64,000 nucleotides of DNA from Nocardioides conyzicola. GTDB taxonomy: Bacteria; Actinomycetota; Actinomycetes; Propionibacteriales; Nocardioidaceae. Shown in pieces: positions 1-64,000 of this stretch. Below the pieces are notes generated by a model. That model was not told the DNA's origin. It saw only the letters and a list, made by a program, of their open reading frames with translations, and did no database searches. Both the position numbers and the translations under genes were made by a program. The stretch is from the NCBI RefSeq assembly GCF_039543825.1, contig NZ_BAABKM010000002.1, positions 1,520,133 to 1,584,132 of the forward strand, in the 5' to 3' direction. Position 1 is the first letter of the stretch; each line of letters opens with the position of its first letter.

Positions 1-91
1 GTCCGGACTGGTCGGTGAAGTCGTCACCACCGCAGGCGCTCAGCAGCGCCGCCATCCCGATCCCGGCCACGGCCAATCCCATGCGTGTCAT
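1..91 (-). CDS. Putative lipoprotein, N-terminal fragment cut by the window edge
   Basis: The minus strand from 91 reads MTRMGLAVAGIGMAALLSAC followed by GGDDFTDQSG and stays open to the window edge. A short basic start, a hydrophobic stretch and an L-S-A-C lipobox followed by glycines and acids form a classic lipoprotein signal peptide, so the product is probably anchored outside the membrane after lipidation of Cys20. The role of the mature protein cannot be seen. A start at the internal Met4 (82) is possible. It lies downstream of the secreted protein ending at 112 on the same strand. Confidence 0.6.
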   Translation of the reverse strand, partial: MTRMGLAVAGIGMAALLSACGGDDFTDQSG

Positions 92-111
92 GGGGCCACC
101 CTTTCATCCCG

Positions 112-1956
112 TCAGAGACCGCACCGCTTCGCGGTCGTCCAGGCGCTGGTGGCGTAGTCGCTGTAGGCCCGCACCCGGAAGTCGTACTTCACCCCCGAGG
201 TGACGAGGAAGTACGGCGTCTTGGTGCCGACCGCGACGGGCGTCGACCAGGTGGTCGTCCCGACCTTCTGCTGCTGCACCTGCCAGTAGACGCCGACCTG
301 GGGGTCGGTGATCGTCAGGGAGCACTTGGTCGCGGCGGTGCGTGCGACGCCGAGCCCCGTGGGTGCGTCGATCGGCATCGTCGCGCTCTTCGTGGTCCAG
401 GCGCTCGGCTGGCCGTACCAGGTCATCGCCCGGACCCGGAACTCGTAGGACCGTCCCGGCGTCAGCAGGCCGGCCGTCCAGGTGCGGTTGTTGGGGACGA
501 AGAGCGGGTACTCGGCGCTCCAGCTGCCTCCGGCCGGGCGGAACTGGAAGCCGAAGCTCCAGGTCGCCGTCGGGGACTGCGACCAGGAGAAGGTGAGGTC
601 CGAGTTCACGCTGTTCGGCGTGGCGGTCACCCCGGTCGGGGACGGGACCGCCGCGGAGCCCGACGAGCACCAGGCCGGCAGCTGCGAGGTGGGCATCCAT
701 CTCGAGTCGGGGTCCGGTCGCGTCGGCGCCTGGAAGCCGGACGGCTGGGCGGGGTGCGGGAGCGTGACGCTCCTGAAGTGCGGTCGGTAGACGGACGCGT
801 CGACGTACGCGAGCTTCCCGCAGGCACTGTCCTCGAGGAGCGAGTTGACGCTGTAGCCGATGACCACCTGGTCGCCGCTCGTGCTGAGGTGCGGCATCAG
901 CCGTGGGGTGTAGGCCCAGATGCCCACCCCCGGCGTGCCGGAGCCCACCGTGGCCTCGGGCATCGCGAAGAGGGTCGACTTCTCGTCGGACGTGAAGCCC
1001 CACGGCTTGTCGGCGTAGTAGCTGATGACGTTGCCGTTGAGCCCTCCGGCCGTGTCCTGGGTGACCAGCACCCATCGTCCGCTCTGCTTCGTGACGCTCA
1101 GGGCCTCACTGGCGACGGTCCCGGTGGCGATGGCGTCGCCGGGGTCGGTGCTCCAGCTGTTGTTGTCGCCGGTGAAGTAGCGCCAGGTGGCCGTCAGGTC
1201 GCCCTGTGGCACCCGGGCGATCCGCAGCTTCTTCGACGACGAGCCCGCCGAGACGTCGGAGGCGTAGATGTAGGTGTAGGGGACGCCGTCGTCGACGTAG
1301 TCGGCCAGCGCCATCCCCCACAGGATGCAGTGACCCGGCACCGTCAGCGTGCAGTCACGGACGTTGGCGGGCAGGCCACCGGTGGGGTTGCCGTACGACG
1401 TCTCGTCCTGGACGGACCCGGTCGGGATCGTCCTCAGCTCCGCCCCGAGCGCAGTCGGGAACACGCTGCCAGAGGTGTTGCCCATGCGCATGTAGAACTT
1501 CTGGATGGTGGCGCCCTCCAGGCGTTGGCCGCCGCCCCACAGCCAACCGCCCAGGGTGGTGTTGACCAGCGTGCTGCCGCCCGCCCCGGCGACCGTGGCG
1601 CCCATGGTCCCGTCTGCGTTCTGGATGACGATGCCGTTGCGCGGCATCACCGCGTCGTACGAGCCGCGGGTGCCGGTGGGGGTGCCGACGCCGTACCAGT
1701 AGTCGTTGAAGAACCAGATCACCCGGCCGCCGGGCAGCTCGATGGCCTCGAGGCCGTCCCCGCCGGTCCAGTGGTTGGTGCTCCCGCTGTTGCCGTACGC
1801 CGCGAACTTGTTGGTGATCTCGTTGGCGAGAGCGGCGCTGCCCGCGGGATTGGTGTCCGGGCCGGCCTCAGCGGTGTTGGTGACCAGGAGCTGTCCGATC
1901 AACGTCACCGTGAGCGCTGTTGCGCCGGCCAGGATCATGCGACGACGGTTCGCCAT
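112..1956 (-). CDS. Secreted protein with DUF4185-like N-terminal region and C-terminal fibronectin type III domains
   Basis: The 614-residue product has a signal peptide (MANRRRMILAG, hydrophobic core, then TAEA). I chose the ATG at 1956 because GGAGG lies just upstream; an in-frame Met nine codons earlier lacks such a site. The central part (about residues 40-350) is rich in Trp and Gly with phrases such as VIWFFNDYWYG and WGMALADY, like DUF4185-type beta-propeller proteins. Residues about 390-600 hold two fibronectin-III-like modules, with phrases such as TPGRSYEFRVRAMTWYG and SGVKYDFRVRAYSDYA. It is probably an extracellular carbohydrate-binding or hydrolytic protein, but no catalytic residues are identifiable. 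The family call is from pattern memory. Confidence 0.7.
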   Translation of the reverse strand: MANRRRMILAGATALTVTLIGQLLVTNTAEAGPDTNPAGSAALANEITNKFAAYGNSGSTNHWTGGDGLEAIELPGGRVIWFFNDYWYGVGTPTGTRGSYDAVMPRNGIVIQNADGTMGATVAGAGGSTLVNTTLGGWLWGGGQRLEGATIQKFYMRMGNTSGSVFPTALGAELRTIPTGSVQDETSYGNPTGGLPANVRDCTLTVPGHCILWGMALADYVDDGVPYTYIYASDVSAGSSSKKLRIARVPQGDLTATWRYFTGDNNSWSTDPGDAIATGTVASEALSVTKQSGRWVLVTQDTAGGLNGNVISYYADKPWGFTSDEKSTLFAMPEATVGSGTPGVGIWAYTPRLMPHLSTSGDQVVIGYSVNSLLEDSACGKLAYVDASVYRPHFRSVTLPHPAQPSGFQAPTRPDPDSRWMPTSQLPAWCSSGSAAVPSPTGVTATPNSVNSDLTFSWSQSPTATWSFGFQFRPAGGSWSAEYPLFVPNNRTWTAGLLTPGRSYEFRVRAMTWYGQPSAWTTKSATMPIDAPTGLGVARTAATKCSLTITDPQVGVYWQVQQQKVGTTTWSTPVAVGTKTPYFLVTSGVKYDFRVRAYSDYATSAWTTAKRCGL

Positions 1957-2027
1957 GGGGGCCTCCTCGAGAATGGTCGACACCCTAGGGGCACCCGGTG
2001 ACGCCCGTCACAGGATCGGGCAGACCG

Positions 2028-2714
2028 CTACCGGAGGAGCTCTGCCACCCATTCCGGCACGAGCACCGAGGCCGGCCCGTGCCGGGCATCGTCGAAGAGG
2101 TGGCTCCCGGCACTGGGCTCGAGGTTGAGCTCGACGGTCCGGGCACCACGCTCGCCGGCGTACTGGACGAAGCCGGCGGCGGGGTAGACCGCCCCCGAGG
2201 TGCCGATCGAGGCGAAGACGTCGGCCTCGTCGAGGGCCGCGAGGATCCGGTCCATCTCGTAGGGGATCTCGCCGAACCACACGACGTCGGGCCGCAGCTC
2301 GGTCACCCCGCAGCGCGGACAGGGCGGGTAGTCGGAGAGGTCGCCGGTCCACACGGAGCGGCCGCCGCACCCGCGACACAGGGCCGACCGCAGCTCACCG
2401 TGCATGTGGAGCACCCGGGAGGAGCCGCCCCGCTCGTGCAGGTCGTCGATGTTCTGGGTCACCACGAGCAGGTCGTCGCCGAGCGCCGCCTCGAGCTCGG
2501 CCAGCGCCCGATGGGCCGCATTGGGCTCGACCCCGGCGAGGGCGGCCCGGCGCTCGTCGTAGAAGGCCTGGACCACCGACGGCTGGTACTCGTACGCCTC
2601 CGGCGTCGCGACGTCCTCGACCCGGTGGCCCTCCCACAGTCCGTCGGCGTCGCGGAAGGTCGGCACCCCGCTCTCGGCCGAGACCCCGGCTCCGGTGAGG
2701 ACGACGACCTTCAT
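2028..2714 (-). CDS. cobB: NAD-dependent protein deacylase, sirtuin class III (CobB type)
   Basis: Sirtuin of 228 residues that removes acyl groups from lysine using NAD. Visible motifs are the Rossmann start VVVLTGAGVSAESGVPTFRD, QNID at 87-90, the catalytic His in HMHGE (about residue 105), and four zinc cysteines in CRGC (113, 116) and CPRC (132, 135). Tyr52 and Arg55 in AFYDERR match the Y-x-x-R pair that marks class III enzymes preferring succinyl or malonyl lysine. The ATG at 2714 is chosen because the fold begins there; a longer reading frame upstream overlaps the methyltransferase. Its start overlaps the stop of the upstream methyltransferase in an ATGA, so the two are translationally coupled. 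Confidence 0.9.
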   Translation of the reverse strand: MKVVVLTGAGVSAESGVPTFRDADGLWEGHRVEDVATPEAYEYQPSVVQAFYDERRAALAGVEPNAAHRALAELEAALGDDLLVVTQNIDDLHERGGSSRVLHMHGELRSALCRGCGGRSVWTGDLSDYPPCPRCGVTELRPDVVWFGEIPYEMDRILAALDEADVFASIGTSGAVYPAAGFVQYAGERGARTVELNLEPSAGSHLFDDARHGPASVLVPEWVAELLR

Positions 2715-3331
2715 CGGGTCGACTCCGCGTAGAGCGTGACCGCGTAGCCGTCCGTCGGCTCGAACGCGTCGCCGGTCCAGGTGCCGTAGCGCGCCACCGC
2801 GTCGAGGCCGAACGCGCCGAACGCGGCGTCCACGTCGTCGAGCGCGGTGGGCGGGCAGTCGCCCGGGAGATGGGCGGCGTCCAGCCCGTAGCCACAGACG
2901 ATCACCCCACCCGGGCTCAGGTGGTGCCCGAGCCGCTTGCACGCGTCATGCAGCGTGCCGGGCTCGAGCAGCGGGATGGTGTTGCCGGCGACCAGCACCA
3001 GGTCGAAGGTCTCCCCGAGGTCGAAGGTCGCGAGGTCGCCCTGCCGCCAGTCCAGGCCAGGGGCCTCGGCCCGCGCCTGCTCGAGCATCGACTCGTCCAC
3101 GTCGACCCCGACGACGTCGTACCCCAGCTCCGCCAGGCGTACGGCGACGCGCCCGGTGCCGCAGCCGGCGTCGAGGACCCGCGCCGGCGGTGCCAGCAGC
3201 CCGGCCACGAACGTCGCCTCGCCGTGGATGTCCGCGCCGCGCGCCGCCATCGCGCGGAACCGCTCGGCGTACGCCCGTGCGTAGTCGTCGCCCACGGTCT
3301 CGCGGGCGATCCGCTCCCAGCGGCTGGTCAT
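2711..3331 (-). CDS. Class I SAM-dependent methyltransferase
   Basis: Protein of 206 residues. Motif I VLDAGCGTGRVAVRLAELG (about residues 72-90) binds S-adenosylmethionine, GVDVDESMLEQAR supplies the acidic residue after beta-2, and FDLVLVAGNTIPLL is the motif at strand 4. The N-terminal helix with DDYARAYAERF is typical of small-molecule methyltransferases of the Methyltransf_25 group. The substrate cannot be deduced. It is the middle gene of a GTPase / methyltransferase / sirtuin set joined by 4-base overlaps at both ends. Confidence 0.85.
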   Translation of the reverse strand: MTSRWERIARETVGDDYARAYAERFRAMAARGADIHGEATFVAGLLAPPARVLDAGCGTGRVAVRLAELGYDVVGVDVDESMLEQARAEAPGLDWRQGDLATFDLGETFDLVLVAGNTIPLLEPGTLHDACKRLGHHLSPGGVIVCGYGLDAAHLPGDCPPTALDDVDAAFGAFGLDAVARYGTWTGDAFEPTDGYAVTLYAESTR

Positions 3332-4461
3332 CGGGGCAGCTTGCGGCGCGCCGCGCTGGTCTTGAACTCGTCCATGAAGATCCGGTGCACGGCGTCGCTG
3401 TCGAGGGCGCCGCCGAGGGCGTTGAGCTCGCCGCGGGCCAGGCGCTCGCAGACCCGCATCCAGGCGTGGCCCATGGCGTAGGTGAACGTGCCGGCGACGG
3501 TCGCGCTGATCGGCGCGGCCACCGCAGTCCCGGCGCCCGGGACGAACTTGATCATGTTGGTCACCACCGAACGACCGGCCGTCGTCGCGGCCGCGGTCGC
3601 GGCGATGGACGCAGCGGTCGACCGCTCGATCGAGACCCCGTAGGTGACCGCGACCGTGGCCATCATTCCGATCTGGATCGGGACGAGGAGCGCGGCGTCG
3701 GAGAAGGGGATCGGGGAGGCTCCGGCGGTGGTGGCTGCTGCCGTCGCCGCCTTGACGGCCACCTCCGCCCGCTCCCGCTTGCGGTCGAAGTCGATCCGCT
3801 GGGCCGAGGTGATGGCGTGGGCGACGCCGTCCGGCGCGCCGCGAAAGGTGGCATCGAGGACTTCCTGCAGGCCGTACGCCGTCTGCCCGGTGAAGTCGTC
3901 CGCGAGCGCCATCGTGTAGTGGATCAGGCCGTCCTGGATCGGCAGGTCGAGGGCGGCGATGCTGGCCGCCAGCGCCTCGGCGTCGGGGTGCACCCGGTCG
4001 CCGGAGCGGGCGACCTGGGTGAGCACCAGGATCACCGGCAGCCCGAGCTCGGCCAGCGCGCGGATGAAGTCAGCCTCGGTGGACTCGAAGCGGCGGTCGG
4101 GGGCGCGGACGCAGTACCAGGCGACGTGGATCTGGTCGGCGAGCGGCTTGCGGCGCATGCCGTGCAGGTAGTCCTTGAGCTCGGCGATCAGGGCGGCGTT
4201 GTCCCGCCCGACCTCGAGCCCGCGGGTGTCGACGACGCCGAGCGTGCCGCTCTGGTGGAGGTACAGGTGCTCGGCCCTCGTGACCGGCTCACCGATCCCG
4301 GTCTTCGCGACCTCCTCGCCGAAGATGGCGTTGACCAGGGTCGACTTGCCGACCCCCGTCTTGCCGACCAGCAGGAGGTTGAACCGACCGATCTCGTCGG
4401 CCTTGTCCTTCCAGGCCTTCCCGAAGGCCTGGCCGAACCACTCGTCCGTGGGCTTCGCCAT
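3328..4461 (-). CDS. GTPase with MMR_HSR1-type G domain and C-terminal DUF697-like helices
   Basis: Protein of 377 residues. The P-loop GKTGVGKS lies at about 33-40 and the G3 motif DTRG at 78-81. The usual G4 NKxD is not visible; the corresponding strand ends LVLTQVAR, so nucleotide specificity may be relaxed. After the G domain comes an Ala/Thr-rich region (about 215-345) with glycine-containing hydrophobic segments such as MIKFVPGAGTAVAAPISATVAG, like the membrane-associated DUF697 part of YcjF-type GTPases. It leads the operon that continues into the methyltransferase and sirtuin. Function unknown; a membrane stress or trafficking role is only a guess. Confidence 0.75.
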   Translation of the reverse strand: MAKPTDEWFGQAFGKAWKDKADEIGRFNLLLVGKTGVGKSTLVNAIFGEEVAKTGIGEPVTRAEHLYLHQSGTLGVVDTRGLEVGRDNAALIAELKDYLHGMRRKPLADQIHVAWYCVRAPDRRFESTEADFIRALAELGLPVILVLTQVARSGDRVHPDAEALAASIAALDLPIQDGLIHYTMALADDFTGQTAYGLQEVLDATFRGAPDGVAHAITSAQRIDFDRKRERAEVAVKAATAAATTAGASPIPFSDAALLVPIQIGMMATVAVTYGVSIERSTAASIAATAAATTAGRSVVTNMIKFVPGAGTAVAAPISATVAGTFTYAMGHAWMRVCERLARGELNALGGALDSDAVHRIFMDEFKTSAARRKLPR

Positions 4462-4496
4462 GGCCCCAGCGTCTCAGACGGCGCCAGGGACCCCGT

Positions 4497-5300
4497 TCAG
4501 ATCGGGTCGCGCGCCTGGTCGCGGTAGCCGCCGGCCACGGCGTCGAGGAGGTCCGCGTCGACCGGGACGGCACACCCGTCCACCTCACTGATGGCGCGGG
4601 CCGGGTTGTTGGCGTTGACCGCCAGCACCAGGTCGGCCGCAGCGAGGTCCGCCACCGTCAGCTCGCGGACCTCGCGCCGCCACCCCAGCCGGTCGGCGAC
4701 CCGCACGAGCACGTCTGCCGTGATCGAGGGCAGCACGTCGCCGTCGGGCACGACGACGACGCCGTCCTGCCAGAGCACCACGCTCCAGGTGGTCCCCTCC
4801 AGGACCCGGTCACCGTCGACGAACAGCGCGTCGTCGTACGCCGCAAGCTGGCTCTCGCGGCGCAGCTTGATCTGCATCAGCAGGCTCGTCGACTTCAGCT
4901 CCGGCAGCTCGCGGCGGTGCGGGGTCGTCCGCACCCGGAAGCGGGTGACCACGGGGATCGGCCACGCGCTGGCCCGCGACGAGACCAGGACCCGGCAGCC
5001 GGACGCCGAGGCGGGCGCGGCGAGGTCGAGCTCGGCCGGGTAAACGCTGACGCGCACGGACTCGGCCGTGGTGCCGTCGAGGTGACGACGCAGCGTCGCC
5101 CGGAGCTCCGCACGGTCGAGCTCCTGCCCCCACAGCTCGGCCGCCGACCGGGCCAGCCGGTCCTCGTGCCGGCCCCAGGCCAGCACCTCGCCATCGACGG
5201 CGACGAAGGTGGTGAAGGCGCCGTACGGATAGAGCGCGAGCTCGGGCGGCACCGCCGTGACCGGTACGCCGTCCAGGGAGTGCCGGGACGGGCCGGTCAT
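4497..5300 (-). CDS. Class-IV PLP-dependent aminotransferase / aminodeoxychorismate lyase-like protein
   Basis: Protein of 267 residues. The fold-type IV signatures are present: ELKSTSLL supplies the lysine that would bind pyridoxal phosphate, followed by DDALFVDGDRVLEGTTWSVV and the LPSITADVL phosphate-binding region. The family includes aminodeoxychorismate lyase (PabC, folate synthesis), branched-chain aminotransferase and D-amino-acid aminotransferase, and the sequence alone does not separate them. PabC-like is the default. Its start overlaps the stop of murD2 by an ATGA, so it is expressed with the two peptidoglycan genes. That position leaves open a role in D-amino acid supply. Confidence 0.7.
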   Translation of the reverse strand: MTGPSRHSLDGVPVTAVPPELALYPYGAFTTFVAVDGEVLAWGRHEDRLARSAAELWGQELDRAELRATLRRHLDGTTAESVRVSVYPAELDLAAPASASGCRVLVSSRASAWPIPVVTRFRVRTTPHRRELPELKSTSLLMQIKLRRESQLAAYDDALFVDGDRVLEGTTWSVVLWQDGVVVVPDGDVLPSITADVLVRVADRLGWRREVRELTVADLAAADLVLAVNANNPARAISEVDGCAVPVDADLLDAVAGGYRDQARDPI

Positions 5301-6622
5301 GCGCCCGATGCCGCCGCGCGGAACGCCGCGGATCGTTCCTCGTAGCTGGCGAACTCGTCGAAGCTCGGGGCGCCCGGCGACAGCAGCACGACGTCGGAGC
5401 CGGACGGGTCCGCGTGGATCGCGGCGACGGCGGCGGCGAAGCCCGCGACCACCTGCAGCCCGTCCACCCGGCCGGCCGCCTCGGCGGCCAGCCGCGCTCC
5501 GGCAGGGCCGATGGCGAGCACCGTGACCGGCGTCGGCCGCCCGGCGAGGTAGTCGATCAGGGGCGCGAAGGACAGTCCCCGGTCAGCCCCGCCGGCGATC
5601 AGCACGACCCGCTCCGACCCATAGGTCTCGAGGGCGGCGACGACGGCCTCCGGCGCCGTGGCCAGGCTGTCGTCCACCCAGGCCCGGCTGTCGGCCGAGG
5701 GGACCCGCTCGAGGCGGTGAGCGAGCGCGGGGAACGTCCGCGCCTGGTCCAGGAGCCGAGTCCGGTCACCGGGGTCGGCTCCGGTCCAGCTCGCCGCGGC
5801 GGTCAGCGCGAGGGCCAGGTTGACCAGGTTGTGCCGTCCTCGCAGGGGGAGCTCGTGCTCGGCGACGGCGCCCACGCGGTCCCAGACGACGGTGGTGTCG
5901 GTGACCTCGATCCCGATCGTGGCCGGGCAGATGACGCGGGTGGGCTCGGTGACGCGGGACCGCACCAGCCGAGCGATCTCGCCCGTCAGGTCGGGCACGA
6001 CGACGACGTCCGGTCGGTGCGCGACCAGGTTGAGCTTGTCGGCGACGTACGCGTCGTACCCGCCGTGCCACGGGAGGTGCTCGGGGAAGAGCGAGGTGAC
6101 CACCGCGAGCCGGGGCGAGGCGCTGAGGTCGGCCGCCTGGTAACTCGACACCTCGGCGACCGCGACGGCCGAGCCCGACCGGTCGCCCGCGCTGACCGGC
6201 GTGCCGCCGTTGCCGACCAGCACCGCGGAGGTGCCGACCCCGTTGAGCAGGTGGTGGATCAGCGCGGAGGTGGTGCTCTTGCCCTTGGTGCCGGTGACGG
6301 CGATGACCCGGTCGGCGTTGGCGTTGAGCCACAGGTCGGTCAGCGAGGTGACCGACACCCCGAGCTCCGCGAGCCGGCCGAACACCGGGTCGGTGTGCGG
6401 CACGCCGGGTGACTTCACCACGACCTGGGCCTGGGTCAGCCGGGTCACCGCGTCCTCGCCGGCGACAGCGACACCGACGAGGTCCGCGGGGACCTCGGAG
6501 GTCCCCGTGACGGCGATCGTGGCGTCCACGCCGCGCTCGGCCAGCTCGGTCAGCGCTGCTCGACCCTCGCGCCCTGCCCCCCAGATGACGACCCGCCTGC
6601 CGGCGAGGTCCTCAAACCGCAC
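5297..6622 (-). CDS. murD2: UDP-N-acetylmuramoyl-L-alanine--L-glutamate ligase (MurD2 type)
   Basis: Cytoplasmic Mur ligase of about 441 residues. Visible parts are the N-terminal Rossmann domain VVIWGAGREGRAAL, the ATP-binding loop GTKGKSTT at about 111-118, a central GGTPVSAGDRSGSAVAEVSS-like region and the C-terminal ligase domain with DDSLATAPEAVVAAL and AGGADRGLSFAPL. Generic MurD enzymes add D-glutamate to UDP-MurNAc-L-Ala. Here the gene is coupled to murL, and in MurL organisms this ligase subfamily adds L-glutamate, which MurL then epimerises. The GTG at 6622 is chosen because VRFEDLAGRRVVIWGAG is the natural N-terminus; it overlaps the end of murL by 11 bases. Substrate assignment rests on the partnership, not on residues I can point to. 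Confidence 0.82.
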   Translation of the reverse strand: MRFEDLAGRRVVIWGAGREGRAALTELAERGVDATIAVTGTSEVPADLVGVAVAGEDAVTRLTQAQVVVKSPGVPHTDPVFGRLAELGVSVTSLTDLWLNANADRVIAVTGTKGKSTTSALIHHLLNGVGTSAVLVGNGGTPVSAGDRSGSAVAVAEVSSYQAADLSASPRLAVVTSLFPEHLPWHGGYDAYVADKLNLVAHRPDVVVVPDLTGEIARLVRSRVTEPTRVICPATIGIEVTDTTVVWDRVGAVAEHELPLRGRHNLVNLALALTAAASWTGADPGDRTRLLDQARTFPALAHRLERVPSADSRAWVDDSLATAPEAVVAALETYGSERVVLIAGGADRGLSFAPLIDYLAGRPTPVTVLAIGPAGARLAAEAAGRVDGLQVVAGFAAAVAAIHADPSGSDVVLLSPGAPSFDEFASYEERSAAFRAAASGA

Positions 6623-7955
6623 GTGCGATGTCTTCCAGCAGGGGCGGCAGGTGGTGGGCACCCTCCCCGAAGGCGAAGACCGCCTCCCGCTCCGTCGCCG
6701 AGGCGGACACCCCGACCAGCTCGGGCCGGTGCACGAAGGGGTGGTCCTTCCAGTCCGGGTGCTCGCGCAGCAGCGACAGCGCCACCCGGCACTCGTCCGG
6801 CTCGCCGACGCACTCGAAGGGCTTCAGCAGGCCGTCGAGACCCAGCAGCTCCCGGAAGCCCTCGAGCTGGCTCTCGTCGGCGAACATGTCGCGGCCACCG
6901 AAGATCGCCAGCAGCTGCTCCTGGGACAGGAACGGCGCGAGGCACAGGAAGACGAACCGGCACTTCGGGCAGTCGGCGCACCACGACGTACGGTCCGTCT
7001 CCTGCAGCTTGAACGCGCGGTTGCAGCTGGTGAAGACCGGGTGGTAGTCGACGTGCTCCGCGAAGCGGCGCGCGATCCGGAGCTCGGTCAGGGGCCGGAG
7101 CAGGGAGAGGTACGCCGGCGCACCGGGCGGCAGGCAGCCGCGCAGCAGCGACTCGAACTCCAGGCTCTTGGACCACTGGTGGTTGACGACCCGGCCGTGC
7201 CACTCGACGTTGCCGTACGACGAGCTCGCCTCGTTGCTGAAGACCACGGTGTCGAAGCCGAGCGCCGCCGCCGTGAGGACCGCGAGCAGCGAGTTGACCG
7301 CCGTGACCGGCACATGCCCGTTGGGCGCGCCCTCGGCGTTGAGCTGGAAGAGCGTCGGGTCGAGCCGGCGCTGCACGGTCTCGAGCGCGATCCCGGCCAC
7401 CTCCGCGGTGCGGATGATCGGCGCGTAGCTGTTGACCGCGAAGAGCCCGATCTCGAGCCCGGCCGACCGGAGGGCCTCGATCGAGACGATGGAGTCCTTG
7501 CCGCCGCCGACGGCCACCAGGAAGCGGCTCGAGGCCTGCTCCGGCGCGGGCACGGGCGCCGGGTCCGCCAGCGAGGGCGCCACCACCGGGGTGTCGAAGA
7601 CCTCCGGCAGGTCGTTGACGTAGGCGAACTCGCCCATCCCGTGGCGCAGCAGGCCGACGAGGAAGTCCCGCTCGCGCTCGGTCAGGCCGCCCGGCACCGC
7701 GATCGAGGTGGGGGCGAAGGCCTTGAAGTAGCTCAGCGACGCGGCGAGCGACAGCAGCCGGAGCAGCGGGACCTGCACCGCGTCCGGGACCCCGTCGAGC
7801 GTGCCGGGCAGCTCGATCGTCTCCGTGAACTCGTGGACCGTCACGTCACCCGCCCTCGCGGCGTACCCGAGACGGATGCTGCGGCCCTCCACGACGGGTG
7901 CCTCGCACACGAGGTCGGTGACCCTCGACCGCTCCTCCGCGCGCACACCAGACAT
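6612..7955 (-). CDS. murL: UDP-N-acetylmuramoyl-L-alanyl-L-glutamate epimerase (MurL)
   Basis: Protein of 447 residues that I recognise as MurL, the enzyme first described in Xanthomonas that converts the terminal L-Glu of UDP-MurNAc-L-Ala-L-Glu to D-Glu with ATP. Family hallmarks are VGGGKDSIVSIEALR (about 149-163), an ATP-pyrophosphatase-like loop, GHVPVTAVNS, VFSNEASSSYGNVEWHG, VNHQWSKS, TSCNRAF, a Cys pair in WCADCPKCRFVF and KPFECVGE. The ATG at 7955 has GGGGGAC upstream; the longer frame to 8237 runs over the divergent DUF192 gene and is rejected. It is coupled to murD2. With this pair the cell may not need glutamate racemase for peptidoglycan. Confidence 0.9.
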   Translation of the reverse strand: MSGVRAEERSRVTDLVCEAPVVEGRSIRLGYAARAGDVTVHEFTETIELPGTLDGVPDAVQVPLLRLLSLAASLSYFKAFAPTSIAVPGGLTERERDFLVGLLRHGMGEFAYVNDLPEVFDTPVVAPSLADPAPVPAPEQASSRFLVAVGGGKDSIVSIEALRSAGLEIGLFAVNSYAPIIRTAEVAGIALETVQRRLDPTLFQLNAEGAPNGHVPVTAVNSLLAVLTAAALGFDTVVFSNEASSSYGNVEWHGRVVNHQWSKSLEFESLLRGCLPPGAPAYLSLLRPLTELRIARRFAEHVDYHPVFTSCNRAFKLQETDRTSWCADCPKCRFVFLCLAPFLSQEQLLAIFGGRDMFADESQLEGFRELLGLDGLLKPFECVGEPDECRVALSLLREHPDWKDHPFVHRPELVGVSASATEREAVFAFGEGAHHLPPLLEDIARAV

Positions 7956-8048
7956 GTCCCCCAGCGTACCGAGCCGCCGTCGGGAGGACGCTTGCGAGCG
8001 GCCCGCCCGGGGTAACGTGCGACACGTTCGCCGAGCCCAGGAGCGGCC

Positions 8049-8393
8049 ATGCCACCTTCCAGCCACACCCGGCTCCTCGTGGACGGCCGGGCCGCTGCGC
8101 CGCTCGAGATGGCCACGACCCACCGCGCGCGCAGTCGCGGGCTGCTGGGCAGGGACGGCATCGACGGCGCCCTGCTGCTGCCCGGCGCCCGGCAGGTCCA
8201 CACGTTCCGGATGCGGTTCGCGATCGACGTGGCGCACGTCGCCCGCGACGGCACGGTGCTGGCGGTGACCACCATGCCGCCCGGACGCCTCGGGGCCTGG
8301 CGCCCGCGCAGCCGCGCGGTGATCGAGGCCACGGCCGGCGCCTTCGTCACCTGGGGGTTAGCACCGGGCGCCCGGGTGGAATGGTCCGACTAG
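8049..8393 (+). CDS. DUF192 family protein
   Basis: Small protein of 114 residues. The family pattern is visible: RSRGLLGRDGIDGALLL, then HTFRMRFAIDVAHVARDGTVLAV and PGRLGAW, ending GLAPGARVEW. DUF192 proteins form a compact beta fold of unknown function; in some bacteria the gene sits next to Tad or type II secretion genes, and here the tad locus begins nearby. It is divergent from murL across 93 bases. AGGAG lies about 6 bases before the ATG. Confidence 0.8.
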   Translation: MPPSSHTRLLVDGRAAAPLEMATTHRARSRGLLGRDGIDGALLLPGARQVHTFRMRFAIDVAHVARDGTVLAVTTMPPGRLGAWRPRSRAVIEATAGAFVTWGLAPGARVEWSD

Positions 8394-8408
8394 ATCCTTG
8401 GCCGAACT

Positions 8409-8424
8409 CAACTCTCGGGAGTTG
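8409..8424 (+). promoter_or_regulatory. Small inverted repeat covering the ribosome binding site of the VWA gene
   Basis: CAACTC and GAGTTG pair around TCGG just before the ATG at 8427. The likely Shine-Dalgarno GGGAG (8417-8421) lies partly in the loop and right arm, so the hairpin could limit initiation. It is short, and regulation is inference. Confidence 0.3.
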
Positions 8425-8426
8425 GT

Positions 8427-10352
8427 ATGTCGTTGCTGCGCACTGTCCGCCGGAGTCCGCGGGTGCTCGTCGCCGCGTTGGTCGGGACGGCGGCCGTGCT
8501 GCTGCCCCTCGGCGCGGGCCACGCCGCCCCGAGCTCCGCGGCCGACCCGGGTGACCCCGGCCGGTTGATGCTGGTGCTGGACTCCTCCGGATCGATGGCC
8601 GAGCCCGCCGCCGGCGGCGGCACCAAGATCCAGGCCGCCAAGACCGCCCTGCACCACGTCGTCGACGGCCTGCCCGCCGACGCCGAGGTCGGGATGCGGG
8701 TCTACGGCGCCAAGGTGTTCTCGCGGTCCGACACCGGAGCGTGCACCGACTCCCAGCGGGTGGTCGACATCGGCAGCGACAACCGGGCGGATCTCCAGAG
8801 CGCGATCGACGCCTACAAGCCGTACGGCGAGACGCCGATCGGGTACGCCCTCCAGCAGGCCGACGCGGACCTCGGCGGCACGGGTCCCCGCTCGATCGTG
8901 CTGGTGTCCGACGGCGTGCCGACCTGCCCGCCGGACCCCTGCAAGGTGGCTCGCGAGATCAGCCGGGGCGGGGTCGACGTACGGATCGACGTCGTCGGCC
9001 TCGACGTCAACAGCCGGGCCGCCTCGGCGCTGCGCTGCATCGCCGACAAGGGCCACGGCACCTACTACGACGTCGACGACTCCAAGGAGCTCAGCGACGC
9101 GCTCGAGACGCTGGCCACGCGCGCGGTTCGTCCGTACGAGCCGACCGGCGCGCCGGTCACCGGCACCGCCGACCCCACCACCGCGCCCACCCTGGCACCC
9201 GGGTCGTACGTCGACGAGATCGGTGGCATCGAGACCACCACCGGCACCTTGCACTACGCGGTCGAGCGCAGTGTCCCGGGATCCTCGATCACGGTCGCCG
9301 CCACGATCCTGACCCCCTACTACGTCGACCGCAGCCAGCCTGCTGACAAGTGGGACCGGATCGACCTGCAGCTCAGCACCGCCGACGGGCAGTCCTGCGG
9401 CACCGACGCCCCGGCCAGCGTGCGCAGCATGGATGCCACGGTGCTGACCGCGACCGTCGACGCCGACGACTGCCCCGACGCCGACCAGCTGATCGCCCGC
9501 GTGACCCGCACCGACGGCGCCGACTTCCCGACACCGCTCGAGCTCGTCGTCGCCGAGGAGCCGCCCGTGCTCGACGCGGCCACACTGCCCGAGGGCGTCT
9601 CGGGTTCGATCGCCTGGCAGGCTCCCCCGAAGGGACCGTCCGCCGGGACCGTCACCGGCGGCCGCTCGTTCGCCGAGGCGACGCCGATCTCCCCCGGTGC
9701 CTATCGCGGCACCATCGTGCCCGGGGAGGTGCAGTCCTTCGACGTGCAGGTCGGGTGGGGCCAGCAGCTGGCCGCGACGATGACCATCCCCGACCCCAGC
9801 GGCCGTCTCGCCGGGGAGCTGTCCCAGCACGGATCGCCGTTCGGAATGGGCATCTACAACCCCGCCCGCGCCGACGCCGTCGCGGTGGCAGACGGTTCGC
9901 CCCCGCACTCGTCCACGATCTACCCGACCGACGGCGGGCAGGTCGGCGCGGCCACCGCTCCCGTCACCTACCGCAACCGTGAGCTCGTCGGCGACCCGCT
10001 GCGGGCTGCGGCGACGGCCGGCGAGTACACCATCGTCGTGTCCCTGGCCGACAGCCGCGCGCGGACGTCGTACGAAGTGCCGTTCGTGCTCCGCGTCGGC
10101 GTCACCGGCAGCGTCGTGCCCGCGCCGCAGTACGACCTCGCCACCGAGGAGCCGACCGAGACCCCGTCCACGGCCTCCGCGTCACCGACCGACGAGTCGC
10201 CGGCGGCAGCAGAGGACGAGCCGACCGCTGCGGCGAAGAAGGACGACGGGAACGGCCCGGTGGTCCTGCTGGCCGGCGGCGGCGCGCTGCTGCTGGTCGT
10301 GCTGGCGGTGGGGGCGTTGCTGATCAGCCGCCGGAGCCGCCGAGGCGCCTGA
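8427..10352 (+). CDS. Secreted, membrane-anchored von Willebrand factor A domain protein
   Basis: Protein of 641 residues with a signal peptide (RRSPRVLVAALVGTAAVLLPLGAGHA). A VWA domain follows from about 45, with the metal-ion-adhesion motif DSSGSM at 52-57, the conserved GETPIGYALQ threonine and the IVLVSDG strand. A long beta-rich extracellular part comes next, then a Ser/Thr/Pro/Glu-rich stalk. One C-terminal transmembrane helix (GPVVLLAGGGALLLVVLAVGALLI) ends in RRSRRGA, so the domain faces outside. It is a paralogue of the VWA protein at 10356-11813, which converges on it. A cell-surface adhesion role is plausible but unproven. Confidence 0.8.
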   Translation: MSLLRTVRRSPRVLVAALVGTAAVLLPLGAGHAAPSSAADPGDPGRLMLVLDSSGSMAEPAAGGGTKIQAAKTALHHVVDGLPADAEVGMRVYGAKVFSRSDTGACTDSQRVVDIGSDNRADLQSAIDAYKPYGETPIGYALQQADADLGGTGPRSIVLVSDGVPTCPPDPCKVAREISRGGVDVRIDVVGLDVNSRAASALRCIADKGHGTYYDVDDSKELSDALETLATRAVRPYEPTGAPVTGTADPTTAPTLAPGSYVDEIGGIETTTGTLHYAVERSVPGSSITVAATILTPYYVDRSQPADKWDRIDLQLSTADGQSCGTDAPASVRSMDATVLTATVDADDCPDADQLIARVTRTDGADFPTPLELVVAEEPPVLDAATLPEGVSGSIAWQAPPKGPSAGTVTGGRSFAEATPISPGAYRGTIVPGEVQSFDVQVGWGQQLAATMTIPDPSGRLAGELSQHGSPFGMGIYNPARADAVAVADGSPPHSSTIYPTDGGQVGAATAPVTYRNRELVGDPLRAAATAGEYTIVVSLADSRARTSYEVPFVLRVGVTGSVVPAPQYDLATEEPTETPSTASASPTDESPAAAEDEPTAAAKKDDGNGPVVLLAGGGALLLVVLAVGALLISRRSRRGA

Positions 10353-10355
10353 CCC

Positions 10356-11813
10356 TCACATCCCGGTACGCCGCTTGCGGATGAGCCGGGCCGCGAGCAC
10401 CCCCAGCGCCCCGAGCAGCACCACCAGCGCCGGGATCGTCCAGTCGATGCTGCCGCCTTCGCTGTCCTTCCCGGCATCGACGTCCGTCGGGGGGAGCGCC
10501 GGCGTGACGAACTCGTCGCCACTGCCGGACGGGGACGGCGAGGCCGTGTCACTCGGGTCGATGGTCGGGCTCTCGGTCGCCTGGTCGCCCCCCTGCTCGT
10601 CGGAGGGCTCGGACCGCGCGTCCGGGTCCAGGGTGACGCTGATCCGGATCGGGAAGTCCGTGTGCGGGAAGTAGTCCGCGCAGTCCTCGATCGCGGTCCG
10701 CGCGAGCGACACCGAGAAGCTCCACATCCCGGGGTAGTCGATCCCGACGCCGGTGTCGGCGAGCACGTCAGTCGTCTCCGCTCCGATCGCGGCGATCCCG
10801 GACCCGTCGAAGATCCCGATCCCGCCGTAGGGCTGGTAGCTGCCGCCCTCGCCGTACGGGTTGTAGAGGCGCAGCTCCCAGGTCGCGCAGTCGCGACCGT
10901 AGTAGCGGACACGGAGGTTCTCAGGCCCCTTCACCGAGGCAAGGACCTGGGGCAGGTCGCCCGGCTGCGCCCGGAAGCGGTACCACTTGGTGGCGCCGGG
11001 ACGGAGGGTGTCGCGGTAGGCGCCGACCCCGACCCTGCGGGCGGCGTCCGCGCGAGGACCGCCGGTGATCGGCTTCCCGCCACCCAGTCGCGCGATGGTG
11101 TCGTCCGCGATCCGACGCAGCGCCGCGGCCAGGGCCTGGGTGTTGTCGGCGGAGTAGTAGGTGCCGTGGGTCGCCCGGGCGATGCACCGCAGCGCGTTGA
11201 CGGCCGCCGGCTGTCCGCCCAGCGCGAGACCGACGGTCTCCACCTGGATCGCGGCGTCCTGGCGCTCGATCTGCTCCGCGGCCTTGCACGGGGCCGGGCC
11301 GGGCGGGGCGCAGGTGTCCTCACCGTCGCTGATCAGCACCACCACGCGTCGCCCGTCCCCGGCAGCGAAGTCGTCCACGCTCTCCAGGAGGGACCGGCCG
11401 ATCGGGGTGTCGCCCCGAGGGGTCAGGCCCGAGAGCGCCTCCACCACCTGGTCGGCGGACCCCGGGCGAGGCGGCACGGCCAGCTGGGTGTCGGCGCACG
11501 CGGTCGCGGTGTCGGTGCCGCCGTACTCGGCGCCGTACAGCCGCAGCCCGAGCGCGACCTCGGCCGGCAGCGACCTGCTGACCTGGGTGATCGCCGACTT
11601 GGCGCCCTGCAGCAGGGTGCTGGCGCCACCGGGGGCTACCCGGCCCATCGACCCGGACACGTCGAGCACGAAGAGCACCTGCAGGTCGTCCTCCTGACCG
11701 GCCGCACCCGCGGCGGGCGCGGGCACCGGTCCTGGAACGACGGCTGCGGCTGCGGCCACGGCGACGGCGAGACCCGCGACGGCGCGCCGCAAGCGGAGCC
11801 GGACGGAGGACAT
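10356..11813 (-). CDS. Secreted, membrane-anchored von Willebrand factor A domain protein (paralogue, end of the tad cluster)
   Basis: Protein of 485 residues. It has a signal peptide rich in Ala/Val ending PAPAAGAAG, a VWA domain with DVSGSM, RLYGAEYGG, GDTPIGRSLL and VVVLISDGEDTC, a beta-rich part, a Ser/Thr/Pro stalk and a C-terminal helix (TIPALVVLLGALGVLAARLI) ending RKRRTGM. The ATG at 11813 gives a proper signal peptide; the longer frame runs through the upstream gene. Domain order matches the protein at 8427, and both share the YGA...C-D-Q layout after the MIDAS motif. It starts 5 bases after the upstream membrane-protein gene, at the distal end of the pilus locus. Confidence 0.8.
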   Translation of the reverse strand: MSSVRLRLRRAVAGLAVAVAAAAAVVPGPVPAPAAGAAGQEDDLQVLFVLDVSGSMGRVAPGGASTLLQGAKSAITQVSRSLPAEVALGLRLYGAEYGGTDTATACADTQLAVPPRPGSADQVVEALSGLTPRGDTPIGRSLLESVDDFAAGDGRRVVVLISDGEDTCAPPGPAPCKAAEQIERQDAAIQVETVGLALGGQPAAVNALRCIARATHGTYYSADNTQALAAALRRIADDTIARLGGGKPITGGPRADAARRVGVGAYRDTLRPGATKWYRFRAQPGDLPQVLASVKGPENLRVRYYGRDCATWELRLYNPYGEGGSYQPYGGIGIFDGSGIAAIGAETTDVLADTGVGIDYPGMWSFSVSLARTAIEDCADYFPHTDFPIRISVTLDPDARSEPSDEQGGDQATESPTIDPSDTASPSPSGSGDEFVTPALPPTDVDAGKDSEGGSIDWTIPALVVLLGALGVLAARLIRKRRTGM

Positions 11814-11818
11814 GCCCC

Positions 11819-12343
11819 TCACCGCCCGCGGCTGCCCCAGGCCCGTTGCGCCGTCGGAGGTGGGACCGCGGTCGGCCGCTCCCACAGCCGGTCCGGGTCG
11901 GCCCGCCACCACATGGTGCCGAGACCGGCGGCGGTACCGATGACGAGGGCGCCCTCGAGGCTGAAGGTCAGCACGCGATCGACCATACCGACGAGATGGA
12001 CTCCCCAAACCAGCCCGGCGGCGATCACCACCAGACCGAGCGCGGCTAGTCCGGTCCGGCGCCGCGCCGCCTGAGGGTCGGTGAAGCCCGAGGTGGACAG
12101 CGTCGTGAGGACCGACGCCGCGAACGCCCCTGCGGCGACCAGGCACTGGGCGCCGATCCACACCGCCTGACCGCGGTGGTCGCCGTTGCTCAGCTCGATC
12201 CGAGCCGGGATGCCGAACGCGACGAACATCAGGTGGGTCAGCGCGGCACCGACTGCCCACAGCACCAGCGCCACCGCCACCAGCCTGGCCAGCAGGACCG
12301 GCACCGAGTCCGACCTGCGCGATCGGTTGCGTGGGCCTGGCAC
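11819..12343 (-). CDS. Small integral membrane protein, four predicted helices
   Basis: Protein of 174 residues with hydrophobic segments near 15-45 (LLARLVAVALVLWAVGAALTHLMF), 63-84, 97-118 and 126-146. The N-terminus is basic (RNRSRRSD) and the C-terminus Pro/Arg-rich. No family recognised. It starts one base after the lipoprotein stop at 12345 and ends 5 bases before the VWA gene, so all three are probably cotranscribed. Confidence 0.65.
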   Translation of the reverse strand: MPGPRNRSRRSDSVPVLLARLVAVALVLWAVGAALTHLMFVAFGIPARIELSNGDHRGQAVWIGAQCLVAAGAFAASVLTTLSTSGFTDPQAARRRTGLAALGLVVIAAGLVWGVHLVGMVDRVLTFSLEGALVIGTAAGLGTMWWRADPDRLWERPTAVPPPTAQRAWGSRGR

Positions 12344-12344
12344 G

Positions 12345-12968
12345 TCAGTCCTCGACGTTCACGGTCAGGCTGTCGAGGATCTTGTCCACGCCGGACTCGT
12401 CGAAGTCGTCGGCGGGCGCCTCGAACCGGACGGCGGACAGCACGTCGCCGGGCATGTCGAGGAAGACCTGCACGGACTGCACCTGCACCGGCTCGCCCTG
12501 GTAGCTCCCGGAGTGCAGGTAGCGGACCTGGTAGGCGTTGTCGACGCCCTCGACGTCGATGTCGCCCTCGTCCAGGACCTCGAACCCGGGATGGACGCCC
12601 TCCACCGTCTTCAGCGCGCTCGGGGCCGCGTCGTAGCCGGTGCTGGTCTCCCCGGGGACGCCCATGCTCATGCTGACGAACGCGGGGAACGCGGTGGCGC
12701 CGTCGGCCGGCGCCTGCACCGCCCACTCGTAGGTGCGGCCCTGCGGGTCCAGCTGCTCGTCCGCGGACGGCGTCCAGTCGCTCGGGACCCGCACCGACAC
12801 GCCGTGGCCGACGGCGACCTGGCGATCCGTCCCGTCGACTCCGATGCTGAACGGGGTCGACAGCCCGCTGGCCTTGCCGGTGGACTCGTCACCGTCACCG
12901 CAGCCGGCGAGACCCATGACCACCACCGTCGTCGCCGCGAGCGCGATCAGCCGCCTCATCGGTCGCAT
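12345..12968 (-). CDS. Putative lipoprotein in the pilus locus
   Basis: Protein of 207 residues with a lipoprotein signal ending in the lipobox L-A-G-C (cleavage before about Cys23), followed by acidic GDGDEST. The mature part has GVSVRVPSDWTPS, as in LpqN/DUF1795-like lipoproteins that carry a single mixed alpha/beta domain, and ends DESGVDKILDSLTVNVED. The start at 12968 is supported by AGGAG 8 bases upstream and overlaps the end of the large prepilin-like gene by 13 bases. Family placement is tentative. Confidence 0.7.
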   Translation of the reverse strand: MRPMRRLIALAATTVVVMGLAGCGDGDESTGKASGLSTPFSIGVDGTDRQVAVGHGVSVRVPSDWTPSADEQLDPQGRTYEWAVQAPADGATAFPAFVSMSMGVPGETSTGYDAAPSALKTVEGVHPGFEVLDEGDIDVEGVDNAYQVRYLHSGSYQGEPVQVQSVQVFLDMPGDVLSAVRFEAPADDFDESGVDKILDSLTVNVED

Positions 12969-14338
12969 ACCGTGTTCTCCTGCCAGGTGCCCTTGTCCGG
13001 GTCGTAGTAGTAGGACCCGAGCAGGTTGCTGTTGACCGCCACATGGTGGACCTCGCCTCCGATGTTGATCGCGAGGAAGGAGATCTTGCCACCGTACTTG
13101 TCCTCTTCCTTGGCCACGTTGTAGTGGTCGAGCGTGATCTGGGAGTGGTTGTCCAGCTGGTCCTCCAGCACCGCCACCTGGTCCGGGGACAGGCCCTGGC
13201 CGTTGGTGACGAAGTTCTGGAGACCCTCGCTGAGGGCCCGGAGCGCCGAGGTGTCGACGCTGCCGTCGTCGCGGCGGAAGTCGGTGGAGAAGTTCACCTG
13301 GAACTGCGTCCCTCCCTTGGCGCCGTCGATGAAGGCCGGCAGGTCCAGGGACTTGACCGTGGTCTTGCCGTTGATCGGCAGGTCCTTGACCAGGTCGGTG
13401 TTGGCACCGATGTCGACGTCGCCGGTGACCGTCCCGACCACGCTGCCGGCGACCTTGACCAGCTGACCGGTGGAGTCGAAGGTGAGGTCGGCGGTGGTCA
13501 CCAGTGAGGCGTCGCCCGCGGCCTGCAGCGCCAGCACCTGCTCGGGCAACGGGATCCCCAGGTCGCCCGCGGCCTTGGCGGTGAGGGCGACCTTGACCTT
13601 GGTGTCACCGTTCTTGAACTGCTCCGCGCCCAGCGTGACGGCACCGGACCCGTTGGCGTCCAGCGGCCCGAGCTCGCCGGAGGCCTTCACCTGGCCGCTG
13701 AGGTCGAAGTACGTCGACTCGGGCGTGGGCGCACCTTCGGGCAGGCCGCCGAACTCGCCGAGGTTGTCGCCGTACTTGTCGATGAAGGCCTGGGCCTGTT
13801 CGAGCGTGTCGAACTTCAGCGAGTGGCCCCACGCCGCGTCGCCGCCGACGTTGATCTTGACGCCCGCACCGGCGCCCTTGGTGGTGGCGCCGGTGTTGAC
13901 CTCGGCGCTGCCGCCGCCCTTGAGCGTGTAGTTGGCGCCGAGCTTGCCCTTGGTGCGGACCTCGTAGCCCTCGGTGATCGTGCCGTCCGGGTTGCGGGTG
14001 AGGACCCGGCGCAGCTCGTACCCGCCGTCGGCCTGGACGGTCGCGAGCACGGTGACGCTGCCGCCGTAGGTGTGGTCGTCGCGGCTGGTGACGCACTTGG
14101 TCGGGATGTACTTCGGCTGCGCAGCGGGGGACCCGCAGCCGCCACCACCGCCGACCAGCGACGCCAGCTGGCAGAAGGCACGGTCGACGACGCCTCCCGA
14201 CCCAGCCAGCACCGGGGCGGCGAGCCCGAGCAGCACCCCGATGATCGCCACGACCACGACCGAGATGCCGATGTACTCGGCGGAGGTCGCGCCGGCCTGG
14301 TCGCGGCGGCGCGACGGCGGTGGCGGCAGGAGCTTCAT
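12956..14338 (-). CDS. Prepilin-like protein with a ~400-residue extracellular domain
   Basis: Protein of 460 residues. The N-terminus RRRDQAG/ATSAEYIG (cleavage after Gly16, Glu at +5) plus a hydrophobic helix (about 23-45) is a class III (Flp/Tad) prepilin signal. Instead of ending after ~30 more residues, it continues into a large Gly/Thr-rich beta domain with runs such as GGSAEVNTGATTKGAGAG, EQAQAFIDKYGDNLG and a C-terminal GSYYYDPDKGTWQ. Cys residues after the helix could form disulfides. No known family recognised for the ectodomain. Position in the Flp/TadG gene run suggests a minor pilin or tip adhesin. Confidence 0.75.
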   Translation of the reverse strand: MKLLPPPPSRRRDQAGATSAEYIGISVVVVAIIGVLLGLAAPVLAGSGGVVDRAFCQLASLVGGGGGCGSPAAQPKYIPTKCVTSRDDHTYGGSVTVLATVQADGGYELRRVLTRNPDGTITEGYEVRTKGKLGANYTLKGGGSAEVNTGATTKGAGAGVKINVGGDAAWGHSLKFDTLEQAQAFIDKYGDNLGEFGGLPEGAPTPESTYFDLSGQVKASGELGPLDANGSGAVTLGAEQFKNGDTKVKVALTAKAAGDLGIPLPEQVLALQAAGDASLVTTADLTFDSTGQLVKVAGSVVGTVTGDVDIGANTDLVKDLPINGKTTVKSLDLPAFIDGAKGGTQFQVNFSTDFRRDDGSVDTSALRALSEGLQNFVTNGQGLSPDQVAVLEDQLDNHSQITLDHYNVAKEEDKYGGKISFLAINIGGEVHHVAVNSNLLGSYYYDPDKGTWQENTVCDR

Positions 14339-14344
14339 GGGTGG

Positions 14345-14545
14345 TCAGCCCGGTCCGTCGCGCATAGCGGCGAGAGCGACCCGGCAGAGCTCGCGGACCT
14401 CGTCACGGACGGGATCGACCAGGGTCAGCAGGGCGAGGATGATCGCGCAGAGCACCACGAAGCCACCGATGAACTCCACGGTGCCCTGACCGGACTCGCT
14501 CCGGTCGTCGGCCCGCGGTGTCGGTACGGCGTTGTCGTCGGTCAT
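14345..14545 (-). CDS. Small Flp/TadE-type prepilin-like protein
   Basis: Protein of 66 residues with a hydrophilic leader followed by G/QGTVEFIGG (cleavage after Gly19, Glu at +5) and a single helix FVVLCAIILALLTLV. The tail VRDEVRELCRVALAAMRDGPG is amphipathic. The ATG at 14545 is preceded by GGAGG; a longer frame overlaps the upstream gene and is rejected. It probably contributes to the pilus as a minor pilin. Confidence 0.75.
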   Translation of the reverse strand: MTDDNAVPTPRADDRSESGQGTVEFIGGFVVLCAIILALLTLVDPVRDEVRELCRVALAAMRDGPG

Positions 14546-14565
14546 CGGGACCTCCTGGTGACGGT

Positions 14566-15204
14566 TCAGTCGACGAAGGTGCGTTCGGTCTTGTAGCCGG
14601 CCGCGATCTCCGCTGCGCTGGGGCATTCCTCGTAGAGCGGGTTCGGGGTGGCCGGCGTCGGCGGCGTGCAGACGACGGCGGCCCGCACCGGGCCGGCGCA
14701 GCTGCCGTCGCGCAGCACGAGTCCGACGCTGGCGCCGGCGTTGCACAGGCCGCCGGTCGCCTTCAGCCGCGCTCGCGACGTGGAGCGCGCCTCGTCGGAA
14801 TCGTTGGGCAGGTCGTCACGCTGCTCGACCGTCACCTCGACGGTCCAGGTGACCGGTGACAGGTCGGGGATCCAGCGGTAGCCGCCCGGCAGCACCCGGG
14901 CGCCGTTCGCTCGCGCGAACTCCTCGGCGAGCGGGTACCCCGACGCCGGCTGGTAGACGTTGAGCGCGGTCAGCGTGCCTCCGATGGCCGGGGTCATCGC
15001 CGTCGACTCGAGGGCACGGAGTGCCTCGATGTGCCACTGCTTGGCCGCGGCCAGGGCCGCTGCGTCCGCAGCGGTGTCGGACCGGGCCGACTGCTCCTCA
15101 CCACGGGCGAGCGAGAAGAGGCCGAGGGCGATCGCGAACCCAGCGAGCGTCACGGTCAGGAGGCCGGGTAGGGCCTGCCCGTCCTCGTCACGCTCCCTGC
15201 GCAT
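14566..15204 (-). CDS. TadG/TadE-like pseudopilin
   Basis: Protein of 212 residues. A short leader MRRERDEDG precedes QALPGLLTVTLAGFAIALGLF, a hydrophobic segment followed by the typical TadE/TadG sequence SARSDTAADAAALAAAKQW. The rest is a periplasm/exterior-facing domain with four Cys (LCNAGA, SCAG, VVCTPP, YEECPS). The canonical Glu5 of prepilins is absent, as in other TadG-type proteins. Start at 15204 follows the Flp gene after 31 bases. Confidence 0.75.
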   Translation of the reverse strand: MRRERDEDGQALPGLLTVTLAGFAIALGLFSLARGEEQSARSDTAADAAALAAAKQWHIEALRALESTAMTPAIGGTLTALNVYQPASGYPLAEEFARANGARVLPGGYRWIPDLSPVTWTVEVTVEQRDDLPNDSDEARSTSRARLKATGGLCNAGASVGLVLRDGSCAGPVRAAVVCTPPTPATPNPLYEECPSAAEIAAGYKTERTFVD

Positions 15205-15235
15205 CGCTTCGTCCTCGACCAGATCCCGCGGATCG

Positions 15236-15451
15236 TCACTCGATCTTTCCCTGGAGGGACTTGAACACCTGGTCGATGGTGGTCTTGGCACCGTCGGCGA
15301 CGTTGGTCTTGATGGCGAGGATGGTGCCGATGATCGCGACGATCACGACCATGATGCCGATGTACTCGGCGGTGGTCTGGCCGCGCTCGTCGCGACGGGC
15401 GGCTGCGGCCGTGAGGAAGGCGGTGATCTGAGCGGCGAGGTACTGGGACAT
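15236..15451 (-). CDS. flp: Flp family major pilin
   Basis: Protein of 71 residues. Leader ending RRDERG, then QTTAEYIGIMVVIVAIIGTILA: prepilin peptidase cleavage is expected after Gly24, leaving Gln1, Glu5 and Tyr6 as in Flp pilins. The mature pilin is about 47 residues, the usual size. AAAGGA precedes the ATG. It is the first gene after a 214-base spacer, so it probably has its own promoter, as expected for a highly expressed major subunit. Confidence 0.9.
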   Translation of the reverse strand: MSQYLAAQITAFLTAAAARRDERGQTTAEYIGIMVVIVAIIGTILAIKTNVADGAKTTIDQVFKSLQGKIE

Positions 15452-15665
15452 GAGCCTGGGTCCTTTGCTGGTCGGTCGGCGCCCGAGACGCGCGCCGTGT
15501 TGTCGTGACCGACGCTAGGAGCCGGCGCGGGCCCGGTGACAGGGCCCCAGGACCCGACCCGGCCCGATCCCGAGGTGGGCGATTGGGCCTCGTTCTGGGC
15601 CCGAGGGCCTATAGCCCGTTCGGGCTATCGTCTGGTAGCCCGCCTGATCCAGGGGGTGAGGGCGA
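15452..15665 (-). promoter_or_regulatory. Spacer holding the presumed flp promoter
   Basis: 214 bases without a gene between the response-regulator stop and flp. It holds the 18-base palindrome at 15611-15628 and several GGGCCC-like runs nearer flp. No clear -35/-10 pair is visible. The length and position favour a regulated promoter for flp on the minus strand. Confidence 0.45.
15611..15628. repeat. Perfect palindrome, candidate operator or terminator
   Basis: ATAGCCCG-TT-CGGGCTAT, arms of 8 bases. A further GGTAGCCCG lies at 15634-15642. On the minus strand it lies about 38 bases past the response-regulator stop and about 160 bases before flp. There is no T-run after it, so an operator, possibly for the adjacent LuxR-type regulator, is as likely as a terminator. 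Confidence 0.5.
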
Positions 15666-16403
15666 TCAGGTGGCGAGGCGGCTGGGCGTGCGAGCGGGCG
15701 TGTGCTCGGACGCCTCCTCGGCCGTCCCGAGGAGGACGGCCAGCGCCTCGGCGCGGCTGGTCACGCCGAGCTTCGCGAAGACGCTGTTGATGTGGTTCTT
15801 GACCGTCTTCGGCTCGATGAACAGGTTGCGGGCGATGTCGCGGTTGGAGAGTCCGGTCACGAGCTCCCGACAGACCTCGAGCTCGCGGCGGCTGAGCCGG
15901 TGCTCCCGACTGAGCTCGCTCCACCGTTGCTCGGGATCTGCGGACCCCAGGTCCTTCGGCGTCGCCGACAACGGCACGGGTTCCTCGCCACGCAGACCAC
16001 CGGCCAGGACGGCGGCGGCGGCGGGGCTGAGCCGCATCCGTCCCTCGGCCGCATCGGTCACCGCGCGCACCAGCTCGTCCGCGTCGAACGACCCGTGGAG
16101 CAGGTAGCTGGTCGCCCCGGCAGCCAGCGCTCGGGAGATGACGTCGGGTTCGTCGGAGTGGGTCAGCATCACGATCCGGGTGAGCGGCTCCAGGTCGCCG
16201 ATCACGCTCAGCCCGTCCGTGCCGGGCATCCGGACGTCGAGCAACGTGACGTCCGGCCGCTTCTCGACGGCGAGCGCGAGGGCCTCCCGCCCGTCGGCGG
16301 CCTCGCCGCACAGCTCCACCCCGGGCGCGTTGTCGAGGAGCGCGACCAGACCCATCCGCACGATCGGGTTGTCGTCGGCGATGAGGACCCGCACCGGCGT
16401 CAT
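15666..16403 (-). CDS. NarL/LuxR-family response regulator
   Basis: Protein of 245 residues. Receiver domain: acidic pocket IADDNP (Asp10/11), phosphorylation site Asp56 in TLLDVRMPGTDG, conserved Thr in MLTHSD. The C-terminal helix-turn-helix has LSRRELEVCRELVTGLSNRDIARNLFIEPKTVKNHINSVFAKLGV, the LuxR signature (about 175-225). The ATG at 16403 overlaps the kinase stop in TGATG; a GTG one codon earlier is also possible. Coupled to the kinase and placed inside the pilus locus, it most likely controls pilus gene expression. Confidence 0.88.
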   Translation of the reverse strand: MTPVRVLIADDNPIVRMGLVALLDNAPGVELCGEAADGREALALAVEKRPDVTLLDVRMPGTDGLSVIGDLEPLTRIVMLTHSDEPDVISRALAAGATSYLLHGSFDADELVRAVTDAAEGRMRLSPAAAAVLAGGLRGEEPVPLSATPKDLGSADPEQRWSELSREHRLSRRELEVCRELVTGLSNRDIARNLFIEPKTVKNHINSVFAKLGVTSRAEALAVLLGTAEEASEHTPARTPSRLAT

Positions 16404-17626
16404 CACGGCCCCTCTCCCAGCGGGATGCGGATCCGCACCGTCGTGCCCTGGCCCGGGGCCGTGTCGACCACGAACGAGCCCCCGGTCCGCACCGCCCGCT
16501 CGTCCATCCCGACCAGGCCGAAGTGGCCCCTGCTGGCGGCTTCGCGGCGTCGGCCGGGTGCGATACCGGGCCCGTCGTCCGCGACGACCACCTCGAGCCA
16601 GCCGTCAGCGACCTCGGCGCCCACGGTCACCGTGGTGCCGTACGGCGTGTGCCGCGCGACGTTCTCCAGCGCCTCGTTGACCACGGCGCCCAGCTCGTAC
16701 TGGGCTGCTGGGTCGGTGCGTCCGAGGTCGGGGGCGATCCGGTCCACCACCGTCCGGTCGTAGACCGTCTCCCACCGTTGCAGGGTGGCCCGCAGCATGT
16801 CGGCGAGGGAGCTCGTGCCGTCCGCGCGTCGCATGGCCACCAGCAGCTCCCGGGACTCCCGGTTGGCGCGGCGCGCGGCGTCGGCGATCTGGCCCACCCG
16901 TTGCTCGGCGACGTCGGGGGCGCTGCGGACGACCGGAGCGGCCGCTTCGGCGAGCAACGCGATGCCGTGCACGGACTTGGTCACCGAGTCGTGCAGCTCC
17001 CGGGCCAGCCGGGCCCGCTCCTCGGCGATCGCGGCGCCCTCCCGCTGCTCGTGGAGCGCCTCCTCGAGGCGGGCGGCGGCGATCACGGCGTGCTGGAACG
17101 CGGCACCGGCGAAGACCATCGCGACCAGCAGCACCGGCATCACCACCAGGAGCAGGAACTCGGTGGCCGACGTGAGCCGATCCGGGAGGTTCGCGCTCGC
17201 CGCGATGAGCCAGCTCAGGAGGTAGCCGAGGCTGAAGATCCAGGCGCCGCGGTAGCCCAGGCACAACCCGGTGAAGAGTCCACCCGACACCAGCAGGAAC
17301 GCGACCGGGCTGAACAGACCCGTGCCGACCAGCAGCCCGGTGACCACGGTCAGGTCCAGCAGGTGCACTGCCGGGTGGGTGACCTGCACCTCGGCGAACC
17401 GCTCCCACCGCAGCAGCAGGAGGAGGACCCCCAGCATCCATCCGATCAGCACGACCAGCACTGCCGCGGGCTGGTCGGCGATCCAGGACCAGACGACCGC
17501 CAAGAGCCCGCCGACGAGCCGTACGTCGAGCAGCACCCGGACCAGGCTGGAGCTGGCGCGGCTCTGCGTCCAGTCGTCCGCCGCGTAGGGGCGGCGGAAG
17601 CGTTGCGGGATCGCGAGGTCGACCAT
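16403..17626 (-). CDS. Membrane sensor histidine kinase, NarL/DesK-like (HisKA_3)
   Basis: Protein of 407 residues with five or six hydrophobic segments between about 35 and 182 and then a cytoplasmic kinase core. The phosphoacceptor is His212 in LARELHDSVTKSVHGI, and the ATPase part has VVNEALENVARHT (N box) and VADDGPGI (G1), ending with HFGLVGMDERA. It starts two bases after the tadC stop (ATG 17626); a much longer frame to 18502 only reads through tadC. No large sensory ectodomain, so it probably senses a signal in the membrane. It pairs with the regulator immediately downstream. Confidence 0.88.
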   Translation of the reverse strand: MVDLAIPQRFRRPYAADDWTQSRASSSLVRVLLDVRLVGGLLAVVWSWIADQPAAVLVVLIGWMLGVLLLLLRWERFAEVQVTHPAVHLLDLTVVTGLLVGTGLFSPVAFLLVSGGLFTGLCLGYRGAWIFSLGYLLSWLIAASANLPDRLTSATEFLLLVVMPVLLVAMVFAGAAFQHAVIAAARLEEALHEQREGAAIAEERARLARELHDSVTKSVHGIALLAEAAAPVVRSAPDVAEQRVGQIADAARRANRESRELLVAMRRADGTSSLADMLRATLQRWETVYDRTVVDRIAPDLGRTDPAAQYELGAVVNEALENVARHTPYGTTVTVGAEVADGWLEVVVADDGPGIAPGRRREAASRGHFGLVGMDERAVRTGGSFVVDTAPGQGTTVRIRIPLGEGP

Positions 17627-17628
17627 GG

Positions 17629-18492
17629 TCAGCCCTTCAGGGTCGAGATCGCGATGGCCCCGATCATCATGGCGGCGATCGCCGGCATGATCACCAGCGT
17701 CAGCGCCAGGCTGATCTTGGGGTTGGCCTGGGCGGCCGCCTTGCGTGCCTTCTGACCCGCCGCCCGCCGCAGCTCGGTGGCGTACGTCGTGAGGAACTGA
17801 CCGACCGGGGCACCGAGCTCCTCCGCCTGCAGGTAGGCGGTCACGAACTCGATCATGGCGGGCGAGGCCGACCGCTCGCGGAGCTGGGCGAACGCCTCCC
17901 GGCGCGGGGTCCCGAGCTCGATCTGACGCAGTGCGATCAGCATCTCCTCGCCGACCGCCCCACCGACCATGACCGCCACCCGGGCGAGCGCCGTACGGAA
18001 GCCGAGGCCGGCGCTGATCGTGACCGCGAGCACGTCGAGGAAGTCGGGCAGCTCCTTGTCGATCAGCGCCCCCCGGCGCCGTCCGTTGAGCCACAGGGTC
18101 AGGCGCGGGAAGTACCACCCCAGGATCGGCAGCGGCAGTCCGAAGACGATGCCGTTGACCAGACCGAGGATGGCGACGATGCCGCCGAGGAAGGCCCAGG
18201 TCGCCTGCCGGGCGATCACGTCGTCGTAGCTGACCTTCTCCGCCTGCCCGGCCCGGTAGAGGGCCCGTTGGACGGAGCGACGCGATCGGGACGAGGCGCC
18301 GCGGACCGCGCGGCCCCCGATGGCGCGGTCCAGGAACCTCAGCAGCATCCCGACCAGGCTGGTGCGCTCGCGACGGTCGTCGACCGTCTCGGCCATCAGG
18401 TCCCCGGCGACCCCGGGGTCGCCGGCCAGTCGCCAGCCGCGCACCGCTATCAGCAGCAGGCTGGTGAAGATCAGCGCGAACAGCAGGCTCAT
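17629..18492 (-). CDS. tadC: Tad pilus inner-membrane platform protein TadC (type II secretion F domain)
   Basis: Protein of 287 residues. An N-terminal helix, then a cytoplasmic part, two hydrophobic segments around 97-130 and the T2SSF domain with ELPDFLDVLAVTISAGLGFRTAL and the closing GAPVGQFLTTYATELRRAAGQKARKAAAQANPKI and a last helix. Together with TadB it forms the membrane platform that the TadA motor acts on. It follows tadB after 19 bases. Confidence 0.88.
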   Translation of the reverse strand: MSLLFALIFTSLLLIAVRGWRLAGDPGVAGDLMAETVDDRRERTSLVGMLLRFLDRAIGGRAVRGASSRSRRSVQRALYRAGQAEKVSYDDVIARQATWAFLGGIVAILGLVNGIVFGLPLPILGWYFPRLTLWLNGRRRGALIDKELPDFLDVLAVTISAGLGFRTALARVAVMVGGAVGEEMLIALRQIELGTPRREAFAQLRERSASPAMIEFVTAYLQAEELGAPVGQFLTTYATELRRAAGQKARKAAAQANPKISLALTLVIMPAIAAMMIGAIAISTLKG

Positions 18493-18511
18493 CCGCGGCC
18501 ACCTCGCGTCG

Positions 18512-19435
18512 TCATACGTCCACCGTCCCGAACCGCTTGACCAGCAGCAGGCCGAGCCCGAAGACCCCGCCGCACACGGCGAACAGCACGATCCCGATCG
18601 GGTCCTCCAGCACCGTGCGCAGCCCGCCCTCGGCGAACATGTTGACCAGCAGCAGCATGAACGCGCCGAGGCCGGCGACCGCGGCCACGGTCGCCTTCGT
18701 GCCGGCGAGCAGGGTGTTGACCTCGCGCCGTACCTCGCGCCGGGTCTCCAGCGCGTCGGTGATCCCCCGCAGGGCGGTCACCACCCGGCCGCCTGCCCGG
18801 ACCTGGATCGCGAGCACGTTGACCAGCACCTGCACCTCGCGCGACGGCATCCGGTCCGCGAGCCTGCCGAGCACCTCGTCCAGGTCGGCGCCGACGACGA
18901 GCTCCCGGTTGACCTGCTCCAGCTCGGACCGCACCGGCTCGACCGACTCCTGGGCGGCCACGCCGAGCGCCGCCCGCAGCGCGAGCCCGGCCTGGGTCGC
19001 GTTGGCCAGGAGCCGGGCCAGCTCGGGCAGCTGGTCGACGAACTTCTGGCGCCGCTTCTCGATCCGGTAGCGCAGGAACGCGCGGAGTCCCATCACCACG
19101 CCGATCACGCCGATCACGGCGAGGACCGGGCCGCCGAGGCTGTCGGCGATCAGCCAGACCAGGACCATCACGACCATCGCGGCCAGCACCACCGTCCCCA
19201 CCGTCCAGCTCACGTCGGCGCGGTCGAGGGTGCGCCGGAGTCGGCGGCCCGCCGACGTGCGCAGCACCTGCCGTTCGGTCCACGAGGACAACCGCCCCCA
19301 CCCGCTCGTCTGCTCGTCCAGGTCGCTGGCGTAGATCACCCGCCGCCGGTCGCTCTCGGCGGCGAACATGGAGACTCCGAGCACGAAGGTCGCAGCCGTC
19401 CCCAGGCACAGCAGCACGATGGCGGTGATGGTCAT
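18512..19435 (-). CDS. tadB: Tad pilus inner-membrane platform protein TadB
   Basis: Protein of 307 residues with an N-terminal helix (ITAIVLLCLGTAATFVLGVSMF), a pair of helices near 80-120 and the T2SSF domain QLPELARLLANATQAGLALRAAL...VQVLVNVLAIQVRAGGRVVTAL, ending in two more helices. The ATG at 19435 overlaps the tadA stop in ATGA, so a longer frame to 19756 is rejected. Confidence 0.88.
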   Translation of the reverse strand: MTITAIVLLCLGTAATFVLGVSMFAAESDRRRVIYASDLDEQTSGWGRLSSWTERQVLRTSAGRRLRRTLDRADVSWTVGTVVLAAMVVMVLVWLIADSLGGPVLAVIGVIGVVMGLRAFLRYRIEKRRQKFVDQLPELARLLANATQAGLALRAALGVAAQESVEPVRSELEQVNRELVVGADLDEVLGRLADRMPSREVQVLVNVLAIQVRAGGRVVTALRGITDALETRREVRREVNTLLAGTKATVAAVAGLGAFMLLLVNMFAEGGLRTVLEDPIGIVLFAVCGGVFGLGLLLVKRFGTVDV

Positions 19436-20769
19436 GTCGACGTCCCCAGCACTCGGGGGTCGTACGCCGGCGGGACGGCTGCGCCGGCGGACCGGCAGCG
19501 CAGCAGCAGCTCGTCGGTGAGGGGTTGCCGGATCACCCGACCGGTGACGGCGCTGTGGCCGTCCCAGTCGTCGGCCTCGAACCGCATCATCGAGTGCCGC
19601 TGGTAGTCCTCGCGGTGCTGCGACGTGAGCGCGGCGATCTCCACGATCCGGCGCCGTCCGTCCGGGAGCCGGGTGAGCTGCACGATCACGTCGATCGCGG
19701 TGTTGACCTGGTCGCGCAGGGTGGCGTGCGGGAGCTCGATCTCCCCCATCGTGCACAGGGTCTCCATCCGCAGCAGGGCGTCCAGGACGCCGTTGGCGTG
19801 GATGGTCGCCAGCGAACCCTCGTGACCGGTGTTCATCGCCTGGAGCATGTCGAGCGCCTCGCCGCCACGCGTCTCACCGACGATGATCCGGTCCGGCCGC
19901 ATCCGCAGCGAGTTGCGGACCAGGTCGCGGATGGTCACCTGCCCTTCGCCCTCGACGTTGGCCGGGCGGGCCTCGAGCCGGATGACGTGCAGCTGCTGCA
20001 GCGCCAGCTCGGCAGCGTCCTCGATCGTCACGATCCGCTCCCGCTCCGGGATGAACGAGGACAGCGCGTTGAGCATGGTCGTCTTGCCCGATCCGGTGCC
20101 GCCGGAGATCAGGATGTTCGTCCGGGCGAGGACCAGGGCGCCGAGCAGGTCGGCCGTCTCCTGGTCGAACGTGTCGAGCCCGATCAGCTGCTCGATCGAG
20201 TAGGGCGTGGGGAAGCGACGGATCGTGATCGTCGGGCCGTCCACGGCCAGCGGCGGCACGATGACGTTGACCCGCTCACCGGTCGACAGTCGCGCGTCGA
20301 CCATGGGGCTCGACTCGTCCACGCGGCGGTTGACGCTGGCCACGATCCGGTCGATCGCCTGGTAGACCTGCGCCTCGGAGCTGAAGCGGATCGGCAGCAG
20401 ATGGAGCCGACCGGCCCTCTCGACGAAGATGTTCTCGGCTCCGTTGACCATGATCTCGGTGACCGTGTCGTCCTCGAGCAGCGGCTCGAGGATGCCGAGA
20501 CCCAGCGCCTCGTCGACCGTACGGCGCACCAGCCGACTGCGTTCGCGGTTGGACAGCAGCGGCCCCTCGCGCGTGAGCAGGGCGCCCACCACCCGCTCGA
20601 GGCGGGCCCGCTTCGCCTCGTCGGTCAGGGCAGAGAGCTCACTGAGGTTGACCTCGGCCAGCAGCAGCCGCCGCAGGTGGGCGGCCATGTCGTCGTCGAT
20701 GGCGCGGCTGAGGCCGACACCGCTGTCGATGTCGTGGTGGCCCGCCCTCACGCGGTCGCGCAGTGACAT
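19432..20769 (-). CDS. tadA: Tad pilus assembly ATPase TadA/CpaF
   Basis: Protein of 445 residues. N-terminal region followed by [17 protein letters not shown], then the GspE-type ATPase: Walker A GGTGSGKT at 223-230, Asp box TIEDAAEL, Walker B region [20 protein letters not shown] and the His box [12 protein letters not shown]. It is the cytoplasmic motor that powers Flp pilus extension and perhaps retraction. GAGGAG lies before the ATG. Confidence 0.93.
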
Positions 20770-20792
20770 GTGGCTCCTCGTCCGTTGGTGGG

Positions 20793-21209
20793 TCAGAAGC
20801 CGCCGGTGCCGGGGTCCTGCGGCATGATCGCGCTGCGCTCGATGGTCAGGTCGAGACCGGGCACCCCGATCCCGAGGAACGGCACCGTCGCCTCCGCCGT
20901 GGCAGAGACCGAGCCGGCCGCGCCCGACGTACCTGGCTCCCTGGCACTGGCGTCGTGGGCCCGGACGTCGACCCGGAACCGCGGGTTGGCCTGCGAGCGA
21001 CCGTGGTTCTCGGCCGCCGAGGCGGGCGTGCCCTTGCTCATCTCGCGGGTGGCGAGGCGGGCCGCGGACTCCGCCTCGACTCCCGCCTGGGCGAGCAGGT
21101 AGAGCTGGAACATCGCGCCGACGACGATGACGATGATCGGGATCATGCCGAGCGTCTCGATCGCGGTGATGGACCCGCGTTCGTCTCGCTGTGCCCGTCT
21201 GCGCTTCAT
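20793..21209 (-). CDS. TadE-like pseudopilin
   Basis: Protein of 138 residues. Leader MKRRRAQRDERG, then SITAIETLGMIPIIVIVVGAMFQLYLLAQAGVEAESAARLATREM: a pseudopilin helix followed by the Ala-rich amphipathic segment of TadE proteins, then a small exterior domain. The ATG at 21209 has AGGGAG 5 bases upstream; a GTG two codons earlier is less well placed. It lies between the CpaE-TadE fusion and tadA. Confidence 0.8.
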   Translation of the reverse strand: MKRRRAQRDERGSITAIETLGMIPIIVIVVGAMFQLYLLAQAGVEAESAARLATREMSKGTPASAAENHGRSQANPRFRVDVRAHDASAREPGTSGAAGSVSATAEATVPFLGIGVPGLDLTIERSAIMPQDPGTGGF

Positions 21210-21224
21210 GTCCACTCCCTGCTC

Positions 21225-22808
21225 CTAGTCCGTGTAGCTGCCGCTCTGCTTGATCGACAGGTCACCGAGCGGCACGATCTGCGGCACGTGCACCTCGGCG
21301 GTGAAGGTGCCGTCGCCGTGGTCCCTCACCTGGACGTCGAGGAAGCCCGGGACCCGCGACTCTGCGGCCTCCTGAGCACGCACCTGTCGGGGGATGAGCC
21401 CGTCGCGGCTCCCGATGATCGCGGCCGCGTCGGCGGCGCGACGGCTCGACACCGTGGCGATGGCGTACAACGCCACCTGCAGGAGCAGGAGGAAGAGAGC
21501 CGCCGACACGACGATCCCGAAGATCATCTCGACCGTGGTCTGGCCGGCGTCGCCCCGCTTGCGTCGCTTGCGTCCGCGCCGCGACTTCATCTCCGCGATC
21601 GCCTGGTCCGCCTCGGTCCTCAGGACCGGCTCGTCCGATCCCCGCGGACGCAGCCGCGTGCCGAGCTGGAGCTCGCGGCCGAGCGCGATGATCGCCCGGC
21701 GGAACGGCGAGTCGCCCAGGTCGAGCGCCGACGCCCCGTTGGCGACCTCCTCCAGGTGCTTCCAGTCCTCGGGCACCGCGACCTTGAACGCCTCCGTGCC
21801 GGTGATCCGACGACCCAGGTCCGGCTGGACCTCGGACCGGGGGCTCGCCCGGTTGAACAGCACCTTCACGTCGCCGGCCTTGGCGACCTCCAGCCGCGAC
21901 ATCATGCCGAGCGTCTCCCTCGCCCCGCGCAGGGCCGGTACGTCGGGGGTGGCCACCAGGATCAGGTCGTCGGCGAAGTCCATCGCCACCGCCCCGGGCT
22001 CGGTGAGCACGCTGCCGGCGTCGACGATGACCACGTCGAACTGGTCCCGGATCGCGCCCAGGATGTAGCGGGTCGCGTCGCCAGTGACCTCGTCGGCCCG
22101 CTCGGGCTCGTGGGGTGCGAGCAGCATCTTCAGCCCGGAGTAGTGGCCGAACAGCGCCTCGTCGACGTGTCGGCCGGTGACGTTCTCGGCGACCGGCACG
22201 AGGTCGAGGATCGTCCGGCGGCCGTGGAAGTCGAGGAGGTGCCGCAATCCCCGTTGCTGCAGGTCGAGGTCGACCAGGCACACCCGCCGGCCGTTGCCGC
22301 CGCGCACCGCGGTCAGCGCCAGGTGCAGGGCGATCGTCGACGTGCCGACCCCGCCCTTGGCGCCGGTGACGACGATGACCCGGCCGGCGGCGTCGGCCCC
22401 GCTGCTGGCGAAGGCCATGCTGCGCACCCGGCGCTGCCAGTCGGCGATCTGCGCCAACCGTCCATGGAGGTCCTCCACCGACGGGTTGGTGGGGAGCAGG
22501 CCGCGGGCGCCGGCCTCCATCGCGGCCGAGAAGAACTCGACGGACGGGTGGTCGGCGAGGATGACGACGCCCAGGTCCGGGCGGACCTTGGTGAGCTCAC
22601 GGGTCATGGACAGCACGACCTGCTCGCCGAAGTCCACGTCGACCAGCAGGAGGTCGAGCTCCTGATCGGCGTCGTCGACGACGAGCGCGACGTCGCTGCG
22701 CGCCTCGACCGCGCCGAGGATCGTGAGCTCGCCGATCTCGCCGAGGGTGACGACCACCCGGTTGCGCCGTTCCTCGTTCTCGCCGGCGACCAGCACACGT
22801 CCGTTCAT
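21225..22808 (-). CDS. CpaE/TadZ-type ATPase fused to a C-terminal TadE pseudopilin
   Basis: Single open frame of 527 residues. Residues 1-130 resemble a degenerate receiver domain (LLLVDVDFGEQ), and 143-390 form a MinD/ParA-like ATPase with deviant Walker A KGGVGTST (151-158), VCLVDLDLQ and VVIVDAGS. CpaE/TadZ proteins locate the Tad apparatus at the membrane. After a linker rich in Arg/Lys (408-419) comes AG/QTTVEMIFGIVVSAALFLLLLQ (421-444), a prepilin signal and helix, then a TadE domain to 527. An internal ATG at 21590 has GGAG directly abutting it, too close to act as a good ribosome site, so a true fusion is favoured. Prepilin peptidase could split it. Confidence 0.85.
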   Translation of the reverse strand: MNGRVLVAGENEERRNRVVVTLGEIGELTILGAVEARSDVALVVDDADQELDLLLVDVDFGEQVVLSMTRELTKVRPDLGVVILADHPSVEFFSAAMEAGARGLLPTNPSVEDLHGRLAQIADWQRRVRSMAFASSGADAAGRVIVVTGAKGGVGTSTIALHLALTAVRGGNGRRVCLVDLDLQQRGLRHLLDFHGRRTILDLVPVAENVTGRHVDEALFGHYSGLKMLLAPHEPERADEVTGDATRYILGAIRDQFDVVIVDAGSVLTEPGAVAMDFADDLILVATPDVPALRGARETLGMMSRLEVAKAGDVKVLFNRASPRSEVQPDLGRRITGTEAFKVAVPEDWKHLEEVANGASALDLGDSPFRRAIIALGRELQLGTRLRPRGSDEPVLRTEADQAIAEMKSRRGRKRRKRGDAGQTTVEMIFGIVVSAALFLLLLQVALYAIATVSSRRAADAAAIIGSRDGLIPRQVRAQEAAESRVPGFLDVQVRDHGDGTFTAEVHVPQIVPLGDLSIKQSGSYTD

Positions 22809-23527
22809 TTCTCGTCTCCCGGGATCTGGAAGGTCTCCTCGTAGGAGCGCTTGTCAGGCGCGACCAGCGAGTCGTCGGTCGGCGTGCGCAGGGCGAGGCG
22901 CACCTCGAGCGCGAACGACTCCGCGAACGTCAGCGCCTTGATCTCGTCGGTGTTGGCGACGAACGTCACCGGCACCGCCTGCGTGGGCTCGACGACCCCG
23001 GCCGAGGTCTGCCGGGTGCGTTCGGTCTCGAGACCGACGTCGAGCACTCGCATCCCCTGCGCGACCACCTTGGCCCGCGGGCCGACCGTGGTGGTCTCGC
23101 CGTCGAAGGTCGCCCACACGTCGACCTGGGCACCGGGGGTGAGCTTGCCGGCGACGCCCGACTCCGCATCGACGAGGATCGTCACCGCCCGGGTGCCGGG
23201 CTCGACCTCGGGCGCGGCGACGACCGTGCTGGACTGCAGCAGGGTGCCGCTCGGGATGTCCGCGGCGGCGACCGTCCCCACCAGGTCGTCGAGCGAGCGC
23301 ACGGCGGTGTCCGGCAGCCATCGCGCCGGCACCTCGATCTCCTTGACGGAATCGAGCGGGATCGCTTGGTACTGGGGCACATCGGTCGTGAGCTCCCACG
23401 CCTGGACCTTGTCGCCGACCTCGGACTCGATGTTGTTGACGTAGCTCAACACCGCGAAGAACACAGCGATTGCGCCGACGACCGCAACCACGATCATCAT
23501 GACGCCGCGGCGCTGACGGGGATTCAT
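22805..23527 (-). CDS. cpaB: Flp pilus assembly protein CpaB/RcpC (SAF domain)
   Basis: Protein of 240 residues with one N-terminal helix (GVMMIVVAVVGAIAVFFAVLSYV) and an exterior part with an SAF-like domain: DVPQYQAIPLDSVKEIEVPARWLP, then DIPSGTLLQSSTVV, and the RcpC-type PGTRAVTILVDAESGVAGKLTPGAQVDVWATF. CpaB proteins help form the pilus channel through the envelope. The start at 23527 overlaps the upstream stop; the end overlaps the CpaE fusion in ATGA. Confidence 0.88.
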   Translation of the reverse strand: MNPRQRRGVMMIVVAVVGAIAVFFAVLSYVNNIESEVGDKVQAWELTTDVPQYQAIPLDSVKEIEVPARWLPDTAVRSLDDLVGTVAAADIPSGTLLQSSTVVAAPEVEPGTRAVTILVDAESGVAGKLTPGAQVDVWATFDGETTTVGPRAKVVAQGMRVLDVGLETERTRQTSAGVVEPTQAVPVTFVANTDEIKALTFAESFALEVRLALRTPTDDSLVAPDKRSYEETFQIPGDEK

Positions 23528-24339
23528 ACGAAGGCCTCCTGGGCGGAGCAGAAGCGACAGTGGGAGGTCACGGGCTCGCCGCACTCCGGGCACCGACGCC
23601 AGGGTCCGGTCCCGATTCGAGAGGCCAGCACGCGCAGGTCGCTGGTCAGCACGCACCGCTCGTAGTAGTTGCGGGTGCCCCACCAGCCGCTGGTGACCGG
23701 GGCGGGACCCTCGACGTCGATGGTCGGGAGCTGACCGTTCGAGACCGGCTGTCCGCGACTCGCCAACCTCCCCGCCAGGGCGGGGTTGCCGGCGCGGACG
23801 ACGACGGCGTCCGGTCCGATCAACGCGTCGGCGTGGTGCCCGGACCGGGGCACTCCCACCTCGATCCGTTCCGTGAACCGGATCCGCACCACCGCGCCGG
23901 GGATCATCGACACCAGGTGATGCCGCAGGCCGATCTCGGGCAGGTCCAGCCCGGAGACCCGGCGGCTGACCGCCTCGATCCGGGAGTGGCCGAGGATCAG
24001 CGGCAGCCCGCTGAGCACGGCTCCGGGTGCGACGCCGAGCTCGGCGAGACCGGCCAGCACGGTGGCGGTGCTCGCCAGACCGGTCAGCGGGCGGCGGACG
24101 CCGACCGGGAGCACCCGGAAGTCGCCGTACACGCTGCGCAGGAGCCGCAGGCGGTGCTCGCTGACACGGGTGCCGTCATGCACCAGCAGGCGCGGCACGT
24201 CTGACTCCTCGGAGAGCAGGTGGTCGAGCGCAGCGTCGAGGAACCCGGGTTCACTGGGGTGCGGCAGCTCCACGACCGCGCCGTACGGCAACGACGGCAC
24301 GGCAGCCGCAGGGAACCCGCAGGCGATCACCCGAAACAC
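23524..24339 (-). CDS. Unrecognised protein with C-terminal zinc ribbon, first gene of the tad operon
   Basis: Protein of about 271 residues. The end RCPECGEPVTSHCRFCSAQ (four Cys in two CxxC pairs) is a zinc ribbon. The body contains LPYGAVVELPHP, VHDGTRVSEHRLRLLRSVYGDFRVLPVGVRRPL and SGWWGTRNYYERCVLTSDLRVLA, with no catalytic motif I know. It has no signal peptide and is probably cytoplasmic. I place the start at the GTG 24339 because AAGGGAG lies 8 bases upstream; an ATG at 24357 is the alternative. It overlaps cpaB by 4 bases, so it belongs to the pilus operon. Confidence 0.65.
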   Translation of the reverse strand: MFRVIACGFPAAAVPSLPYGAVVELPHPSEPGFLDAALDHLLSEESDVPRLLVHDGTRVSEHRLRLLRSVYGDFRVLPVGVRRPLTGLASTATVLAGLAELGVAPGAVLSGLPLILGHSRIEAVSRRVSGLDLPEIGLRHHLVSMIPGAVVRIRFTERIEVGVPRSGHHADALIGPDAVVVRAGNPALAGRLASRGQPVSNGQLPTIDVEGPAPVTSGWWGTRNYYERCVLTSDLRVLASRIGTGPWRRCPECGEPVTSHCRFCSAQEAFV

Positions 24340-24525
24340 GACACCGGCTCCCTTCATGAGTCCCGAGAACACATGACGCAAGAAAGCATGAGATGAGGAG
24401 GATCCGACCCCGAGAGGGCCGTCGAACACTCAGGACCCTGCCCCCGGTGGAAATCGCACAAACCCGACCACTAGTCAAACATCGGGAAACACGGGCGCGT
24501 CGAGCCGACGACGTGCCCGGCCGGC
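24340..24525 (-). promoter_or_regulatory. Presumed promoter region of the tad operon
   Basis: About 170-186 bases between menB and the first tad gene, clearly less GC-rich than its surroundings. On the minus strand TTGACT (24478-24473) is followed after 17 bases by GATTTC, a weak -35/-10 pair. I see no operator. The menB transcript must also end here. Confidence 0.4.
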
Positions 24526-25443
24526 TCAGTAGTACCAGGGGTAAGGCGACCAGTCGGGCTCGCGCTTCTCGAGGAACTGGTCGCGCCCCTCCTGCGCCTC
24601 GTCGGTCATGTACGCAAGCCGGGTGGCCTCGCCGGCGAAGAGCTGCTGGCCGACCAGGCCGTCGTCGAGGAGGTTGAAGGAGTACTTCAGCATCCGCTGG
24701 GCGGTCGGGGACTTGCCGTTGATCTTGCGACCCCAGTCGAGGGCGACCTTCTCGAGCTCGGCGTGCGGCACGGCCCGGTTGACGGTGCCCATCCGGACGC
24801 CGTCCTCGGCGGAGTACTCGTCGCCGAGGAAGAAGATCTCGCGGGCGTACTTCTGGCCGACCTGGCGGGCGAGGTAGGCCGAGCCGAAGCCGCCGTCGAA
24901 GGAGCCGACGTCGGCGTCGGTCTGCTTGAAGCGCGCCTCCTCGGCGCTGGCGATCGTCAGGTCGCAGACGACGTGCAGGCTGTGGCCGCCGCCGGCGGTC
25001 CAGCCGGGCACGACGGCGATGACGACCTTGGGCATGAACCGGATCAGCCGCTGCACCTCGAGGATGTGCAGCCGCGCCAGCTTGGCCTTGTCCACAGTCT
25101 CCTCGGTCTCGCCGTCGGCGTACTGGTAGCCGGCACGGCCGCGGATGCGCTGGTCGCCCCCGGTGCAGAACGCCCACTTGCCGTTCTTCTCGCTCGGCCC
25201 GTTGCCGGTGATCAGCACGCAGCCGACGTCGCTCGACCGGCGCGCGTGCTCGAGGACCCGGAGGAGCTCGTCGACGGTGTGCGGCCGGAAGGCGTTGAGG
25301 ATGTCGGGCCGGTCGAACGCCACTCGGACCGTGCCGTGGGCCTTCGCCCGGTGGTAGGTCAGGTCGGTCAAGTCCTCGAAGCCGGGCACGTCGTCCCAGT
25401 CGTCGGCGTCGAAGATCTCGGACACTCCCTCGATGGCGCTCAT
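24526..25443 (-). CDS. menB: 1,4-dihydroxy-2-naphthoyl-CoA synthase (MenB)
   Basis: Crotonase-fold enzyme of 305 residues that closes the second ring in menaquinone synthesis. Family features: FDRPDILNAFRPHTVDEL, oxyanion-hole stretch FCTGGDQRIRGRAGY, the GWTAGGGHSLHVVCDLTIAS block, the TDADVGSFDGGFGSAYLARQ region and the C-terminal SPTAQRMLKYSFN. The actinobacterial-length N-terminus starts at the ATG 25443; the longer frame upstream is read over the divergent gene. No other men genes are next to it. Confidence 0.93.
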   Translation of the reverse strand: MSAIEGVSEIFDADDWDDVPGFEDLTDLTYHRAKAHGTVRVAFDRPDILNAFRPHTVDELLRVLEHARRSSDVGCVLITGNGPSEKNGKWAFCTGGDQRIRGRAGYQYADGETEETVDKAKLARLHILEVQRLIRFMPKVVIAVVPGWTAGGGHSLHVVCDLTIASAEEARFKQTDADVGSFDGGFGSAYLARQVGQKYAREIFFLGDEYSAEDGVRMGTVNRAVPHAELEKVALDWGRKINGKSPTAQRMLKYSFNLLDDGLVGQQLFAGEATRLAYMTDEAQEGRDQFLEKREPDWSPYPWYY

Positions 25444-25500
25444 GACCCGCACGCTATCGCCGCCCTGGAATACCGGAGCCACAGGTGGTCTTCTGGTGAC

Positions 25501-25944
25501 ATGGCACTTGAAGGTGAGTACGAGCCCAGCCCGGCCCAGTGGGTCCGGGACCAGGTCGCGCAGTACGAGGCGTCCGGCGGCAAGGAGGCCAACGTCCTCC
25601 AGGGCAAGCCGGAGTGGCCGATCGTGGTCATCACCTCGAAGGGCGCCAAGTCCGGCAAGCTCCGCAAGAACCCGGTGATGCGGGTGGAGAAGGACGGCGT
25701 GTACGCCGCGGTCGCGTCCAAGGGCGGTACGCCCGAGCACCCGACCTGGTACTACAACTTCGTCGAGCACCCCGAGGTCGAGCTGCAGGACGGCCCCGAG
25801 CCGCACCTCTACCGCGCCCGGATCGCCGAGGGTGCCGAGCGGGCCGAGTGGTGGGAGCGGGCGGTGGCGCAGTACTCGCCGTACGCCGAGTACCAGGAGA
25901 AGACCGACCGCGAGATCCCGGTGTTCCTGCTCGAACGCGTCTGA
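25501..25944 (+). CDS. Nitroreductase/deazaflavin-dependent oxidoreductase family protein (Ddn-like)
   Basis: Protein of 147 residues. The F420-binding split-barrel family pattern is visible: WVRDQVAQYEASGG, then WPIVVITSKGAKSGKLRKNPVMRVEKDGVYAAVASKGG and HPTWYYNFVEHPEVELQ. Members in mycobacteria (Ddn) reduce quinones with coenzyme F420 in the membrane; placement next to menB fits a quinone link but is only suggestive. It is divergent from menB with 57 bases between starts. Confidence 0.85.
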   Translation: MALEGEYEPSPAQWVRDQVAQYEASGGKEANVLQGKPEWPIVVITSKGAKSGKLRKNPVMRVEKDGVYAAVASKGGTPEHPTWYYNFVEHPEVELQDGPEPHLYRARIAEGAERAEWWERAVAQYSPYAEYQEKTDREIPVFLLERV

Positions 25945-25963
25945 TCGGCCCCACAATGCCGGT

Positions 25964-27283
25964 GTGACCACCGACACTCCCCCTGCTGGGCCGGCGCTGC
26001 GTCGCTCGGCGCTGGCCGAGCCGACCGAGAACCCGCCCGGCCGCTGGGTCGCGTTCCTGACGCTGGCGAGCATCGGGCTCTGGGCCGGCTTCTTCGGGCC
26101 CATCTCCGTGCTGCTCGCCCAGCAGGCGGAGGCGATCGACGCCGACAGCAAGAAGCAGATCCTCTCGCTGGTGCTCGGCCTGGGCGCGGCGACGTCGGTC
26201 GTCTGCAACCCGGTCTTCGGCGCGTTCTCGGACCGGACGCGGCTCCGCGCAGGGCGCCGGCTGCCCTGGATCATCGCCGGCGCGCTCGGGGGTGCGCTGT
26301 CGCTGGTGGTGCTGTCGGCGGCCGACAACGTCGTCGTCATGGCGCTCGGTTGGTGCGGCGTGCAGGCCTCGCTGAACGCGATGCTCGCCGCGGTGACCGC
26401 GACCGTCCCGGACCAGGTGCCGGTCGGCAACCGCGGCAAGGTCGGTGGCATCCTCGCGATCGCCCAGACCGTCGGCGTCGTCGGCGGCACCGGGATCGCG
26501 TCGGCGACCGGCAGCATCGCGGCCGGCTACCTGGTGACCGCGGGCTTCCTGCTCGTGCTGACCATCCCCTACTGCCTGGACTCCCGCGACATCCCGCTGA
26601 CGGCGGAGGAGCAGCCGGCGCCCTTCGACTGGGGCGCGTTCCTGCGCTCCTTCTGGGTCTCACCGCGCGCCCACCCCGACTTCGCGTGGGCCTGGCTGAC
26701 CCGCTTCCTGGTCAACCTCGGCAACGCCCTCGGCCTCCTCTACCTCCTCTACTACATGCAGGACGTCATCGGCTTCGACAAGGACGAGGCGGCCGACCGG
26801 GTGCTGATCCTGACGGCGACGTACGCCGCGGTGCTGATGGCGACCGCCGTGACCTTCGGCATCTGGAGCGACCGGAGCGGCAAGCGGAAGGTGTTCGTCA
26901 TCTGGTCCGGCGTCGTCGGCGGCTGCGCCTCGCTGCTGCTGGCGATCGGGCAGACCTGGCCGACCGCGGTGGTCGCGGCGGTGCTCATGGGCTTCGGCTA
27001 CGGCATCTACACGTCCGTCGACTTCGCGCTGATCACCCAGGTGCTCCCCGGAGCCGACGACCGCGGCAAGGACCTCGGCGTCATCAACATCGCCAACGCG
27101 CTGCCGCAGGTCTTCGCGCCCGGAGTCGCGGCGGTGATCCTGATCGTCGTCGAGGGGCTCGGCGGTGTCACCGAGACCAACGGGGACGGCTTCTCGGTGG
27201 GCTACTGCGTGCTCTACGGCAGCGCGTTCGCCGCCGCGATCCTGGGCTCGGTCTTCGTCACCCGCATCAGGTCGGTGCCGTAA
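25964..27283 (+). CDS. Major facilitator superfamily transporter
   Basis: Protein of 439 residues with about 12 hydrophobic segments. The loop 2-3 motif appears as NPVFGAFSDRTRLRAGRRLPWI and the second half repeats it as GIWSDRSGKRKVFVI. The GTG at 25964 is chosen because it follows the previous stop and gives a short cytoplasmic N-terminus. The overall pattern (FSDRTR...GRRRPWI) resembles sugar:proton symporters, but the substrate is unknown. Confidence 0.85.
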   Translation: MTTDTPPAGPALRRSALAEPTENPPGRWVAFLTLASIGLWAGFFGPISVLLAQQAEAIDADSKKQILSLVLGLGAATSVVCNPVFGAFSDRTRLRAGRRLPWIIAGALGGALSLVVLSAADNVVVMALGWCGVQASLNAMLAAVTATVPDQVPVGNRGKVGGILAIAQTVGVVGGTGIASATGSIAAGYLVTAGFLLVLTIPYCLDSRDIPLTAEEQPAPFDWGAFLRSFWVSPRAHPDFAWAWLTRFLVNLGNALGLLYLLYYMQDVIGFDKDEAADRVLILTATYAAVLMATAVTFGIWSDRSGKRKVFVIWSGVVGGCASLLLAIGQTWPTAVVAAVLMGFGYGIYTSVDFALITQVLPGADDRGKDLGVINIANALPQVFAPGVAAVILIVVEGLGGVTETNGDGFSVGYCVLYGSAFAAAILGSVFVTRIRSVP

Positions 27284-27346
27284 CCCACCGTTGACCTCCG
27301 GCTGCTACGTTGCGGCCACATCCCAGCGCTGAAAGGTGTTCGACGC

Positions 27347-28315
27347 ATGCCCACGACGCCGGCCGGTTGGCACCCGGACCCCTGGTTCCCGGGGCAGCTG
27401 CGCTATTGGGACGGCAGCACCTGGACGGGGCGCACCGCACCGATCCGGGCCCACGTCCCGGGTCGCTGGCCATGGAACCGCGCCCCGCGGCCCGCGAAGT
27501 TCAAGCCCTCGGCAGCGTTGGTCGACGCGACCTACGCGATGCTGCGTGCCGACCGGTCGATCATCGTCCTGCTCTTCGTGGGATCGGTGCTCGCGACTGC
27601 CGTCGGCGCCGCCATCGCCGTCCCCGGCGTCGTCTGGGGTCACGTCGACTCGAGCTCCTCGTACGGCGGCGGCGTCGTCGGCGTGCTGGTGACCGCGGCA
27701 GCGGTGGGCGCCATGACGTTCGTCCTGCAGCTCGTCACCGGCGCGGTCGTCGCAGCCGCCGTGCTGCGGGCCGAAGGTGAGACGCCGACCGCGCGACGCG
27801 CCCTCGCGGTGGCGTGGACCCGGCGCCGCCAGATCCTCGCGTGGGCCGCCGTGTCCACGGTGGTCGGGCTCGTGATCGGTCTGCTCCAGCGCCTTGGCAT
27901 CGGCGGAGTGCTCGCCGCGCTGACGGCCAACCTCGGCTGGGCGGTCGCCACCGTCTTCGCGATGCCTGTCATCATCGTCGAGGGCACCATGCCCGTGGCC
28001 ACGGTGCGCCGGTCCGCGAGGATCCTGAAGGACAACTTCGGCGCCACCGTGTTCGGCAACCTCCGGCTCGCGCTCCCGTGGATGGTCGCGACGTACCTGT
28101 CGGGTTCGTTGGCCATCGCGGGCGTCGTGGCCTGGGTGACCGGTGCGACGGTGCTCGGTCTGACCGCGGTCGTCGTCGGCATCATCGGGATCATCTTCTG
28201 CACGGTCGTCTCGTCGGCGCTGAGCACCTACCTGCAGACCTACCTCTATCGGTACGCCGCGGGCCTGTCCGTGCCCGGGATCGACCCGCACCTGCTCCCG
28301 CCCCCGGCGAGCTGA
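27347..28315 (+). CDS. Membrane protein with N-terminal DUF2510 domain
   Basis: Protein of 322 residues. Residues 6-28 (AGWHPDPWFPGQLRYWDGST then WTG) are the DUF2510 module, a WW-like motif common in actinobacterial membrane proteins. The rest has six hydrophobic segments and resembles DUF6159-type proteins, with EGTMPVATVRRSARILKDNFG near the middle of the second half. Function unknown. GAAAGGTG precedes the ATG. Confidence 0.75.
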   Translation: MPTTPAGWHPDPWFPGQLRYWDGSTWTGRTAPIRAHVPGRWPWNRAPRPAKFKPSAALVDATYAMLRADRSIIVLLFVGSVLATAVGAAIAVPGVVWGHVDSSSSYGGGVVGVLVTAAAVGAMTFVLQLVTGAVVAAAVLRAEGETPTARRALAVAWTRRRQILAWAAVSTVVGLVIGLLQRLGIGGVLAALTANLGWAVATVFAMPVIIVEGTMPVATVRRSARILKDNFGATVFGNLRLALPWMVATYLSGSLAIAGVVAWVTGATVLGLTAVVVGIIGIIFCTVVSSALSTYLQTYLYRYAAGLSVPGIDPHLLPPPAS

Positions 28316-28319
28316 TGCG

Positions 28320-28940
28320 TCAGTGCGCGTGCGCCTTGGCGGCGCGCGCGATCGACATCGCGAGCCCGACCAGGTGGCCGAGCCGCGCGATCTCGGAGTC
28401 GAGGAACTCCGGACCCCCGCGGCGACCGATGACGACGATCTCCGTCTTGTTGAGGCGCGCGGCGCAGGCGATGGTGTTCTCGTCGTCGCTGTCGATCGGC
28501 TCAGCCCGCTCGATCTGCGTCCAGGTCAGGGCGGACGGCGCCGCCTCGGTCGTGTAGACGATCCCGTCGATCTTGCTGACCCGGGCGGCCCAGTCGGCGC
28601 GGAAGGTCACCGGCAGCAGGTCGATCAGCCGATCCAGCGCGCCTTCGGGGTTGGCCGTCAGCTCCTCGACGGCCTCGAGGTCGAGGAAGAGGTTGCCGCC
28701 GGCGTTGTAGCGGCTGATCCAGACGACGCTGACGCCGTCCAGGCCGTTGACCTTCGACACGACGGAGTCGGGCATGGTGCCTGGCGCGATCTCGAGGAGC
28801 ACGTCGTCGACGGCCGTCCCGTCGCGCTTCTCGACGATCTCGATGGCCTCGATGTCGCCGCCGACCTCACCGATGGCCGCCGCGAGCCGTCCCAGGGATC
28901 CAGGGACGTCGGGCAGCTCCACGCGCAGCAGGAAGGGCAT
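28320..28940 (-). CDS. ACT-domain protein
   Basis: Protein of 206 residues. The N-terminus FLLRVELPDVPGSLGRLAAAIGEVGGDIEAIEIV is a clear ACT domain, a small-ligand (often amino acid) sensor fold. The rest (about 85-206) has GALDRLIDLLPVTFRADWAARV and IACAARLNKTEIVVIGRRGGPEFLDSE, a putative second domain I do not recognise. ATG at 28940 has GGAGAG upstream. Cytoplasmic regulator likely; ligand unknown. Convergent with the DUF2510 gene, 4 bases apart. Confidence 0.75.
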   Translation of the reverse strand: MPFLLRVELPDVPGSLGRLAAAIGEVGGDIEAIEIVEKRDGTAVDDVLLEIAPGTMPDSVVSKVNGLDGVSVVWISRYNAGGNLFLDLEAVEELTANPEGALDRLIDLLPVTFRADWAARVSKIDGIVYTTEAAPSALTWTQIERAEPIDSDDENTIACAARLNKTEIVVIGRRGGPEFLDSEIARLGHLVGLAMSIARAAKAHAH

Positions 28941-29104
28941 CGCACTCTCCAATCTGACCTCGACCCTAGCCCGACCAGATTGCGGCGCGATTTCGCGGAC
29001 GGCTGGCGGGACAGCTGCCACCGGACTGACCTCTTCGGGCCAGTGACCGGCTCGGGGCGGGCGGCTTGGGTGAAGAGGTCATCAGAACCCTCGGAAGGAA
29101 CCAC

Positions 29105-29686
29105 ATGCGCCGCACCGTCCTCTGGGCCACTCTCCTGGCCCTCGTCGTCGTCGCGACCGGCACCACGTCGTACGCCGCGTCGAAGTACGTCATCACCTCG
29201 TCCAAGCAGGTCAAGAACGGGTCGCTGTCGGCGGCCGACCTGTCCAAGGCCTCGCGCAAGCAGCTGACCGGGGCCAAGGGACCGCAGGGCGAGCCGGGGC
29301 CGATCGGGCCCAGCCACGCCTACAGCGACACGATGGAGGCCAGCGTCTCCCTGCCCGGCAGCACCGGGCAGACCCTGATGACCGTGAACGTGCCGGCGGG
29401 CGACTACGTCGTCATGGCGCGGATCCAGGGCGAGACCGGCAGCGACCCGAACCCCGGTAACAACTACCGCTTCGACTGCTCGCTGAGCGGACCGAACGTC
29501 ACCTTCGACGACCCCGTGTACCGCGTCGGTGTGGAGCCGAACGTCGAGCGCTACCTGACGTTCCAGGGAGCGGGCACCGTCAACGAGGCCGGCACCATCG
29601 CCCTCAACTGCTACGCCGGCAACGGGCACGACCTGACCGTGGCCGGTGGTCAGCTGCAGGCGATCCGGGTCGGCGGGCTCGACTAG
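29105..29686 (+). CDS. Secreted protein with a short collagen-like segment
   Basis: Protein of 193 residues. Signal peptide MRRTVLWATLLALVVVATG..SYA, then KYVITSSKQVKNGSLSAADLSKASRKQL, a region common in actinobacterial exported proteins, then the Gly-x-y run GAKGPQGEPGPIGP (about 57-70), and a beta-sandwich-like C-terminal domain with two Cys. GGAAGGA precedes the ATG. Extracellular; function unknown. Its stop shares the CTAG tetramer with the recD stop on the other strand. Confidence 0.75.
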   Translation: MRRTVLWATLLALVVVATGTTSYAASKYVITSSKQVKNGSLSAADLSKASRKQLTGAKGPQGEPGPIGPSHAYSDTMEASVSLPGSTGQTLMTVNVPAGDYVVMARIQGETGSDPNPGNNYRFDCSLSGPNVTFDDPVYRVGVEPNVERYLTFQGAGTVNEAGTIALNCYAGNGHDLTVAGGQLQAIRVGGLD

Positions 29687-31464
29687 CGCGTCTCGGCCAG
29701 GCGTAGCCTCAGCCCCGTCGCGCGGACCGCTCGCCGCCCGATCGCCGCGCGTACGTCGTCCTCGGACCCGACCACCACGAGCCGCTCGCGAGCGCGGGTC
29801 AGGGCCGTGTAGAAGAGCTCGCGGGTCAGCAGCCGCGAGTCCGGGGGCGGCAGCACGACCACGACCCGTTCGGCCTGGCTGCCCTGGCTCTTGTGGATCG
29901 TCATCGCGTGCATGGTCTCGAGCTGACCCAGGCGACCGGTGGCGAGGTCGTGCCGGCGGGTGCTGCCGGCGATCGCCGCTCGCAGGCCGTGCTCGCCGCG
30001 GCGCACGACGACGCCGGTGTCGCCGTTGTAGATCCCGAGGCCGTAGTCGTTGGCGGTGACGAGGAGCGGCCGGCCGGGGTACCACGACGTCCAGATCGGC
30101 TCGCCGGTCTCCTCGCCGAGCCAGCGCTCGACCTGCCGGTTCCAGTGCTGGACGCCGTGCGGGCCCTCGCGGTGCGCGCAGAGGAGGCGCTGGCGGTCGA
30201 GCGCTGCGAGCGCGCCGTCGACGTCGCCGGCCTCGGCCGCACGGACCATCTCGAGCGCAGGCCCGAGCAGCAGCTCGCGCATCCGGGGCACCGGGTCGGG
30301 CTCCGCCACGAACTCGACGTGCTCGTCACCGGCCCGCAGGAGCTCGAGCGCCCGGTCGGCGTCGCCGGTGCGCACCGCCTCGGCGAGCGCGCGGATCGCC
30401 GCGCCGAACCGGTGCGAGGTGCGCAGCGCGGCCACCCGTACGTCGCTCCGCGCGCCCAGGCCCTCGACCAGGTCGGACAGCACCGCGCCGGCCTCCACCG
30501 AGGCCAGCTGGTCGGGGTCGCCCACCAGGAGCAGACGGGTGTCGGGGCGCACCGCCTCGAGCAGCCGGGCCATCATCGTCAGCGACACCATCGACGTCTC
30601 GTCGACCACGACGACGTCGTGTGGGAGCCGGTTGTCGCGGTGGTGCCGGAAGCGGGCGGAGGTGTCGGGTCGCGAGCCGAGCAGCCGGTGCAGCGTGACG
30701 GCCCGCAGCCCGGTGAGCCGGGCCCGGTCGGACTCCGGGAGCCGGGCGACCTCCTCCTCGACCGCCTGCTGGAGCCGGGCCGCCGCCTTGCCGGTCGGGG
30801 CAGCGAGCGCGATCCGCAGGGCCGGACGTCCGGGCGCCTCGGCCTGCTCGACCAGCAGCGCGAGGAGCGCCGCGACCGTGGTGGTCTTGCCGGTGCCCGG
30901 CCCGCCGGTGAGCACGGTCGTGCCCTGCGACAGCGCGATCCGGGCGGCGGCGCGCTGCTCGTCGTACCCCTCGCTCGGGAAGACCCGGTCGAGCCCGGCC
31001 TCGAGGGCGGTGGTGCCCGCGGGTGTGGCTGCCGCCGGCGCGGGTCGGGCGAGGAGGTCGGCGCAGACCTGCTCCTCCTCGCGCCAGTAGCGATCGAGGT
31101 AGAGCAGCCGGTCGTCCAGCACGCGCAGCACCGTCGCGCCGCCGTCGGTCACCTGGGTCAGCGCGGTCGCGGCCAGCGCGGACCGCCACTCCTCGATGCT
31201 CGGCCACGGCAGGTCGGGGAGGAGCGACTCGTCGGCGACGGTCGTCAGGTCGACGCAGACCGAACCACCCCGGACGGCGCGGACGGCGAGCGCGACAGCG
31301 AGCTCGACCAGGGGGGCGTGCTCGTCGGCCAGGGCGCAGACGCGCTGGGCGACGTGGATGTCGGCCGAGTCGATGACCTCCGCGTCGTTGAAGACGCGCA
31401 GCAGCCCGCCGGCCGTCGGCACCAGGTGGTGGTCGTGCGGGTCCTCGATCTCCGTCGTGCTCAT
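29683..31464 (-). CDS. recD: Exodeoxyribonuclease V alpha subunit RecD
   Basis: Helicase subunit of 593 residues. Walker A GGPGTGKT at 187-194, motif II VVVDETSMVS, motif III LLLVGDPDQLASV, and near the end MTIHKSQGSQAERVVVVLP and ELFYTALTRARERLVVVG (motifs V/VI). Moves 5' to 3' on DNA in the RecBCD repair nuclease. ATG 31464 overlaps the recB stop in ATGA. Confidence 0.93.
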   Translation of the reverse strand: MSTTEIEDPHDHHLVPTAGGLLRVFNDAEVIDSADIHVAQRVCALADEHAPLVELAVALAVRAVRGGSVCVDLTTVADESLLPDLPWPSIEEWRSALAATALTQVTDGGATVLRVLDDRLLYLDRYWREEEQVCADLLARPAPAAATPAGTTALEAGLDRVFPSEGYDEQRAAARIALSQGTTVLTGGPGTGKTTTVAALLALLVEQAEAPGRPALRIALAAPTGKAAARLQQAVEEEVARLPESDRARLTGLRAVTLHRLLGSRPDTSARFRHHRDNRLPHDVVVVDETSMVSLTMMARLLEAVRPDTRLLLVGDPDQLASVEAGAVLSDLVEGLGARSDVRVAALRTSHRFGAAIRALAEAVRTGDADRALELLRAGDEHVEFVAEPDPVPRMRELLLGPALEMVRAAEAGDVDGALAALDRQRLLCAHREGPHGVQHWNRQVERWLGEETGEPIWTSWYPGRPLLVTANDYGLGIYNGDTGVVVRRGEHGLRAAIAGSTRRHDLATGRLGQLETMHAMTIHKSQGSQAERVVVVLPPPDSRLLTRELFYTALTRARERLVVVGSEDDVRAAIGRRAVRATGLRLRLAETR

Positions 31465-34400
31465 CGCGTCCTCCCGTCGAGCAGGTCGGACAGCGCGACG
31501 ACGAGCGCGGCCGGCGGCGTCCAGCTGAAGACGCCCGCCGGGTGCCCGTCGACCAGCGGGGTCCCGGGACCGCACATGCCCCGCACGTAGAGGTAGAGCA
31601 CGCCGCCGAGATGGGTCGCCGGGTCGTAGCCGGGCTGGCGCCAGCGCAGGTAGCGGTGCACGACGACGACGTACAGCAGCGCCTGCAGGGGGTAGTCGGA
31701 GTGCAGCATCGCCTCGGTGACCCGGTCGCGGGTGTAGTCGGCCGCGGTCAGCGGCTGGTCGGGGTCACCGAGACGGTTGGTCTTGTAGTCGACGACGAGG
31801 TAGCGCGGGCCGGCCTCGCCCGGCACCCGGAGCACGACGTCGATCGAGCCCGACAGGTAGCCGCGCAGCGACTGCTCCGCGAGCCCGTGGCCGGAGAGGC
31901 GGTCGGCGTACGGCAGCAGGGCATCGCCGGCCACGAGGTGGCGGCGCAGCAGGACGCCGACATCGGCGAGGGTGACCTCGGAGGTCGTCGCCACCAGGTC
32001 CCCACCCGCCAGCGGGATCTCGAAGTCGAGCTCGCAGAGCCGGTCGGTCCGGGCGATCTCGCCGAGCGTCAGGCCGGGCGCGAGCGGGCCGAGCGGGGTG
32101 TGGTGCAGCGGCACCAGCGCGGCGGCGAGGTCCTCGACGCCGGCGTCGACCGGCCACCAGGTGAGCTGCTCGCGCACCTGCGTGGTCAGCTCGGCGAGCA
32201 GGTCGGGCGCCATCGGGTCCGCGGTCTCGAGCACGCCGTGCACCAGCGACCCGAAGGTCGCGCCGGCCGGCAGGTCGGCCATCGGGGACGGTACGTCGGC
32301 GCCGACCGCCTCGGGCTCGAAGACGAGCGCAGCGTCGTCGACCTCGTCGTCGAGGGAGCCGACCTCGGGCTCGGTGGCGACGCCGCGGCTCTCCTCGGCG
32401 TCGCGGATCAGGCCGGAGTAGGACGTCCGCCGCCATGCCACGTCGATGCCGCGGTCGAAGCGGCGTACGCCGAGATCGGCCGGCGCCTGCTCGGTCACGA
32501 CCGGGTCAGGCGTACGGCGTACGGACTCCTCGATGCTCGGGCCGCCCTGGGCCTCCCACGCGCGGAACTGGGCGAGCACGGCGGCGTCCGCGACCTTGGG
32601 CTCGCAGCTGTCGGGGACGACGGACTCGCCCTGCCGACGGCCGCGCAGCAGCCGGGACAGGCCGCCGTTGGGCTCGTCCCACGACGGCGCCCACCACGCC
32701 ACGACCTGGGACTGGGCGCGGGTGAGGGCGACGTAGGTCAACCGGATGTTGTCGCCGGCCATCTCCTGGCGCCCGCGTGCCTCGACCTCCCGAAACCCGC
32801 GCTGGCTCTTGCCGCCGATGTCGAGGCAGCGCTCCTCGCCGCGGTGGTAGAGCACGACCTCCCGCGAGGGGATGTGCCGGTTGAAGGCGAAGGGCAGGTA
32901 GACGAGCGGGTACTGCAACCCCTTGCTCACCCAGACGGTCATGATCTGGACGGCCGCGGCGTCGCTGTCGAGGCGCCGGTTGCGCTCGGCGGCGCCGGCC
33001 GCCCGCTGGCTGCGCAGCCACTCGAGCAGCGCGGGCAGCCCGAAGTGCTCGCGGTGCGCGGTCTCGTGGAGCACCTGCCCGACGTGGGCGAGGTCGGTCA
33101 TGTGCCGCTCGCCGCCACGCCAGGCGAGCACCCGGCCGGCCATCCCGCCGACCATGGCAGCCTCGTAGACCGCGGCGATGCCGCGCTCGCGCGCGTGGTC
33201 GGCCCAGCGGCGCAGGGTGTCGGCGACGTCGTCGGTGAGCCGGTCGCCGCCCGCGGCCAGGCTGGCGGCGCTCTCGCCGAAGAACATCGTGGTCGCCGCG
33301 GCCCGGACCAGCCCGCTGCGGTGCGGCTGCTCGAACGCCTCCAGCAGGCACAGCCAGTCGGCCGCCGCCTGGGAGGCGAAGACGTCGGTGTCACCGGTGT
33401 AGACGGCGGGCACGCCGATCGCCGCGAGCGCGTCCCGACACACCCGGGCGTCCTTGTGGGCCTCGACGATGACCGCGATGTCACCGGCCGCGAGCGGTCG
33501 CCCGTCGTACGTCGCCCCTGAGGCGAGCAGCTGCTGGACGTCGGCCGCGAGATCGGCCGCGATGTGGTCGCGCACCTCGTCCATCGGGACGGTGCGGGTG
33601 CCCGTGACCCCGAACTTCTCCCGGGTCACCACGCGCAGCCGGAAGGGGTCGTTGTGGGGAGCGCCCGAGAGGCGGTGGCCCTGGAGATGGGCGTCGACGT
33701 CGCGTACGACGATCTCGGGGTGACCGAGCGCGGCCCCGCCGAGGACGGTCGCCAGGCGGCTCACGAGCGGCCGGTCGCTGCGGTAGTTGGTGCCGAGCGT
33801 CCACCGGTGGTCGGCGGCCGTCGCGGCCTTCAGGTAGGTCACGATGTCGCCGCCCCGGAAGGCGTAGATCGCCTGCTTGGGATCGCCGATGAGGACGACG
33901 GTGGAGTGCCCGGCGAAGGCCCGCTCGATGACCTCCCACTGCACTGGGTCGGTGTCCTGGAACTCGTCGACCATCACGATCCGCCAGCGCCCGCGCATCC
34001 GGGCCCGGGCCGGTGCGTCCTCGTCCTCGAGCGCGATCGCGAGCCGGCTGAGGAGGTCGTCGTACCCCAGGATGCCGAGGCGGCGCTTGCGGCGCTCGAG
34101 CTCGAGGAGCACGTCGCGGGCGAAGGCGCGCCGGATGCCCTCGACCGACTCGGCCGGCGGGTCCTCGGGGGTCAGCGTGGTGCGCGGGTTGCCGACGACG
34201 TCGCGCGCGAGCCCGAGCGCCTGAGCGCGGGTGAGCTCGGGCTGGTCGCGCTGCTGGCCGAAGCGCTGGAGGTAGAGGTCGTCGACGATCTCGGCCACCA
34301 CGTCGTCGAGGCTCTCCACCAGGGTCACGCCCGCGTCGGTGTCGCCCGCGACGCCGAGCGAGCGGAGCACGAGCTGGCAGAACTGGTGGGTGGTCGCGAT

Positions 34401-34754
34401 CGTGGCGGCGTCGAAGCCGGCGAGGGCGTCGCGCAGCCGGTCGCGGCGGGCGGTCAGCTCGGCGGGGGTGCCCGTCACGAGGTGGGCGAGGAGCTGGTTG
34501 TCTCCGGCCAACGTCGGGTCGTCGAGCGCGTCGGCGGCCTGCACCAGCTGGCCGCGCACCCGCTCGCGCAGCTCCTGGCTGGCCGCGCGACCGAAGGTGA
34601 TGAGCAGCATCTCGTCGAGCCGTGCCTCGCCCTCGGCGACGTAGCGCGTCACCAGTCCGGCGAGGGTGAACGTCTTGCCGGTGCCGGCGCTCGCCTCGAG
34701 CACGGTGGTCGTGGGTCCGGAGGGCAGGTCGCCCAGCAGGTCGAAGGAGTCCAT
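31461..34754 (-). CDS. recB: Exodeoxyribonuclease V beta subunit RecB
   Basis: Helicase-nuclease of 1097 residues. Walker A EASAGTGKT at 20-28, VDEFQDTDPVQW (motif II), LIGDPKQAIYAFRGGD (motif III), GTNYRSDRPLV (IV) and LTYVALTRAQSQV (VI). The C-terminal nuclease domain has the VVDYKTN metal-binding motif after a long linker. The start at 34754 is fixed by TGATG overlap with recC; extending upstream only reads through recC. Initiates double-strand break repair with RecC and RecD. Confidence 0.93.
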   Translation of the reverse strand: MDSFDLLGDLPSGPTTTVLEASAGTGKTFTLAGLVTRYVAEGEARLDEMLLITFGRAASQELRERVRGQLVQAADALDDPTLAGDNQLLAHLVTGTPAELTARRDRLRDALAGFDAATIATTHQFCQLVLRSLGVAGDTDAGVTLVESLDDVVAEIVDDLYLQRFGQQRDQPELTRAQALGLARDVVGNPRTTLTPEDPPAESVEGIRRAFARDVLLELERRKRRLGILGYDDLLSRLAIALEDEDAPARARMRGRWRIVMVDEFQDTDPVQWEVIERAFAGHSTVVLIGDPKQAIYAFRGGDIVTYLKAATAADHRWTLGTNYRSDRPLVSRLATVLGGAALGHPEIVVRDVDAHLQGHRLSGAPHNDPFRLRVVTREKFGVTGTRTVPMDEVRDHIAADLAADVQQLLASGATYDGRPLAAGDIAVIVEAHKDARVCRDALAAIGVPAVYTGDTDVFASQAAADWLCLLEAFEQPHRSGLVRAAATTMFFGESAASLAAGGDRLTDDVADTLRRWADHARERGIAAVYEAAMVGGMAGRVLAWRGGERHMTDLAHVGQVLHETAHREHFGLPALLEWLRSQRAAGAAERNRRLDSDAAAVQIMTVWVSKGLQYPLVYLPFAFNRHIPSREVVLYHRGEERCLDIGGKSQRGFREVEARGRQEMAGDNIRLTYVALTRAQSQVVAWWAPSWDEPNGGLSRLLRGRRQGESVVPDSCEPKVADAAVLAQFRAWEAQGGPSIEESVRRTPDPVVTEQAPADLGVRRFDRGIDVAWRRTSYSGLIRDAEESRGVATEPEVGSLDDEVDDAALVFEPEAVGADVPSPMADLPAGATFGSLVHGVLETADPMAPDLLAELTTQVREQLTWWPVDAGVEDLAAALVPLHHTPLGPLAPGLTLGEIARTDRLCELDFEIPLAGGDLVATTSEVTLADVGVLLRRHLVAGDALLPYADRLSGHGLAEQSLRGYLSGSIDVVLRVPGEAGPRYLVVDYKTNRLGDPDQPLTAADYTRDRVTEAMLHSDYPLQALLYVVVVHRYLRWRQPGYDPATHLGGVLYLYVRGMCGPGTPLVDGHPAGVFSWTPPAALVVALSDLLDGRTR

Positions 34755-37700
34755 CAGGAGAACGCCCTCTCCGAGCGGAGCAGCGGCAGCCACAGGCGTG
34801 CGGCGTAGGCCCCGAGCCGGGTGTCCTCGCCGGGCATCTCCTCGCCCGGACCGGGCGGGCGGAGCAGGTCGGTCAGCGGCGCGTGAGCGCCCCACACCCG
34901 GACCTGGGCCGGGTCGGCGTCCTCGGCCGGGTACATCCCGCTCTTCCAGCGCCGGCCGGCCTGCTCACGGGGGTCGTCGCCGTGGAGGCGGGCGCTCGCC
35001 CAGGCGAACGACGTCTTGAGCGGCAGCGGCAGCGGCTCGCGCCGGCCGGCGTCGTACAACCGGACCAGGTCGGTCAGCAGGCTCAGCGGCTCCTCGATCG
35101 CGGGGCCGAGCAACCGCTGGGCGGGGCGCGACCCGCGCGGCGCCCGGCCGATGGTCAGGGCCGTCCAGTTGTGGTCGGGATCGTGGGCGGCCAGCGCCAG
35201 CAGCCGCACCCACGACTCGACCAGCTGCTTGGCGTCGAGCCGCGAGTAGCCGACCGCGACGAGGCGGTCGGCGTAGACCGGTCCGACGGTGCCGGTGATC
35301 CGGCGGCCGTCGGCGAGGCGGACGTCGACGTCGTACGCCGCGGGCGCGACCTGCCGGTGGGTGAGCGCGGCGAGCGCGAGCTGCATGGCGGCGTCGCGGA
35401 TCTCGCCGGCCTTGCGCCAGCCGAGCTGGCCCGGCGGCAGTGCACCGCGGCGCCACTCGGCACCGAGGGCCTGGTCGGGGTGGATCCCGCGCAGCATGTC
35501 GGCGAGCATCCGGTCGCCCACGCCCCAGGTCTCGAGGGCGTCGATCTCGACGGGCATCGCGTCGGCGACGCCGTCGACGTCCCAGGGCAGGGTGAGGTCG
35601 AGCGCGCGGAAGAAGCCCTTGACCGGGTCCTTGAAGAAGCCGACCAGGTCGGCGAGCGCGATGTCCTCCAGCGGTGCGGGCGCGAGCGGCGCCGCCAGGA
35701 AGCCGGGCGCGGCCGGCCGGGCACCGGTGGCGGTGCGTGCGGCGAGGAGGAGCGCGGGGTCGAAGGTGAACGGCGTCGGCACCCCCAGGCTGCCGGGCGT
35801 GACGTTGCGCGGGTCGAACGGCTGGAGCGGGTGCTCCACGACGAGCCGGTCGCGCACCCGCTCGGGCGTGGTGCGGTCGAGGGCGTCGAGGAGCTCGCCG
35901 AGAGGTACGGCGGGGGGCCGCTTCTGGCCGCTGTGCTCGTTGGCACCGGTGTAGGTGACCACCAGCGTCTCGGTCGCCGCACCGACCGCGTCGAGCAGCA
36001 GCTGACGGTCCTCGGAGCGCACGTCGCGCTCCCCGGTGTGCGGGGTGCGGGCGAGGACGTCGTCGCCGTCGACCAGCCCGAGCCGCGGGAAGATCCCGTC
36101 GTCGAGGCCGAGCAGGCAGACCACCCGGTGCGGCACCGACCGCATCGGGACGAGGGTCGCGACCGTCAGGCCGCCGGTGCGGAAGTTGGCCCGCGTGGGC
36201 CGGCCGGCGAGGTGGGCTCCGAGCAGCGCGCGGACGTCGCTGAGCCGCATCGGGAGGTCGTCGCGACCGGCGGCGTCGGCGCGCACCTGGGCGAGCTCGC
36301 GCTGGACCTGACCGGTCTGCCACTGGTCGTTGCGGTCGACCTTGGTCAGCGCCGCCACCCCGTCCGCCAGGGCGCTCAGCCAGTCACCGAGCGGCCGGGT
36401 CCCGGTCAGCCCGTCGGTGGCGACCGACAGCCGGTCGACGAACTCCGCGAACCGTCCCGCGAGCTCGACCCGGTTGCTGCCGACGTCGTCGAGCGGCAGC
36501 GTCGTGCCCAGCCAGCCCTGCGAGTCGTCGGAGAGCGCGACCCCGACGAGCACCCGGTCGACGCCGAACTGCCAGGTGTTCTGGATGAAGTCGACGCCGT
36601 ACGGCGCCCGGTGCTCCTTGTCGAGGCCCCAGCGGATGCCCGACTCCCGCACCCACGCGGTGACGGCGTCCAGGTCGTCGTCGGTGAAGGCGAAGCGGCG
36701 GCGTACGGGCGCAGCCTGGGCCAGGTCCAGCACGTGGCTGGCGGTCGTGCGTCCGCCGGCGATGTCGAGCAGCTGGGCGGCGACGCCGAGCAGGGGGTTG
36801 GTCTGGGTGAGCGCACGGTCGGCGAGCCGGACCCGCAGCCGATGGGCGGGGTGGCCACCCTCCACCAGGTCGCCGAGCCCGAACCCGGCCGTGATCAGCG
36901 GGGCGTAGGTCTCGATGTCGGGACACATCACGAGGATGTCGCGCGGCTCGAGCGTCGGGTCGTCGTCGAGGAGCCCGAGCAGCACCTCGCGGAGCACGTC
37001 GACCTGGCGCGCGGCACCGTGGCAGCTGTGCACCTGCACCGACCGGTCGGCCGGGTCGAGACTGCGTCCGGCGGGACGTACGGCGTTGGCGCGCAGGTCG
37101 CTCTGGAGCCAGCCGAGCATCGTGGCCGGTGCCACCGGGTCGCCGTGGTGGGTGTCGGTCGCGTCGACCGCAGCCAGGCTGCGCTCGAGCTCGCGGACGT
37201 CGCGGCCGAGGGTGGCGAGCAGCGGGTGCCCGACCTGGCGGTGGCCGAGGTCGTCGGCGCGCGGCACCGGACCGCGCTCGTCGTCCAGCGCCCGCCAGAG
37301 GTCGTCACTCGGGTGGGGGAGCCAGAGATGGAGGTCGTGGTGGGTCGAGAGGGCCCTCAGCAGGGCGATCTCGGTGCTCGGCATCCGGGTGTGGCCGAAG
37401 AGGGACAGCCGGGTGGGCAGGTCGCTCGGCCCGGCCTCGAGCCGGGCGACCGTCTCGGCGTGACGCACGTGCGGTGGCGGCTGGCCGACGGCTCGGACGA
37501 GCTCGCGCCACAGGGGCGGCTGCCAGTGCAGGTCGGCGTCCAGCGCACCGCCCGCCCCGTCGGTCACCCGACCGTCGAGCCAGTCGACCAGCAGCTGGGG
37601 CCGCTGCCCGGCGTACGACGAGAAGAGGCCGGCGAGCCGGCGAGCGACGGAGTAGCGCCGGCCGCGCCGGAACTCCGCCTCGTCACCGACGTCGAGGTGG

Positions 37701-38053
37701 CCGAGGTGCAGCGCGAGCGTGTGCGCCCAGGGTTGGTCGAGGCTGGCGTCGAGCACCTCGAGCAGCGGCCACGCGAGCGCGTCGGCCGCCCACGGGTCGT
37801 CGTACGTCGTCCCCATCAGCTCAGCGATCAGCGAGCGCGGCGAGCGGAACTCGACCCCCGCGCACACGCCGTCCTGCGTCTCGCCGCGCCCGAGGACGTG
37901 GGAGAGCCGCTGGCTGAGCCAGCGCTCGACACCCTTGGCCGGCACCAGCACGAGCTCGGTCGCGAACGGGTCGTCGAGGGGCGCGGCCAGCAGCTCGCCG
38001 AGGGCGTCGGCGAGCTGGTCGGTCCGCGGTGCGCGGTGGAGGTGGAGCGCCAC
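34754..38053 (-). CDS. recC: Exodeoxyribonuclease V gamma subunit RecC
   Basis: Protein of 1099 residues. The N-terminus has LVPAKGVERWLSQRLSHVLG and EFRSPRSLIAELMG, as in RecC, then VQVHSCHGAARQVDVLREVLLGLL, DILVMCPDIETYAPLI and, in the second half, RAVPHRV-like VCLLGLDDGIFPR, a helicase-like fold without catalytic residues. RecC holds the complex together and reads regulatory sequences. It starts with GTG and is the first gene of recCBD. Confidence 0.92.
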   Translation of the reverse strand: MALHLHRAPRTDQLADALGELLAAPLDDPFATELVLVPAKGVERWLSQRLSHVLGRGETQDGVCAGVEFRSPRSLIAELMGTTYDDPWAADALAWPLLEVLDASLDQPWAHTLALHLGHLDVGDEAEFRRGRRYSVARRLAGLFSSYAGQRPQLLVDWLDGRVTDGAGGALDADLHWQPPLWRELVRAVGQPPPHVRHAETVARLEAGPSDLPTRLSLFGHTRMPSTEIALLRALSTHHDLHLWLPHPSDDLWRALDDERGPVPRADDLGHRQVGHPLLATLGRDVRELERSLAAVDATDTHHGDPVAPATMLGWLQSDLRANAVRPAGRSLDPADRSVQVHSCHGAARQVDVLREVLLGLLDDDPTLEPRDILVMCPDIETYAPLITAGFGLGDLVEGGHPAHRLRVRLADRALTQTNPLLGVAAQLLDIAGGRTTASHVLDLAQAAPVRRRFAFTDDDLDAVTAWVRESGIRWGLDKEHRAPYGVDFIQNTWQFGVDRVLVGVALSDDSQGWLGTTLPLDDVGSNRVELAGRFAEFVDRLSVATDGLTGTRPLGDWLSALADGVAALTKVDRNDQWQTGQVQRELAQVRADAAGRDDLPMRLSDVRALLGAHLAGRPTRANFRTGGLTVATLVPMRSVPHRVVCLLGLDDGIFPRLGLVDGDDVLARTPHTGERDVRSEDRQLLLDAVGAATETLVVTYTGANEHSGQKRPPAVPLGELLDALDRTTPERVRDRLVVEHPLQPFDPRNVTPGSLGVPTPFTFDPALLLAARTATGARPAAPGFLAAPLAPAPLEDIALADLVGFFKDPVKGFFRALDLTLPWDVDGVADAMPVEIDALETWGVGDRMLADMLRGIHPDQALGAEWRRGALPPGQLGWRKAGEIRDAAMQLALAALTHRQVAPAAYDVDVRLADGRRITGTVGPVYADRLVAVGYSRLDAKQLVESWVRLLALAAHDPDHNWTALTIGRAPRGSRPAQRLLGPAIEEPLSLLTDLVRLYDAGRREPLPLPLKTSFAWASARLHGDDPREQAGRRWKSGMYPAEDADPAQVRVWGAHAPLTDLLRPPGPGEEMPGEDTRLGAYAARLWLPLLRSERAFS

Positions 38054-38088
38054 GGCCGCACCCTACGGGTTGGTGCCGACAGGCGGCG

Positions 38089-38583
38089 TCAGGGCGACAG
38101 CTCGTCCAGCAGCCGGTAGACGGGATCTTCGCGGTCCCGGCTGCCGCGCGGGCCTGCCGCCTCCGCGTCCCGGCGCAGGCCGGCGTCCGAACGGGTCCAC
38201 TCCCGGACGGCGAACCGCTCCGCGACCACCCAGCGGCCGTCCTCGCGGACCAGGCGGTCGACGTACCGGAAGCCGGTCGTGAAGTTGAGGGCCGGCTCGT
38301 CCGCCGGGCTCCCCCAGTGGACGGCTGTCCCGTAGGTCTCCGCGACGGCCCGGTCGCCGTCGACCTCGGCGAGGTGGTTGCCGACGATGTGCATCGTGCC
38401 GCCGAGCATGGGCAGCACCCTGCGCAGCCACGCGACGTACTCGTCCGCCGTGCCGTCGAAGCCGGTGTGGTGGTCGATCCCGTCGCGCGCGTAGACGGCG
38501 CGGATGTCGTCGTACTGCAACCGGTCGACGGCGCGGCAGTAGGCGAGCACCAGCCGGTGGATCTCGTCGCGGTCGTCGTCCAC
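38089..38583 (-). CDS. NTF2-like (SnoaL/nuclear transport factor 2 family) protein
   Basis: Protein of 164 residues. It has the fold pattern DEIHRLVLAYCRAVDRLQYDDIRAVYARDGIDHHTGF and MHIVGNHLAEVDGDRAVAETYGTAVHWG, then FRYVDRLVREDGRWVVAERFAVREW. Such cone-shaped proteins are often isomerases, dehydratases or ring-modifying enzymes acting on small hydrophobic molecules. The GTG start has GGAGG 5 bases upstream. No partner gene suggests a pathway. Confidence 0.8.
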   Translation of the reverse strand: MDDDRDEIHRLVLAYCRAVDRLQYDDIRAVYARDGIDHHTGFDGTADEYVAWLRRVLPMLGGTMHIVGNHLAEVDGDRAVAETYGTAVHWGSPADEPALNFTTGFRYVDRLVREDGRWVVAERFAVREWTRSDAGLRRDAEAAGPRGSRDREDPVYRLLDELSP

Positions 38584-38678
38584 GTGGCCTCCTCAGGCGT
38601 CGGGCCCCATCGTGCCGGGTCGCGGTGGTTGGGGCGATCACCTGCGGCGTACGGCGCGCGTCCCTACGCTGCTGAGGC

Positions 38679-39167
38679 ATGAAGCGCCTCCTGGTCCCCG
38701 TCGCCGGCCTCGTCCTGATCGGCTCCGGCTTCGGCGCCGGCATCGCCGTCTCCTCCGCGTCCGCCGACGACCCCGCGCCCGTCACCGTGACCCGCCAGTC
38801 GCTCGCCGAGGTGGCCGCCCCTCCCGGCGCCCCGAAGCGCACACTCGGGCTGAGCAAGGTCACCGTCATGCCCGGCTCGCAGCTCGCCTCCCACCACCAC
38901 CCCGGCGCACAGCTCGGCTACATCGCCGAGGGGGCGTTGACCTACACCGTGGAGAGCGGCTCCGCCGTCGTGATGAGCGGCCCCGGCGACGACGCGAAGG
39001 TCGTGAAGAGGCTGAAGGCCGGCATGACCTACCGGGTCAAGGCCGGCCAGTGGCTGCGGGAGGAGCAGGGCGAGGTCCACCACGCCCGCAACGCCGGCAC
39101 GGTCCCGATCCTCATCTACCTGGCCACGCTCTTCAAGACGGGGAAGCCGGCGGCGATCCCGGACTGA
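38679..39167 (+). CDS. Exported cupin-domain protein
   Basis: Protein of 162 residues with a signal peptide (RLLVPVAGLVLIGSGFGAGIAVSSASA). The cupin has VTVMPGSQLASHHHPGAQLGYIAEGALTYTVESG (motif 1, His triad at about 67-69) and the second motif around GQWLREEQGEVHHARNAG. The His residues fit metal binding. Role unknown; upstream of the DyP peroxidase on the same strand. Confidence 0.8.
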   Translation: MKRLLVPVAGLVLIGSGFGAGIAVSSASADDPAPVTVTRQSLAEVAAPPGAPKRTLGLSKVTVMPGSQLASHHHPGAQLGYIAEGALTYTVESGSAVVMSGPGDDAKVVKRLKAGMTYRVKAGQWLREEQGEVHHARNAGTVPILIYLATLFKTGKPAAIPD

Positions 39168-39174
39168 GATTTGT

Positions 39175-39237
39175 CGTCGAGTGACGCGGATTCGCCCTTT
39201 TCGGGTCGGTTTGGGGGCGGTTTCACGTCACTCGACG
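39175..39237. repeat. Inverted repeat with 12-base perfect arms
   Basis: CGTCGAGTGACG (39175-39186) and CGTCACTCGACG (39226-39237) flank a 39-base loop that contains GCCCTTTTCGGGT. It lies between the cupin stop and the DyP start, so it could be a terminator, an attenuator or a copy of a dispersed genomic repeat. No second copy is in this window. Confidence 0.6.
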
Positions 39238-39262
39238 GATCAGGTTGCGGAAGGATGGAGCC

Positions 39263-40189
39263 GTGACCGCACCCGAGTCCCAGCCCGTCACCACGCCCCT
39301 GACCCGGGCCGCCGTCTTCCTCGTGCTGACGATCGACGCCGGTGGCGAGGCCGCCGTGCGCGACGTGCTGGCGGACGCGCCGGGCATGGCGCGCGCGATC
39401 GGCTTCCGCAACGTCGAGGCCGGCCTGTCCTGCGTGGTCGGGATCGGCAGCGACGCCTGGGACCGCGTGTACGGCGGCGCGCGGCCGGCCGGGCTGCACC
39501 CGTTCGCCGAGATCCGCGGTGAGCGGCACACGGCGCCGGCGACCCCCGGCGACCTCTTCTTCCACCTCAAGGCGGAGCAGCTCGACCTCTGCTTCGAGCT
39601 GGCCGCCCGGCTGACCCATCGGCTGCACGGGGCTGCCACGGTCGTCGACGAGGTGCACGGCTTCCGCTACTTCGACCGCCGCGACCTGCTCGGCTTCGTG
39701 GACGGCACCGAGAACCCGGTGGGGCCGGCCGTCGACGCCGCCCTGATCGTCGGCGACGACGACCCGGACTTCGCCGGCGGCAGCTACGTCGTCATCCAGA
39801 AGTACCTCCACGACCTCGCCGCCTGGAACGCGATGTCCGTCGAGCACCAGGAGGCCGCGGTCGGCCGCGAGAAGCTCTCCGACATCGAGCTGCCCGACGA
39901 CCAGAAGGCGCCAGGTGCGCACACCGCGCTGACCAGCATCGAGGACGAGGACGGCACCGAACTGCAGATCCTCCGCGACAACATGCCGTTCGGCAGCGTC
40001 GCCGGCGCCGGTGAGTACGGCACCTACTTCATCGGCTACACCCGCGACCCGGCCGTGATCGAGCGGATGCTGCGCAACATGTTCGTCGGCGACCCGGTCG
40101 GGACGACGGACCGGCTGCTCGAGGTCTCCACGGCCGTCACCGGCTCGCTCTTCTTCGTGCCCACCGTCGACCGGCTCGAGGGCGGCTGA
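39263..40189 (+). CDS. DyP-type heme peroxidase
   Basis: Protein of 308 residues. It has the GxxDG motif in GFVDGTEN (Asp147 as the distal catalytic residue), a conserved His in KAPGAHTALTS (about 220, proximal heme ligand) and Arg238 in LQILRDNMPFG. This is like the B-type family that includes E. coli YfeX. Uses hydrogen peroxide to oxidise dyes, phenolics or iron porphyrins. GTG 39263 is chosen, with GGATGGAG upstream; a TTG at 39245 is possible. No signal peptide, so cytoplasmic, and no encapsulin-type C-terminal tail. Confidence 0.87.
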   Translation: MTAPESQPVTTPLTRAAVFLVLTIDAGGEAAVRDVLADAPGMARAIGFRNVEAGLSCVVGIGSDAWDRVYGGARPAGLHPFAEIRGERHTAPATPGDLFFHLKAEQLDLCFELAARLTHRLHGAATVVDEVHGFRYFDRRDLLGFVDGTENPVGPAVDAALIVGDDDPDFAGGSYVVIQKYLHDLAAWNAMSVEHQEAAVGREKLSDIELPDDQKAPGAHTALTSIEDEDGTELQILRDNMPFGSVAGAGEYGTYFIGYTRDPAVIERMLRNMFVGDPVGTTDRLLEVSTAVTGSLFFVPTVDRLEGG

Positions 40190-40207
40190 CCGCTCACCGG
40201 TCCCGGG

Positions 40208-43200
40208 TCAGGGGAGCAACAGAGGGGTCCACGCCGAGTCGGTGCCTCCGTCGCACGAGAGCGCGCGGGCGGACGTCAGGGCACATGACTTCGTGCCTCC
40301 TGGTACGTCGAGCAGCTCGAGACGTACGGCGTCGCTGGGAGCCCGGCCGTCCCGCCAGGTGGCCACCGCGACACCGACCCAGCCGGTACGCCGTCCCTCG
40401 GCCCCCAGCGCGGCCATGCCGACCCAGCCGCTGTGCAGGTCGACCACGCCCGTGATGCCGGCCACCGGGACCGGGGTGCTGGAGCTGCTGGTGAAGGTGC
40501 TGGGGAGGACCTGCGCGGCTCCGACGTAGCCCCAGCACATCACCGTGCCACCCGACCTACGGGCACAGGTGTGCATCCCGCCGGCGGCGACCTCGACGAC
40601 GTCGGTGAGACCGGCGACCGGCCGGGGGGTGGTCGACGACACGAGGGTGCCGTCGCCCAGCTGCCCGTCCGGGTTCTGACCCCAGCAGGAGACCGTGCCC
40701 GACCTCATCACCGCGCAGGTGTGCGCGTCGGGACCCGTGCTCGGAGCCGAGACGGACACCTGCACGGCGTCGCTGATCCCGCTCACCTGGACCGGGGTGG
40801 TCGACGACGCGGTCGAGCCCTGGCCCAGCTGTCCGGCGCCGCCGCGCCCCCAGCAGTCGATCCTGCCGCCTCTGAGCACCGCGCAGACGTGACGGCCGCC
40901 GACGTCGACCGAGACCGCGTCGCTGATCCCGGCCACCGTCACCGGCGTGGGAGAGCTGGTCGTCCCTCCGTTGCCGAGCTGACCCCAGGCGCCGTCGCCC
41001 CAGCAGACGACGGTGCCGCCGCGGCGTACGGCGCAGCTGGAGCCCGCGCCCGCGGAGACGGCGACGGCGTCGGTCAACCCCTGCACCCGCACCGGATCCT
41101 GCGACGTCGTGCTCGCGCCGTCCCCGAGCTGTCCATGGGTCCCGTCACCCCAGCACCAAACGGCACCACCCGCTCGCACCGCACAGAAGTGCGCGACACC
41201 GGCCGAGAAGTCGACGATGTCGGTCGCCGGTTGCCGGCCCAGGGACCCCCATGGGCCCCAGGTGTGGCTCCAGAAGATGAGGTCGCCGGACTCGAACCCC
41301 GCGCCGAGGGCCTTCAACCGGAACTTGCCACCGAGCGCGACGGCGGGCGTGACCTCCCAGCCGGTGTCGCCGCCGGGGTCGACGTCGGCCAGCGCCTTGG
41401 CGTCGAGCGCGGCCTGGGCGAACACGAGCGGCCCGTCGACGCCGACCAGGTTGAACGACAGCTCGGCGCGCAGCTTCAGCCCGCCCGTCAGCGCTCCGTT
41501 GAAGGTGTGCTCGGGCGTCAGCTCCGCGGGGTCGCCGCCGAACTCGGGGCGAGAGAACCCACCCTCCGGGGTCCACGCCACCTGAGCCCACGTGTTGAAG
41601 GACTGGTGCACCCCGACCGATGCGGTGGCGGCGAACCCGATGGAAGCGGTGGCGGTGGTGTCGAGCCGCGGCAGCACCGTCAGCGCGAAGGGTCCGGCGG
41701 GCACGACGAACGGCGGGAAGTGCACGGTGCCGAGGTGCGAAGAGGCCTCGCACTGCCCCTTGCCGGTCAGCGAGGCGTGCAGGTCCGCTTCCTCGGTGAT
41801 CTCGCCGCGCAGCGTCGCCTTCTTCAGCGCGAACAGCCCCCACTCGGCCTTCAGCGTCACCTTCGGCCGCACGTCCAGCTTGGCGCTGAGCTCGGCCGTG
41901 ACGTTGCCGTCGCAGCCGAGGGTGACGCCCTTCTTCGTTGCCTGGACGGAGGCGGCCCCGGTGGCGCGCGCCCTGATCTCCTTGCTGAGGATCGGTGGCA
42001 GGTAGCCGTCGTCGGTCGTCGCGTCCGCTCCGTCGAGCACCAGCTCCTGGAGCCCGTCGTCGATCGACCCGTCGCGGATCAGGTCCGCGAACGTGACGGA
42101 CCCGTCGACGTGGAGCCGGATGCTGCGCACCACGGTCCGGTAGTCGACGCCCCACAGCTGGCAGTCGACCTGGGTGATCGTGCCGAGAGCGCCGCGGTAG
42201 AGCTCGGCGATGGCGTCCGACGGCGGGAGCGCGATCCGGTCCCCGACCTGGGGGCAGGTGCGCGGGAGCCACCACGTGTCGGGCGTGTCGATGAGCCGCC
42301 CGACCGTGGTCGACCGAACGCGGTCCAGACGATGCCGGGCGGCGACGCCGGGCACCGGGAACGTCAGGTCGAACAGGCCGTCCTCGACGCGGTCCGCCGC
42401 GTAGGTGATCTGCTCGGGAGGGGCGACGGCGTTCGGGGCCTGGCGGAAGGAGTAGTCGACCTGGAGGACGACCGACTGCCCCCGCTGCAGATCGACCGAC
42501 TGGTCGGGCACGGTCGCACTCCAGTCGCCTCCGTCGTCGGCGATGCCGTCGGCCACGATCCGCCACGTGCCGGGACGAGCGGGACGGTACGTCGTGGTCT
42601 GGGAGATCAGCTCCTCGCCGAGCGGACCCGACACCGCGACCGCGGGCGTGGCACCCGCCGGCACGTTGACGACCTCGACGCGCACCTCGGCCGCCCCGGC
42701 GACGTCGACCTCGACGGTCCCGGACAGCGCCTGCAGGTAGCGCCCCCGCCCGGGGACCACGGCCCGGTAGCGCCAGCTCCCCGCCAGGGGCTCATGACCG
42801 AGAGCGAACGAGCCGTCGGCGGCCACCTTCGCCGTACCGGCGGCGAGCCACCTCGCATCGGGGTTCTGGTACTCCAGTCGCACCGAAGCACCGGAGCGCT
42901 TCGGCGAGGTCCTGCCCGCGAAGGCCACCCGCTCTCCCACGCTGATCTCGACCGGCCCGGCGGCGGCCAGCGTCACCTTCGGCTCGACCATCGACTGATA
43001 GGTGAACCGAGCCTTCCGGCTCACCTTGCTCGTCAGTCGCCCGGTCCGGACCCGGACCGCCACCATGCCCGCCTTGCCGGCCGGCGCGATCGCGACCACC
43101 CGTCTCTTCGAGACGTAGGTCGTCCTGACCTGGTGCTTGCCGAACAGCACGACGGACCGTCGGGTGAACCCGTGACCCTTGACGGTCACGCGGGTGCCCC

Positions 43201-43342
43201 CGACGGCGGCGCCCAGACGGGGGGAGACGCTCGTGACCGACGGCGTCACCGCCTTCTGCGGCTTCGCCGCAGACACCTCGGGCGAGACCCACGGCAGACC
43301 TAGCGCGCAGGACAGCGCCAGCAGCGTCACCAGTCGTCGCAT
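40208..43342 (-). CDS. Large secreted protein with IPT/TIG domain and C-terminal RCC1 repeats
   Basis: Protein of 1044 residues. Signal peptide MRRLVTLLALSCALGLPWVS..SA. An IPT/TIG module follows: SVTSVSPRLGAAVGGTRVTVKGHGF. Then come Ig-like segments and a long middle part. From about residue 695 to the end there are RCC1 repeats (HFCAVRAGGAVWCWGDGTHG and at least four more with C-x-W-G patterns) forming a beta-propeller. Cys pairs within repeats fit an exported disulfide-bonded protein. Function likely surface binding. The ATG 43342 has GGGGGG upstream. Confidence 0.8.
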   Translation of the reverse strand: MRRLVTLLALSCALGLPWVSPEVSAAKPQKAVTPSVTSVSPRLGAAVGGTRVTVKGHGFTRRSVVLFGKHQVRTTYVSKRRVVAIAPAGKAGMVAVRVRTGRLTSKVSRKARFTYQSMVEPKVTLAAAGPVEISVGERVAFAGRTSPKRSGASVRLEYQNPDARWLAAGTAKVAADGSFALGHEPLAGSWRYRAVVPGRGRYLQALSGTVEVDVAGAAEVRVEVVNVPAGATPAVAVSGPLGEELISQTTTYRPARPGTWRIVADGIADDGGDWSATVPDQSVDLQRGQSVVLQVDYSFRQAPNAVAPPEQITYAADRVEDGLFDLTFPVPGVAARHRLDRVRSTTVGRLIDTPDTWWLPRTCPQVGDRIALPPSDAIAELYRGALGTITQVDCQLWGVDYRTVVRSIRLHVDGSVTFADLIRDGSIDDGLQELVLDGADATTDDGYLPPILSKEIRARATGAASVQATKKGVTLGCDGNVTAELSAKLDVRPKVTLKAEWGLFALKKATLRGEITEEADLHASLTGKGQCEASSHLGTVHFPPFVVPAGPFALTVLPRLDTTATASIGFAATASVGVHQSFNTWAQVAWTPEGGFSRPEFGGDPAELTPEHTFNGALTGGLKLRAELSFNLVGVDGPLVFAQAALDAKALADVDPGGDTGWEVTPAVALGGKFRLKALGAGFESGDLIFWSHTWGPWGSLGRQPATDIVDFSAGVAHFCAVRAGGAVWCWGDGTHGQLGDGASTTSQDPVRVQGLTDAVAVSAGAGSSCAVRRGGTVVCWGDGAWGQLGNGGTTSSPTPVTVAGISDAVSVDVGGRHVCAVLRGGRIDCWGRGGAGQLGQGSTASSTTPVQVSGISDAVQVSVSAPSTGPDAHTCAVMRSGTVSCWGQNPDGQLGDGTLVSSTTPRPVAGLTDVVEVAAGGMHTCARRSGGTVMCWGYVGAAQVLPSTFTSSSSTPVPVAGITGVVDLHSGWVGMAALGAEGRRTGWVGVAVATWRDGRAPSDAVRLELLDVPGGTKSCALTSARALSCDGGTDSAWTPLLLP

Positions 43343-43429
43343 CGAACCCCCCAGCACCGGCCGACGGCCGTCGTCTGCGGGCAGACTAGCCACGCATCAG
43401 GGGTTCTCGCGCCGTTTCGCCGGCGCCGC

Positions 43430-44119
43430 TCACTCCGCCTGCGCGACCATCCCGGCGAGGTAGGTGGCGAAGCCGCCGGGCACCCGGCCCATGGTCCGCC
43501 CCGAGGTGCGCACCGAGGTCGCGGTCGTCCACCGGCACCCGGCATCGCGCATGGCCGCGACCAGCAGGACGTCCTCGTGCAGCCGAACCGGCCGCAGCCC
43601 GCCGGAGCGCGCGTACGCCGCCAGCGTGAAGGCCAGGTTGGCCCCGTGCACGTGCGCCTCGGGCCGGCGGTGCCGGTCGCGCCACCGGTCCAGCACGCCC
43701 GACGGCAGGTCGGCGGGGTCGGGGTCCACGGCGCCGACCACCAGGTCGAAGCCCGCGGACGCCAGGGCCCACAGGTCGACCAGCCATCGCTCCGGGACGA
43801 CGCAGTCCGCGTCGGTGCTGACGACGAGCACCCGCTCGGGAGGATGGCCCTCCGCCTGCGCGGCGACCCGCTCGACACCGGTGGCCCGGGCGACGCCCAC
43901 GCTGGTGGCGTCGACGGCCACGGTGTCGACGCCGTACGTCGCCGCGACGGCCGCGGTGCCGTCGGTGCACCCGTCGAGGACCACCGTGGTGCGCACGACG
44001 ACGCCCGGCAGGTCGGTCACGAGGGCGGTCGCTGCCGTGGCGACCGAGGCCAGGCAGGCGCCCAGCAGCTCCTCCTCGTCGTGGGCGGGCACGACGACGT
44101 GCACGACGTCGACGATCAT
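43430..44119 (-). CDS. Family 2 glycosyltransferase
   Basis: Protein of 229 residues with HVVVPAHDEEELLGACLASV at the N-terminus, LDGCTDGTAAVAA, and the DxD-like VSTDADCVVP that binds metal and sugar nucleotide, followed by VHGANLAFTLAAYARSGG and LHEDVLLVAAM, a GT-A fold. No membrane helices. Donor and acceptor unknown. Its ATG overlaps the stop of the PIG-L/methyltransferase gene (ATGA); it is the last gene of the three-gene set. Confidence 0.83.
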   Translation of the reverse strand: MIVDVVHVVVPAHDEEELLGACLASVATAATALVTDLPGVVVRTTVVLDGCTDGTAAVAATYGVDTVAVDATSVGVARATGVERVAAQAEGHPPERVLVVSTDADCVVPERWLVDLWALASAGFDLVVGAVDPDPADLPSGVLDRWRDRHRRPEAHVHGANLAFTLAAYARSGGLRPVRLHEDVLLVAAMRDAGCRWTTATSVRTSGRTMGRVPGGFATYLAGMVAQAE

Positions 44120-45450
44120 GCCGTCGGCTCCGGGAGGACGTCGCCGCCACCGAGCAGAACGATGTCGACGTCCCGGTCGCGGTAGGCCGCCTGCTCGGTC
44201 CACGGGCCGGCTCCGAACGCCCGCCGCACCGAGGTCGCGTCCGGCACCCAGCCGTCGATCCGGTGCCGCCAGTGGCACAGCAGCACCACGCCGGCCGGGG
44301 CCAACGAGCCGCGGATCCGCTCCACCAGGCCGCGGAGCCCGCTCGGGCTCAGGAAGTAGGCCATCTCGGAGACCACGACGAGGTCGAGCTGACCGTCCGG
44401 CCAGTCGTGCGGCACCTCCAGGGACTCGACCCGGACGTGCGGACGGTCGGCGAGCCGCGAGCGCGCGGCGTCGACGGCGGTGGGGCTGCTGTCCACGGCG
44501 ATCAGCTCGTCGCACCGGTCCGCGAGGCGCTCGGCCAGCGCACCGGTCGAGCAGCCGACCTCGAGGCCGCGGGCGAAGGTCCGGCGCGGCAGCATCGCCA
44601 GCGTGAGCTCGCGCTTGCGGCGCTCGTACCAGCGCTCGTCCACGCCCCACGGGTCCGGCTGCGCGCGGTGCAGGTCGTCGAGCGCGGTGTCCCGGCGCTG
44701 GTCGACGACGTAGACCTCGACCGACCCGTGGAAGTGGGCGAGGAAGCCGGGGTGCAGCAGCACCTCGTCACCCGGCTGCTCCGACAGCGGGAGCACCTGG
44801 GACGCGTGGGCGGCGATCGCCTGCTGCTTGCGCGACCGGGCCGCCACGGACAGGTCCAGCCGGCGCATCTCGCCCCACGGTGCGTCAGCGGGCGTGCCCC
44901 AGTGCCACCACCAGACGGGGTACTCGACCAGCGCGGCGTCGGTACGCCGGGCCGCGGTGGCCGCCGCCCGACCGGCCGCCTCGTGGTCGGGGTGACCGTC
45001 GTGCCGCCAGGGCGCGGCGACCAGGGTCCCCGCCCCGTCGCCGATCAGGTCGACGAGCCGGGCGGCGACGTCGGACTCGGCACCGGCCACCGACCCGTCC
45101 CCGAGCGCCATCCGGGTGAGCGCGGCGTGCGGGGCGACGGCGCGCAGGGCGTCCTTGGCCTCGTCGAGCCGTCGTTGTCCGAGGGCCTCGCGCGAGTGGG
45201 TGGGCGACGCGGGATGGCTGAGCTCGCCGGCCGTGAGCAGCACGAGGTCGATCTCGAGAGCGCGCTCGTGGGCGGTGGCCAGCAGGCCGCCGGCGCCCAG
45301 TGACTCGTCGTCCGGGTGCGCGGCGACGACCACCAGCCGGCGTACGCCGTCCAGCACCATCGGCTGCCGGTCCGTCCACCGCGGGTCCGACGACCAGACC
45401 TCCGCGGGGGTGCCGGTGCCGTCGTGGGTGAAGGCGGGGCGGGTCACCAT
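44116..45450 (-). CDS. Bifunctional PIG-L family deacetylase / class I methyltransferase
   Basis: Protein of 444 residues. Residues about 38-250 are a PIG-L (LmbE-like) zinc-dependent N-deacetylase: AHPDDE at 44-49, then WRHDGHPDHEAAGRAA with further metal ligands. Residues about 265-435 are a SAM-binding methyltransferase: RGLEVGCSTGALAERLADR, AVDSSPTAVDAARSRL and DLVVVSEMAYFLSPSGL, like the NodS group. The fusion suggests that one substrate is de-acetylated and then N-methylated. Coupled at both ends to the acyl-CoA-dehydrogenase-like gene and the glycosyltransferase. Confidence 0.88.
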   Translation of the reverse strand: MVTRPAFTHDGTGTPAEVWSSDPRWTDRQPMVLDGVRRLVVVAAHPDDESLGAGGLLATAHERALEIDLVLLTAGELSHPASPTHSREALGQRRLDEAKDALRAVAPHAALTRMALGDGSVAGAESDVAARLVDLIGDGAGTLVAAPWRHDGHPDHEAAGRAAATAARRTDAALVEYPVWWWHWGTPADAPWGEMRRLDLSVAARSRKQQAIAAHASQVLPLSEQPGDEVLLHPGFLAHFHGSVEVYVVDQRRDTALDDLHRAQPDPWGVDERWYERRKRELTLAMLPRRTFARGLEVGCSTGALAERLADRCDELIAVDSSPTAVDAARSRLADRPHVRVESLEVPHDWPDGQLDLVVVSEMAYFLSPSGLRGLVERIRGSLAPAGVVLLCHWRHRIDGWVPDATSVRRAFGAGPWTEQAAYRDRDVDIVLLGGGDVLPEPTA

Positions 45451-46457
45451 GGCGAGGTCTCCTGGACGAGGCGGCCGAGAGCGGCGGTGTCGCGCTCAGC
45501 GTGGTGCTGGCGGAGGTAGACGCGCAGGTCGGCGACCCGCGCGGCGTGCTCCTCCTCGGACGTCAGCGGCGCCGGACCGAGGGCGTGGTCGGCGGCGACC
45601 AGCACGGTCTCGGCGGAGTCGGCGACGACCTGGCGGACCCGCAGCGCGGTGAGGGCACCCGCGTCCCCACCGATCGTCCCGGCGTCCACGGCCTCGGCCG
45701 CGGCGAGCAGCACGGCCGCCGCGGCGGTGAGCGCCGCGTCGACCCGCCCGAGGTGCAGCTGCCCGACCTGGTCGAGGTCGCGCTCGGCTGCCTGCCGCCA
45801 GAGGCGTCGGGCGAGCCCGATGCTCGCGCCGTACCAGACGGCCGCGACGCCGATCCCGCCCCAGGCGAAGCCGTCGCGCCGGAGGTACCAGCCCGGCTCG
45901 CCGACCGGGGACGCCGCCACCGCGGTGAAGTCCACCGCCGTGCTGCGGACCCGGCTCAGCCCGCGCGAGACCCACGGCGCGTCGACGGGCGTCACGCCCG
46001 GCTGCCGCAGGTCGACCTCGAACAGCTGGCGCCGCTCGTCGTCGACCCAGGCGGTCACCAGCGCGTGGGTGAGGTCCGCGGCCAGCGAGCACCAGGGCTT
46101 GCGACCGGTCAGCGTGTGCTCGGCGTCCGCGGTCAGCCTCGCGCCCGGCGCCTCGGCGGCCCAGACCCCCCAGGTCCCGTCGCGTGGTTCGGCGAGGATG
46201 GCCAGCGCGTCGAGGTGCGGCTCCACCGCGCGGGCGACCGTCAGGTCGACGGCACCCAGCGTCGCGAGGGCCTCCCAGAGGTGCGTGGTCCGGCCGTGCC
46301 CCGGAGCCGGGAGCCGCTGTCCCCACCGCTGCGCGAGCTCGAGCGCACGCCGTACGTCGCCGCGGGCTGCGTCCGCCTCCACCGCCAGCGTGGTCAGCTC
46401 GTCGTCGGGGAGGTGGCCCGGCCGCAGCGTCGCGGCCGACGGCAGCGGCGGAGTCAT
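45444..46457 (-). CDS. Divergent acyl-CoA dehydrogenase-like flavoprotein
   Basis: Protein of 337 residues, shorter than typical acyl-CoA dehydrogenases (~380). Visible: DAARGDVRRALELAQRWG, WGVWAAEAPGARLTADAEHTLTGRKPWCSLA (the middle beta domain), LVTAWVDDERRQLFEVDL and the C-terminal four-helix part. The usual YEGT catalytic stretch is not seen; the end reads LRVYLRQHHAERDTAALGR instead. So it may oxidise or hydroxylate something other than an acyl-CoA. First of the coupled three-gene set. Confidence 0.72.
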   Translation of the reverse strand: MTPPLPSAATLRPGHLPDDELTTLAVEADAARGDVRRALELAQRWGQRLPAPGHGRTTHLWEALATLGAVDLTVARAVEPHLDALAILAEPRDGTWGVWAAEAPGARLTADAEHTLTGRKPWCSLAADLTHALVTAWVDDERRQLFEVDLRQPGVTPVDAPWVSRGLSRVRSTAVDFTAVAASPVGEPGWYLRRDGFAWGGIGVAAVWYGASIGLARRLWRQAAERDLDQVGQLHLGRVDAALTAAAAVLLAAAEAVDAGTIGGDAGALTALRVRQVVADSAETVLVAADHALGPAPLTSEEEHAARVADLRVYLRQHHAERDTAALGRLVQETSPW

Positions 46458-46474
46458 GGGGATGCGGTACCCAG

Positions 46475-46500
46475 ATCCGCGGCGGCTAGCCGCCGCGGAT
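46475..46500. promoter_or_regulatory. Perfect 26-base palindrome before the acyl-CoA-dehydrogenase-like gene
   Basis: ATCCGCGGCGG-CTAG-CCGCCGCGGAT. The end nearest the gene is 18 bases from the start codon at 46457. It is also downstream of livM. No T-run follows on either strand, so a protein-binding operator in the leader is as likely as a terminator. Confidence 0.5.
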
Positions 46501-46608
46501 CATGACGTCCTGAGCGCAGTGTCCCGGGCCCCTAGGCAGTCCTCGATCGGCCGGCGACACAAGCAGCGGCCAGGAACACGATGGCGATGGCCTAGGTGTA
46601 CCCGGCCA
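46501..46608. other. Spacer with an 18-base copy of a livM segment
   Basis: On the minus strand, AACCTGATGGCCGGGTAC spans the livM stop (TGA 46611-46609) and is identical to codons for NLMAGY inside livM (about 47444-47461). After a stop, the same frame reads AIAIVFLAA. It may be a degraded livM remnant. Otherwise I see nothing coding here. Confidence 0.35.
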
Positions 46609-47667
46609 TCAGGTTGGTTGCACCTGGTCGCTGGTGCCCGGCACCTCGCGGACCCGGTACCCGACGCCGAACACCTGGATCCGGCCGTTGCCGGAGAGGA
46701 GGCCCCACAGCCCGCGCGGGAGAAGCAGCACGACGGCGATGGCGACCACGCCGAGCAGCACCAGGTACCACGAGCCGTAGTCCGCAAGCTCCTGCTCGAG
46801 GACGAAGAAGACCACCGCTCCGATGATCGGCCCCTCGATGCTGCCCAGGCCTCCGATGACGACGATGAAGATCATGAACGCGGAGTAGTTGACCGAGTAG
46901 ATCGAGTCAGGTGAGACGCGCAACGAGTTGAGGGCGATCAACGCCCCGGCCATGCCGGCTCCCGCCGACGCGGCGACGTACACGATCCGGCGGCTGCGGT
47001 TCACCCGCACGCCGAGGCTCGACGCGGCGGTCGCGTTGTCGCGGATCGCCGTCAGGCCGAGCCCCAGTCGGCTGCGCATCACCAGGTAGGTCCCGAGGAC
47101 GACGAGCACCATGAGTACGAGGGCTGTCCAGTAGACCTGGGCCACCCGGTCCACGCGGTCGACGCCGCTGAAGGCCGTCAGCGAGAGCCCCGACCCGCCC
47201 CCGAGTGCGTCGATCTGGGTCGTCGCGAGCTTGAAGACCTCCGCGACGACCCAGGTCCCGATCGCGAAGTAGCCGCCTGCGAGACGGAAGAGGAGGAACG
47301 ACGTGGGAAGCGCCAGCAGCGCGCACACGACGCCCGCGAGCGGGACAGAGACGAGGAGGGGGATCCCGACGGTGTCCGCGAGGTAGATGACGCCGTACCC
47401 GCCCGCACCGATGAAAGCCTGCTGCCCGATCGAGATCATGCCGCCGTACCCGGCCATCAGGTTCCAGGTCACCGCGAGGATCACGAGGACGAAGAGCCCG
47501 ACCAGGTTCGACAGCGTGCCGAGGTCGACGTGGTAGGGCACCCAACCGGCCAGCACCAGGACCGCGACGGCGACGAAGGCACCACCGACGTACGAGCTCG
47601 TGCTGCCTCGGCGCACCCGGATCGTCGGCACCTCGCGGAGAGTGCTGGCGCTGGGACTGGTCGTCAT
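46609..47667 (-). CDS. livM: ABC transporter permease, branched-chain amino acid type (LivM-like)
   Basis: Protein of 352 residues with about ten hydrophobic segments. LivM signature TWNLMAGYGGMISIGQQAFIGAGGYGV near 70-96, EAA-like loop TAIRDNATAASSLGVRVNRSRRIVYV and GGLGSIEGPIIGAVVFF. The start at 47667 overlaps livH (ATGA). Last gene of the aromatic operon; the system probably imports an aromatic acid or phenol rather than an amino acid, because it is coupled to ring-cleavage genes. Confidence 0.88.
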   Translation of the reverse strand: MTTSPSASTLREVPTIRVRRGSTSSYVGGAFVAVAVLVLAGWVPYHVDLGTLSNLVGLFVLVILAVTWNLMAGYGGMISIGQQAFIGAGGYGVIYLADTVGIPLLVSVPLAGVVCALLALPTSFLLFRLAGGYFAIGTWVVAEVFKLATTQIDALGGGSGLSLTAFSGVDRVDRVAQVYWTALVLMVLVVLGTYLVMRSRLGLGLTAIRDNATAASSLGVRVNRSRRIVYVAASAGAGMAGALIALNSLRVSPDSIYSVNYSAFMIFIVVIGGLGSIEGPIIGAVVFFVLEQELADYGSWYLVLLGVVAIAVVLLLPRGLWGLLSGNGRIQVFGVGYRVREVPGTSDQVQPT

Positions 47668-48533
47668 GCGATCGCCACCTTCGGCATCAGGCCGCTGGGG
47701 CGGAGGAGCAGGACGGCGAGGAACACCAGGTGGCCGGCGAGGATCCCGTACGCCGGATCCACCTGCGCGCCGATCGTCTGGGCGACGCCGAGCACCAGGC
47801 CGCCCACGAGCGTGCCCCACAGTGATCCGAGGCCGCCGATGATGACCGCTTCGAAGGCGAAGATCAGGACCATGTCGCCGTACGTCGGGGAGAACTGCGT
47901 GCTCATCCCGAGGAAGACGCCGGCCAGGGCCACCGTCGCGATGGCGATCGCCGTGGCGAGCGCGTAGACGTGCCGGTTGTCGATCCCCATCAGCGTGGCT
48001 GCGTCCGGGTCGTCGCTGGTGGCGCGCATGGCGCGTCCCGTCCTGGTCCGCGCCAGGAAGACCTGAACCGCACCGATGACCGCGACCCCGACGGCGAACG
48101 TCAGCACGGAGAACGTCCCGACCGCCAGCCCACCCCCGAGCGCGACGCTGTCGGTGCCCAGCGAGCCGATCTGGATGCTGCGGGAGTTGGCGCTGAACTG
48201 CTCCTGCAGGAGGTTCGCGGCAATGACCGCGACGCCGAAGGAGACCATCAACGGACTGAGCTCGCCATGGGCGAGCGCGAAGTTGAACAGGCCTCGCTGG
48301 AGCACGTATCCGACCAGGGCGAACACCGGGATCACGACGACCAGAGCCGCGAACGGCGGGATGTCGACCTGCTGGAGGACCCAGTACGCCGCGTATGCGG
48401 CCGCCACGGCGAGCACGCCGTGCGCGAGGTTGACGATGCGCATGACTCCGAAGATCAGGGAGAGCCCGCAGGCGAGCAGCGCGTACTGCCCGCCGAGCAG
48501 GATTCCCTGGATCACCGCGTTGACCCACTCCAT
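47664..48533 (-). CDS. livH: ABC transporter permease, branched-chain amino acid type (LivH-like)
   Basis: Protein of 289 residues, mainly helices. LivH pattern VIQGILLGGQYALLACGLSLIFGVMRIVNLAHG at the N-terminus, the ARTRTGRAMRATSDDPDAATLMGID loop for the ATPases and IIGGLGSLWGTLVGGLVLGV. ATG 48533 has GAGGA upstream; longer frame rejected. Partner of LivM. Confidence 0.9.
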   Translation of the reverse strand: MEWVNAVIQGILLGGQYALLACGLSLIFGVMRIVNLAHGVLAVAAAYAAYWVLQQVDIPPFAALVVVIPVFALVGYVLQRGLFNFALAHGELSPLMVSFGVAVIAANLLQEQFSANSRSIQIGSLGTDSVALGGGLAVGTFSVLTFAVGVAVIGAVQVFLARTRTGRAMRATSDDPDAATLMGIDNRHVYALATAIAIATVALAGVFLGMSTQFSPTYGDMVLIFAFEAVIIGGLGSLWGTLVGGLVLGVAQTIGAQVDPAYGILAGHLVFLAVLLLRPSGLMPKVAIA

Positions 48534-48543
48534 CAGGTGTTCC

Positions 48544-49245
48544 TCACAGTCCGAAGTAGGCGTCGGCGACCTGCTGGCGACTGATGTCCGCCACCGGTCC
48601 TTCGAGGACGGTGCGTCCTTCGAGCAGGCACTGGACCCGGTCCGCCACCGCCAGCGCATGGCCGAGGTCCTGCTCGACCAGGAGCACCGTCGTGCCACGA
48701 CCGGTGATCTGCGGCAGGGCCTGGTAGATCTCGCCGACGACGACCGGCGCCAGGCCCAGGGACACCTCGTCCAGCATCAGCAGGCGCGGGTTGGACATCA
48801 GGGCACGACCGATGGCGGCGGCCTGCTGCTCGCCGCCGGAGAGGTGGCCACCCATCCGAGCGCGGCGGTCCGAGACCAACGGGAACAGGTCGTAGACCGA
48901 CTGCAGGTTCCACGGTCCGGGCCGCTGTCCGTAGCTGCCGACGAGGAGGTTCTCCTCGACCGTCAGTGACGGGAAGATGCGTCGACCCTCCGGGGTCAGC
49001 GCCACGCCCTGGGTGACGCGGCGGTGTGCGGAGACCCCGTCGATCCGCTCGCCGGCGAACCGGATCTCGCCGGACGTCGGCCGGACCAGGCCCGCGATGG
49101 TCTTGAGCAAGGTCGACTTGCCCGCACCGTTGGCGCCGATCACCGCCAGCGTCTCGCCCTCGTCGAGAGAGACCGAGAGCCCGTACAACGCCTGGAAGTC
49201 GCCGTAGTGGGCGTCGACAGCGTCGACCTCGAGGAGCCCGGTCAC
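48544..49245 (-). CDS. livF: ABC transporter ATP-binding protein (LivF-like)
   Basis: ATPase of 233 residues. Walker A GANGAGKST (about 37-45), signature LSGGEQQAAAIGRALMSNPRLLMLDE with Walker B, and the H-loop VEQDLGHAL. The typical LivF stretch LTPEGRRIFPSLTVEENL is present. Begins with GTG overlapping the livG stop (GTGA). Confidence 0.93.
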   Translation of the reverse strand: MTGLLEVDAVDAHYGDFQALYGLSVSLDEGETLAVIGANGAGKSTLLKTIAGLVRPTSGEIRFAGERIDGVSAHRRVTQGVALTPEGRRIFPSLTVEENLLVGSYGQRPGPWNLQSVYDLFPLVSDRRARMGGHLSGGEQQAAAIGRALMSNPRLLMLDEVSLGLAPVVVGEIYQALPQITGRGTTVLLVEQDLGHALAVADRVQCLLEGRTVLEGPVADISRQQVADAYFGL

Positions 49246-49982
49246 GGGACCACCTCCGCGGGCGAGCCGAGGTAGACCTCGAACACGCGCGGATCAGCCA
49301 TCACGTCGGCGGGATCGCCGATCGCGACGACCTCGCCTGCGGCGATGCACATCAGCTCGTCGACCACCGCCATCAGCGCGTGCACGATGTGCTCGATCCA
49401 CACCACGGCCAGCCCGTCGTCGCGGAGCCCCGCGATGACGTCGACCAGAGCGGGCAGCTCCCGCTCAGTCAGGCCACCGGCGATCTCGTCGAGCAGGATC
49501 AGCCGCGGCGAGGTCGCCAGCGCCCGGGCAAGCTCGAGCCGCTTGCGGTCGAGCAGGCGTAGCGATCCGGCCCGGGTCCCGGCGAGGTGCGCCAGGCCTG
49601 TCCTCACGAGGGCGTCGTAGGCCTGCTCGTGGGCGGCGCTCCCACGAGCACCACCCGCGAACCTGGCTCCGACCAACACGTTCTCGAAGACGGTCATGCC
49701 GCCGAACGGTCGCGGGATCTGGTAGCTGCGCCCGATCCCGATCTCGCTTCGCCGAGCGGCACCCACCCTGGTGACGTCCGCGCCGTCGAACGCGATGGTG
49801 CCCGAGTCGCTCGGCAGCGTGCCGTTGATCAGGTTGAGCAGGGTCGACTTGCCGGCTCCGTTGGGCCCGACGATCCCCAGGGCGCGTCCCGCCGGCACTT
49901 CGAAGGTCACGTCCGACGCTGTCACCACCCTGCCGAACCGTTTGCTCAGTCCGGAGACGCTCAAGAGAGCCGGCGTCGTCAT
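49242..49982 (-). CDS. livG: ABC transporter ATP-binding protein (LivG-like)
   Basis: ATPase of 246 residues. Walker A GPNGAGKST, LivG-type GIGRSYQIPRPFGGMTVFENVLVG, Walker B ATSPRLILLDEIAGGL and IEHIVHALMAVVDELM. The signature motif is degenerate: instead of LSGGQ it reads LRLLDRKRLELARALA, as in many LivG proteins. ATG at 49982 overlaps the stop of the binding-protein gene in TGATG. Confidence 0.9.
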   Translation of the reverse strand: MTTPALLSVSGLSKRFGRVVTASDVTFEVPAGRALGIVGPNGAGKSTLLNLINGTLPSDSGTIAFDGADVTRVGAARRSEIGIGRSYQIPRPFGGMTVFENVLVGARFAGGARGSAAHEQAYDALVRTGLAHLAGTRAGSLRLLDRKRLELARALATSPRLILLDEIAGGLTERELPALVDVIAGLRDDGLAVVWIEHIVHALMAVVDELMCIAAGEVVAIGDPADVMADPRVFEVYLGSPAEVVP

Positions 49983-51247
49983 CAGTTCAGGGTCTCCACC
50001 GAGCCACCCAGCGGGACGTCGGACGCCAGCGTGTTGGACACGACGACGAGGTCGAACGGGTGGTCCTGGTTGACCAGGCGCCACTGACCACCCGTGAGCG
50101 GCGTCTTGGCGACGTACGGCGGCAGGCCCTCGGCGCCCCACTCGACAGGACCGACGACCGTGTCGACCTTCAGGCTGCCGAGCGCCGCGGTGATGTCGTC
50201 GGCGTCCGTCGAGCCCGCCTTCTCGACCGCCGCCGCAGCGACCTCGAACAGCGCGTGGGAGAAGCCGAGCGGCTGGGTCCACTGCCGGTCCGTCGACTTC
50301 TCGTACGCGTCCGCGAGCTGCTGGGAGGAGTCCCCGGTCAGCGAGCTCTTGAACGGCGACGTCGGGTGCCACCACACCTCGGTGCCGAGGTTGTTCGCGG
50401 TGTCGCCGATGCCTTCGACCACCGAGGGGAACAGCAACGCCTTGCCGATCGTGGCGATCTTCGGCCGGTAGCCCTGCTGGATCGCCTGCTTCCAGAACGT
50501 CGTGAAGTCCGGCGGGATCGGGACGCCCATCAGGATGTCGTCGCCCTTCATCTTGGCGATCTGCGCCGAGAAGTCCTTGGTGCCGTTGGGGTACAGGCCG
50601 GGATTGTCGATCGTGACGCCGGAGTCCTTGACGAGCGTCGGGAAGTTCGCGCTCCAGGCCTCGCCGTCAGGGTCGTTCGGGAAGAGGCCCGCCGCCTTCT
50701 TGTTGGTCTCGACCTGGCTCCACATGTCGCTGTAGACGGCAGCCACGTCCTCGAGGCCCCAGAAGAAGTGGTACGTGTACTTCAGGTCGGCGGGCGTGTC
50801 CCCGCCCTCGCGGAAGGCGACGGTCTGCCAGGGGGCGACGGTGGTGATGCACGGCACGGAGTTGGCCTCGCACTGCTCGGAGACCGGGTTGACGATGTCG
50901 GGCGTGGACGAGGCGAGGATCAGGTCGGCGTCGTCGCTGTTGATGAGGTCAGAGGCCACCTCACCGGCGCGGGTCGAGTCCGACTGCGCGTCCTTCAGGA
51001 TGATCTTGACCTCGACGTCCTTGCCGTCGACGGTCAACGGGTTGTCGGCGAAGTAGGCCTTCATCTGGTCGACGACGAACGAGTCGGCCTCGCCGAAGGG
51101 CGCCAGAGGGCCGGTCTGGGGTGACACGTAGCCGATCGTGAGGGTGGAGGTGTCGCCTTCGCTCGAGCCGCCGACGTCGCCGCCGCACGCCGAGGTGGCC
51201 AGCACCAGGGCGGCCACGGAGGTCAATCCAAGGTAGGACTTCTTCAT
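49982..51247 (-). CDS. ABC transporter substrate-binding lipoprotein (LivK-like)
   Basis: Protein of 421 residues with a lipoprotein signal ending T-S-A-C (Cys21) and the type I periplasmic-binding fold: TLTIGYVSPQTGPLAPFGEADSF, ILKDAQSDSTRAGEVASDLI, GLFPNDPDGEAW and DDITAALGSLKVDTVVGPVEWG. This family binds branched-chain amino acids, amides or aromatic acids. The gene is 28 bases after the monooxygenase and coupled to the rest of the importer, so an aromatic substrate is inferred. AGGAG precedes the ATG. Confidence 0.88.
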   Translation of the reverse strand: MKKSYLGLTSVAALVLATSACGGDVGGSSEGDTSTLTIGYVSPQTGPLAPFGEADSFVVDQMKAYFADNPLTVDGKDVEVKIILKDAQSDSTRAGEVASDLINSDDADLILASSTPDIVNPVSEQCEANSVPCITTVAPWQTVAFREGGDTPADLKYTYHFFWGLEDVAAVYSDMWSQVETNKKAAGLFPNDPDGEAWSANFPTLVKDSGVTIDNPGLYPNGTKDFSAQIAKMKGDDILMGVPIPPDFTTFWKQAIQQGYRPKIATIGKALLFPSVVEGIGDTANNLGTEVWWHPTSPFKSSLTGDSSQQLADAYEKSTDRQWTQPLGFSHALFEVAAAAVEKAGSTDADDITAALGSLKVDTVVGPVEWGAEGLPPYVAKTPLTGGQWRLVNQDHPFDLVVVSNTLASDVPLGGSVETLN

Positions 51248-51275
51248 GTTGTGCTCCTGTGGGTGATGAGTCGGG

Positions 51276-53099
51276 TCAGCGGGCGAGGACGCCGCGCAGG
51301 GCCTGGACGAGCGCGGCGGCCGGATCCTCGGCTGCGCTGTGCGAACGCCAGCCGACGTGGGCGTCAGGACGGACCAGCACGCAGCCGTCCTCGGCCACCT
51401 CGCGGAGCCGGGCCCAGTCGTCGTAGAGATCGGCGTAGTCGGCCTTGGGGCCGATCACGTAGGCACGAACATCGATCCCGAGCTCGACGGCCGCCTTGTG
51501 GGCGGCCTCGACCCAGGGGTGACCCGTCACCCCGGTGAGCAGCGTGAAGCCGCCCTTGCCGGCAAGGTCGTGGGTGCTGACCTGTCGGCCCTTGTCCCCG
51601 AGCCAGCAGTGCGGCAACCGGGCGCCGGGCCAGGTGGTCGCGTGGTAGTACAGCTCGGGGTCGCGCGTGTACGCCGGCTCCGGGGTCCCGTCCTTCACCA
51701 CGGCTGCGGAGTCGTAGCGCTGTCCGAGCTCGACGCCGAGGGCGTTGAACTCGTAGTCCTTCAGCTCGAGTGCCTCGCGCAGAGCGGCGCGCTTGACGAC
51801 GCCCTCCGGGGAGTCGTCGGCCAGGCCGTCGATCCCGGCCTGCATCTGCTCGACGTTCTGCGAGGTGTCCTCGAGGCCGAGCGCCTCGAGGATCGCGCCG
51901 AACTCCTCGATGCTCTTGTTGGCCCTGAGCACGATCTGCTTGCCGACCGGCGCTCGTTCGTCGTCGAAGGTGTCGAGCAGGGCTTCCCCTGCGAGCTCTT
52001 TGAGGACGTAGGCGAGCTTCCAGGCGAGGTTGTAGGAGTCCTGGATGGAGGTGTTGGACCCGAGCCCGTTCGACGGTGGGTGCCGGTGCACGGCGTCGCC
52101 GACGCCGAAGACCCGGCCCTCGCGATAGCGCTCGGCATACATCTTGTTGTTGCCCCACAGCGACAGGGACCTGATGGTGACCGGAACGGAGCTGTCGCCG
52201 ATCAGGTTGTGCACGATCTGGATGGCCATCTCGTCGTCGAGGTCCGGTGGCGGCTGGTTGATGTCGTAGCCCCAGGTGATCAGCCACTCGTCCCACGGGC
52301 GGACCATCCGGATCAGGCCGAGGCCGATGCCGCCGATCGTCGCTCCGGGCTGCAGGACCCAGTAGAGGACGCTCGGGCGGTGCCCGACGAACTCGGTCAG
52401 GTCCGCGTGGAAGACGATGTTCATGCTGCCCGCGACGTCCATCTGGCCGGCCATCGGCAGACCCAGGTCGCTCACGACCTTGCTCCGCCCGCCGTCGGCG
52501 GCGATCACGTACCGGGCGCGGATGCGGAACTCGTGACCCGACAGCCGGTCGAGGACGGTGACGGTGACGCCGTCGTCGTCCTGCTCCAGGCTGACGTACT
52601 CGGTGTCGAAGCGGATCCGGCTGCCCCGGGAGGCCGCGTGCCCGATCAGGATCGGCTCGAACAGGGTCTGCGGCAGGTCGCAGTTCATCGACGGGCTGGC
52701 CATCCGGTAGTCAGCCTCGCGCACCGGGTGCGTTCCCCACGTGCGGATGCGACCGATCTCGTCGCCGGCAAGGCTGCTGCAGAAGACCGTGTCGCCCATC
52801 ATCTCGTGAGGCGTCGCCTCGTCGATGATGTCCTGCTCGATCCCCATGTCGCGCATGATCTCGACGGTGCGCTGGTTGGTGATGTGCGCGCGAGGGGTGT
52901 TGGCGGTCCAGCGGTACTTGGTGATCACCAGGTGGTCGACGCCGTACGTCGCGAGGAACAGCGCCGCGGAGGCGCCGGCCGGACCGCTCCCGATGATGAG
53001 GACGTCGGTGTGCAGGTCCTCCTCGCGCTCGCCGTCGATGCCGGAGAGCGATCCCGGGTGACGGGGGCTGGTCTCGTGCTCGAGTGCCGGGTCGGTCAT
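51276..53099 (-). CDS. FAD-dependent aromatic monooxygenase, TfdB / phenol hydroxylase-like
   Basis: Protein of 607 residues. FAD-binding GSGPAG at 37-42, then the stretch NTPRAHITNQRTVEIMRDMG very like 2,4-dichlorophenol hydroxylase (TfdB), SVLYWVLQPGATIGGIGLGLIRM, and GVGDAVHRHPPSNGLGSNTSIQD (second FAD motif), plus a C-terminal thioredoxin-like domain. It would hydroxylate a phenol next to an existing OH with NAD(P)H. With the hydroxyquinol-type dioxygenase and maleylacetate reductase, resorcinol to hydroxyquinol is the likely reaction; the exact substrate is inferred. It overlaps the dioxygenase stop in ATGA. Confidence 0.85.
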   Translation of the reverse strand: MTDPALEHETSPRHPGSLSGIDGEREEDLHTDVLIIGSGPAGASAALFLATYGVDHLVITKYRWTANTPRAHITNQRTVEIMRDMGIEQDIIDEATPHEMMGDTVFCSSLAGDEIGRIRTWGTHPVREADYRMASPSMNCDLPQTLFEPILIGHAASRGSRIRFDTEYVSLEQDDDGVTVTVLDRLSGHEFRIRARYVIAADGGRSKVVSDLGLPMAGQMDVAGSMNIVFHADLTEFVGHRPSVLYWVLQPGATIGGIGLGLIRMVRPWDEWLITWGYDINQPPPDLDDEMAIQIVHNLIGDSSVPVTIRSLSLWGNNKMYAERYREGRVFGVGDAVHRHPPSNGLGSNTSIQDSYNLAWKLAYVLKELAGEALLDTFDDERAPVGKQIVLRANKSIEEFGAILEALGLEDTSQNVEQMQAGIDGLADDSPEGVVKRAALREALELKDYEFNALGVELGQRYDSAAVVKDGTPEPAYTRDPELYYHATTWPGARLPHCWLGDKGRQVSTHDLAGKGGFTLLTGVTGHPWVEAAHKAAVELGIDVRAYVIGPKADYADLYDDWARLREVAEDGCVLVRPDAHVGWRSHSAAEDPAAALVQALRGVLAR

Positions 53100-53998
53100 G
53101 CCTGCTCCTCGTTCTGGCCCTCGGTGCTGAGGACGACGTCGAACTCGGCGCGGGTCCAGGAGCCCTGGATCTCGCGCCCGGTCGGGTTGGGGGTGCCCGC
53201 GGGCTGCTCCACGAAGTCGACGACGAGGGACTCCTTGACACCGAAGACGGCGTCGCTGTCCTGGTAGGCGTCTCCGCGCACGAAGATGTGGGTCACCAGC
53301 CGGTGGTGGTCGTCGGCAGTGACCATGAAGTGCAGGTGGGCCGCCCGCATGGGTCCGCGGCCGGCCGCCGTGAGGAGGTCTCCGACCGGGCCGTCGTGCG
53401 GGATCGGGTACGGCGTCGGGGTGACGCCCCAGAACCCGTAGCGTCCGAGCTCGTCGGTGAAGAGGTGACCGCGGCCCTGCGTGCGGTCGTCGGGGTGCTG
53501 GACGTCGTACATGCCGTCGTCGTCGGCTTCCCACACGTCGAGTCGCGCGTCCGCGAGCGGTGTTCCGTCGGTCGAGGTCACCGTGCCGGAGACCCAGCAG
53601 GGCTGGCCGGTCGCACCCTGGGCGATGTCGCCACCGATCTCGATGCGCGGCGACCCGTCGACGAAGAAGGGCCCGAAGACCGTCGCCTCCGTGGCCAGCG
53701 GGTCGGGCGGCTGGTTGACCGCGATGGTCAGCATCGAGATGCCCAGCACGTCGGACAGCAGGATGAACTCCTGCCGCCTGTCGTCCGTGATGTCACCGGC
53801 GCGCTTGAGGAAGTCGATGCCGTCCTCCCATTCGCGCTCCGTGAGTCGCACCTCGCGCACGAAATCGTGAGCGTGGCGCACCAGGCTCTCCATCAGTTCG
53901 CGGAACCGGGGTGTGGTCGCACCGGCGAAGCTGGCGAGCACCTGGTCGGTCACGTACTCCTCGCGCGCGGCCTGCTCGGTCTCCTCGGAGACGTTCAC
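53096..53998 (-). CDS. Intradiol ring-cleavage dioxygenase, probably hydroxyquinol 1,2-dioxygenase
   Basis: Protein of 300 residues. Fe(III) ligands appear to be Tyr164 (DGMYDVQ), Tyr197 (TPTPYPIP), His221 and His223 (RAAHLHFMV). The N-terminal helical domain with TPRFRELMESLVRHAHDFVREVRLTEREWEDGI is typical of catechol/hydroxyquinol 1,2-dioxygenases. The product would be maleylacetate if the substrate is hydroxyquinol, matching the adjacent reductase. Catechol or chlorocatechol activity cannot be excluded. GTG start overlaps the reductase stop (GTGA). Confidence 0.9.
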   Translation of the reverse strand: MNVSEETEQAAREEYVTDQVLASFAGATTPRFRELMESLVRHAHDFVREVRLTEREWEDGIDFLKRAGDITDDRRQEFILLSDVLGISMLTIAVNQPPDPLATEATVFGPFFVDGSPRIEIGGDIAQGATGQPCWVSGTVTSTDGTPLADARLDVWEADDDGMYDVQHPDDRTQGRGHLFTDELGRYGFWGVTPTPYPIPHDGPVGDLLTAAGRGPMRAAHLHFMVTADDHHRLVTHIFVRGDAYQDSDAVFGVKESLVVDFVEQPAGTPNPTGREIQGSWTRAEFDVVLSTEGQNEEQA

Positions 53999-55089
53999 GA
54001 CGGGTTCCTCTCATCGTCAGCGGCCCGCAGCGGGGCCGCTCCTGACCAGGCGCGTCGCAGCAGCCTGTGGATGCTCTCCGCCGTCACCGCCCGGGGGTTG
54101 TCGGCGGGTGCGGCGTCGACGACCAACCCGGTCGCCTCCTCCAGCTGGTCCTCGCGCAGTCCCAGGTCGCGCAGCGCCCGGGGCGCGGCCAGGTCGTCGT
54201 AGAGGTCGATCAGCCCCGCCACGGACTCGGCCGCGCCGAGCGCCTCTGCCACGCGGTCTGCGGCTCGGGGAGCGTCGTCGGCGTTGTAGGCCAGCACGTG
54301 CGGCAGGACCACGGCGTGGGTGTCGGCGTGCGGCAGGTCGTAAGCGCCGCCGAGGACGTGGCAGATCTTGTGGTGCAGCCCCGACCCCGCTCCAGCGAAG
54401 GTCGACGCGGACAGGTAGGCCCCGTACAGGCACCCGGCCCTGGCATCGAGGTCGCCTGCATCGGCGACGATCCCGCGCAACGCCGGCGCCAGGGCGCGGA
54501 TCCCCTCGGTGGCCATCGCGCTCAGCAGCGGGTTCGCTCGGGGCGCCCACAGGGAGTCGACGCAGTGTGCCATCGCGTTCAGGCCGCTGGCGACGGCGAG
54601 CGCTGTGGGCAGGGAGACCGACAGCTCCGGGTCGTACACGATCACGCGCGGCAGCACGACCGGATCCGTCCCGGTGGTCTTGCGGCGCGCCTCGGTCATC
54701 CCCCACACCGGCGTCGCCTCGGATCCGGCGTACGTCGTGGGCACGGCCAGGATCGGCAGCCCGGTGGTCAGCGCGACCGCCTTCGCGGTTCCCGTCGTCG
54801 AACCGCCCCCGATGCAGACCAGCAGGTCCGCCTCGATCTCCTGGGCGAGCGCGCGGGCCGCCTCCGCGACCTCGGCCGGGACGTGCGGACGCACATCGTG
54901 GAAGCGACCGCTCACCGGAAGGGCGCCGGCGAGCCGGTCGGCCAGCTCGGCCTCAGCGTGCGTGGCGATCAGCAGCACCCGCCGCGCGCCGAGGCGGTCG
55001 GCCTCCGTCACCAGGGAGGTCATCGCCGTCCCGGCGCCGAACACGACGCGCTGGGCGAACGTCTGGTGCTCGAAGCTCCCGATGCCCAC
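53995..55089 (-). CDS. Maleylacetate reductase (iron-containing alcohol dehydrogenase family)
   Basis: Protein of 364 residues. NAD-binding GGGSTTGTAKAVAL (about 94-107), LPILAVPTTYAGSEATPVWGMT, SGLNAMAHCVDSLWAP and the metal/His region GLHHKICHVLGGAYDLPHADTHAVVLPHVLAYN. It reduces maleylacetate to 3-oxoadipate, joining the hydroxyquinol branch to pcaIJF. First gene of the eight-gene operon, GTG start with GAGGGAGA upstream, divergent from a LysR gene. Confidence 0.9.
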   Translation of the reverse strand: MGIGSFEHQTFAQRVVFGAGTAMTSLVTEADRLGARRVLLIATHAEAELADRLAGALPVSGRFHDVRPHVPAEVAEAARALAQEIEADLLVCIGGGSTTGTAKAVALTTGLPILAVPTTYAGSEATPVWGMTEARRKTTGTDPVVLPRVIVYDPELSVSLPTALAVASGLNAMAHCVDSLWAPRANPLLSAMATEGIRALAPALRGIVADAGDLDARAGCLYGAYLSASTFAGAGSGLHHKICHVLGGAYDLPHADTHAVVLPHVLAYNADDAPRAADRVAEALGAAESVAGLIDLYDDLAAPRALRDLGLREDQLEEATGLVVDAAPADNPRAVTAESIHRLLRRAWSGAAPLRAADDERNPS

Positions 55090-55202
55090 AACTTCTCCCT
55101 CTCAGTGACGGCCCTCACACGCCGGCCGGACGCACCCACTATGTGATCGCCACCACGCATACGTCTAATCTCTATCTCTATGCCTACCGATAGGTTTTAC
55201 GT
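55090..55202. promoter_or_regulatory. Divergent promoter region between aromatic operon and LysR gene
   Basis: 113 bases, AT-richer toward the LysR gene (CTAATCTCTATCTCTATG). CTAT (55178-55181) and ATAG (55190-55193) are inverted, with an inner CCTA-CCGA-TAGG. This dyad, 9 bases before the LysR start, fits autoregulation by a LysR protein, though a clean T-N11-A is not evident. Confidence 0.5.
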
Positions 55203-56159
55203 ATGGATCTGCGTCAGCTGCGCTACTTCGCCACCGTCGTCCACGAGGGATCGGTGTCCCGCGCAGCCACCCTGCTGAACATGACCCAACCGCCGCTCAG
55301 CGCCGCGATCGCCCAGCTGGAGCGCGAGCTCGGGGTCCGGCTCCTGGAACGGCACTCACGCGGGGTGGACGCGACCGTCGCCGGGGAGTTCCTCGCGCGT
55401 GAGGCGAGCCGGGTGCTCGCTCAGGTCGACGAGCTGACGACCGAGGTGCGCGGCATCGGGAGCGGACGCCTGGGACGGTTGACGATCGCGACCACGTCGC
55501 CCGTGGCCTGGGAGATCCTTCCCAACCTGTTGACGGCGTTCGACAAGCGGTCGCCGTCCGTGGAGTCGGAGATCGTCGAGTCCGACGACGCGGACGTGAT
55601 CGACCGCGTGCGCGACCACCGGGCCGAGGTCGGCCTCGTCTACTGCACGCGTACGCAGCACCTCGACCGGCTGCGCGGTCGCGAGCTGGAGGTCGCGCTG
55701 ATCCACCGGGAGCCCGTGGTCATCGTGATGGCAGCAGACTCTCCGCTCGCGGGGCTCGCCACCGTCAACCTGACCGACCTCGGTGACGAACGATGGGTGG
55801 TGCCGACCACCGACGGCGGCTTCCCCGGCCTCTCCGCCCACACGCGGGCGTCCTGGGAGCAGGTCGGCATCCACCCCGACATCAGGCGCACCGTCAGCAG
55901 CCTCAACACGCTCGTCCGGCTGGTCGCCGCCGGCATGGGCGTCGCCATGGTGCCCGCATCGGTGCGCGCGATCGCCGGTCTGGACCTCAGGGTGGCGCGC
56001 CTGGCGACCCCGTTGACCCCGATCGAGGCCGCAGTGGTCTGGCGTCGCAACGAGCGACCGTCGCCGGTCCTGTCGAGGTTCTTGCGGGCAGCGCTGGCCT
56101 CCGACGAGCCCGACAACCTCGGACCGTCGGTCGCCCGCCACCACACCGACGTCGACTGA
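55203..56159 (+). CDS. LysR-family transcriptional regulator (hydroxyquinol-branch operon)
   Basis: Protein of 318 residues. N-terminal winged helix MDLRQLRYFATVVHEGSVSRAATLLNMTQPPLSAAIAQLEREL..LLERHSRGV, then a periplasmic-binding-like effector domain (about 90-295). Divergent from the maleylacetate reductase operon, so it most likely activates it when the aromatic inducer is present. Confidence 0.9.
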   Translation: MDLRQLRYFATVVHEGSVSRAATLLNMTQPPLSAAIAQLERELGVRLLERHSRGVDATVAGEFLAREASRVLAQVDELTTEVRGIGSGRLGRLTIATTSPVAWEILPNLLTAFDKRSPSVESEIVESDDADVIDRVRDHRAEVGLVYCTRTQHLDRLRGRELEVALIHREPVVIVMAADSPLAGLATVNLTDLGDERWVVPTTDGGFPGLSAHTRASWEQVGIHPDIRRTVSSLNTLVRLVAAGMGVAMVPASVRAIAGLDLRVARLATPLTPIEAAVVWRRNERPSPVLSRFLRAALASDEPDNLGPSVARHHTDVD

Positions 56160-56183
56160 CCCTCGCCCGTCAGGGCGGCGGCC

Positions 56184-56828
56184 TCACCCCCGCGTCAGCG
56201 GCACGTCGAGGCGGTCGGCGAGCTCGTCGTACGACGTCCCGAACGTCTCGACCACGACCACGTCCGGACCGCCGACCTCGAAGACCGCGAGGTCGGTGTA
56301 GACCCGGGAGACGCAGCCGAGGCCGGTGAGCGGGTAGGTGCACTCGGGCACCAGCTTGGGGGTGCCGTCCTTGGCGAAGAGGGTCATCATCACGAAGACG
56401 CTCTTGGCGCCGATCGCGAGGTCCATGGCGCCGCCGACGGCGGGGATCGCGTCGGGGGCGCCGGTGTGCCAGTTGGCGATGTCGCCGCCGGCGCTGACCT
56501 GGAAGGCACCGAGGACACAGACGTCGAGGTGGCTGCCGCGCATCATCGCGAACGAGTCGGCCGAGTGGAAGTACGCCGCACCCGGTGGCTCGGTGACGGG
56601 GATCTTGCCGGCGTTGAGGAGGTCGCCGTCGACCTCGTCCCCGACGGCGGCCCGGCCCATGTTGAGCATGCCGTTCTCGGTGTGGAGGACGACGCCGGAG
56701 TCGGCGTCGAGGTGGTCAGCGACCAGGGTGGGCTGGCCGATCCCCAGGTTGACGTAGGCGCCGTACGGGATGTCCTGGGCGACCCGGGCCGCCATCTCGT
56801 CCTTGCGCAATGCCTGGCCGAGACTCAT
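56184..56828 (-). CDS. pcaJ: 3-oxoadipate CoA-transferase subunit beta (PcaJ)
   Basis: Protein of 214 residues. The active-site Glu51 lies in VLHTENGMLNMG; also GAYVNLGIGQPTLVADHL, GAFQVSAGGDIANWHTG and VYTDLAVFEV. With PcaI it moves CoA from succinyl-CoA to 3-oxoadipate. ATG 56828 overlaps the pcaI stop in ATGA; a longer frame is rejected. Related short-chain ketoacid CoA-transferases look alike, but linkage to pcaF and two aromatic branches supports PcaJ. Confidence 0.9.
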   Translation of the reverse strand: MSLGQALRKDEMAARVAQDIPYGAYVNLGIGQPTLVADHLDADSGVVLHTENGMLNMGRAAVGDEVDGDLLNAGKIPVTEPPGAAYFHSADSFAMMRGSHLDVCVLGAFQVSAGGDIANWHTGAPDAIPAVGGAMDLAIGAKSVFVMMTLFAKDGTPKLVPECTYPLTGLGCVSRVYTDLAVFEVGGPDVVVVETFGTSYDELADRLDVPLTRG

Positions 56829-57480
56829 ACCTGCACCACCCTGTCCACGTAGATGGACGGCGTCACGACCGCCTCCGGGTCGAGCTCGCCGGTCGCCACG
56901 ACCGACGAGACCTGCACGATCGTGGTCCTCGCCGCGGTCGCCATCACCGGCCCGAAGTTGCGGGCGGTCTTGCGGTAGACGAGGTTGCCCATCCGGTCCG
57001 CGACGTGCGCGCCGACCAGGGCGACGTCGCCGCGGATCGGGTACTCCAGCACGTAGGTGCGCCCGTCGATCTCGCGCGTCTCCTTGCCCTCGGCCAGGGG
57101 GGTGCCGACCCCCGTCGGGCAGAAGAAGGCCCCGATCCCGGCACCCGCGGCGCGCATCCGCTCGGCGAGGTTGCCCTGCGGCACCACCTCGAGCTCGATC
57201 TCGCCGGCGCGGTAGAGGCCGTCGAACACGTAGGAGTCGGACTGCCGCGGGAAGGAGCAGATGACCTTGCGGACCCGGCCTTTCGCCAGCAGCGCGGCCA
57301 GCCCGGTGTCGCCGTTGCCGGCGTTGTTGGACACGATCGTCAGGTCGCTGGCGCCCTGCTCGATGAGCGCGTCGATCAGCTGCACCGGCATGCCGGCCAT
57401 CCCGAACCCGCCGACCAGCACCGTCGAGCCGTCCGCGATCCCGTCGACCGCCTCGGCGGCGGTGTCGCAGAAGGTCGCGC

Positions 57481-57484
<4 letters not shown>
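56825..57484 (-). CDS. pcaI: 3-oxoadipate CoA-transferase subunit alpha (PcaI)
   Basis: Protein of 219 residues. CoA-binding VLVGGFGMAGMPVQLIDALIEQG, LTIVSNNAGNGDTGLAALL, then GAFFCPTGVGTPLAEGKE and YRKTARNFGPVMATAA. ATG 57484 overlaps the pcaF stop in ATGA, and a longer frame reads through pcaF. Confidence 0.9.
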
Positions 57485-58662
<1,178 letters not shown>

Positions 58663-58689
58663 GCCGTCGAGCGTAGGCCGAGGAGCGCG

Positions 58690-58722
58690 ATCAACTCCAA
58701 TACCTAATCTCCCTGGATTGAT
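58690..58722. promoter_or_regulatory. LysR-type binding site in the pcaF / LysR spacer
   Basis: T-N11-A at 58705-58717 with arms AATC and GATT, and a wider pair ATCAA (58690-58694) / TTGAT (58718-58722). It lies between divergent starts, where LysR proteins usually bind. Confidence 0.5.
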
Positions 58723-58733
58723 AATCTGGATGC

Positions 58734-59621
58734 ATGGAGCTGCGACACCTGCGGTCGTTCACGATGCTGGCCGACGAGCGACACTTCGGCCGAGCGGCGA
58801 CGCGACTGCACATCGCGCAGCCCGCCCTGTCGCAGCAGATCAAGCAGCTGGAGCGCGAGCTCGGGATCCCGCTCTTCACCCGGTCGACCCGGCGGGTGGA
58901 GCTGACCGAGGCGGGCATCCGCTTCGCCGATCACGCGCGCACGGTCCTGGGTGACGTCGCCCGGGCCGAGTCCGACATGGAGCTGCTGGTGTCCGGCCGC
59001 GCAGGACGGGTGTCCGTGGGCTTCGTCGGCACGGCGACGTACGACGTGCTGCCGCGGGTCGCGCGCGAGGTGGCCCGCGAGCTCCCTGACGTCGAGCTCG
59101 GCCTGCGCGGGGAGCTGCTCTCCCCGGCGCTGGTCACCGGCGTCGGGGACCACACCTTCGATCTGGCGCTGTTGCGCCCAGGTCCCCTCAACCACGCGGA
59201 CCTGACACTGCGCCGACTGCGCACCGAGCCCCTCGTCGCCGTGCTCCCCGTGCACCATCCACTGGCGGGGGCACGACGGATCCGCCTGTCCCAGCTCGCC
59301 GATGAGCGGTTCGTGATGCACCCCTCCAGCGATCGCTCCTCGATGCACGAGGAGGTGCTCCGCGCCTGCGCGGCCGCGGGCTTCGAGCCGTCGATGATCA
59401 CTGAGGTCGGCGAGACCGCCACCCTGGTCGTCTTCGTCGCAGCCGGGCTGGGGGTCGCACTCGTCCCCGCACCCGTGCGCAGCCTCGGCCTCGACGGAGT
59501 CGCCTACGTGGCCCTCGTCGACCCGCCGACCGTCGACCTGGCGCTGGCCACGCGCACCGACGACGACTCGCCCGCGGTCCGGCGCGTGGCCGACATCGTG
59601 GCGAGGTGCGCGTCGGCCTGA
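58734..59621 (+). CDS. LysR-family transcriptional regulator (pcaFIJ)
   Basis: Protein of 295 residues. Winged helix MELRHLRSFTMLADERHFGRAATRLHIAQPALSQQIKQLEREL, then an effector-binding domain with RVSVGFVGTATYDVLPRVAREV. It is divergent from pcaF and is the likely regulator of pcaFIJ, perhaps responding to 3-oxoadipate or a muconate. No CatR/PcaQ identity can be settled by eye. Confidence 0.9.
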   Translation: MELRHLRSFTMLADERHFGRAATRLHIAQPALSQQIKQLERELGIPLFTRSTRRVELTEAGIRFADHARTVLGDVARAESDMELLVSGRAGRVSVGFVGTATYDVLPRVAREVARELPDVELGLRGELLSPALVTGVGDHTFDLALLRPGPLNHADLTLRRLRTEPLVAVLPVHHPLAGARRIRLSQLADERFVMHPSSDRSSMHEEVLRACAAAGFEPSMITEVGETATLVVFVAAGLGVALVPAPVRSLGLDGVAYVALVDPPTVDLALATRTDDDSPAVRRVADIVARCASA

Positions 59622-59743
59622 GGCGATGTGCGGATATCCCTGACGAGCGCCGGCGAACCGTGCAACGATCCGGCGTCCAACATCGGGGTTGGCCGACCGG
59701 GTCCCCTCTCCGATGGTCCGCCGTGCCTAGGAAACCGTCGACG

Positions 59744-61585
59744 ATGACCTCCACCACCGTCCGCCTGCTCGCCCTCGCCCTGCTCCTGCCGATCCTCGGG
59801 CTCGTCGCCAGCCCGGCCCGGGCCGCGGCCCCGAGCGACTACGTCACCATGGTCGGCGACCAGGACGACTACGTCTCCGGTGGCGCGACCCACCTCTACC
59901 GCGGGGCCGCGGCCGGCATCACGCTCTCCGGCTCGGCGGAGAACGGCATCACGGTCGACGCAGGCGACGGCGCCAGCTCCTCGTTCACGTTCATGTTCAG
60001 CGCGGCCCCCGGAGAGTCCCTCGCTGCGGGCGACTACGTGGACGACCAGGGCGGCGCGGACGACGGCGCCTCGATCATGATCTTCGGCGAGGGCCGTGGC
60101 TGCGCGGCGACCGGCCGTTTCACCATCCTCGACGTGGACCCGGACGCGACGCGGCTGTGGCTGCTCTACGAGCAGCACTGCGACGGCGCCGACGCGGCAT
60201 CGTTCGGCGAGATCCGCATCAACGAGCCGGCGATCGACGCCGAGCTGCTGACGGCCCCGACGCGCGTGATCTGGCCGGAGCGCTACCCCCGGCAGGCCGG
60301 CAGGAAGGTCCCGGTCAGGTTGGTCAACACGGGCACCGGCCCGATCACGGTCTCCTCCGCGTCGGTCACCGACGGCGCTGCCGACTTCACGGTCGTCGCC
60401 AACGGCTGCAGGACGATCGCCGCAGGCGCCAGCTGTGCCGTCACCCTGGGCTTCACCCCCACCAGTGCCGGACCGAAGCACGGCACCCTCACGATCGTCG
60501 ACTCCACCACCGCGGGTGCGCACACCGTCGCGTTGGGCGGGTCGGGCACGTCTGGCTACACGACCTGGCGGATGCGCAGCCAAGCGGCGGACTACATCGG
60601 CGGCGGTGCCGACTACTCCTACACTCCCCTGAACTCCACGATCAGGGCCTCCGGCACCCCGACGGGGGTGCACGTCGCCAGCGACAGCTGGACCGCCGAC
60701 TTCGAGCCCGGCTCGGGCGACGAGCTGCGGCCGGGCACCACGTTCACGGGCGCCACCCGCTACCCGTTCAACGAGTCCGGTCCTGGGCTCGACATCTCCG
60801 GACAGGGGCGCGGCTGCAACAGCCTGACCGGCACGTTCACCGTCCACGAGGCGACGTACGACGACAAGGACCGGCTGCGGAAGCTGTCGGTGTCGTTCAC
60901 GCAGCACTGCGACGGCGGTCGGCCCGCGCTCTTCGGGTCCATCACCTGGCGGGCTGACCAGCCCGGCGCGCCGCTGCCGCCCCGGGTCGGCGTGACCACC
61001 GACCGCGCCACCTACCGCTACGGGCAGAAGGCGGTGGTGACGGTGAAGGCCTCCGACGCCGACGTGGTGTCCGTCTACGCGACGCAGCCCGGGCACCCAC
61101 GGCGGCTGGTCCGCACCGGCCCCGTGGACAGCGCGGGCCGCCTCACCGTGCGGGTCCCGATGTCCCGCACCACCACGTTCACCGCGACCGCCGACGGCGG
61201 TGACCTGGCCGATGCCTCGGCGTCGAAGCGGGTCCGCGTAGCGGCGCGGGTGAGCGCGAGCGCCGTACGAGCCCTGCGTCGGTCCGGCAAGAGCTCGATC
61301 TACTCGGTGACCAGGTCCGCGTGGCTCAAGGCGAAGGTCGCCCCGGCGCATGCGGGCGACTGCGTGTACTTCCGTGCGGAGTTCAAGGTCCGTGGCCGGT
61401 GGGGCTACCCGGCGAAGACGAAGTGCGTGCGGCTCGGTCGCGCGAGCAGCGCGATGGTCTACCTACCCGGTGACCGGGCCTATCTCGGCATCCCGATCAG
61501 GATGCGCGCGGAGTGGCGCGGTGACGCCGAGAACGCCGCGGCCCCCAGCGGATGGAGCTACGTGCAGTTCGTCGCTCAGCGCTAG
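59744..61585 (+). CDS. Secreted protein with two copies of a Cys-containing beta domain and a HYDIN-like Ig domain
   Basis: Protein of 613 residues. Signal peptide RLLALALLLPILGLVASPARA. A repeat unit occurs twice: first around residues 30-165 (GRGCAATGRFTILDV...YEQHCDGADAASFGEIRI) and again around 283-405 (GRGCNSLTGTFTVHEA...FTQHCDGGRPALFGSITW). Between them VPVRLVNTGTGPITVSSASV..GCRTIAAGASCAVTLGFTPTSAG is an Ig-like domain of the HYDIN/choice-of-anchor type. A Lys/Arg-rich C-terminal domain follows. Extracellular; function unknown. It lies between the pca blocks but shows no link to them. Confidence 0.8.
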   Translation: MTSTTVRLLALALLLPILGLVASPARAAAPSDYVTMVGDQDDYVSGGATHLYRGAAAGITLSGSAENGITVDAGDGASSSFTFMFSAAPGESLAAGDYVDDQGGADDGASIMIFGEGRGCAATGRFTILDVDPDATRLWLLYEQHCDGADAASFGEIRINEPAIDAELLTAPTRVIWPERYPRQAGRKVPVRLVNTGTGPITVSSASVTDGAADFTVVANGCRTIAAGASCAVTLGFTPTSAGPKHGTLTIVDSTTAGAHTVALGGSGTSGYTTWRMRSQAADYIGGGADYSYTPLNSTIRASGTPTGVHVASDSWTADFEPGSGDELRPGTTFTGATRYPFNESGPGLDISGQGRGCNSLTGTFTVHEATYDDKDRLRKLSVSFTQHCDGGRPALFGSITWRADQPGAPLPPRVGVTTDRATYRYGQKAVVTVKASDADVVSVYATQPGHPRRLVRTGPVDSAGRLTVRVPMSRTTTFTATADGGDLADASASKRVRVAARVSASAVRALRRSGKSSIYSVTRSAWLKAKVAPAHAGDCVYFRAEFKVRGRWGYPAKTKCVRLGRASSAMVYLPGDRAYLGIPIRMRAEWRGDAENAAAPSGWSYVQFVAQR

Positions 61586-61594
61586 TCGAGGTCC

Positions 61595-62776
61595 CTAGAG
61601 GAGCCCCTCCTCCACCAGCACCCCGGACGCGATCCGGAACGCGGTGTTGGCGTCGGGGACCCCGCAGTAGATGGCGGACTGCAGGATCACCTCCTTGATC
61701 TCGTCCACGGTCAGGCCGTTGCGGAGCGCGGCCCGCACGTGCATCGCCAGCTCCTCGTGGTGGCCGCGGGCGATCAGGGCGGTGAGGGTGATCATCGAGC
61801 GCGACCGGCGGTCGAGGCCGGGTCGGGTCCAGACCTCGCCCCAGGCGTACGCCGTGATCAGCTCCTGGAAGTCCCGGGTGAAGTCGGTGGTGCCGGCGAC
61901 CGCCCGGTCGACGTGCGCGTCGCCGAGGACCTCGCGTCGCACGGTCATCCCCGCGGACTCCTCGGCCCGCGGCATCTCCCCCAGGAAGTGCTCGCGCAGC
62001 AGCCGGGCCACGACCTCCGGCGCCTCGGCCGGGGCGAGGTGCGCGACGCCCTCGAGCTCGACGTACCGTCCGTCCGGCACGCCCTCGGCGATCTCGCGCA
62101 GCTTGTCCGGCGGCGTGGCGACGTCGACGCTGCCGGCGACCGCGAGGACGGGGACCCGGACGCGACCGAGCTGGTCGCGGACGTCGTACGCCGCGAGCGC
62201 GCCGCAGACCTGGACGTAGCCCTCGTCGACCGCGTCGGACAGGGCGTGCAGGAGGGCGGAGGCCCGCTCGGGCTCGCGCTCGACGAACCCGGGCCCGAAC
62301 CACCGCTCCGCCGAGCTGCTCACCATCACGGGCGTGCCCGACAGCGCGACCTGGCTCATCCGGCCGGTCCACATCTCCTCGGACCCGATCTGCGCGCCGG
62401 TGCACAGCAGCGCGGCGGCGACGACCCGGTCGGGGGCTTCGAGCAGCAGCTGCAGCCCGACCGCGCCACCCACCGAGTCACCGGCGTAGAAGAACGACCC
62501 GCGGGGCTCGCCGCGCTCGGTGAGCACGTCGTCGACGACGCGCAGCACGCCGGTCGCGAGCTCGGCGATCGTGAACGGCTCCTCGGGCACGCCCCGGTTG
62601 TGACCGTGCCCGGGCAGGTCCCAGGCGACGACGTCGAAGACGTCGGTCAGGCCGGTCGCGCAGGCACCCCACAGCGTGGTGGCCGAGGTGCCCAGCGACG
62701 GTCCGAGGACCAGCAGCGGCAGCTCGGCGCGGTGTCGGGCTCCGGTCATCCGGACGACGGTGATGCTCGGGATCAC
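61595..62776 (-). CDS. pcaL: 3-oxoadipate enol-lactonase / 4-carboxymuconolactone decarboxylase fusion (PcaL)
   Basis: Protein of 393 residues. Residues 1-270 are an alpha/beta hydrolase: nucleophile Ser101 in AGDSVGG, Asp218 and His246 fitting the triad. Residues about 277-390 are carboxymuconolactone decarboxylase: DFTRDFQELITAYAWGEVWTRPGLDRRSRSMITLTALIA and HVRAALRNGLTVDEIKEVILQSAIYCGVPDAN. Bifunctional PcaDC fusions are common in Actinobacteria. It carries out two successive steps toward 3-oxoadipate. GTG start overlaps the pcaB stop (GTGA). Confidence 0.93.
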   Translation of the reverse strand: MIPSITVVRMTGARHRAELPLLVLGPSLGTSATTLWGACATGLTDVFDVVAWDLPGHGHNRGVPEEPFTIAELATGVLRVVDDVLTERGEPRGSFFYAGDSVGGAVGLQLLLEAPDRVVAAALLCTGAQIGSEEMWTGRMSQVALSGTPVMVSSSAERWFGPGFVEREPERASALLHALSDAVDEGYVQVCGALAAYDVRDQLGRVRVPVLAVAGSVDVATPPDKLREIAEGVPDGRYVELEGVAHLAPAEAPEVVARLLREHFLGEMPRAEESAGMTVRREVLGDAHVDRAVAGTTDFTRDFQELITAYAWGEVWTRPGLDRRSRSMITLTALIARGHHEELAMHVRAALRNGLTVDEIKEVILQSAIYCGVPDANTAFRIASGVLVEEGLL

Positions 62777-63855
62777 GAGGGCTCCTCAGGGGTACGGCGG
62801 GCGCGGGCGACCACCTGGTCGACGTACGCCGTCGCGTCGCCGAGGTACGTCGGCGCGGGGTCGTCGGTGATGCTGCGCTGCTCGGCGAGCACGGCGTCGC
62901 CGGCCGCGGCGAGCGTCGCCGCCATCCGGTCGGTGTCGACGCGCAGGTCGGTGACCAGCTCGGCGGTCTGGGAGGCGGCGACGAGGGTCCGGCGGACGAG
63001 GTCGCGCAGCGTCGCCCACTCGGCGTGCCAGCCGCCGTCGGCCCGGTCGTCGACCTGCTGCGCGGCGGCGAGGTGCAGCGTCGCAGCGAGCTGCGGGGTG
63101 GTGAGAGCCGCGCGCCGCACCAGCACCGAGAGCACGGGGTTGGCCTTGTTCGGCATCGTCGAGGAGCCGCCGCCGCTGCCCTCGGCCAGCTCGCCGATCT
63201 CCGGGCGGGACAGGGTGAGCACGTCGTTGGCGATGCGGGCGCAGGCATCCGTGCAGCCGACGAGGGCGTCCCCGATCCGGGTGACCGGGGCGCGGGTGGT
63301 GTGCCAGCGAGGTACGTCGGCCGGCGACTCCCGCCCGAGCTCGACGATCGCCGCGCGGGTGCCGGCTGCGCCGCCGAGCTGCTGCGGGAAGGCCAGGCGC
63401 GCCAGGTCGTCGTCGGCGTCGAGCACGGCCGTCAGCCAAGCCGCGATCCGGAAGCCGAACGTCGTGGGCACGGCGTGCTGCGTCAGCGTGCGCGCCACCA
63501 TGGGCGTGCCGCGGTGCTCGGACGCGAGCGCGGCGAGCCGGTCGGTGACGACGCGCAGGTCGCGGCGCAGGGTCGCCACCGCCGAGTCCGCCATCCGCAT
63601 CAGCGCGGAGTCGACGACGTCCTGGCTGGTGAGGCCGCGGTGCGCCTCGGGGTGCTGCTCGCGCAGGATCCGCAGCAGCGGGATCACCGGGTTGCCGCCG
63701 GCCTCGGCGTCGAGCGCCAGCTGCTCGGCGTCGACCGGGGTCGAGAACCCGCGGCCGAGCCAGTCCTCCTCCACCGCGAGCATCGCGCCCACGAAGTCCT
63801 CGGCGGAGAAGTGCGAGCCGGCACGTTCGTCCCCGGGCCAGAACAGGTCCGTCAT
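62773..63855 (-). CDS. pcaB: 3-carboxy-cis,cis-muconate cycloisomerase (PcaB)
   Basis: Protein of 360 residues of the fumarase/aspartase superfamily. Signature GSSTMPNKANPV; N-terminal LFWPGDERAGSHFSAEDFVGAMLAVEEDWL; TQHAVPTTFGFRIAAWL region. It converts 3-carboxymuconate to 4-carboxymuconolactone, the substrate for PcaL. Shorter than many PcaB (~450) because the C-terminal domain is truncated, as is frequent in this group. ATG 63855 is 4 bases after the pcaG stop. Confidence 0.9.
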   Translation of the reverse strand: MTDLFWPGDERAGSHFSAEDFVGAMLAVEEDWLGRGFSTPVDAEQLALDAEAGGNPVIPLLRILREQHPEAHRGLTSQDVVDSALMRMADSAVATLRRDLRVVTDRLAALASEHRGTPMVARTLTQHAVPTTFGFRIAAWLTAVLDADDDLARLAFPQQLGGAAGTRAAIVELGRESPADVPRWHTTRAPVTRIGDALVGCTDACARIANDVLTLSRPEIGELAEGSGGGSSTMPNKANPVLSVLVRRAALTTPQLAATLHLAAAQQVDDRADGGWHAEWATLRDLVRRTLVAASQTAELVTDLRVDTDRMAATLAAAGDAVLAEQRSITDDPAPTYLGDATAYVDQVVARARRTPEEPS

Positions 63856-63859
63856 GGGG

Positions 63860-64000
63860 TCAGTCTTGCGCGTGCGTCAGGAAGACGGTCTCGCCCTCGC
63901 CCTGGAGCCGGATGTCGAAGACGAAACCGCGGTCGTCGGCGCGGGCGGCCAGGCTCGGCCACTGCGCCGGCGCGGCGCCCGGGAGGTAGGCCCGGGTCAA
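63860..64000 (-). CDS. pcaG: Protocatechuate 3,4-dioxygenase alpha subunit, C-terminal fragment (PcaG)
   Basis: The last 46 codons of a minus-strand gene cut by the window edge: TRAYLPGAAPAQWPSL, then RGFVFDIRLQGEGETVFLTH. The FDIRLQGEGETVF stretch is the conserved PcaG C-terminus. It begins the protocatechuate branch together with pcaB and pcaL; pcaH is expected just beyond the edge. Confidence 0.85.
   Translation of the reverse strand: MTRAYLPGAAPAQWPSLAARADDRGFVFDIRLQGEGETVFLTHAQD

Follow-up and report, generated by a model that had tools for sequence, protein, structure and literature searches.

A four-enzyme cassette conserved across at least three bacterial phyla and its association with stress genes

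An acyl-CoA dehydrogenase (ACAD)-like flavoprotein, a PIG-L de-N-acetylase, a NodS-like methyltransferase (MT) and a small family-2 glycosyltransferase (GT) are encoded by a conserved cassette that is present in at least 3 bacterial phyla, with two of the enzymes fused in Nocardioides. We analyzed the version found in a 64,000-nucleotide stretch of Nocardioides conyzicola DNA (hereafter, the window). As a tentative reading that may well be correct, we propose that the product of the cassette is a single N-methylated amino-sugar metabolite, small and probably soluble, which is formed chiefly during general stress through glycosyl transfer, deacetylation, N-methylation and flavin oxidation. In this scheme, the sugar donor, the order of the steps, the N-methylation, the oxidation and the solubility of the product are what we infer. 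No published account of the four-gene set was found in the literature searched, in line with the preliminary description of this locus, which knew of no characterized pathway with such a set. The interpretation given there is partly supported overall, and the link of the cassette to stress genes, reported below, is new here.

Organization of the locus

The key features of the locus are summarized in Table 1. All three genes lie on the minus strand, and the overlaps of 4 to 7 bases noted previously measure 7 bases between the ACAD-like gene and the fusion gene (45444-45450) and 4 bases between the fusion gene and the GT gene (44116-44119). The GT gene starts at the ATG at 44119, which overlaps the stop of the fusion gene; the listed open reading frame, with its start at 44650, is too long. 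The neighbors of the module encode a branched-chain amino acid-type ABC transporter with a periplasmic binding protein and an RCC1-repeat protein. A search of Rfam at gathering thresholds found no match.

Table 1. Features of the cassette in the N. conyzicola window
Feature	Position	Strand	Evidence
ACAD-like flavoprotein, 337 aa (gene 1 of the module)	45444-46457	-	ORF; family alignments A1, A5; hhalign
PIG-L/methyltransferase fusion, 444 aa	44116-45450	-	ORF, Pfam
PIG-L de-N-acetylase domain, fusion residues 1-258	44677..45450	-	Pfam 81.2 bits; HPDDE 45-49, DGHPDH 151-156
NodS-like SAM methyltransferase domain, fusion residues ~256-444	44116..44685	-	Pfam NodS 57.1 bits; PDB 4isc
Stand-alone small family-2 glycosyltransferase, 229 aa	43430-44119	-	Pfam; DAD 103-105, ED 182-183

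Conservation and spread of the cassette

The ACAD-like protein served as the sole query for a survey of loci, of which the best 80 were taken. In 75 of these, PIG-L, MT and GT are also encoded within 6 kb, and in a 76th locus, the GT is lost to the contig end. The order ACAD-PIGL-MT-GT on one strand is shared by 72 of the 80 best loci, and the PIG-L and MT matches occupy a single open frame in 76. This linkage is far above chance, and the neighborhood survey suggested in the preliminary description supports a co-inherited set. The refuting outcome named there, homologues scattered without linkage, does not hold for most loci, although solitary or partial copies do exist. Among the surveyed loci, one encodes only the ACAD-like protein and the MT (L066), one the ACAD-like protein alone (L091), and two lack the GT (L084 and L089); in a Mycobacterium-like genus, probably Mycobacterium itself, the full four-part set is present in 28 of 36 loci, and of six 15-kb regions, three contain the ACAD-like gene alone.

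Versions of the cassette are found in named Actinomycetota, Pseudomonadota and Cyanobacteriota. Plasmids of Comamonas, Pandoraea, Acinetobacter, Legionella and Kitasatospora carry the full set (9 of the 17 plasmid loci).

Across 75 loci, the protein distances of the components correlate (r 0.68-0.73), a figure that has no background for comparison and hence no evidential weight. A phage origin was considered and rejected; the two phage records (305 and 232 kb) carry the same label, Acinetobacter phage MD-2021a. A defence role was likewise rejected, the sole match, between the methyltransferase and mads_2 (E 1e-13), extending over the MT fold that both have in common.

Glycosyl transfer, deacetylation and N-methylation

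In the proposed pathway, the GT2 enzyme would transfer a HexNAc, probably GlcNAc, to an acceptor; UDP-GlcNAc as the donor is a guess. The enzyme exceeds the cut-off for Pfam Glycos_transf_2 (40.2 vs 23.3 bits), and among 25 sequences, D103, A104, D105 and E182 are invariant and D183 nearly so. All 25 glycosyltransferases match TIGR04283, the copy in the window with 24.7 of 182 bits. The family membership, together with a weak similarity to ArnC, DPM and polysaccharide glycosyltransferases, and the additional glycosyltransferases that precede the module in Novosphingobium, would fit a role in decorating a cell-surface glycolipid or polysaccharide. We consider this role unlikely: in the window, the gene set lacks any gene for an exporter, a polymerase or a lipid carrier, the ABC transporter beside it belongs to the branched-chain amino acid type, and no support was found for the glycolipid product that had been suggested as one option.

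The PIG-L domain would then take the acetyl group off the transferred HexNAc. It scores 81.2 bits with Pfam PIG-L (cut-off 28.2), and in 26 sequences, the metal and catalytic residues H45, P46, D47, D48, E49, D151, H153, D155 and H156 are invariant, the variable positions of HPDDE/DGHPDH being G152 and P154. Its relatives in PDB, namely, TT1542, diacetylchitobiose deacetylase, MshB and BshB, are amino-sugar deacetylases. With the motifs of both PIG-L and GT intact, the deacetylase and glycosyl transfer functions assigned previously are supported.

Next, the fused NodS-like domain would methylate the amine freed by PIG-L. It reaches the Pfam NodS cut-off (57.1 vs 24 bits) but not that of the NCBIfam NodS equivalog (75.8 vs 300). 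Its closest structure is PDB 4isc (E 4e-55), an entry of the same family that is listed as 'Methyltransferase' with no function given and for which a literature search found no paper; next come NodS (3ofj, E 6e-27) and phosphoethanolamine N-methyltransferases, and the gentamicin N-methyltransferase matches less strongly. To judge from these similarities, the nearest characterized relatives of the domain are N-methyltransferases, which agrees with the N-methylation envisaged earlier.

The resulting order of steps resembles Nod factor tailoring by NodC, NodB and NodS, in which a GT2 enzyme makes a GlcNAc residue that is first deacetylated and afterwards N-methylated, and the Pfam NodS match of the MT domain extends the likeness. 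Unlike the Nod system, however, the cassette has PIG-L in place of NodB, a small GT2, an ACAD-like enzyme, and an MT far below the NodS equivalog cut-off.

Mycothiol and bacillithiol synthesis (MshA/MshB and BshA/BshB) also couples a glycosyltransferase to a subsequent deacetylase with a related PIG-L domain, and the route to N-methyl-bacillithiol adds an N-methyltransferase. This shared logic, along with the catalase and Dps neighbors of the module described below, could point to a product of the mycothiol or N-methyl-bacillithiol kind, a thiol of low molecular weight or an antioxidant cofactor, an identity that nevertheless seems quite improbable. The cassette has no cysteine ligase, its glycosyltransferase belongs to GT2 whereas BshA belongs to GT4, and the PIG-L domain falls far short of the BshB/MshB equivalog cut-offs (53.8, 53.4 and 17.8 bits vs 182.5, 195.25 and 224.35).

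An ACAD-like protein with an altered active site

Under the N-methylated amino-sugar proposal, the ACAD-fold flavoprotein would oxidize the product, for example, at nitrogen, and FMN-type monooxygenase or oxidase activity seems the likeliest. Lacking the acyl-CoA catalytic base, the protein is less likely to act as an acyl-CoA dehydrogenase. Taken alone, the protein stays below the Pfam cut-offs for the ACAD middle domain (22 vs 33.3 bits) and C-terminal domain (19.6 vs 22.4); its overall homology to ACADs is evident from hhalign against 16 members of the ACAD superfamily encoded in the same genome (Prob 99, E 7e-17). In that profile-profile alignment, the YEGT stretch is absent, as had been noted from the sequence, and the catalytic Glu column is occupied by H318 of RQHH; across the family, this position is His, Ser or Trp, with Phe in 1 of 17. 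The ACAD-like protein thus lacks the catalytic Glu of acyl-CoA dehydrogenases. The RQHHAERD stretch, described before as unusual, is instead a conserved signature of the entire family, with Q317 invariant and H319 and D323 conserved at 90% or more (alignment A1), and it sits at the location of the catalytic glutamate of true ACADs. RxxFG and GGxG are FAD-site motifs of acyl-CoA dehydrogenases; in the ACAD-like family, they are deleted or replaced, with RxxFG falling in a deletion of the N. conyzicola protein and GGYG aligning with GPAP.

Several ACAD homologues, namely, DszC, SfnB and nitrososynthases such as DnmZ, perform other flavin chemistry. The profile of A1 finds ACADs and DszC about equally well (CarC, E 1e-10; cyclohexanecarboxyl-CoA dehydrogenase, 2e-10; DszC, 4e-10). 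Weak matches to NCBIfam SfnB occur in 10 of 16 A1 members and to DszC in 1 of 16, with neither matched by the protein from the window itself, and weak PDB matches include DnmZ and a nitrososynthase. The CS motif aligns with DszC. Compared with the DszC chain of 417 aa, the ACAD-like protein falls short by 80 residues and has its own C-terminal signature, and the DszC match is confined to the N-terminal and middle domains. The cassette includes no flavin reductase, and in the plasmid loci that were read, the annotation shows none next to the module; ACAD-fold flavin monooxygenases can rely on a general reductase.

The actinobacterial profile A5 prefers true ACADs (3.9e-8) over DszC (3.5e-5), so that dehydrogenase chemistry retains some plausibility. 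That the protein is a true acyl-CoA dehydrogenase that furnishes the sugar amine with an acyl chain, a view that A5 favors more clearly than the slight preference of A1 for CarC and cyclohexanecarboxyl-CoA dehydrogenase, is nonetheless very unlikely: the catalytic position is not Glu, no acyltransferase is part of the cassette, and amines that carry an N-methyl group accept acyl chains poorly. Should the oxidation of an amino-sugar product be its actual function, the enzyme would represent a new use of the ACAD fold.

Association with stress genes

Genes for catalase, Dps, Hsp20, Usp, PA2169-like proteins or PPK2 are present in 13 of 40 module-centered regions of 20 kb, compared to 0 of 40 control regions from the same contigs (p 8e-5), and in 9 of 33 once the regions that also belong to the discovery set are excluded (p 4e-4), values to be read with the caveat that this query set was picked after viewing the neighborhoods of the module and that related genomes are not independent. 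The remaining 27 of the 40 regions contain no such gene. The same holds for the surroundings of the module in the window, where the query set yields one match, to a LuxR-type regulator ~27 kb away; the preliminary description missed the stress association because it is invisible within the window. The Nocardioides copy presumably serves the same purpose as its stress-linked relatives.

Of the 17 plasmid loci, 5 have OtsA or OtsB homologues close to the module (one of the five being the source of the queries), including the arrangement otsA-ACAD-PIGL-MT-GT-otsB, in which the two genes directly flank the module, in two Comamonas; in Legionella lytica, otsB and a GH65 gene lie upstream. The cassette could, accordingly, modify trehalose or a trehalose-like disaccharide, yielding an N-methylated amino-disaccharide osmoprotectant, but we regard this as unlikely, given that OtsA/OtsB homologues are absent from the 40 module-centered actinobacterial regions and from the 80 genome-contig loci, and that the ots adjacency is explicable by shared stress regulation alone. 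Kept together across phyla and associated with stress genes, the enzyme set implies a metabolite that these bacteria have in common and that is undescribed in the literature searched. It is conceivable, if doubtful, that at least 3 phyla share a stress metabolite of this kind, an N-methylated, possibly N-oxidised amino-sugar glycoside made by the cassette alongside trehalose, catalase and Dps, with plasmids carrying the cassette from one bacterium to another; such a compound would represent a class of protectants or redox molecules that is new.

A SigF-like site, defined by the published boxes with at most 1 mismatch each, precedes the module in 28 of 31 Mycobacterium-like loci vs 8% of background windows. 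Among 119 loci, mostly from Nocardioides and Micrococcales, few have a SigF/SigB-type site ahead of the module, with 2 matches to the strict pattern (0.1 expected) and 7 to the relaxed one (3.3 to 6.7 expected). No EcfG-type site was found upstream of the module in 4 alphaproteobacterial loci.

Among the published studies consulted, PMC7693655 and PMC7390352 yielded nothing matching, and the relevant parts of PMC13130816 and PMC12029717 deal with other genes. The text of the sigF paper (PMC4694148) does not mention MSMEG_1094 to 1096; its Table 1 lists the GT2 gene MSMEG_1097 of M. smegmatis as strongly SigF-dependent. Judging from annotation, promoter and map position, MSMEG_1097 probably corresponds to the GT of the module, and it is raised in cells that had gone through cycles of spray drying (PMC5445863, Appendix Table 5).

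Conservation of the gene module

The preliminary description proposed a linked set of overlapping genes for an acyl-CoA dehydrogenase (ACAD)-like protein, a PIG-L/methyltransferase (MT) fusion and a glycosyltransferase (GT). The overlap and the linkage both hold. The three minus-strand genes of the window share 7 and 4 bases. Searched with the ACAD-like profile alone, genome_contigs gave at least 594 matching stretches, 572 of them confirmed. Among the best 80 of these, all Actinomycetota by title, the four parts lie within 6 kb in 75 loci and are ordered ACAD-PIGL-MT-GT on a single strand in 72; the PIG-L and MT matches share one open frame in 76. Within the same 80, the GT is lost at a contig end in L080 and missing from L084 and L089, L066 retains ACAD and MT only, and L091 ACAD only. 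The set is thus usually, not always, complete: the incomplete loci weaken 'always together' but leave 'usually together' unweakened. At E up to 1e-30, and counting matches to a single domain, the fusion is matched in 55 of the 293 genomes from the order and in 40 of the 396 from the phylum. The genome of the window is Nocardioides-like: the closest named relative of the window's ACAD-like protein among the matches listed is from Nocardioides sp. PD653-B2 (77% identical); no second copy was found in the window's own genome (single match at E up to 0.01).

In some relatives (e.g., genomes G151, G291, G238 and G115), there is an additional PIG-L protein that stands alone and shares about 50% identity with the domain of the fusion. 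In one other actinobacterial family (L050, L055, L056, L058), a similar MT adjoins a strongly diverged ACAD-like protein (29-31% identity), with neither PIG-L nor GT seen within the short locus; this pair is perhaps a variant of the module.

Features of the module and its surroundings in the window
Feature	Position	Strand	Location or remark
ACAD-like	45444-46457	minus	
PIG-L/methyltransferase fusion	44116-45450	minus	
Glycosyltransferase	43430-44119	minus	
Branched-chain-amino-acid-type ABC transporter operon	46609-51247		upstream of module
Large RCC1/TIG-repeat protein (TIG domain, RCC1 repeats)	40208-43393	minus	downstream of module
FAD-binding aromatic-ring hydroxylase type protein (PF01494, PF21274)	51276-53534	minus	upstream of ABC transporter operon
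Second, weaker NodS-domain match (26.2 bits)	about 2888-3184	minus	G000:C2:1523020-1523316

The RCC1/TIG-repeat protein, encoded 36 bases downstream of the GT on the identical strand, is probably a separate secreted protein.

In the genus of genome G330, which we infer to be Mycobacterium, the ACAD-like protein is present in 47 of 78 genomes. The order there is GT-ACAD-PIGL-MT in 24 of the 30 loci fetched with the window's proteins as queries, and all four parts are present in 28 of 36 loci with queries from that genus. The others include L247 and L258, cut by contig ends, L251, L268 and L269, incomplete within short loci, and L272 to L274 (15 kb each), with ACAD alone and the other three parts not found within about 7 kb. 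The solitary genes of L272, L273 and L274 share 81-83% identity with one from a complete module in that genus.

Plasmid copies in other phyla

An ACAD match occurs in 35 plasmid records, 19 of them from Acinetobacter (3 of those read). Four parts are present in 9 of the 17 plasmid loci examined, including L061, with ACAD in two pieces. In three sphingomonad loci, ACAD-PIGL-MT is preceded by a related GT2 of greater length (E 3e-6 to 2e-19 against module GTs), and a Nostoc locus has ACAD-PIGL-MT with a GT in reverse orientation. In three Cupriavidus loci no PIG-L is adjacent; one of these has an annotated PIG-L upstream, past a catalase. A Methylobacterium locus has ACAD alone.

The ACAD-like gene of L061 (Acinetobacter soli plasmid, about 6070-6950) looks broken, given that it matches in two pieces and is unannotated in the record. 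In L157, an A. baumannii plasmid record, predicted aminoglycoside and chloramphenicol resistance genes lie about 5 kb from the module. Two records labelled Acinetobacter phage MD-2021a (H56 and H57; 305 and 232 kb), which we would guess resemble plasmids more than phages, contain the PIG-L and MT pair.

Predicted activities

Alignment of the ACAD-like protein (337 aa) with 16 members of the ACAD superfamily encoded in its own genome supports homology (Prob 99, E 7e-17) and bears out the reported lack of the YEGT catalytic stretch: the catalytic Glu position is H318, and in the family H, S or W (F in L049). Of the FAD motifs, RxxFG lies within a deleted stretch and GPAP stands in place of GGYG; their absence suggests that the protein might bind FMN instead. 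RQHHAERD, previously considered unusual, is the signature of the family in its alignments. CarC-type ACADs and DszC are about equally near to profile A1, whereas the actinobacterial profile A5 prefers ACADs; SfnB is matched weakly by 10 of 16 members and DszC by one.

The metal and catalytic motif residues of PIG-L are invariant in 26 sequences, and its PDB relatives are TT1542, diacetylchitobiose deacetylase, MshB and BshB. The top PDB match of the MT domain is the orphan 4isc (E 4e-55), followed by NodS (6e-27), phosphoethanolamine N-methyltransferases and, weakly, gentamicin N-methyltransferase; it scores 75.8 of 300 bits against the NodS equivalog, below the cut-off, so that the MT is predicted to act like NodS without being classified as such. 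The GT is a GT2 enzyme with DAD and ED motifs; TIGR04283 is matched by 25 of 25 members, the window's GT at 24.7 of 182 bits.

Judging from enzyme class, the module would catalyze HexNAc transfer, deacetylation, N-methylation and flavin-dependent oxidation. In its chemistry the cassette is similar to Nod factor tailoring, and in its glycosyltransferase-deacetylase pair to the pathways of thiol cofactors, but it lacks the defining partners of either system. No paper on this gene set was found among the open-access papers searched, subscription journals being mostly outside the search.

A proposed stress role of the module

Neighbouring genes in two phyla and promoter sites in one genus support a stress role, for which the window itself offers nothing. 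Gene clustering around the 80 best loci revealed recurring genes that we named from sequence as catalase (13 loci), Dps (11) and Hsp20 (9). These genes served as queries, together with proteins annotated in the vicinity of plasmid copies. At least one stress gene was found in 13 of 40 module-centred regions (20 kb each, one 16.5 kb) vs 0 of 40 control regions at a distance of 50-200 kb on those contigs (Fisher 7.6e-5), although the query set was picked after looking at neighbourhoods and the genomes, being related, are not independent. After removal of 7 regions that were also in the discovery set, the count is 9 of 33 (p 4e-4); 39 of the 80 discovery loci have a stress gene. The stress count is based on 18 of 26 queries; outside it, module and control regions differ for zinc alcohol dehydrogenase (10 vs 2) and a LuxR-type regulator (6 vs 0). 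Among the 17 plasmid loci, query sources included, OtsA or OtsB homologues occur in 5 and catalase in 5, with the order otsA-ACAD-PIGL-MT-GT-otsB in two from Comamonas.

Using the published SigF boxes (GTTT and GGGTA, at most 1 mismatch each) with spacers of 15-17 that we chose, a SigF-like site lies within 100 bases upstream of the GT in 28 of 31 related Mycobacterium-like loci (5 of 36, without a GT match, were dropped) vs 8% of 8038 background windows; with a pattern refined post hoc, 27 of 31 loci have a site vs 0.38 expected. In 119 other loci, few such sites precede the module (strict, 2 vs 0.1 expected; relaxed, 7 vs 3.3 to 6.7), and a search of 4 loci for an EcfG site found none.

MSMEG_1097 of M. 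smegmatis, whose annotation is group 2 glycosyl transferase, is strongly down in a sigF mutant (log2 -5.63/-5.01) and carries GTGT-N15-GGGTT 11 bases from the start (PMC4694148). It is raised (1.5, p 0.002) in log-phase cells cycled through spray drying (PMC5445863), and a zinc-homeostasis data set lists it at -6.5, with empty Rv and MAP columns (PMC7174638). The text of the sigF paper (PMC4694148) does not mention MSMEG_1094 to 1096, and a whole-word search found them in none of the open-access papers searched. In L270, from a 6.8-Mb genome of the Mycobacterium-like genus, the module lies at 1.095 Mb, and GTGT-N15-GGTTA precedes the start of the GT by about 11 bases; MSMEG_1097 is a candidate for the GT of the module.
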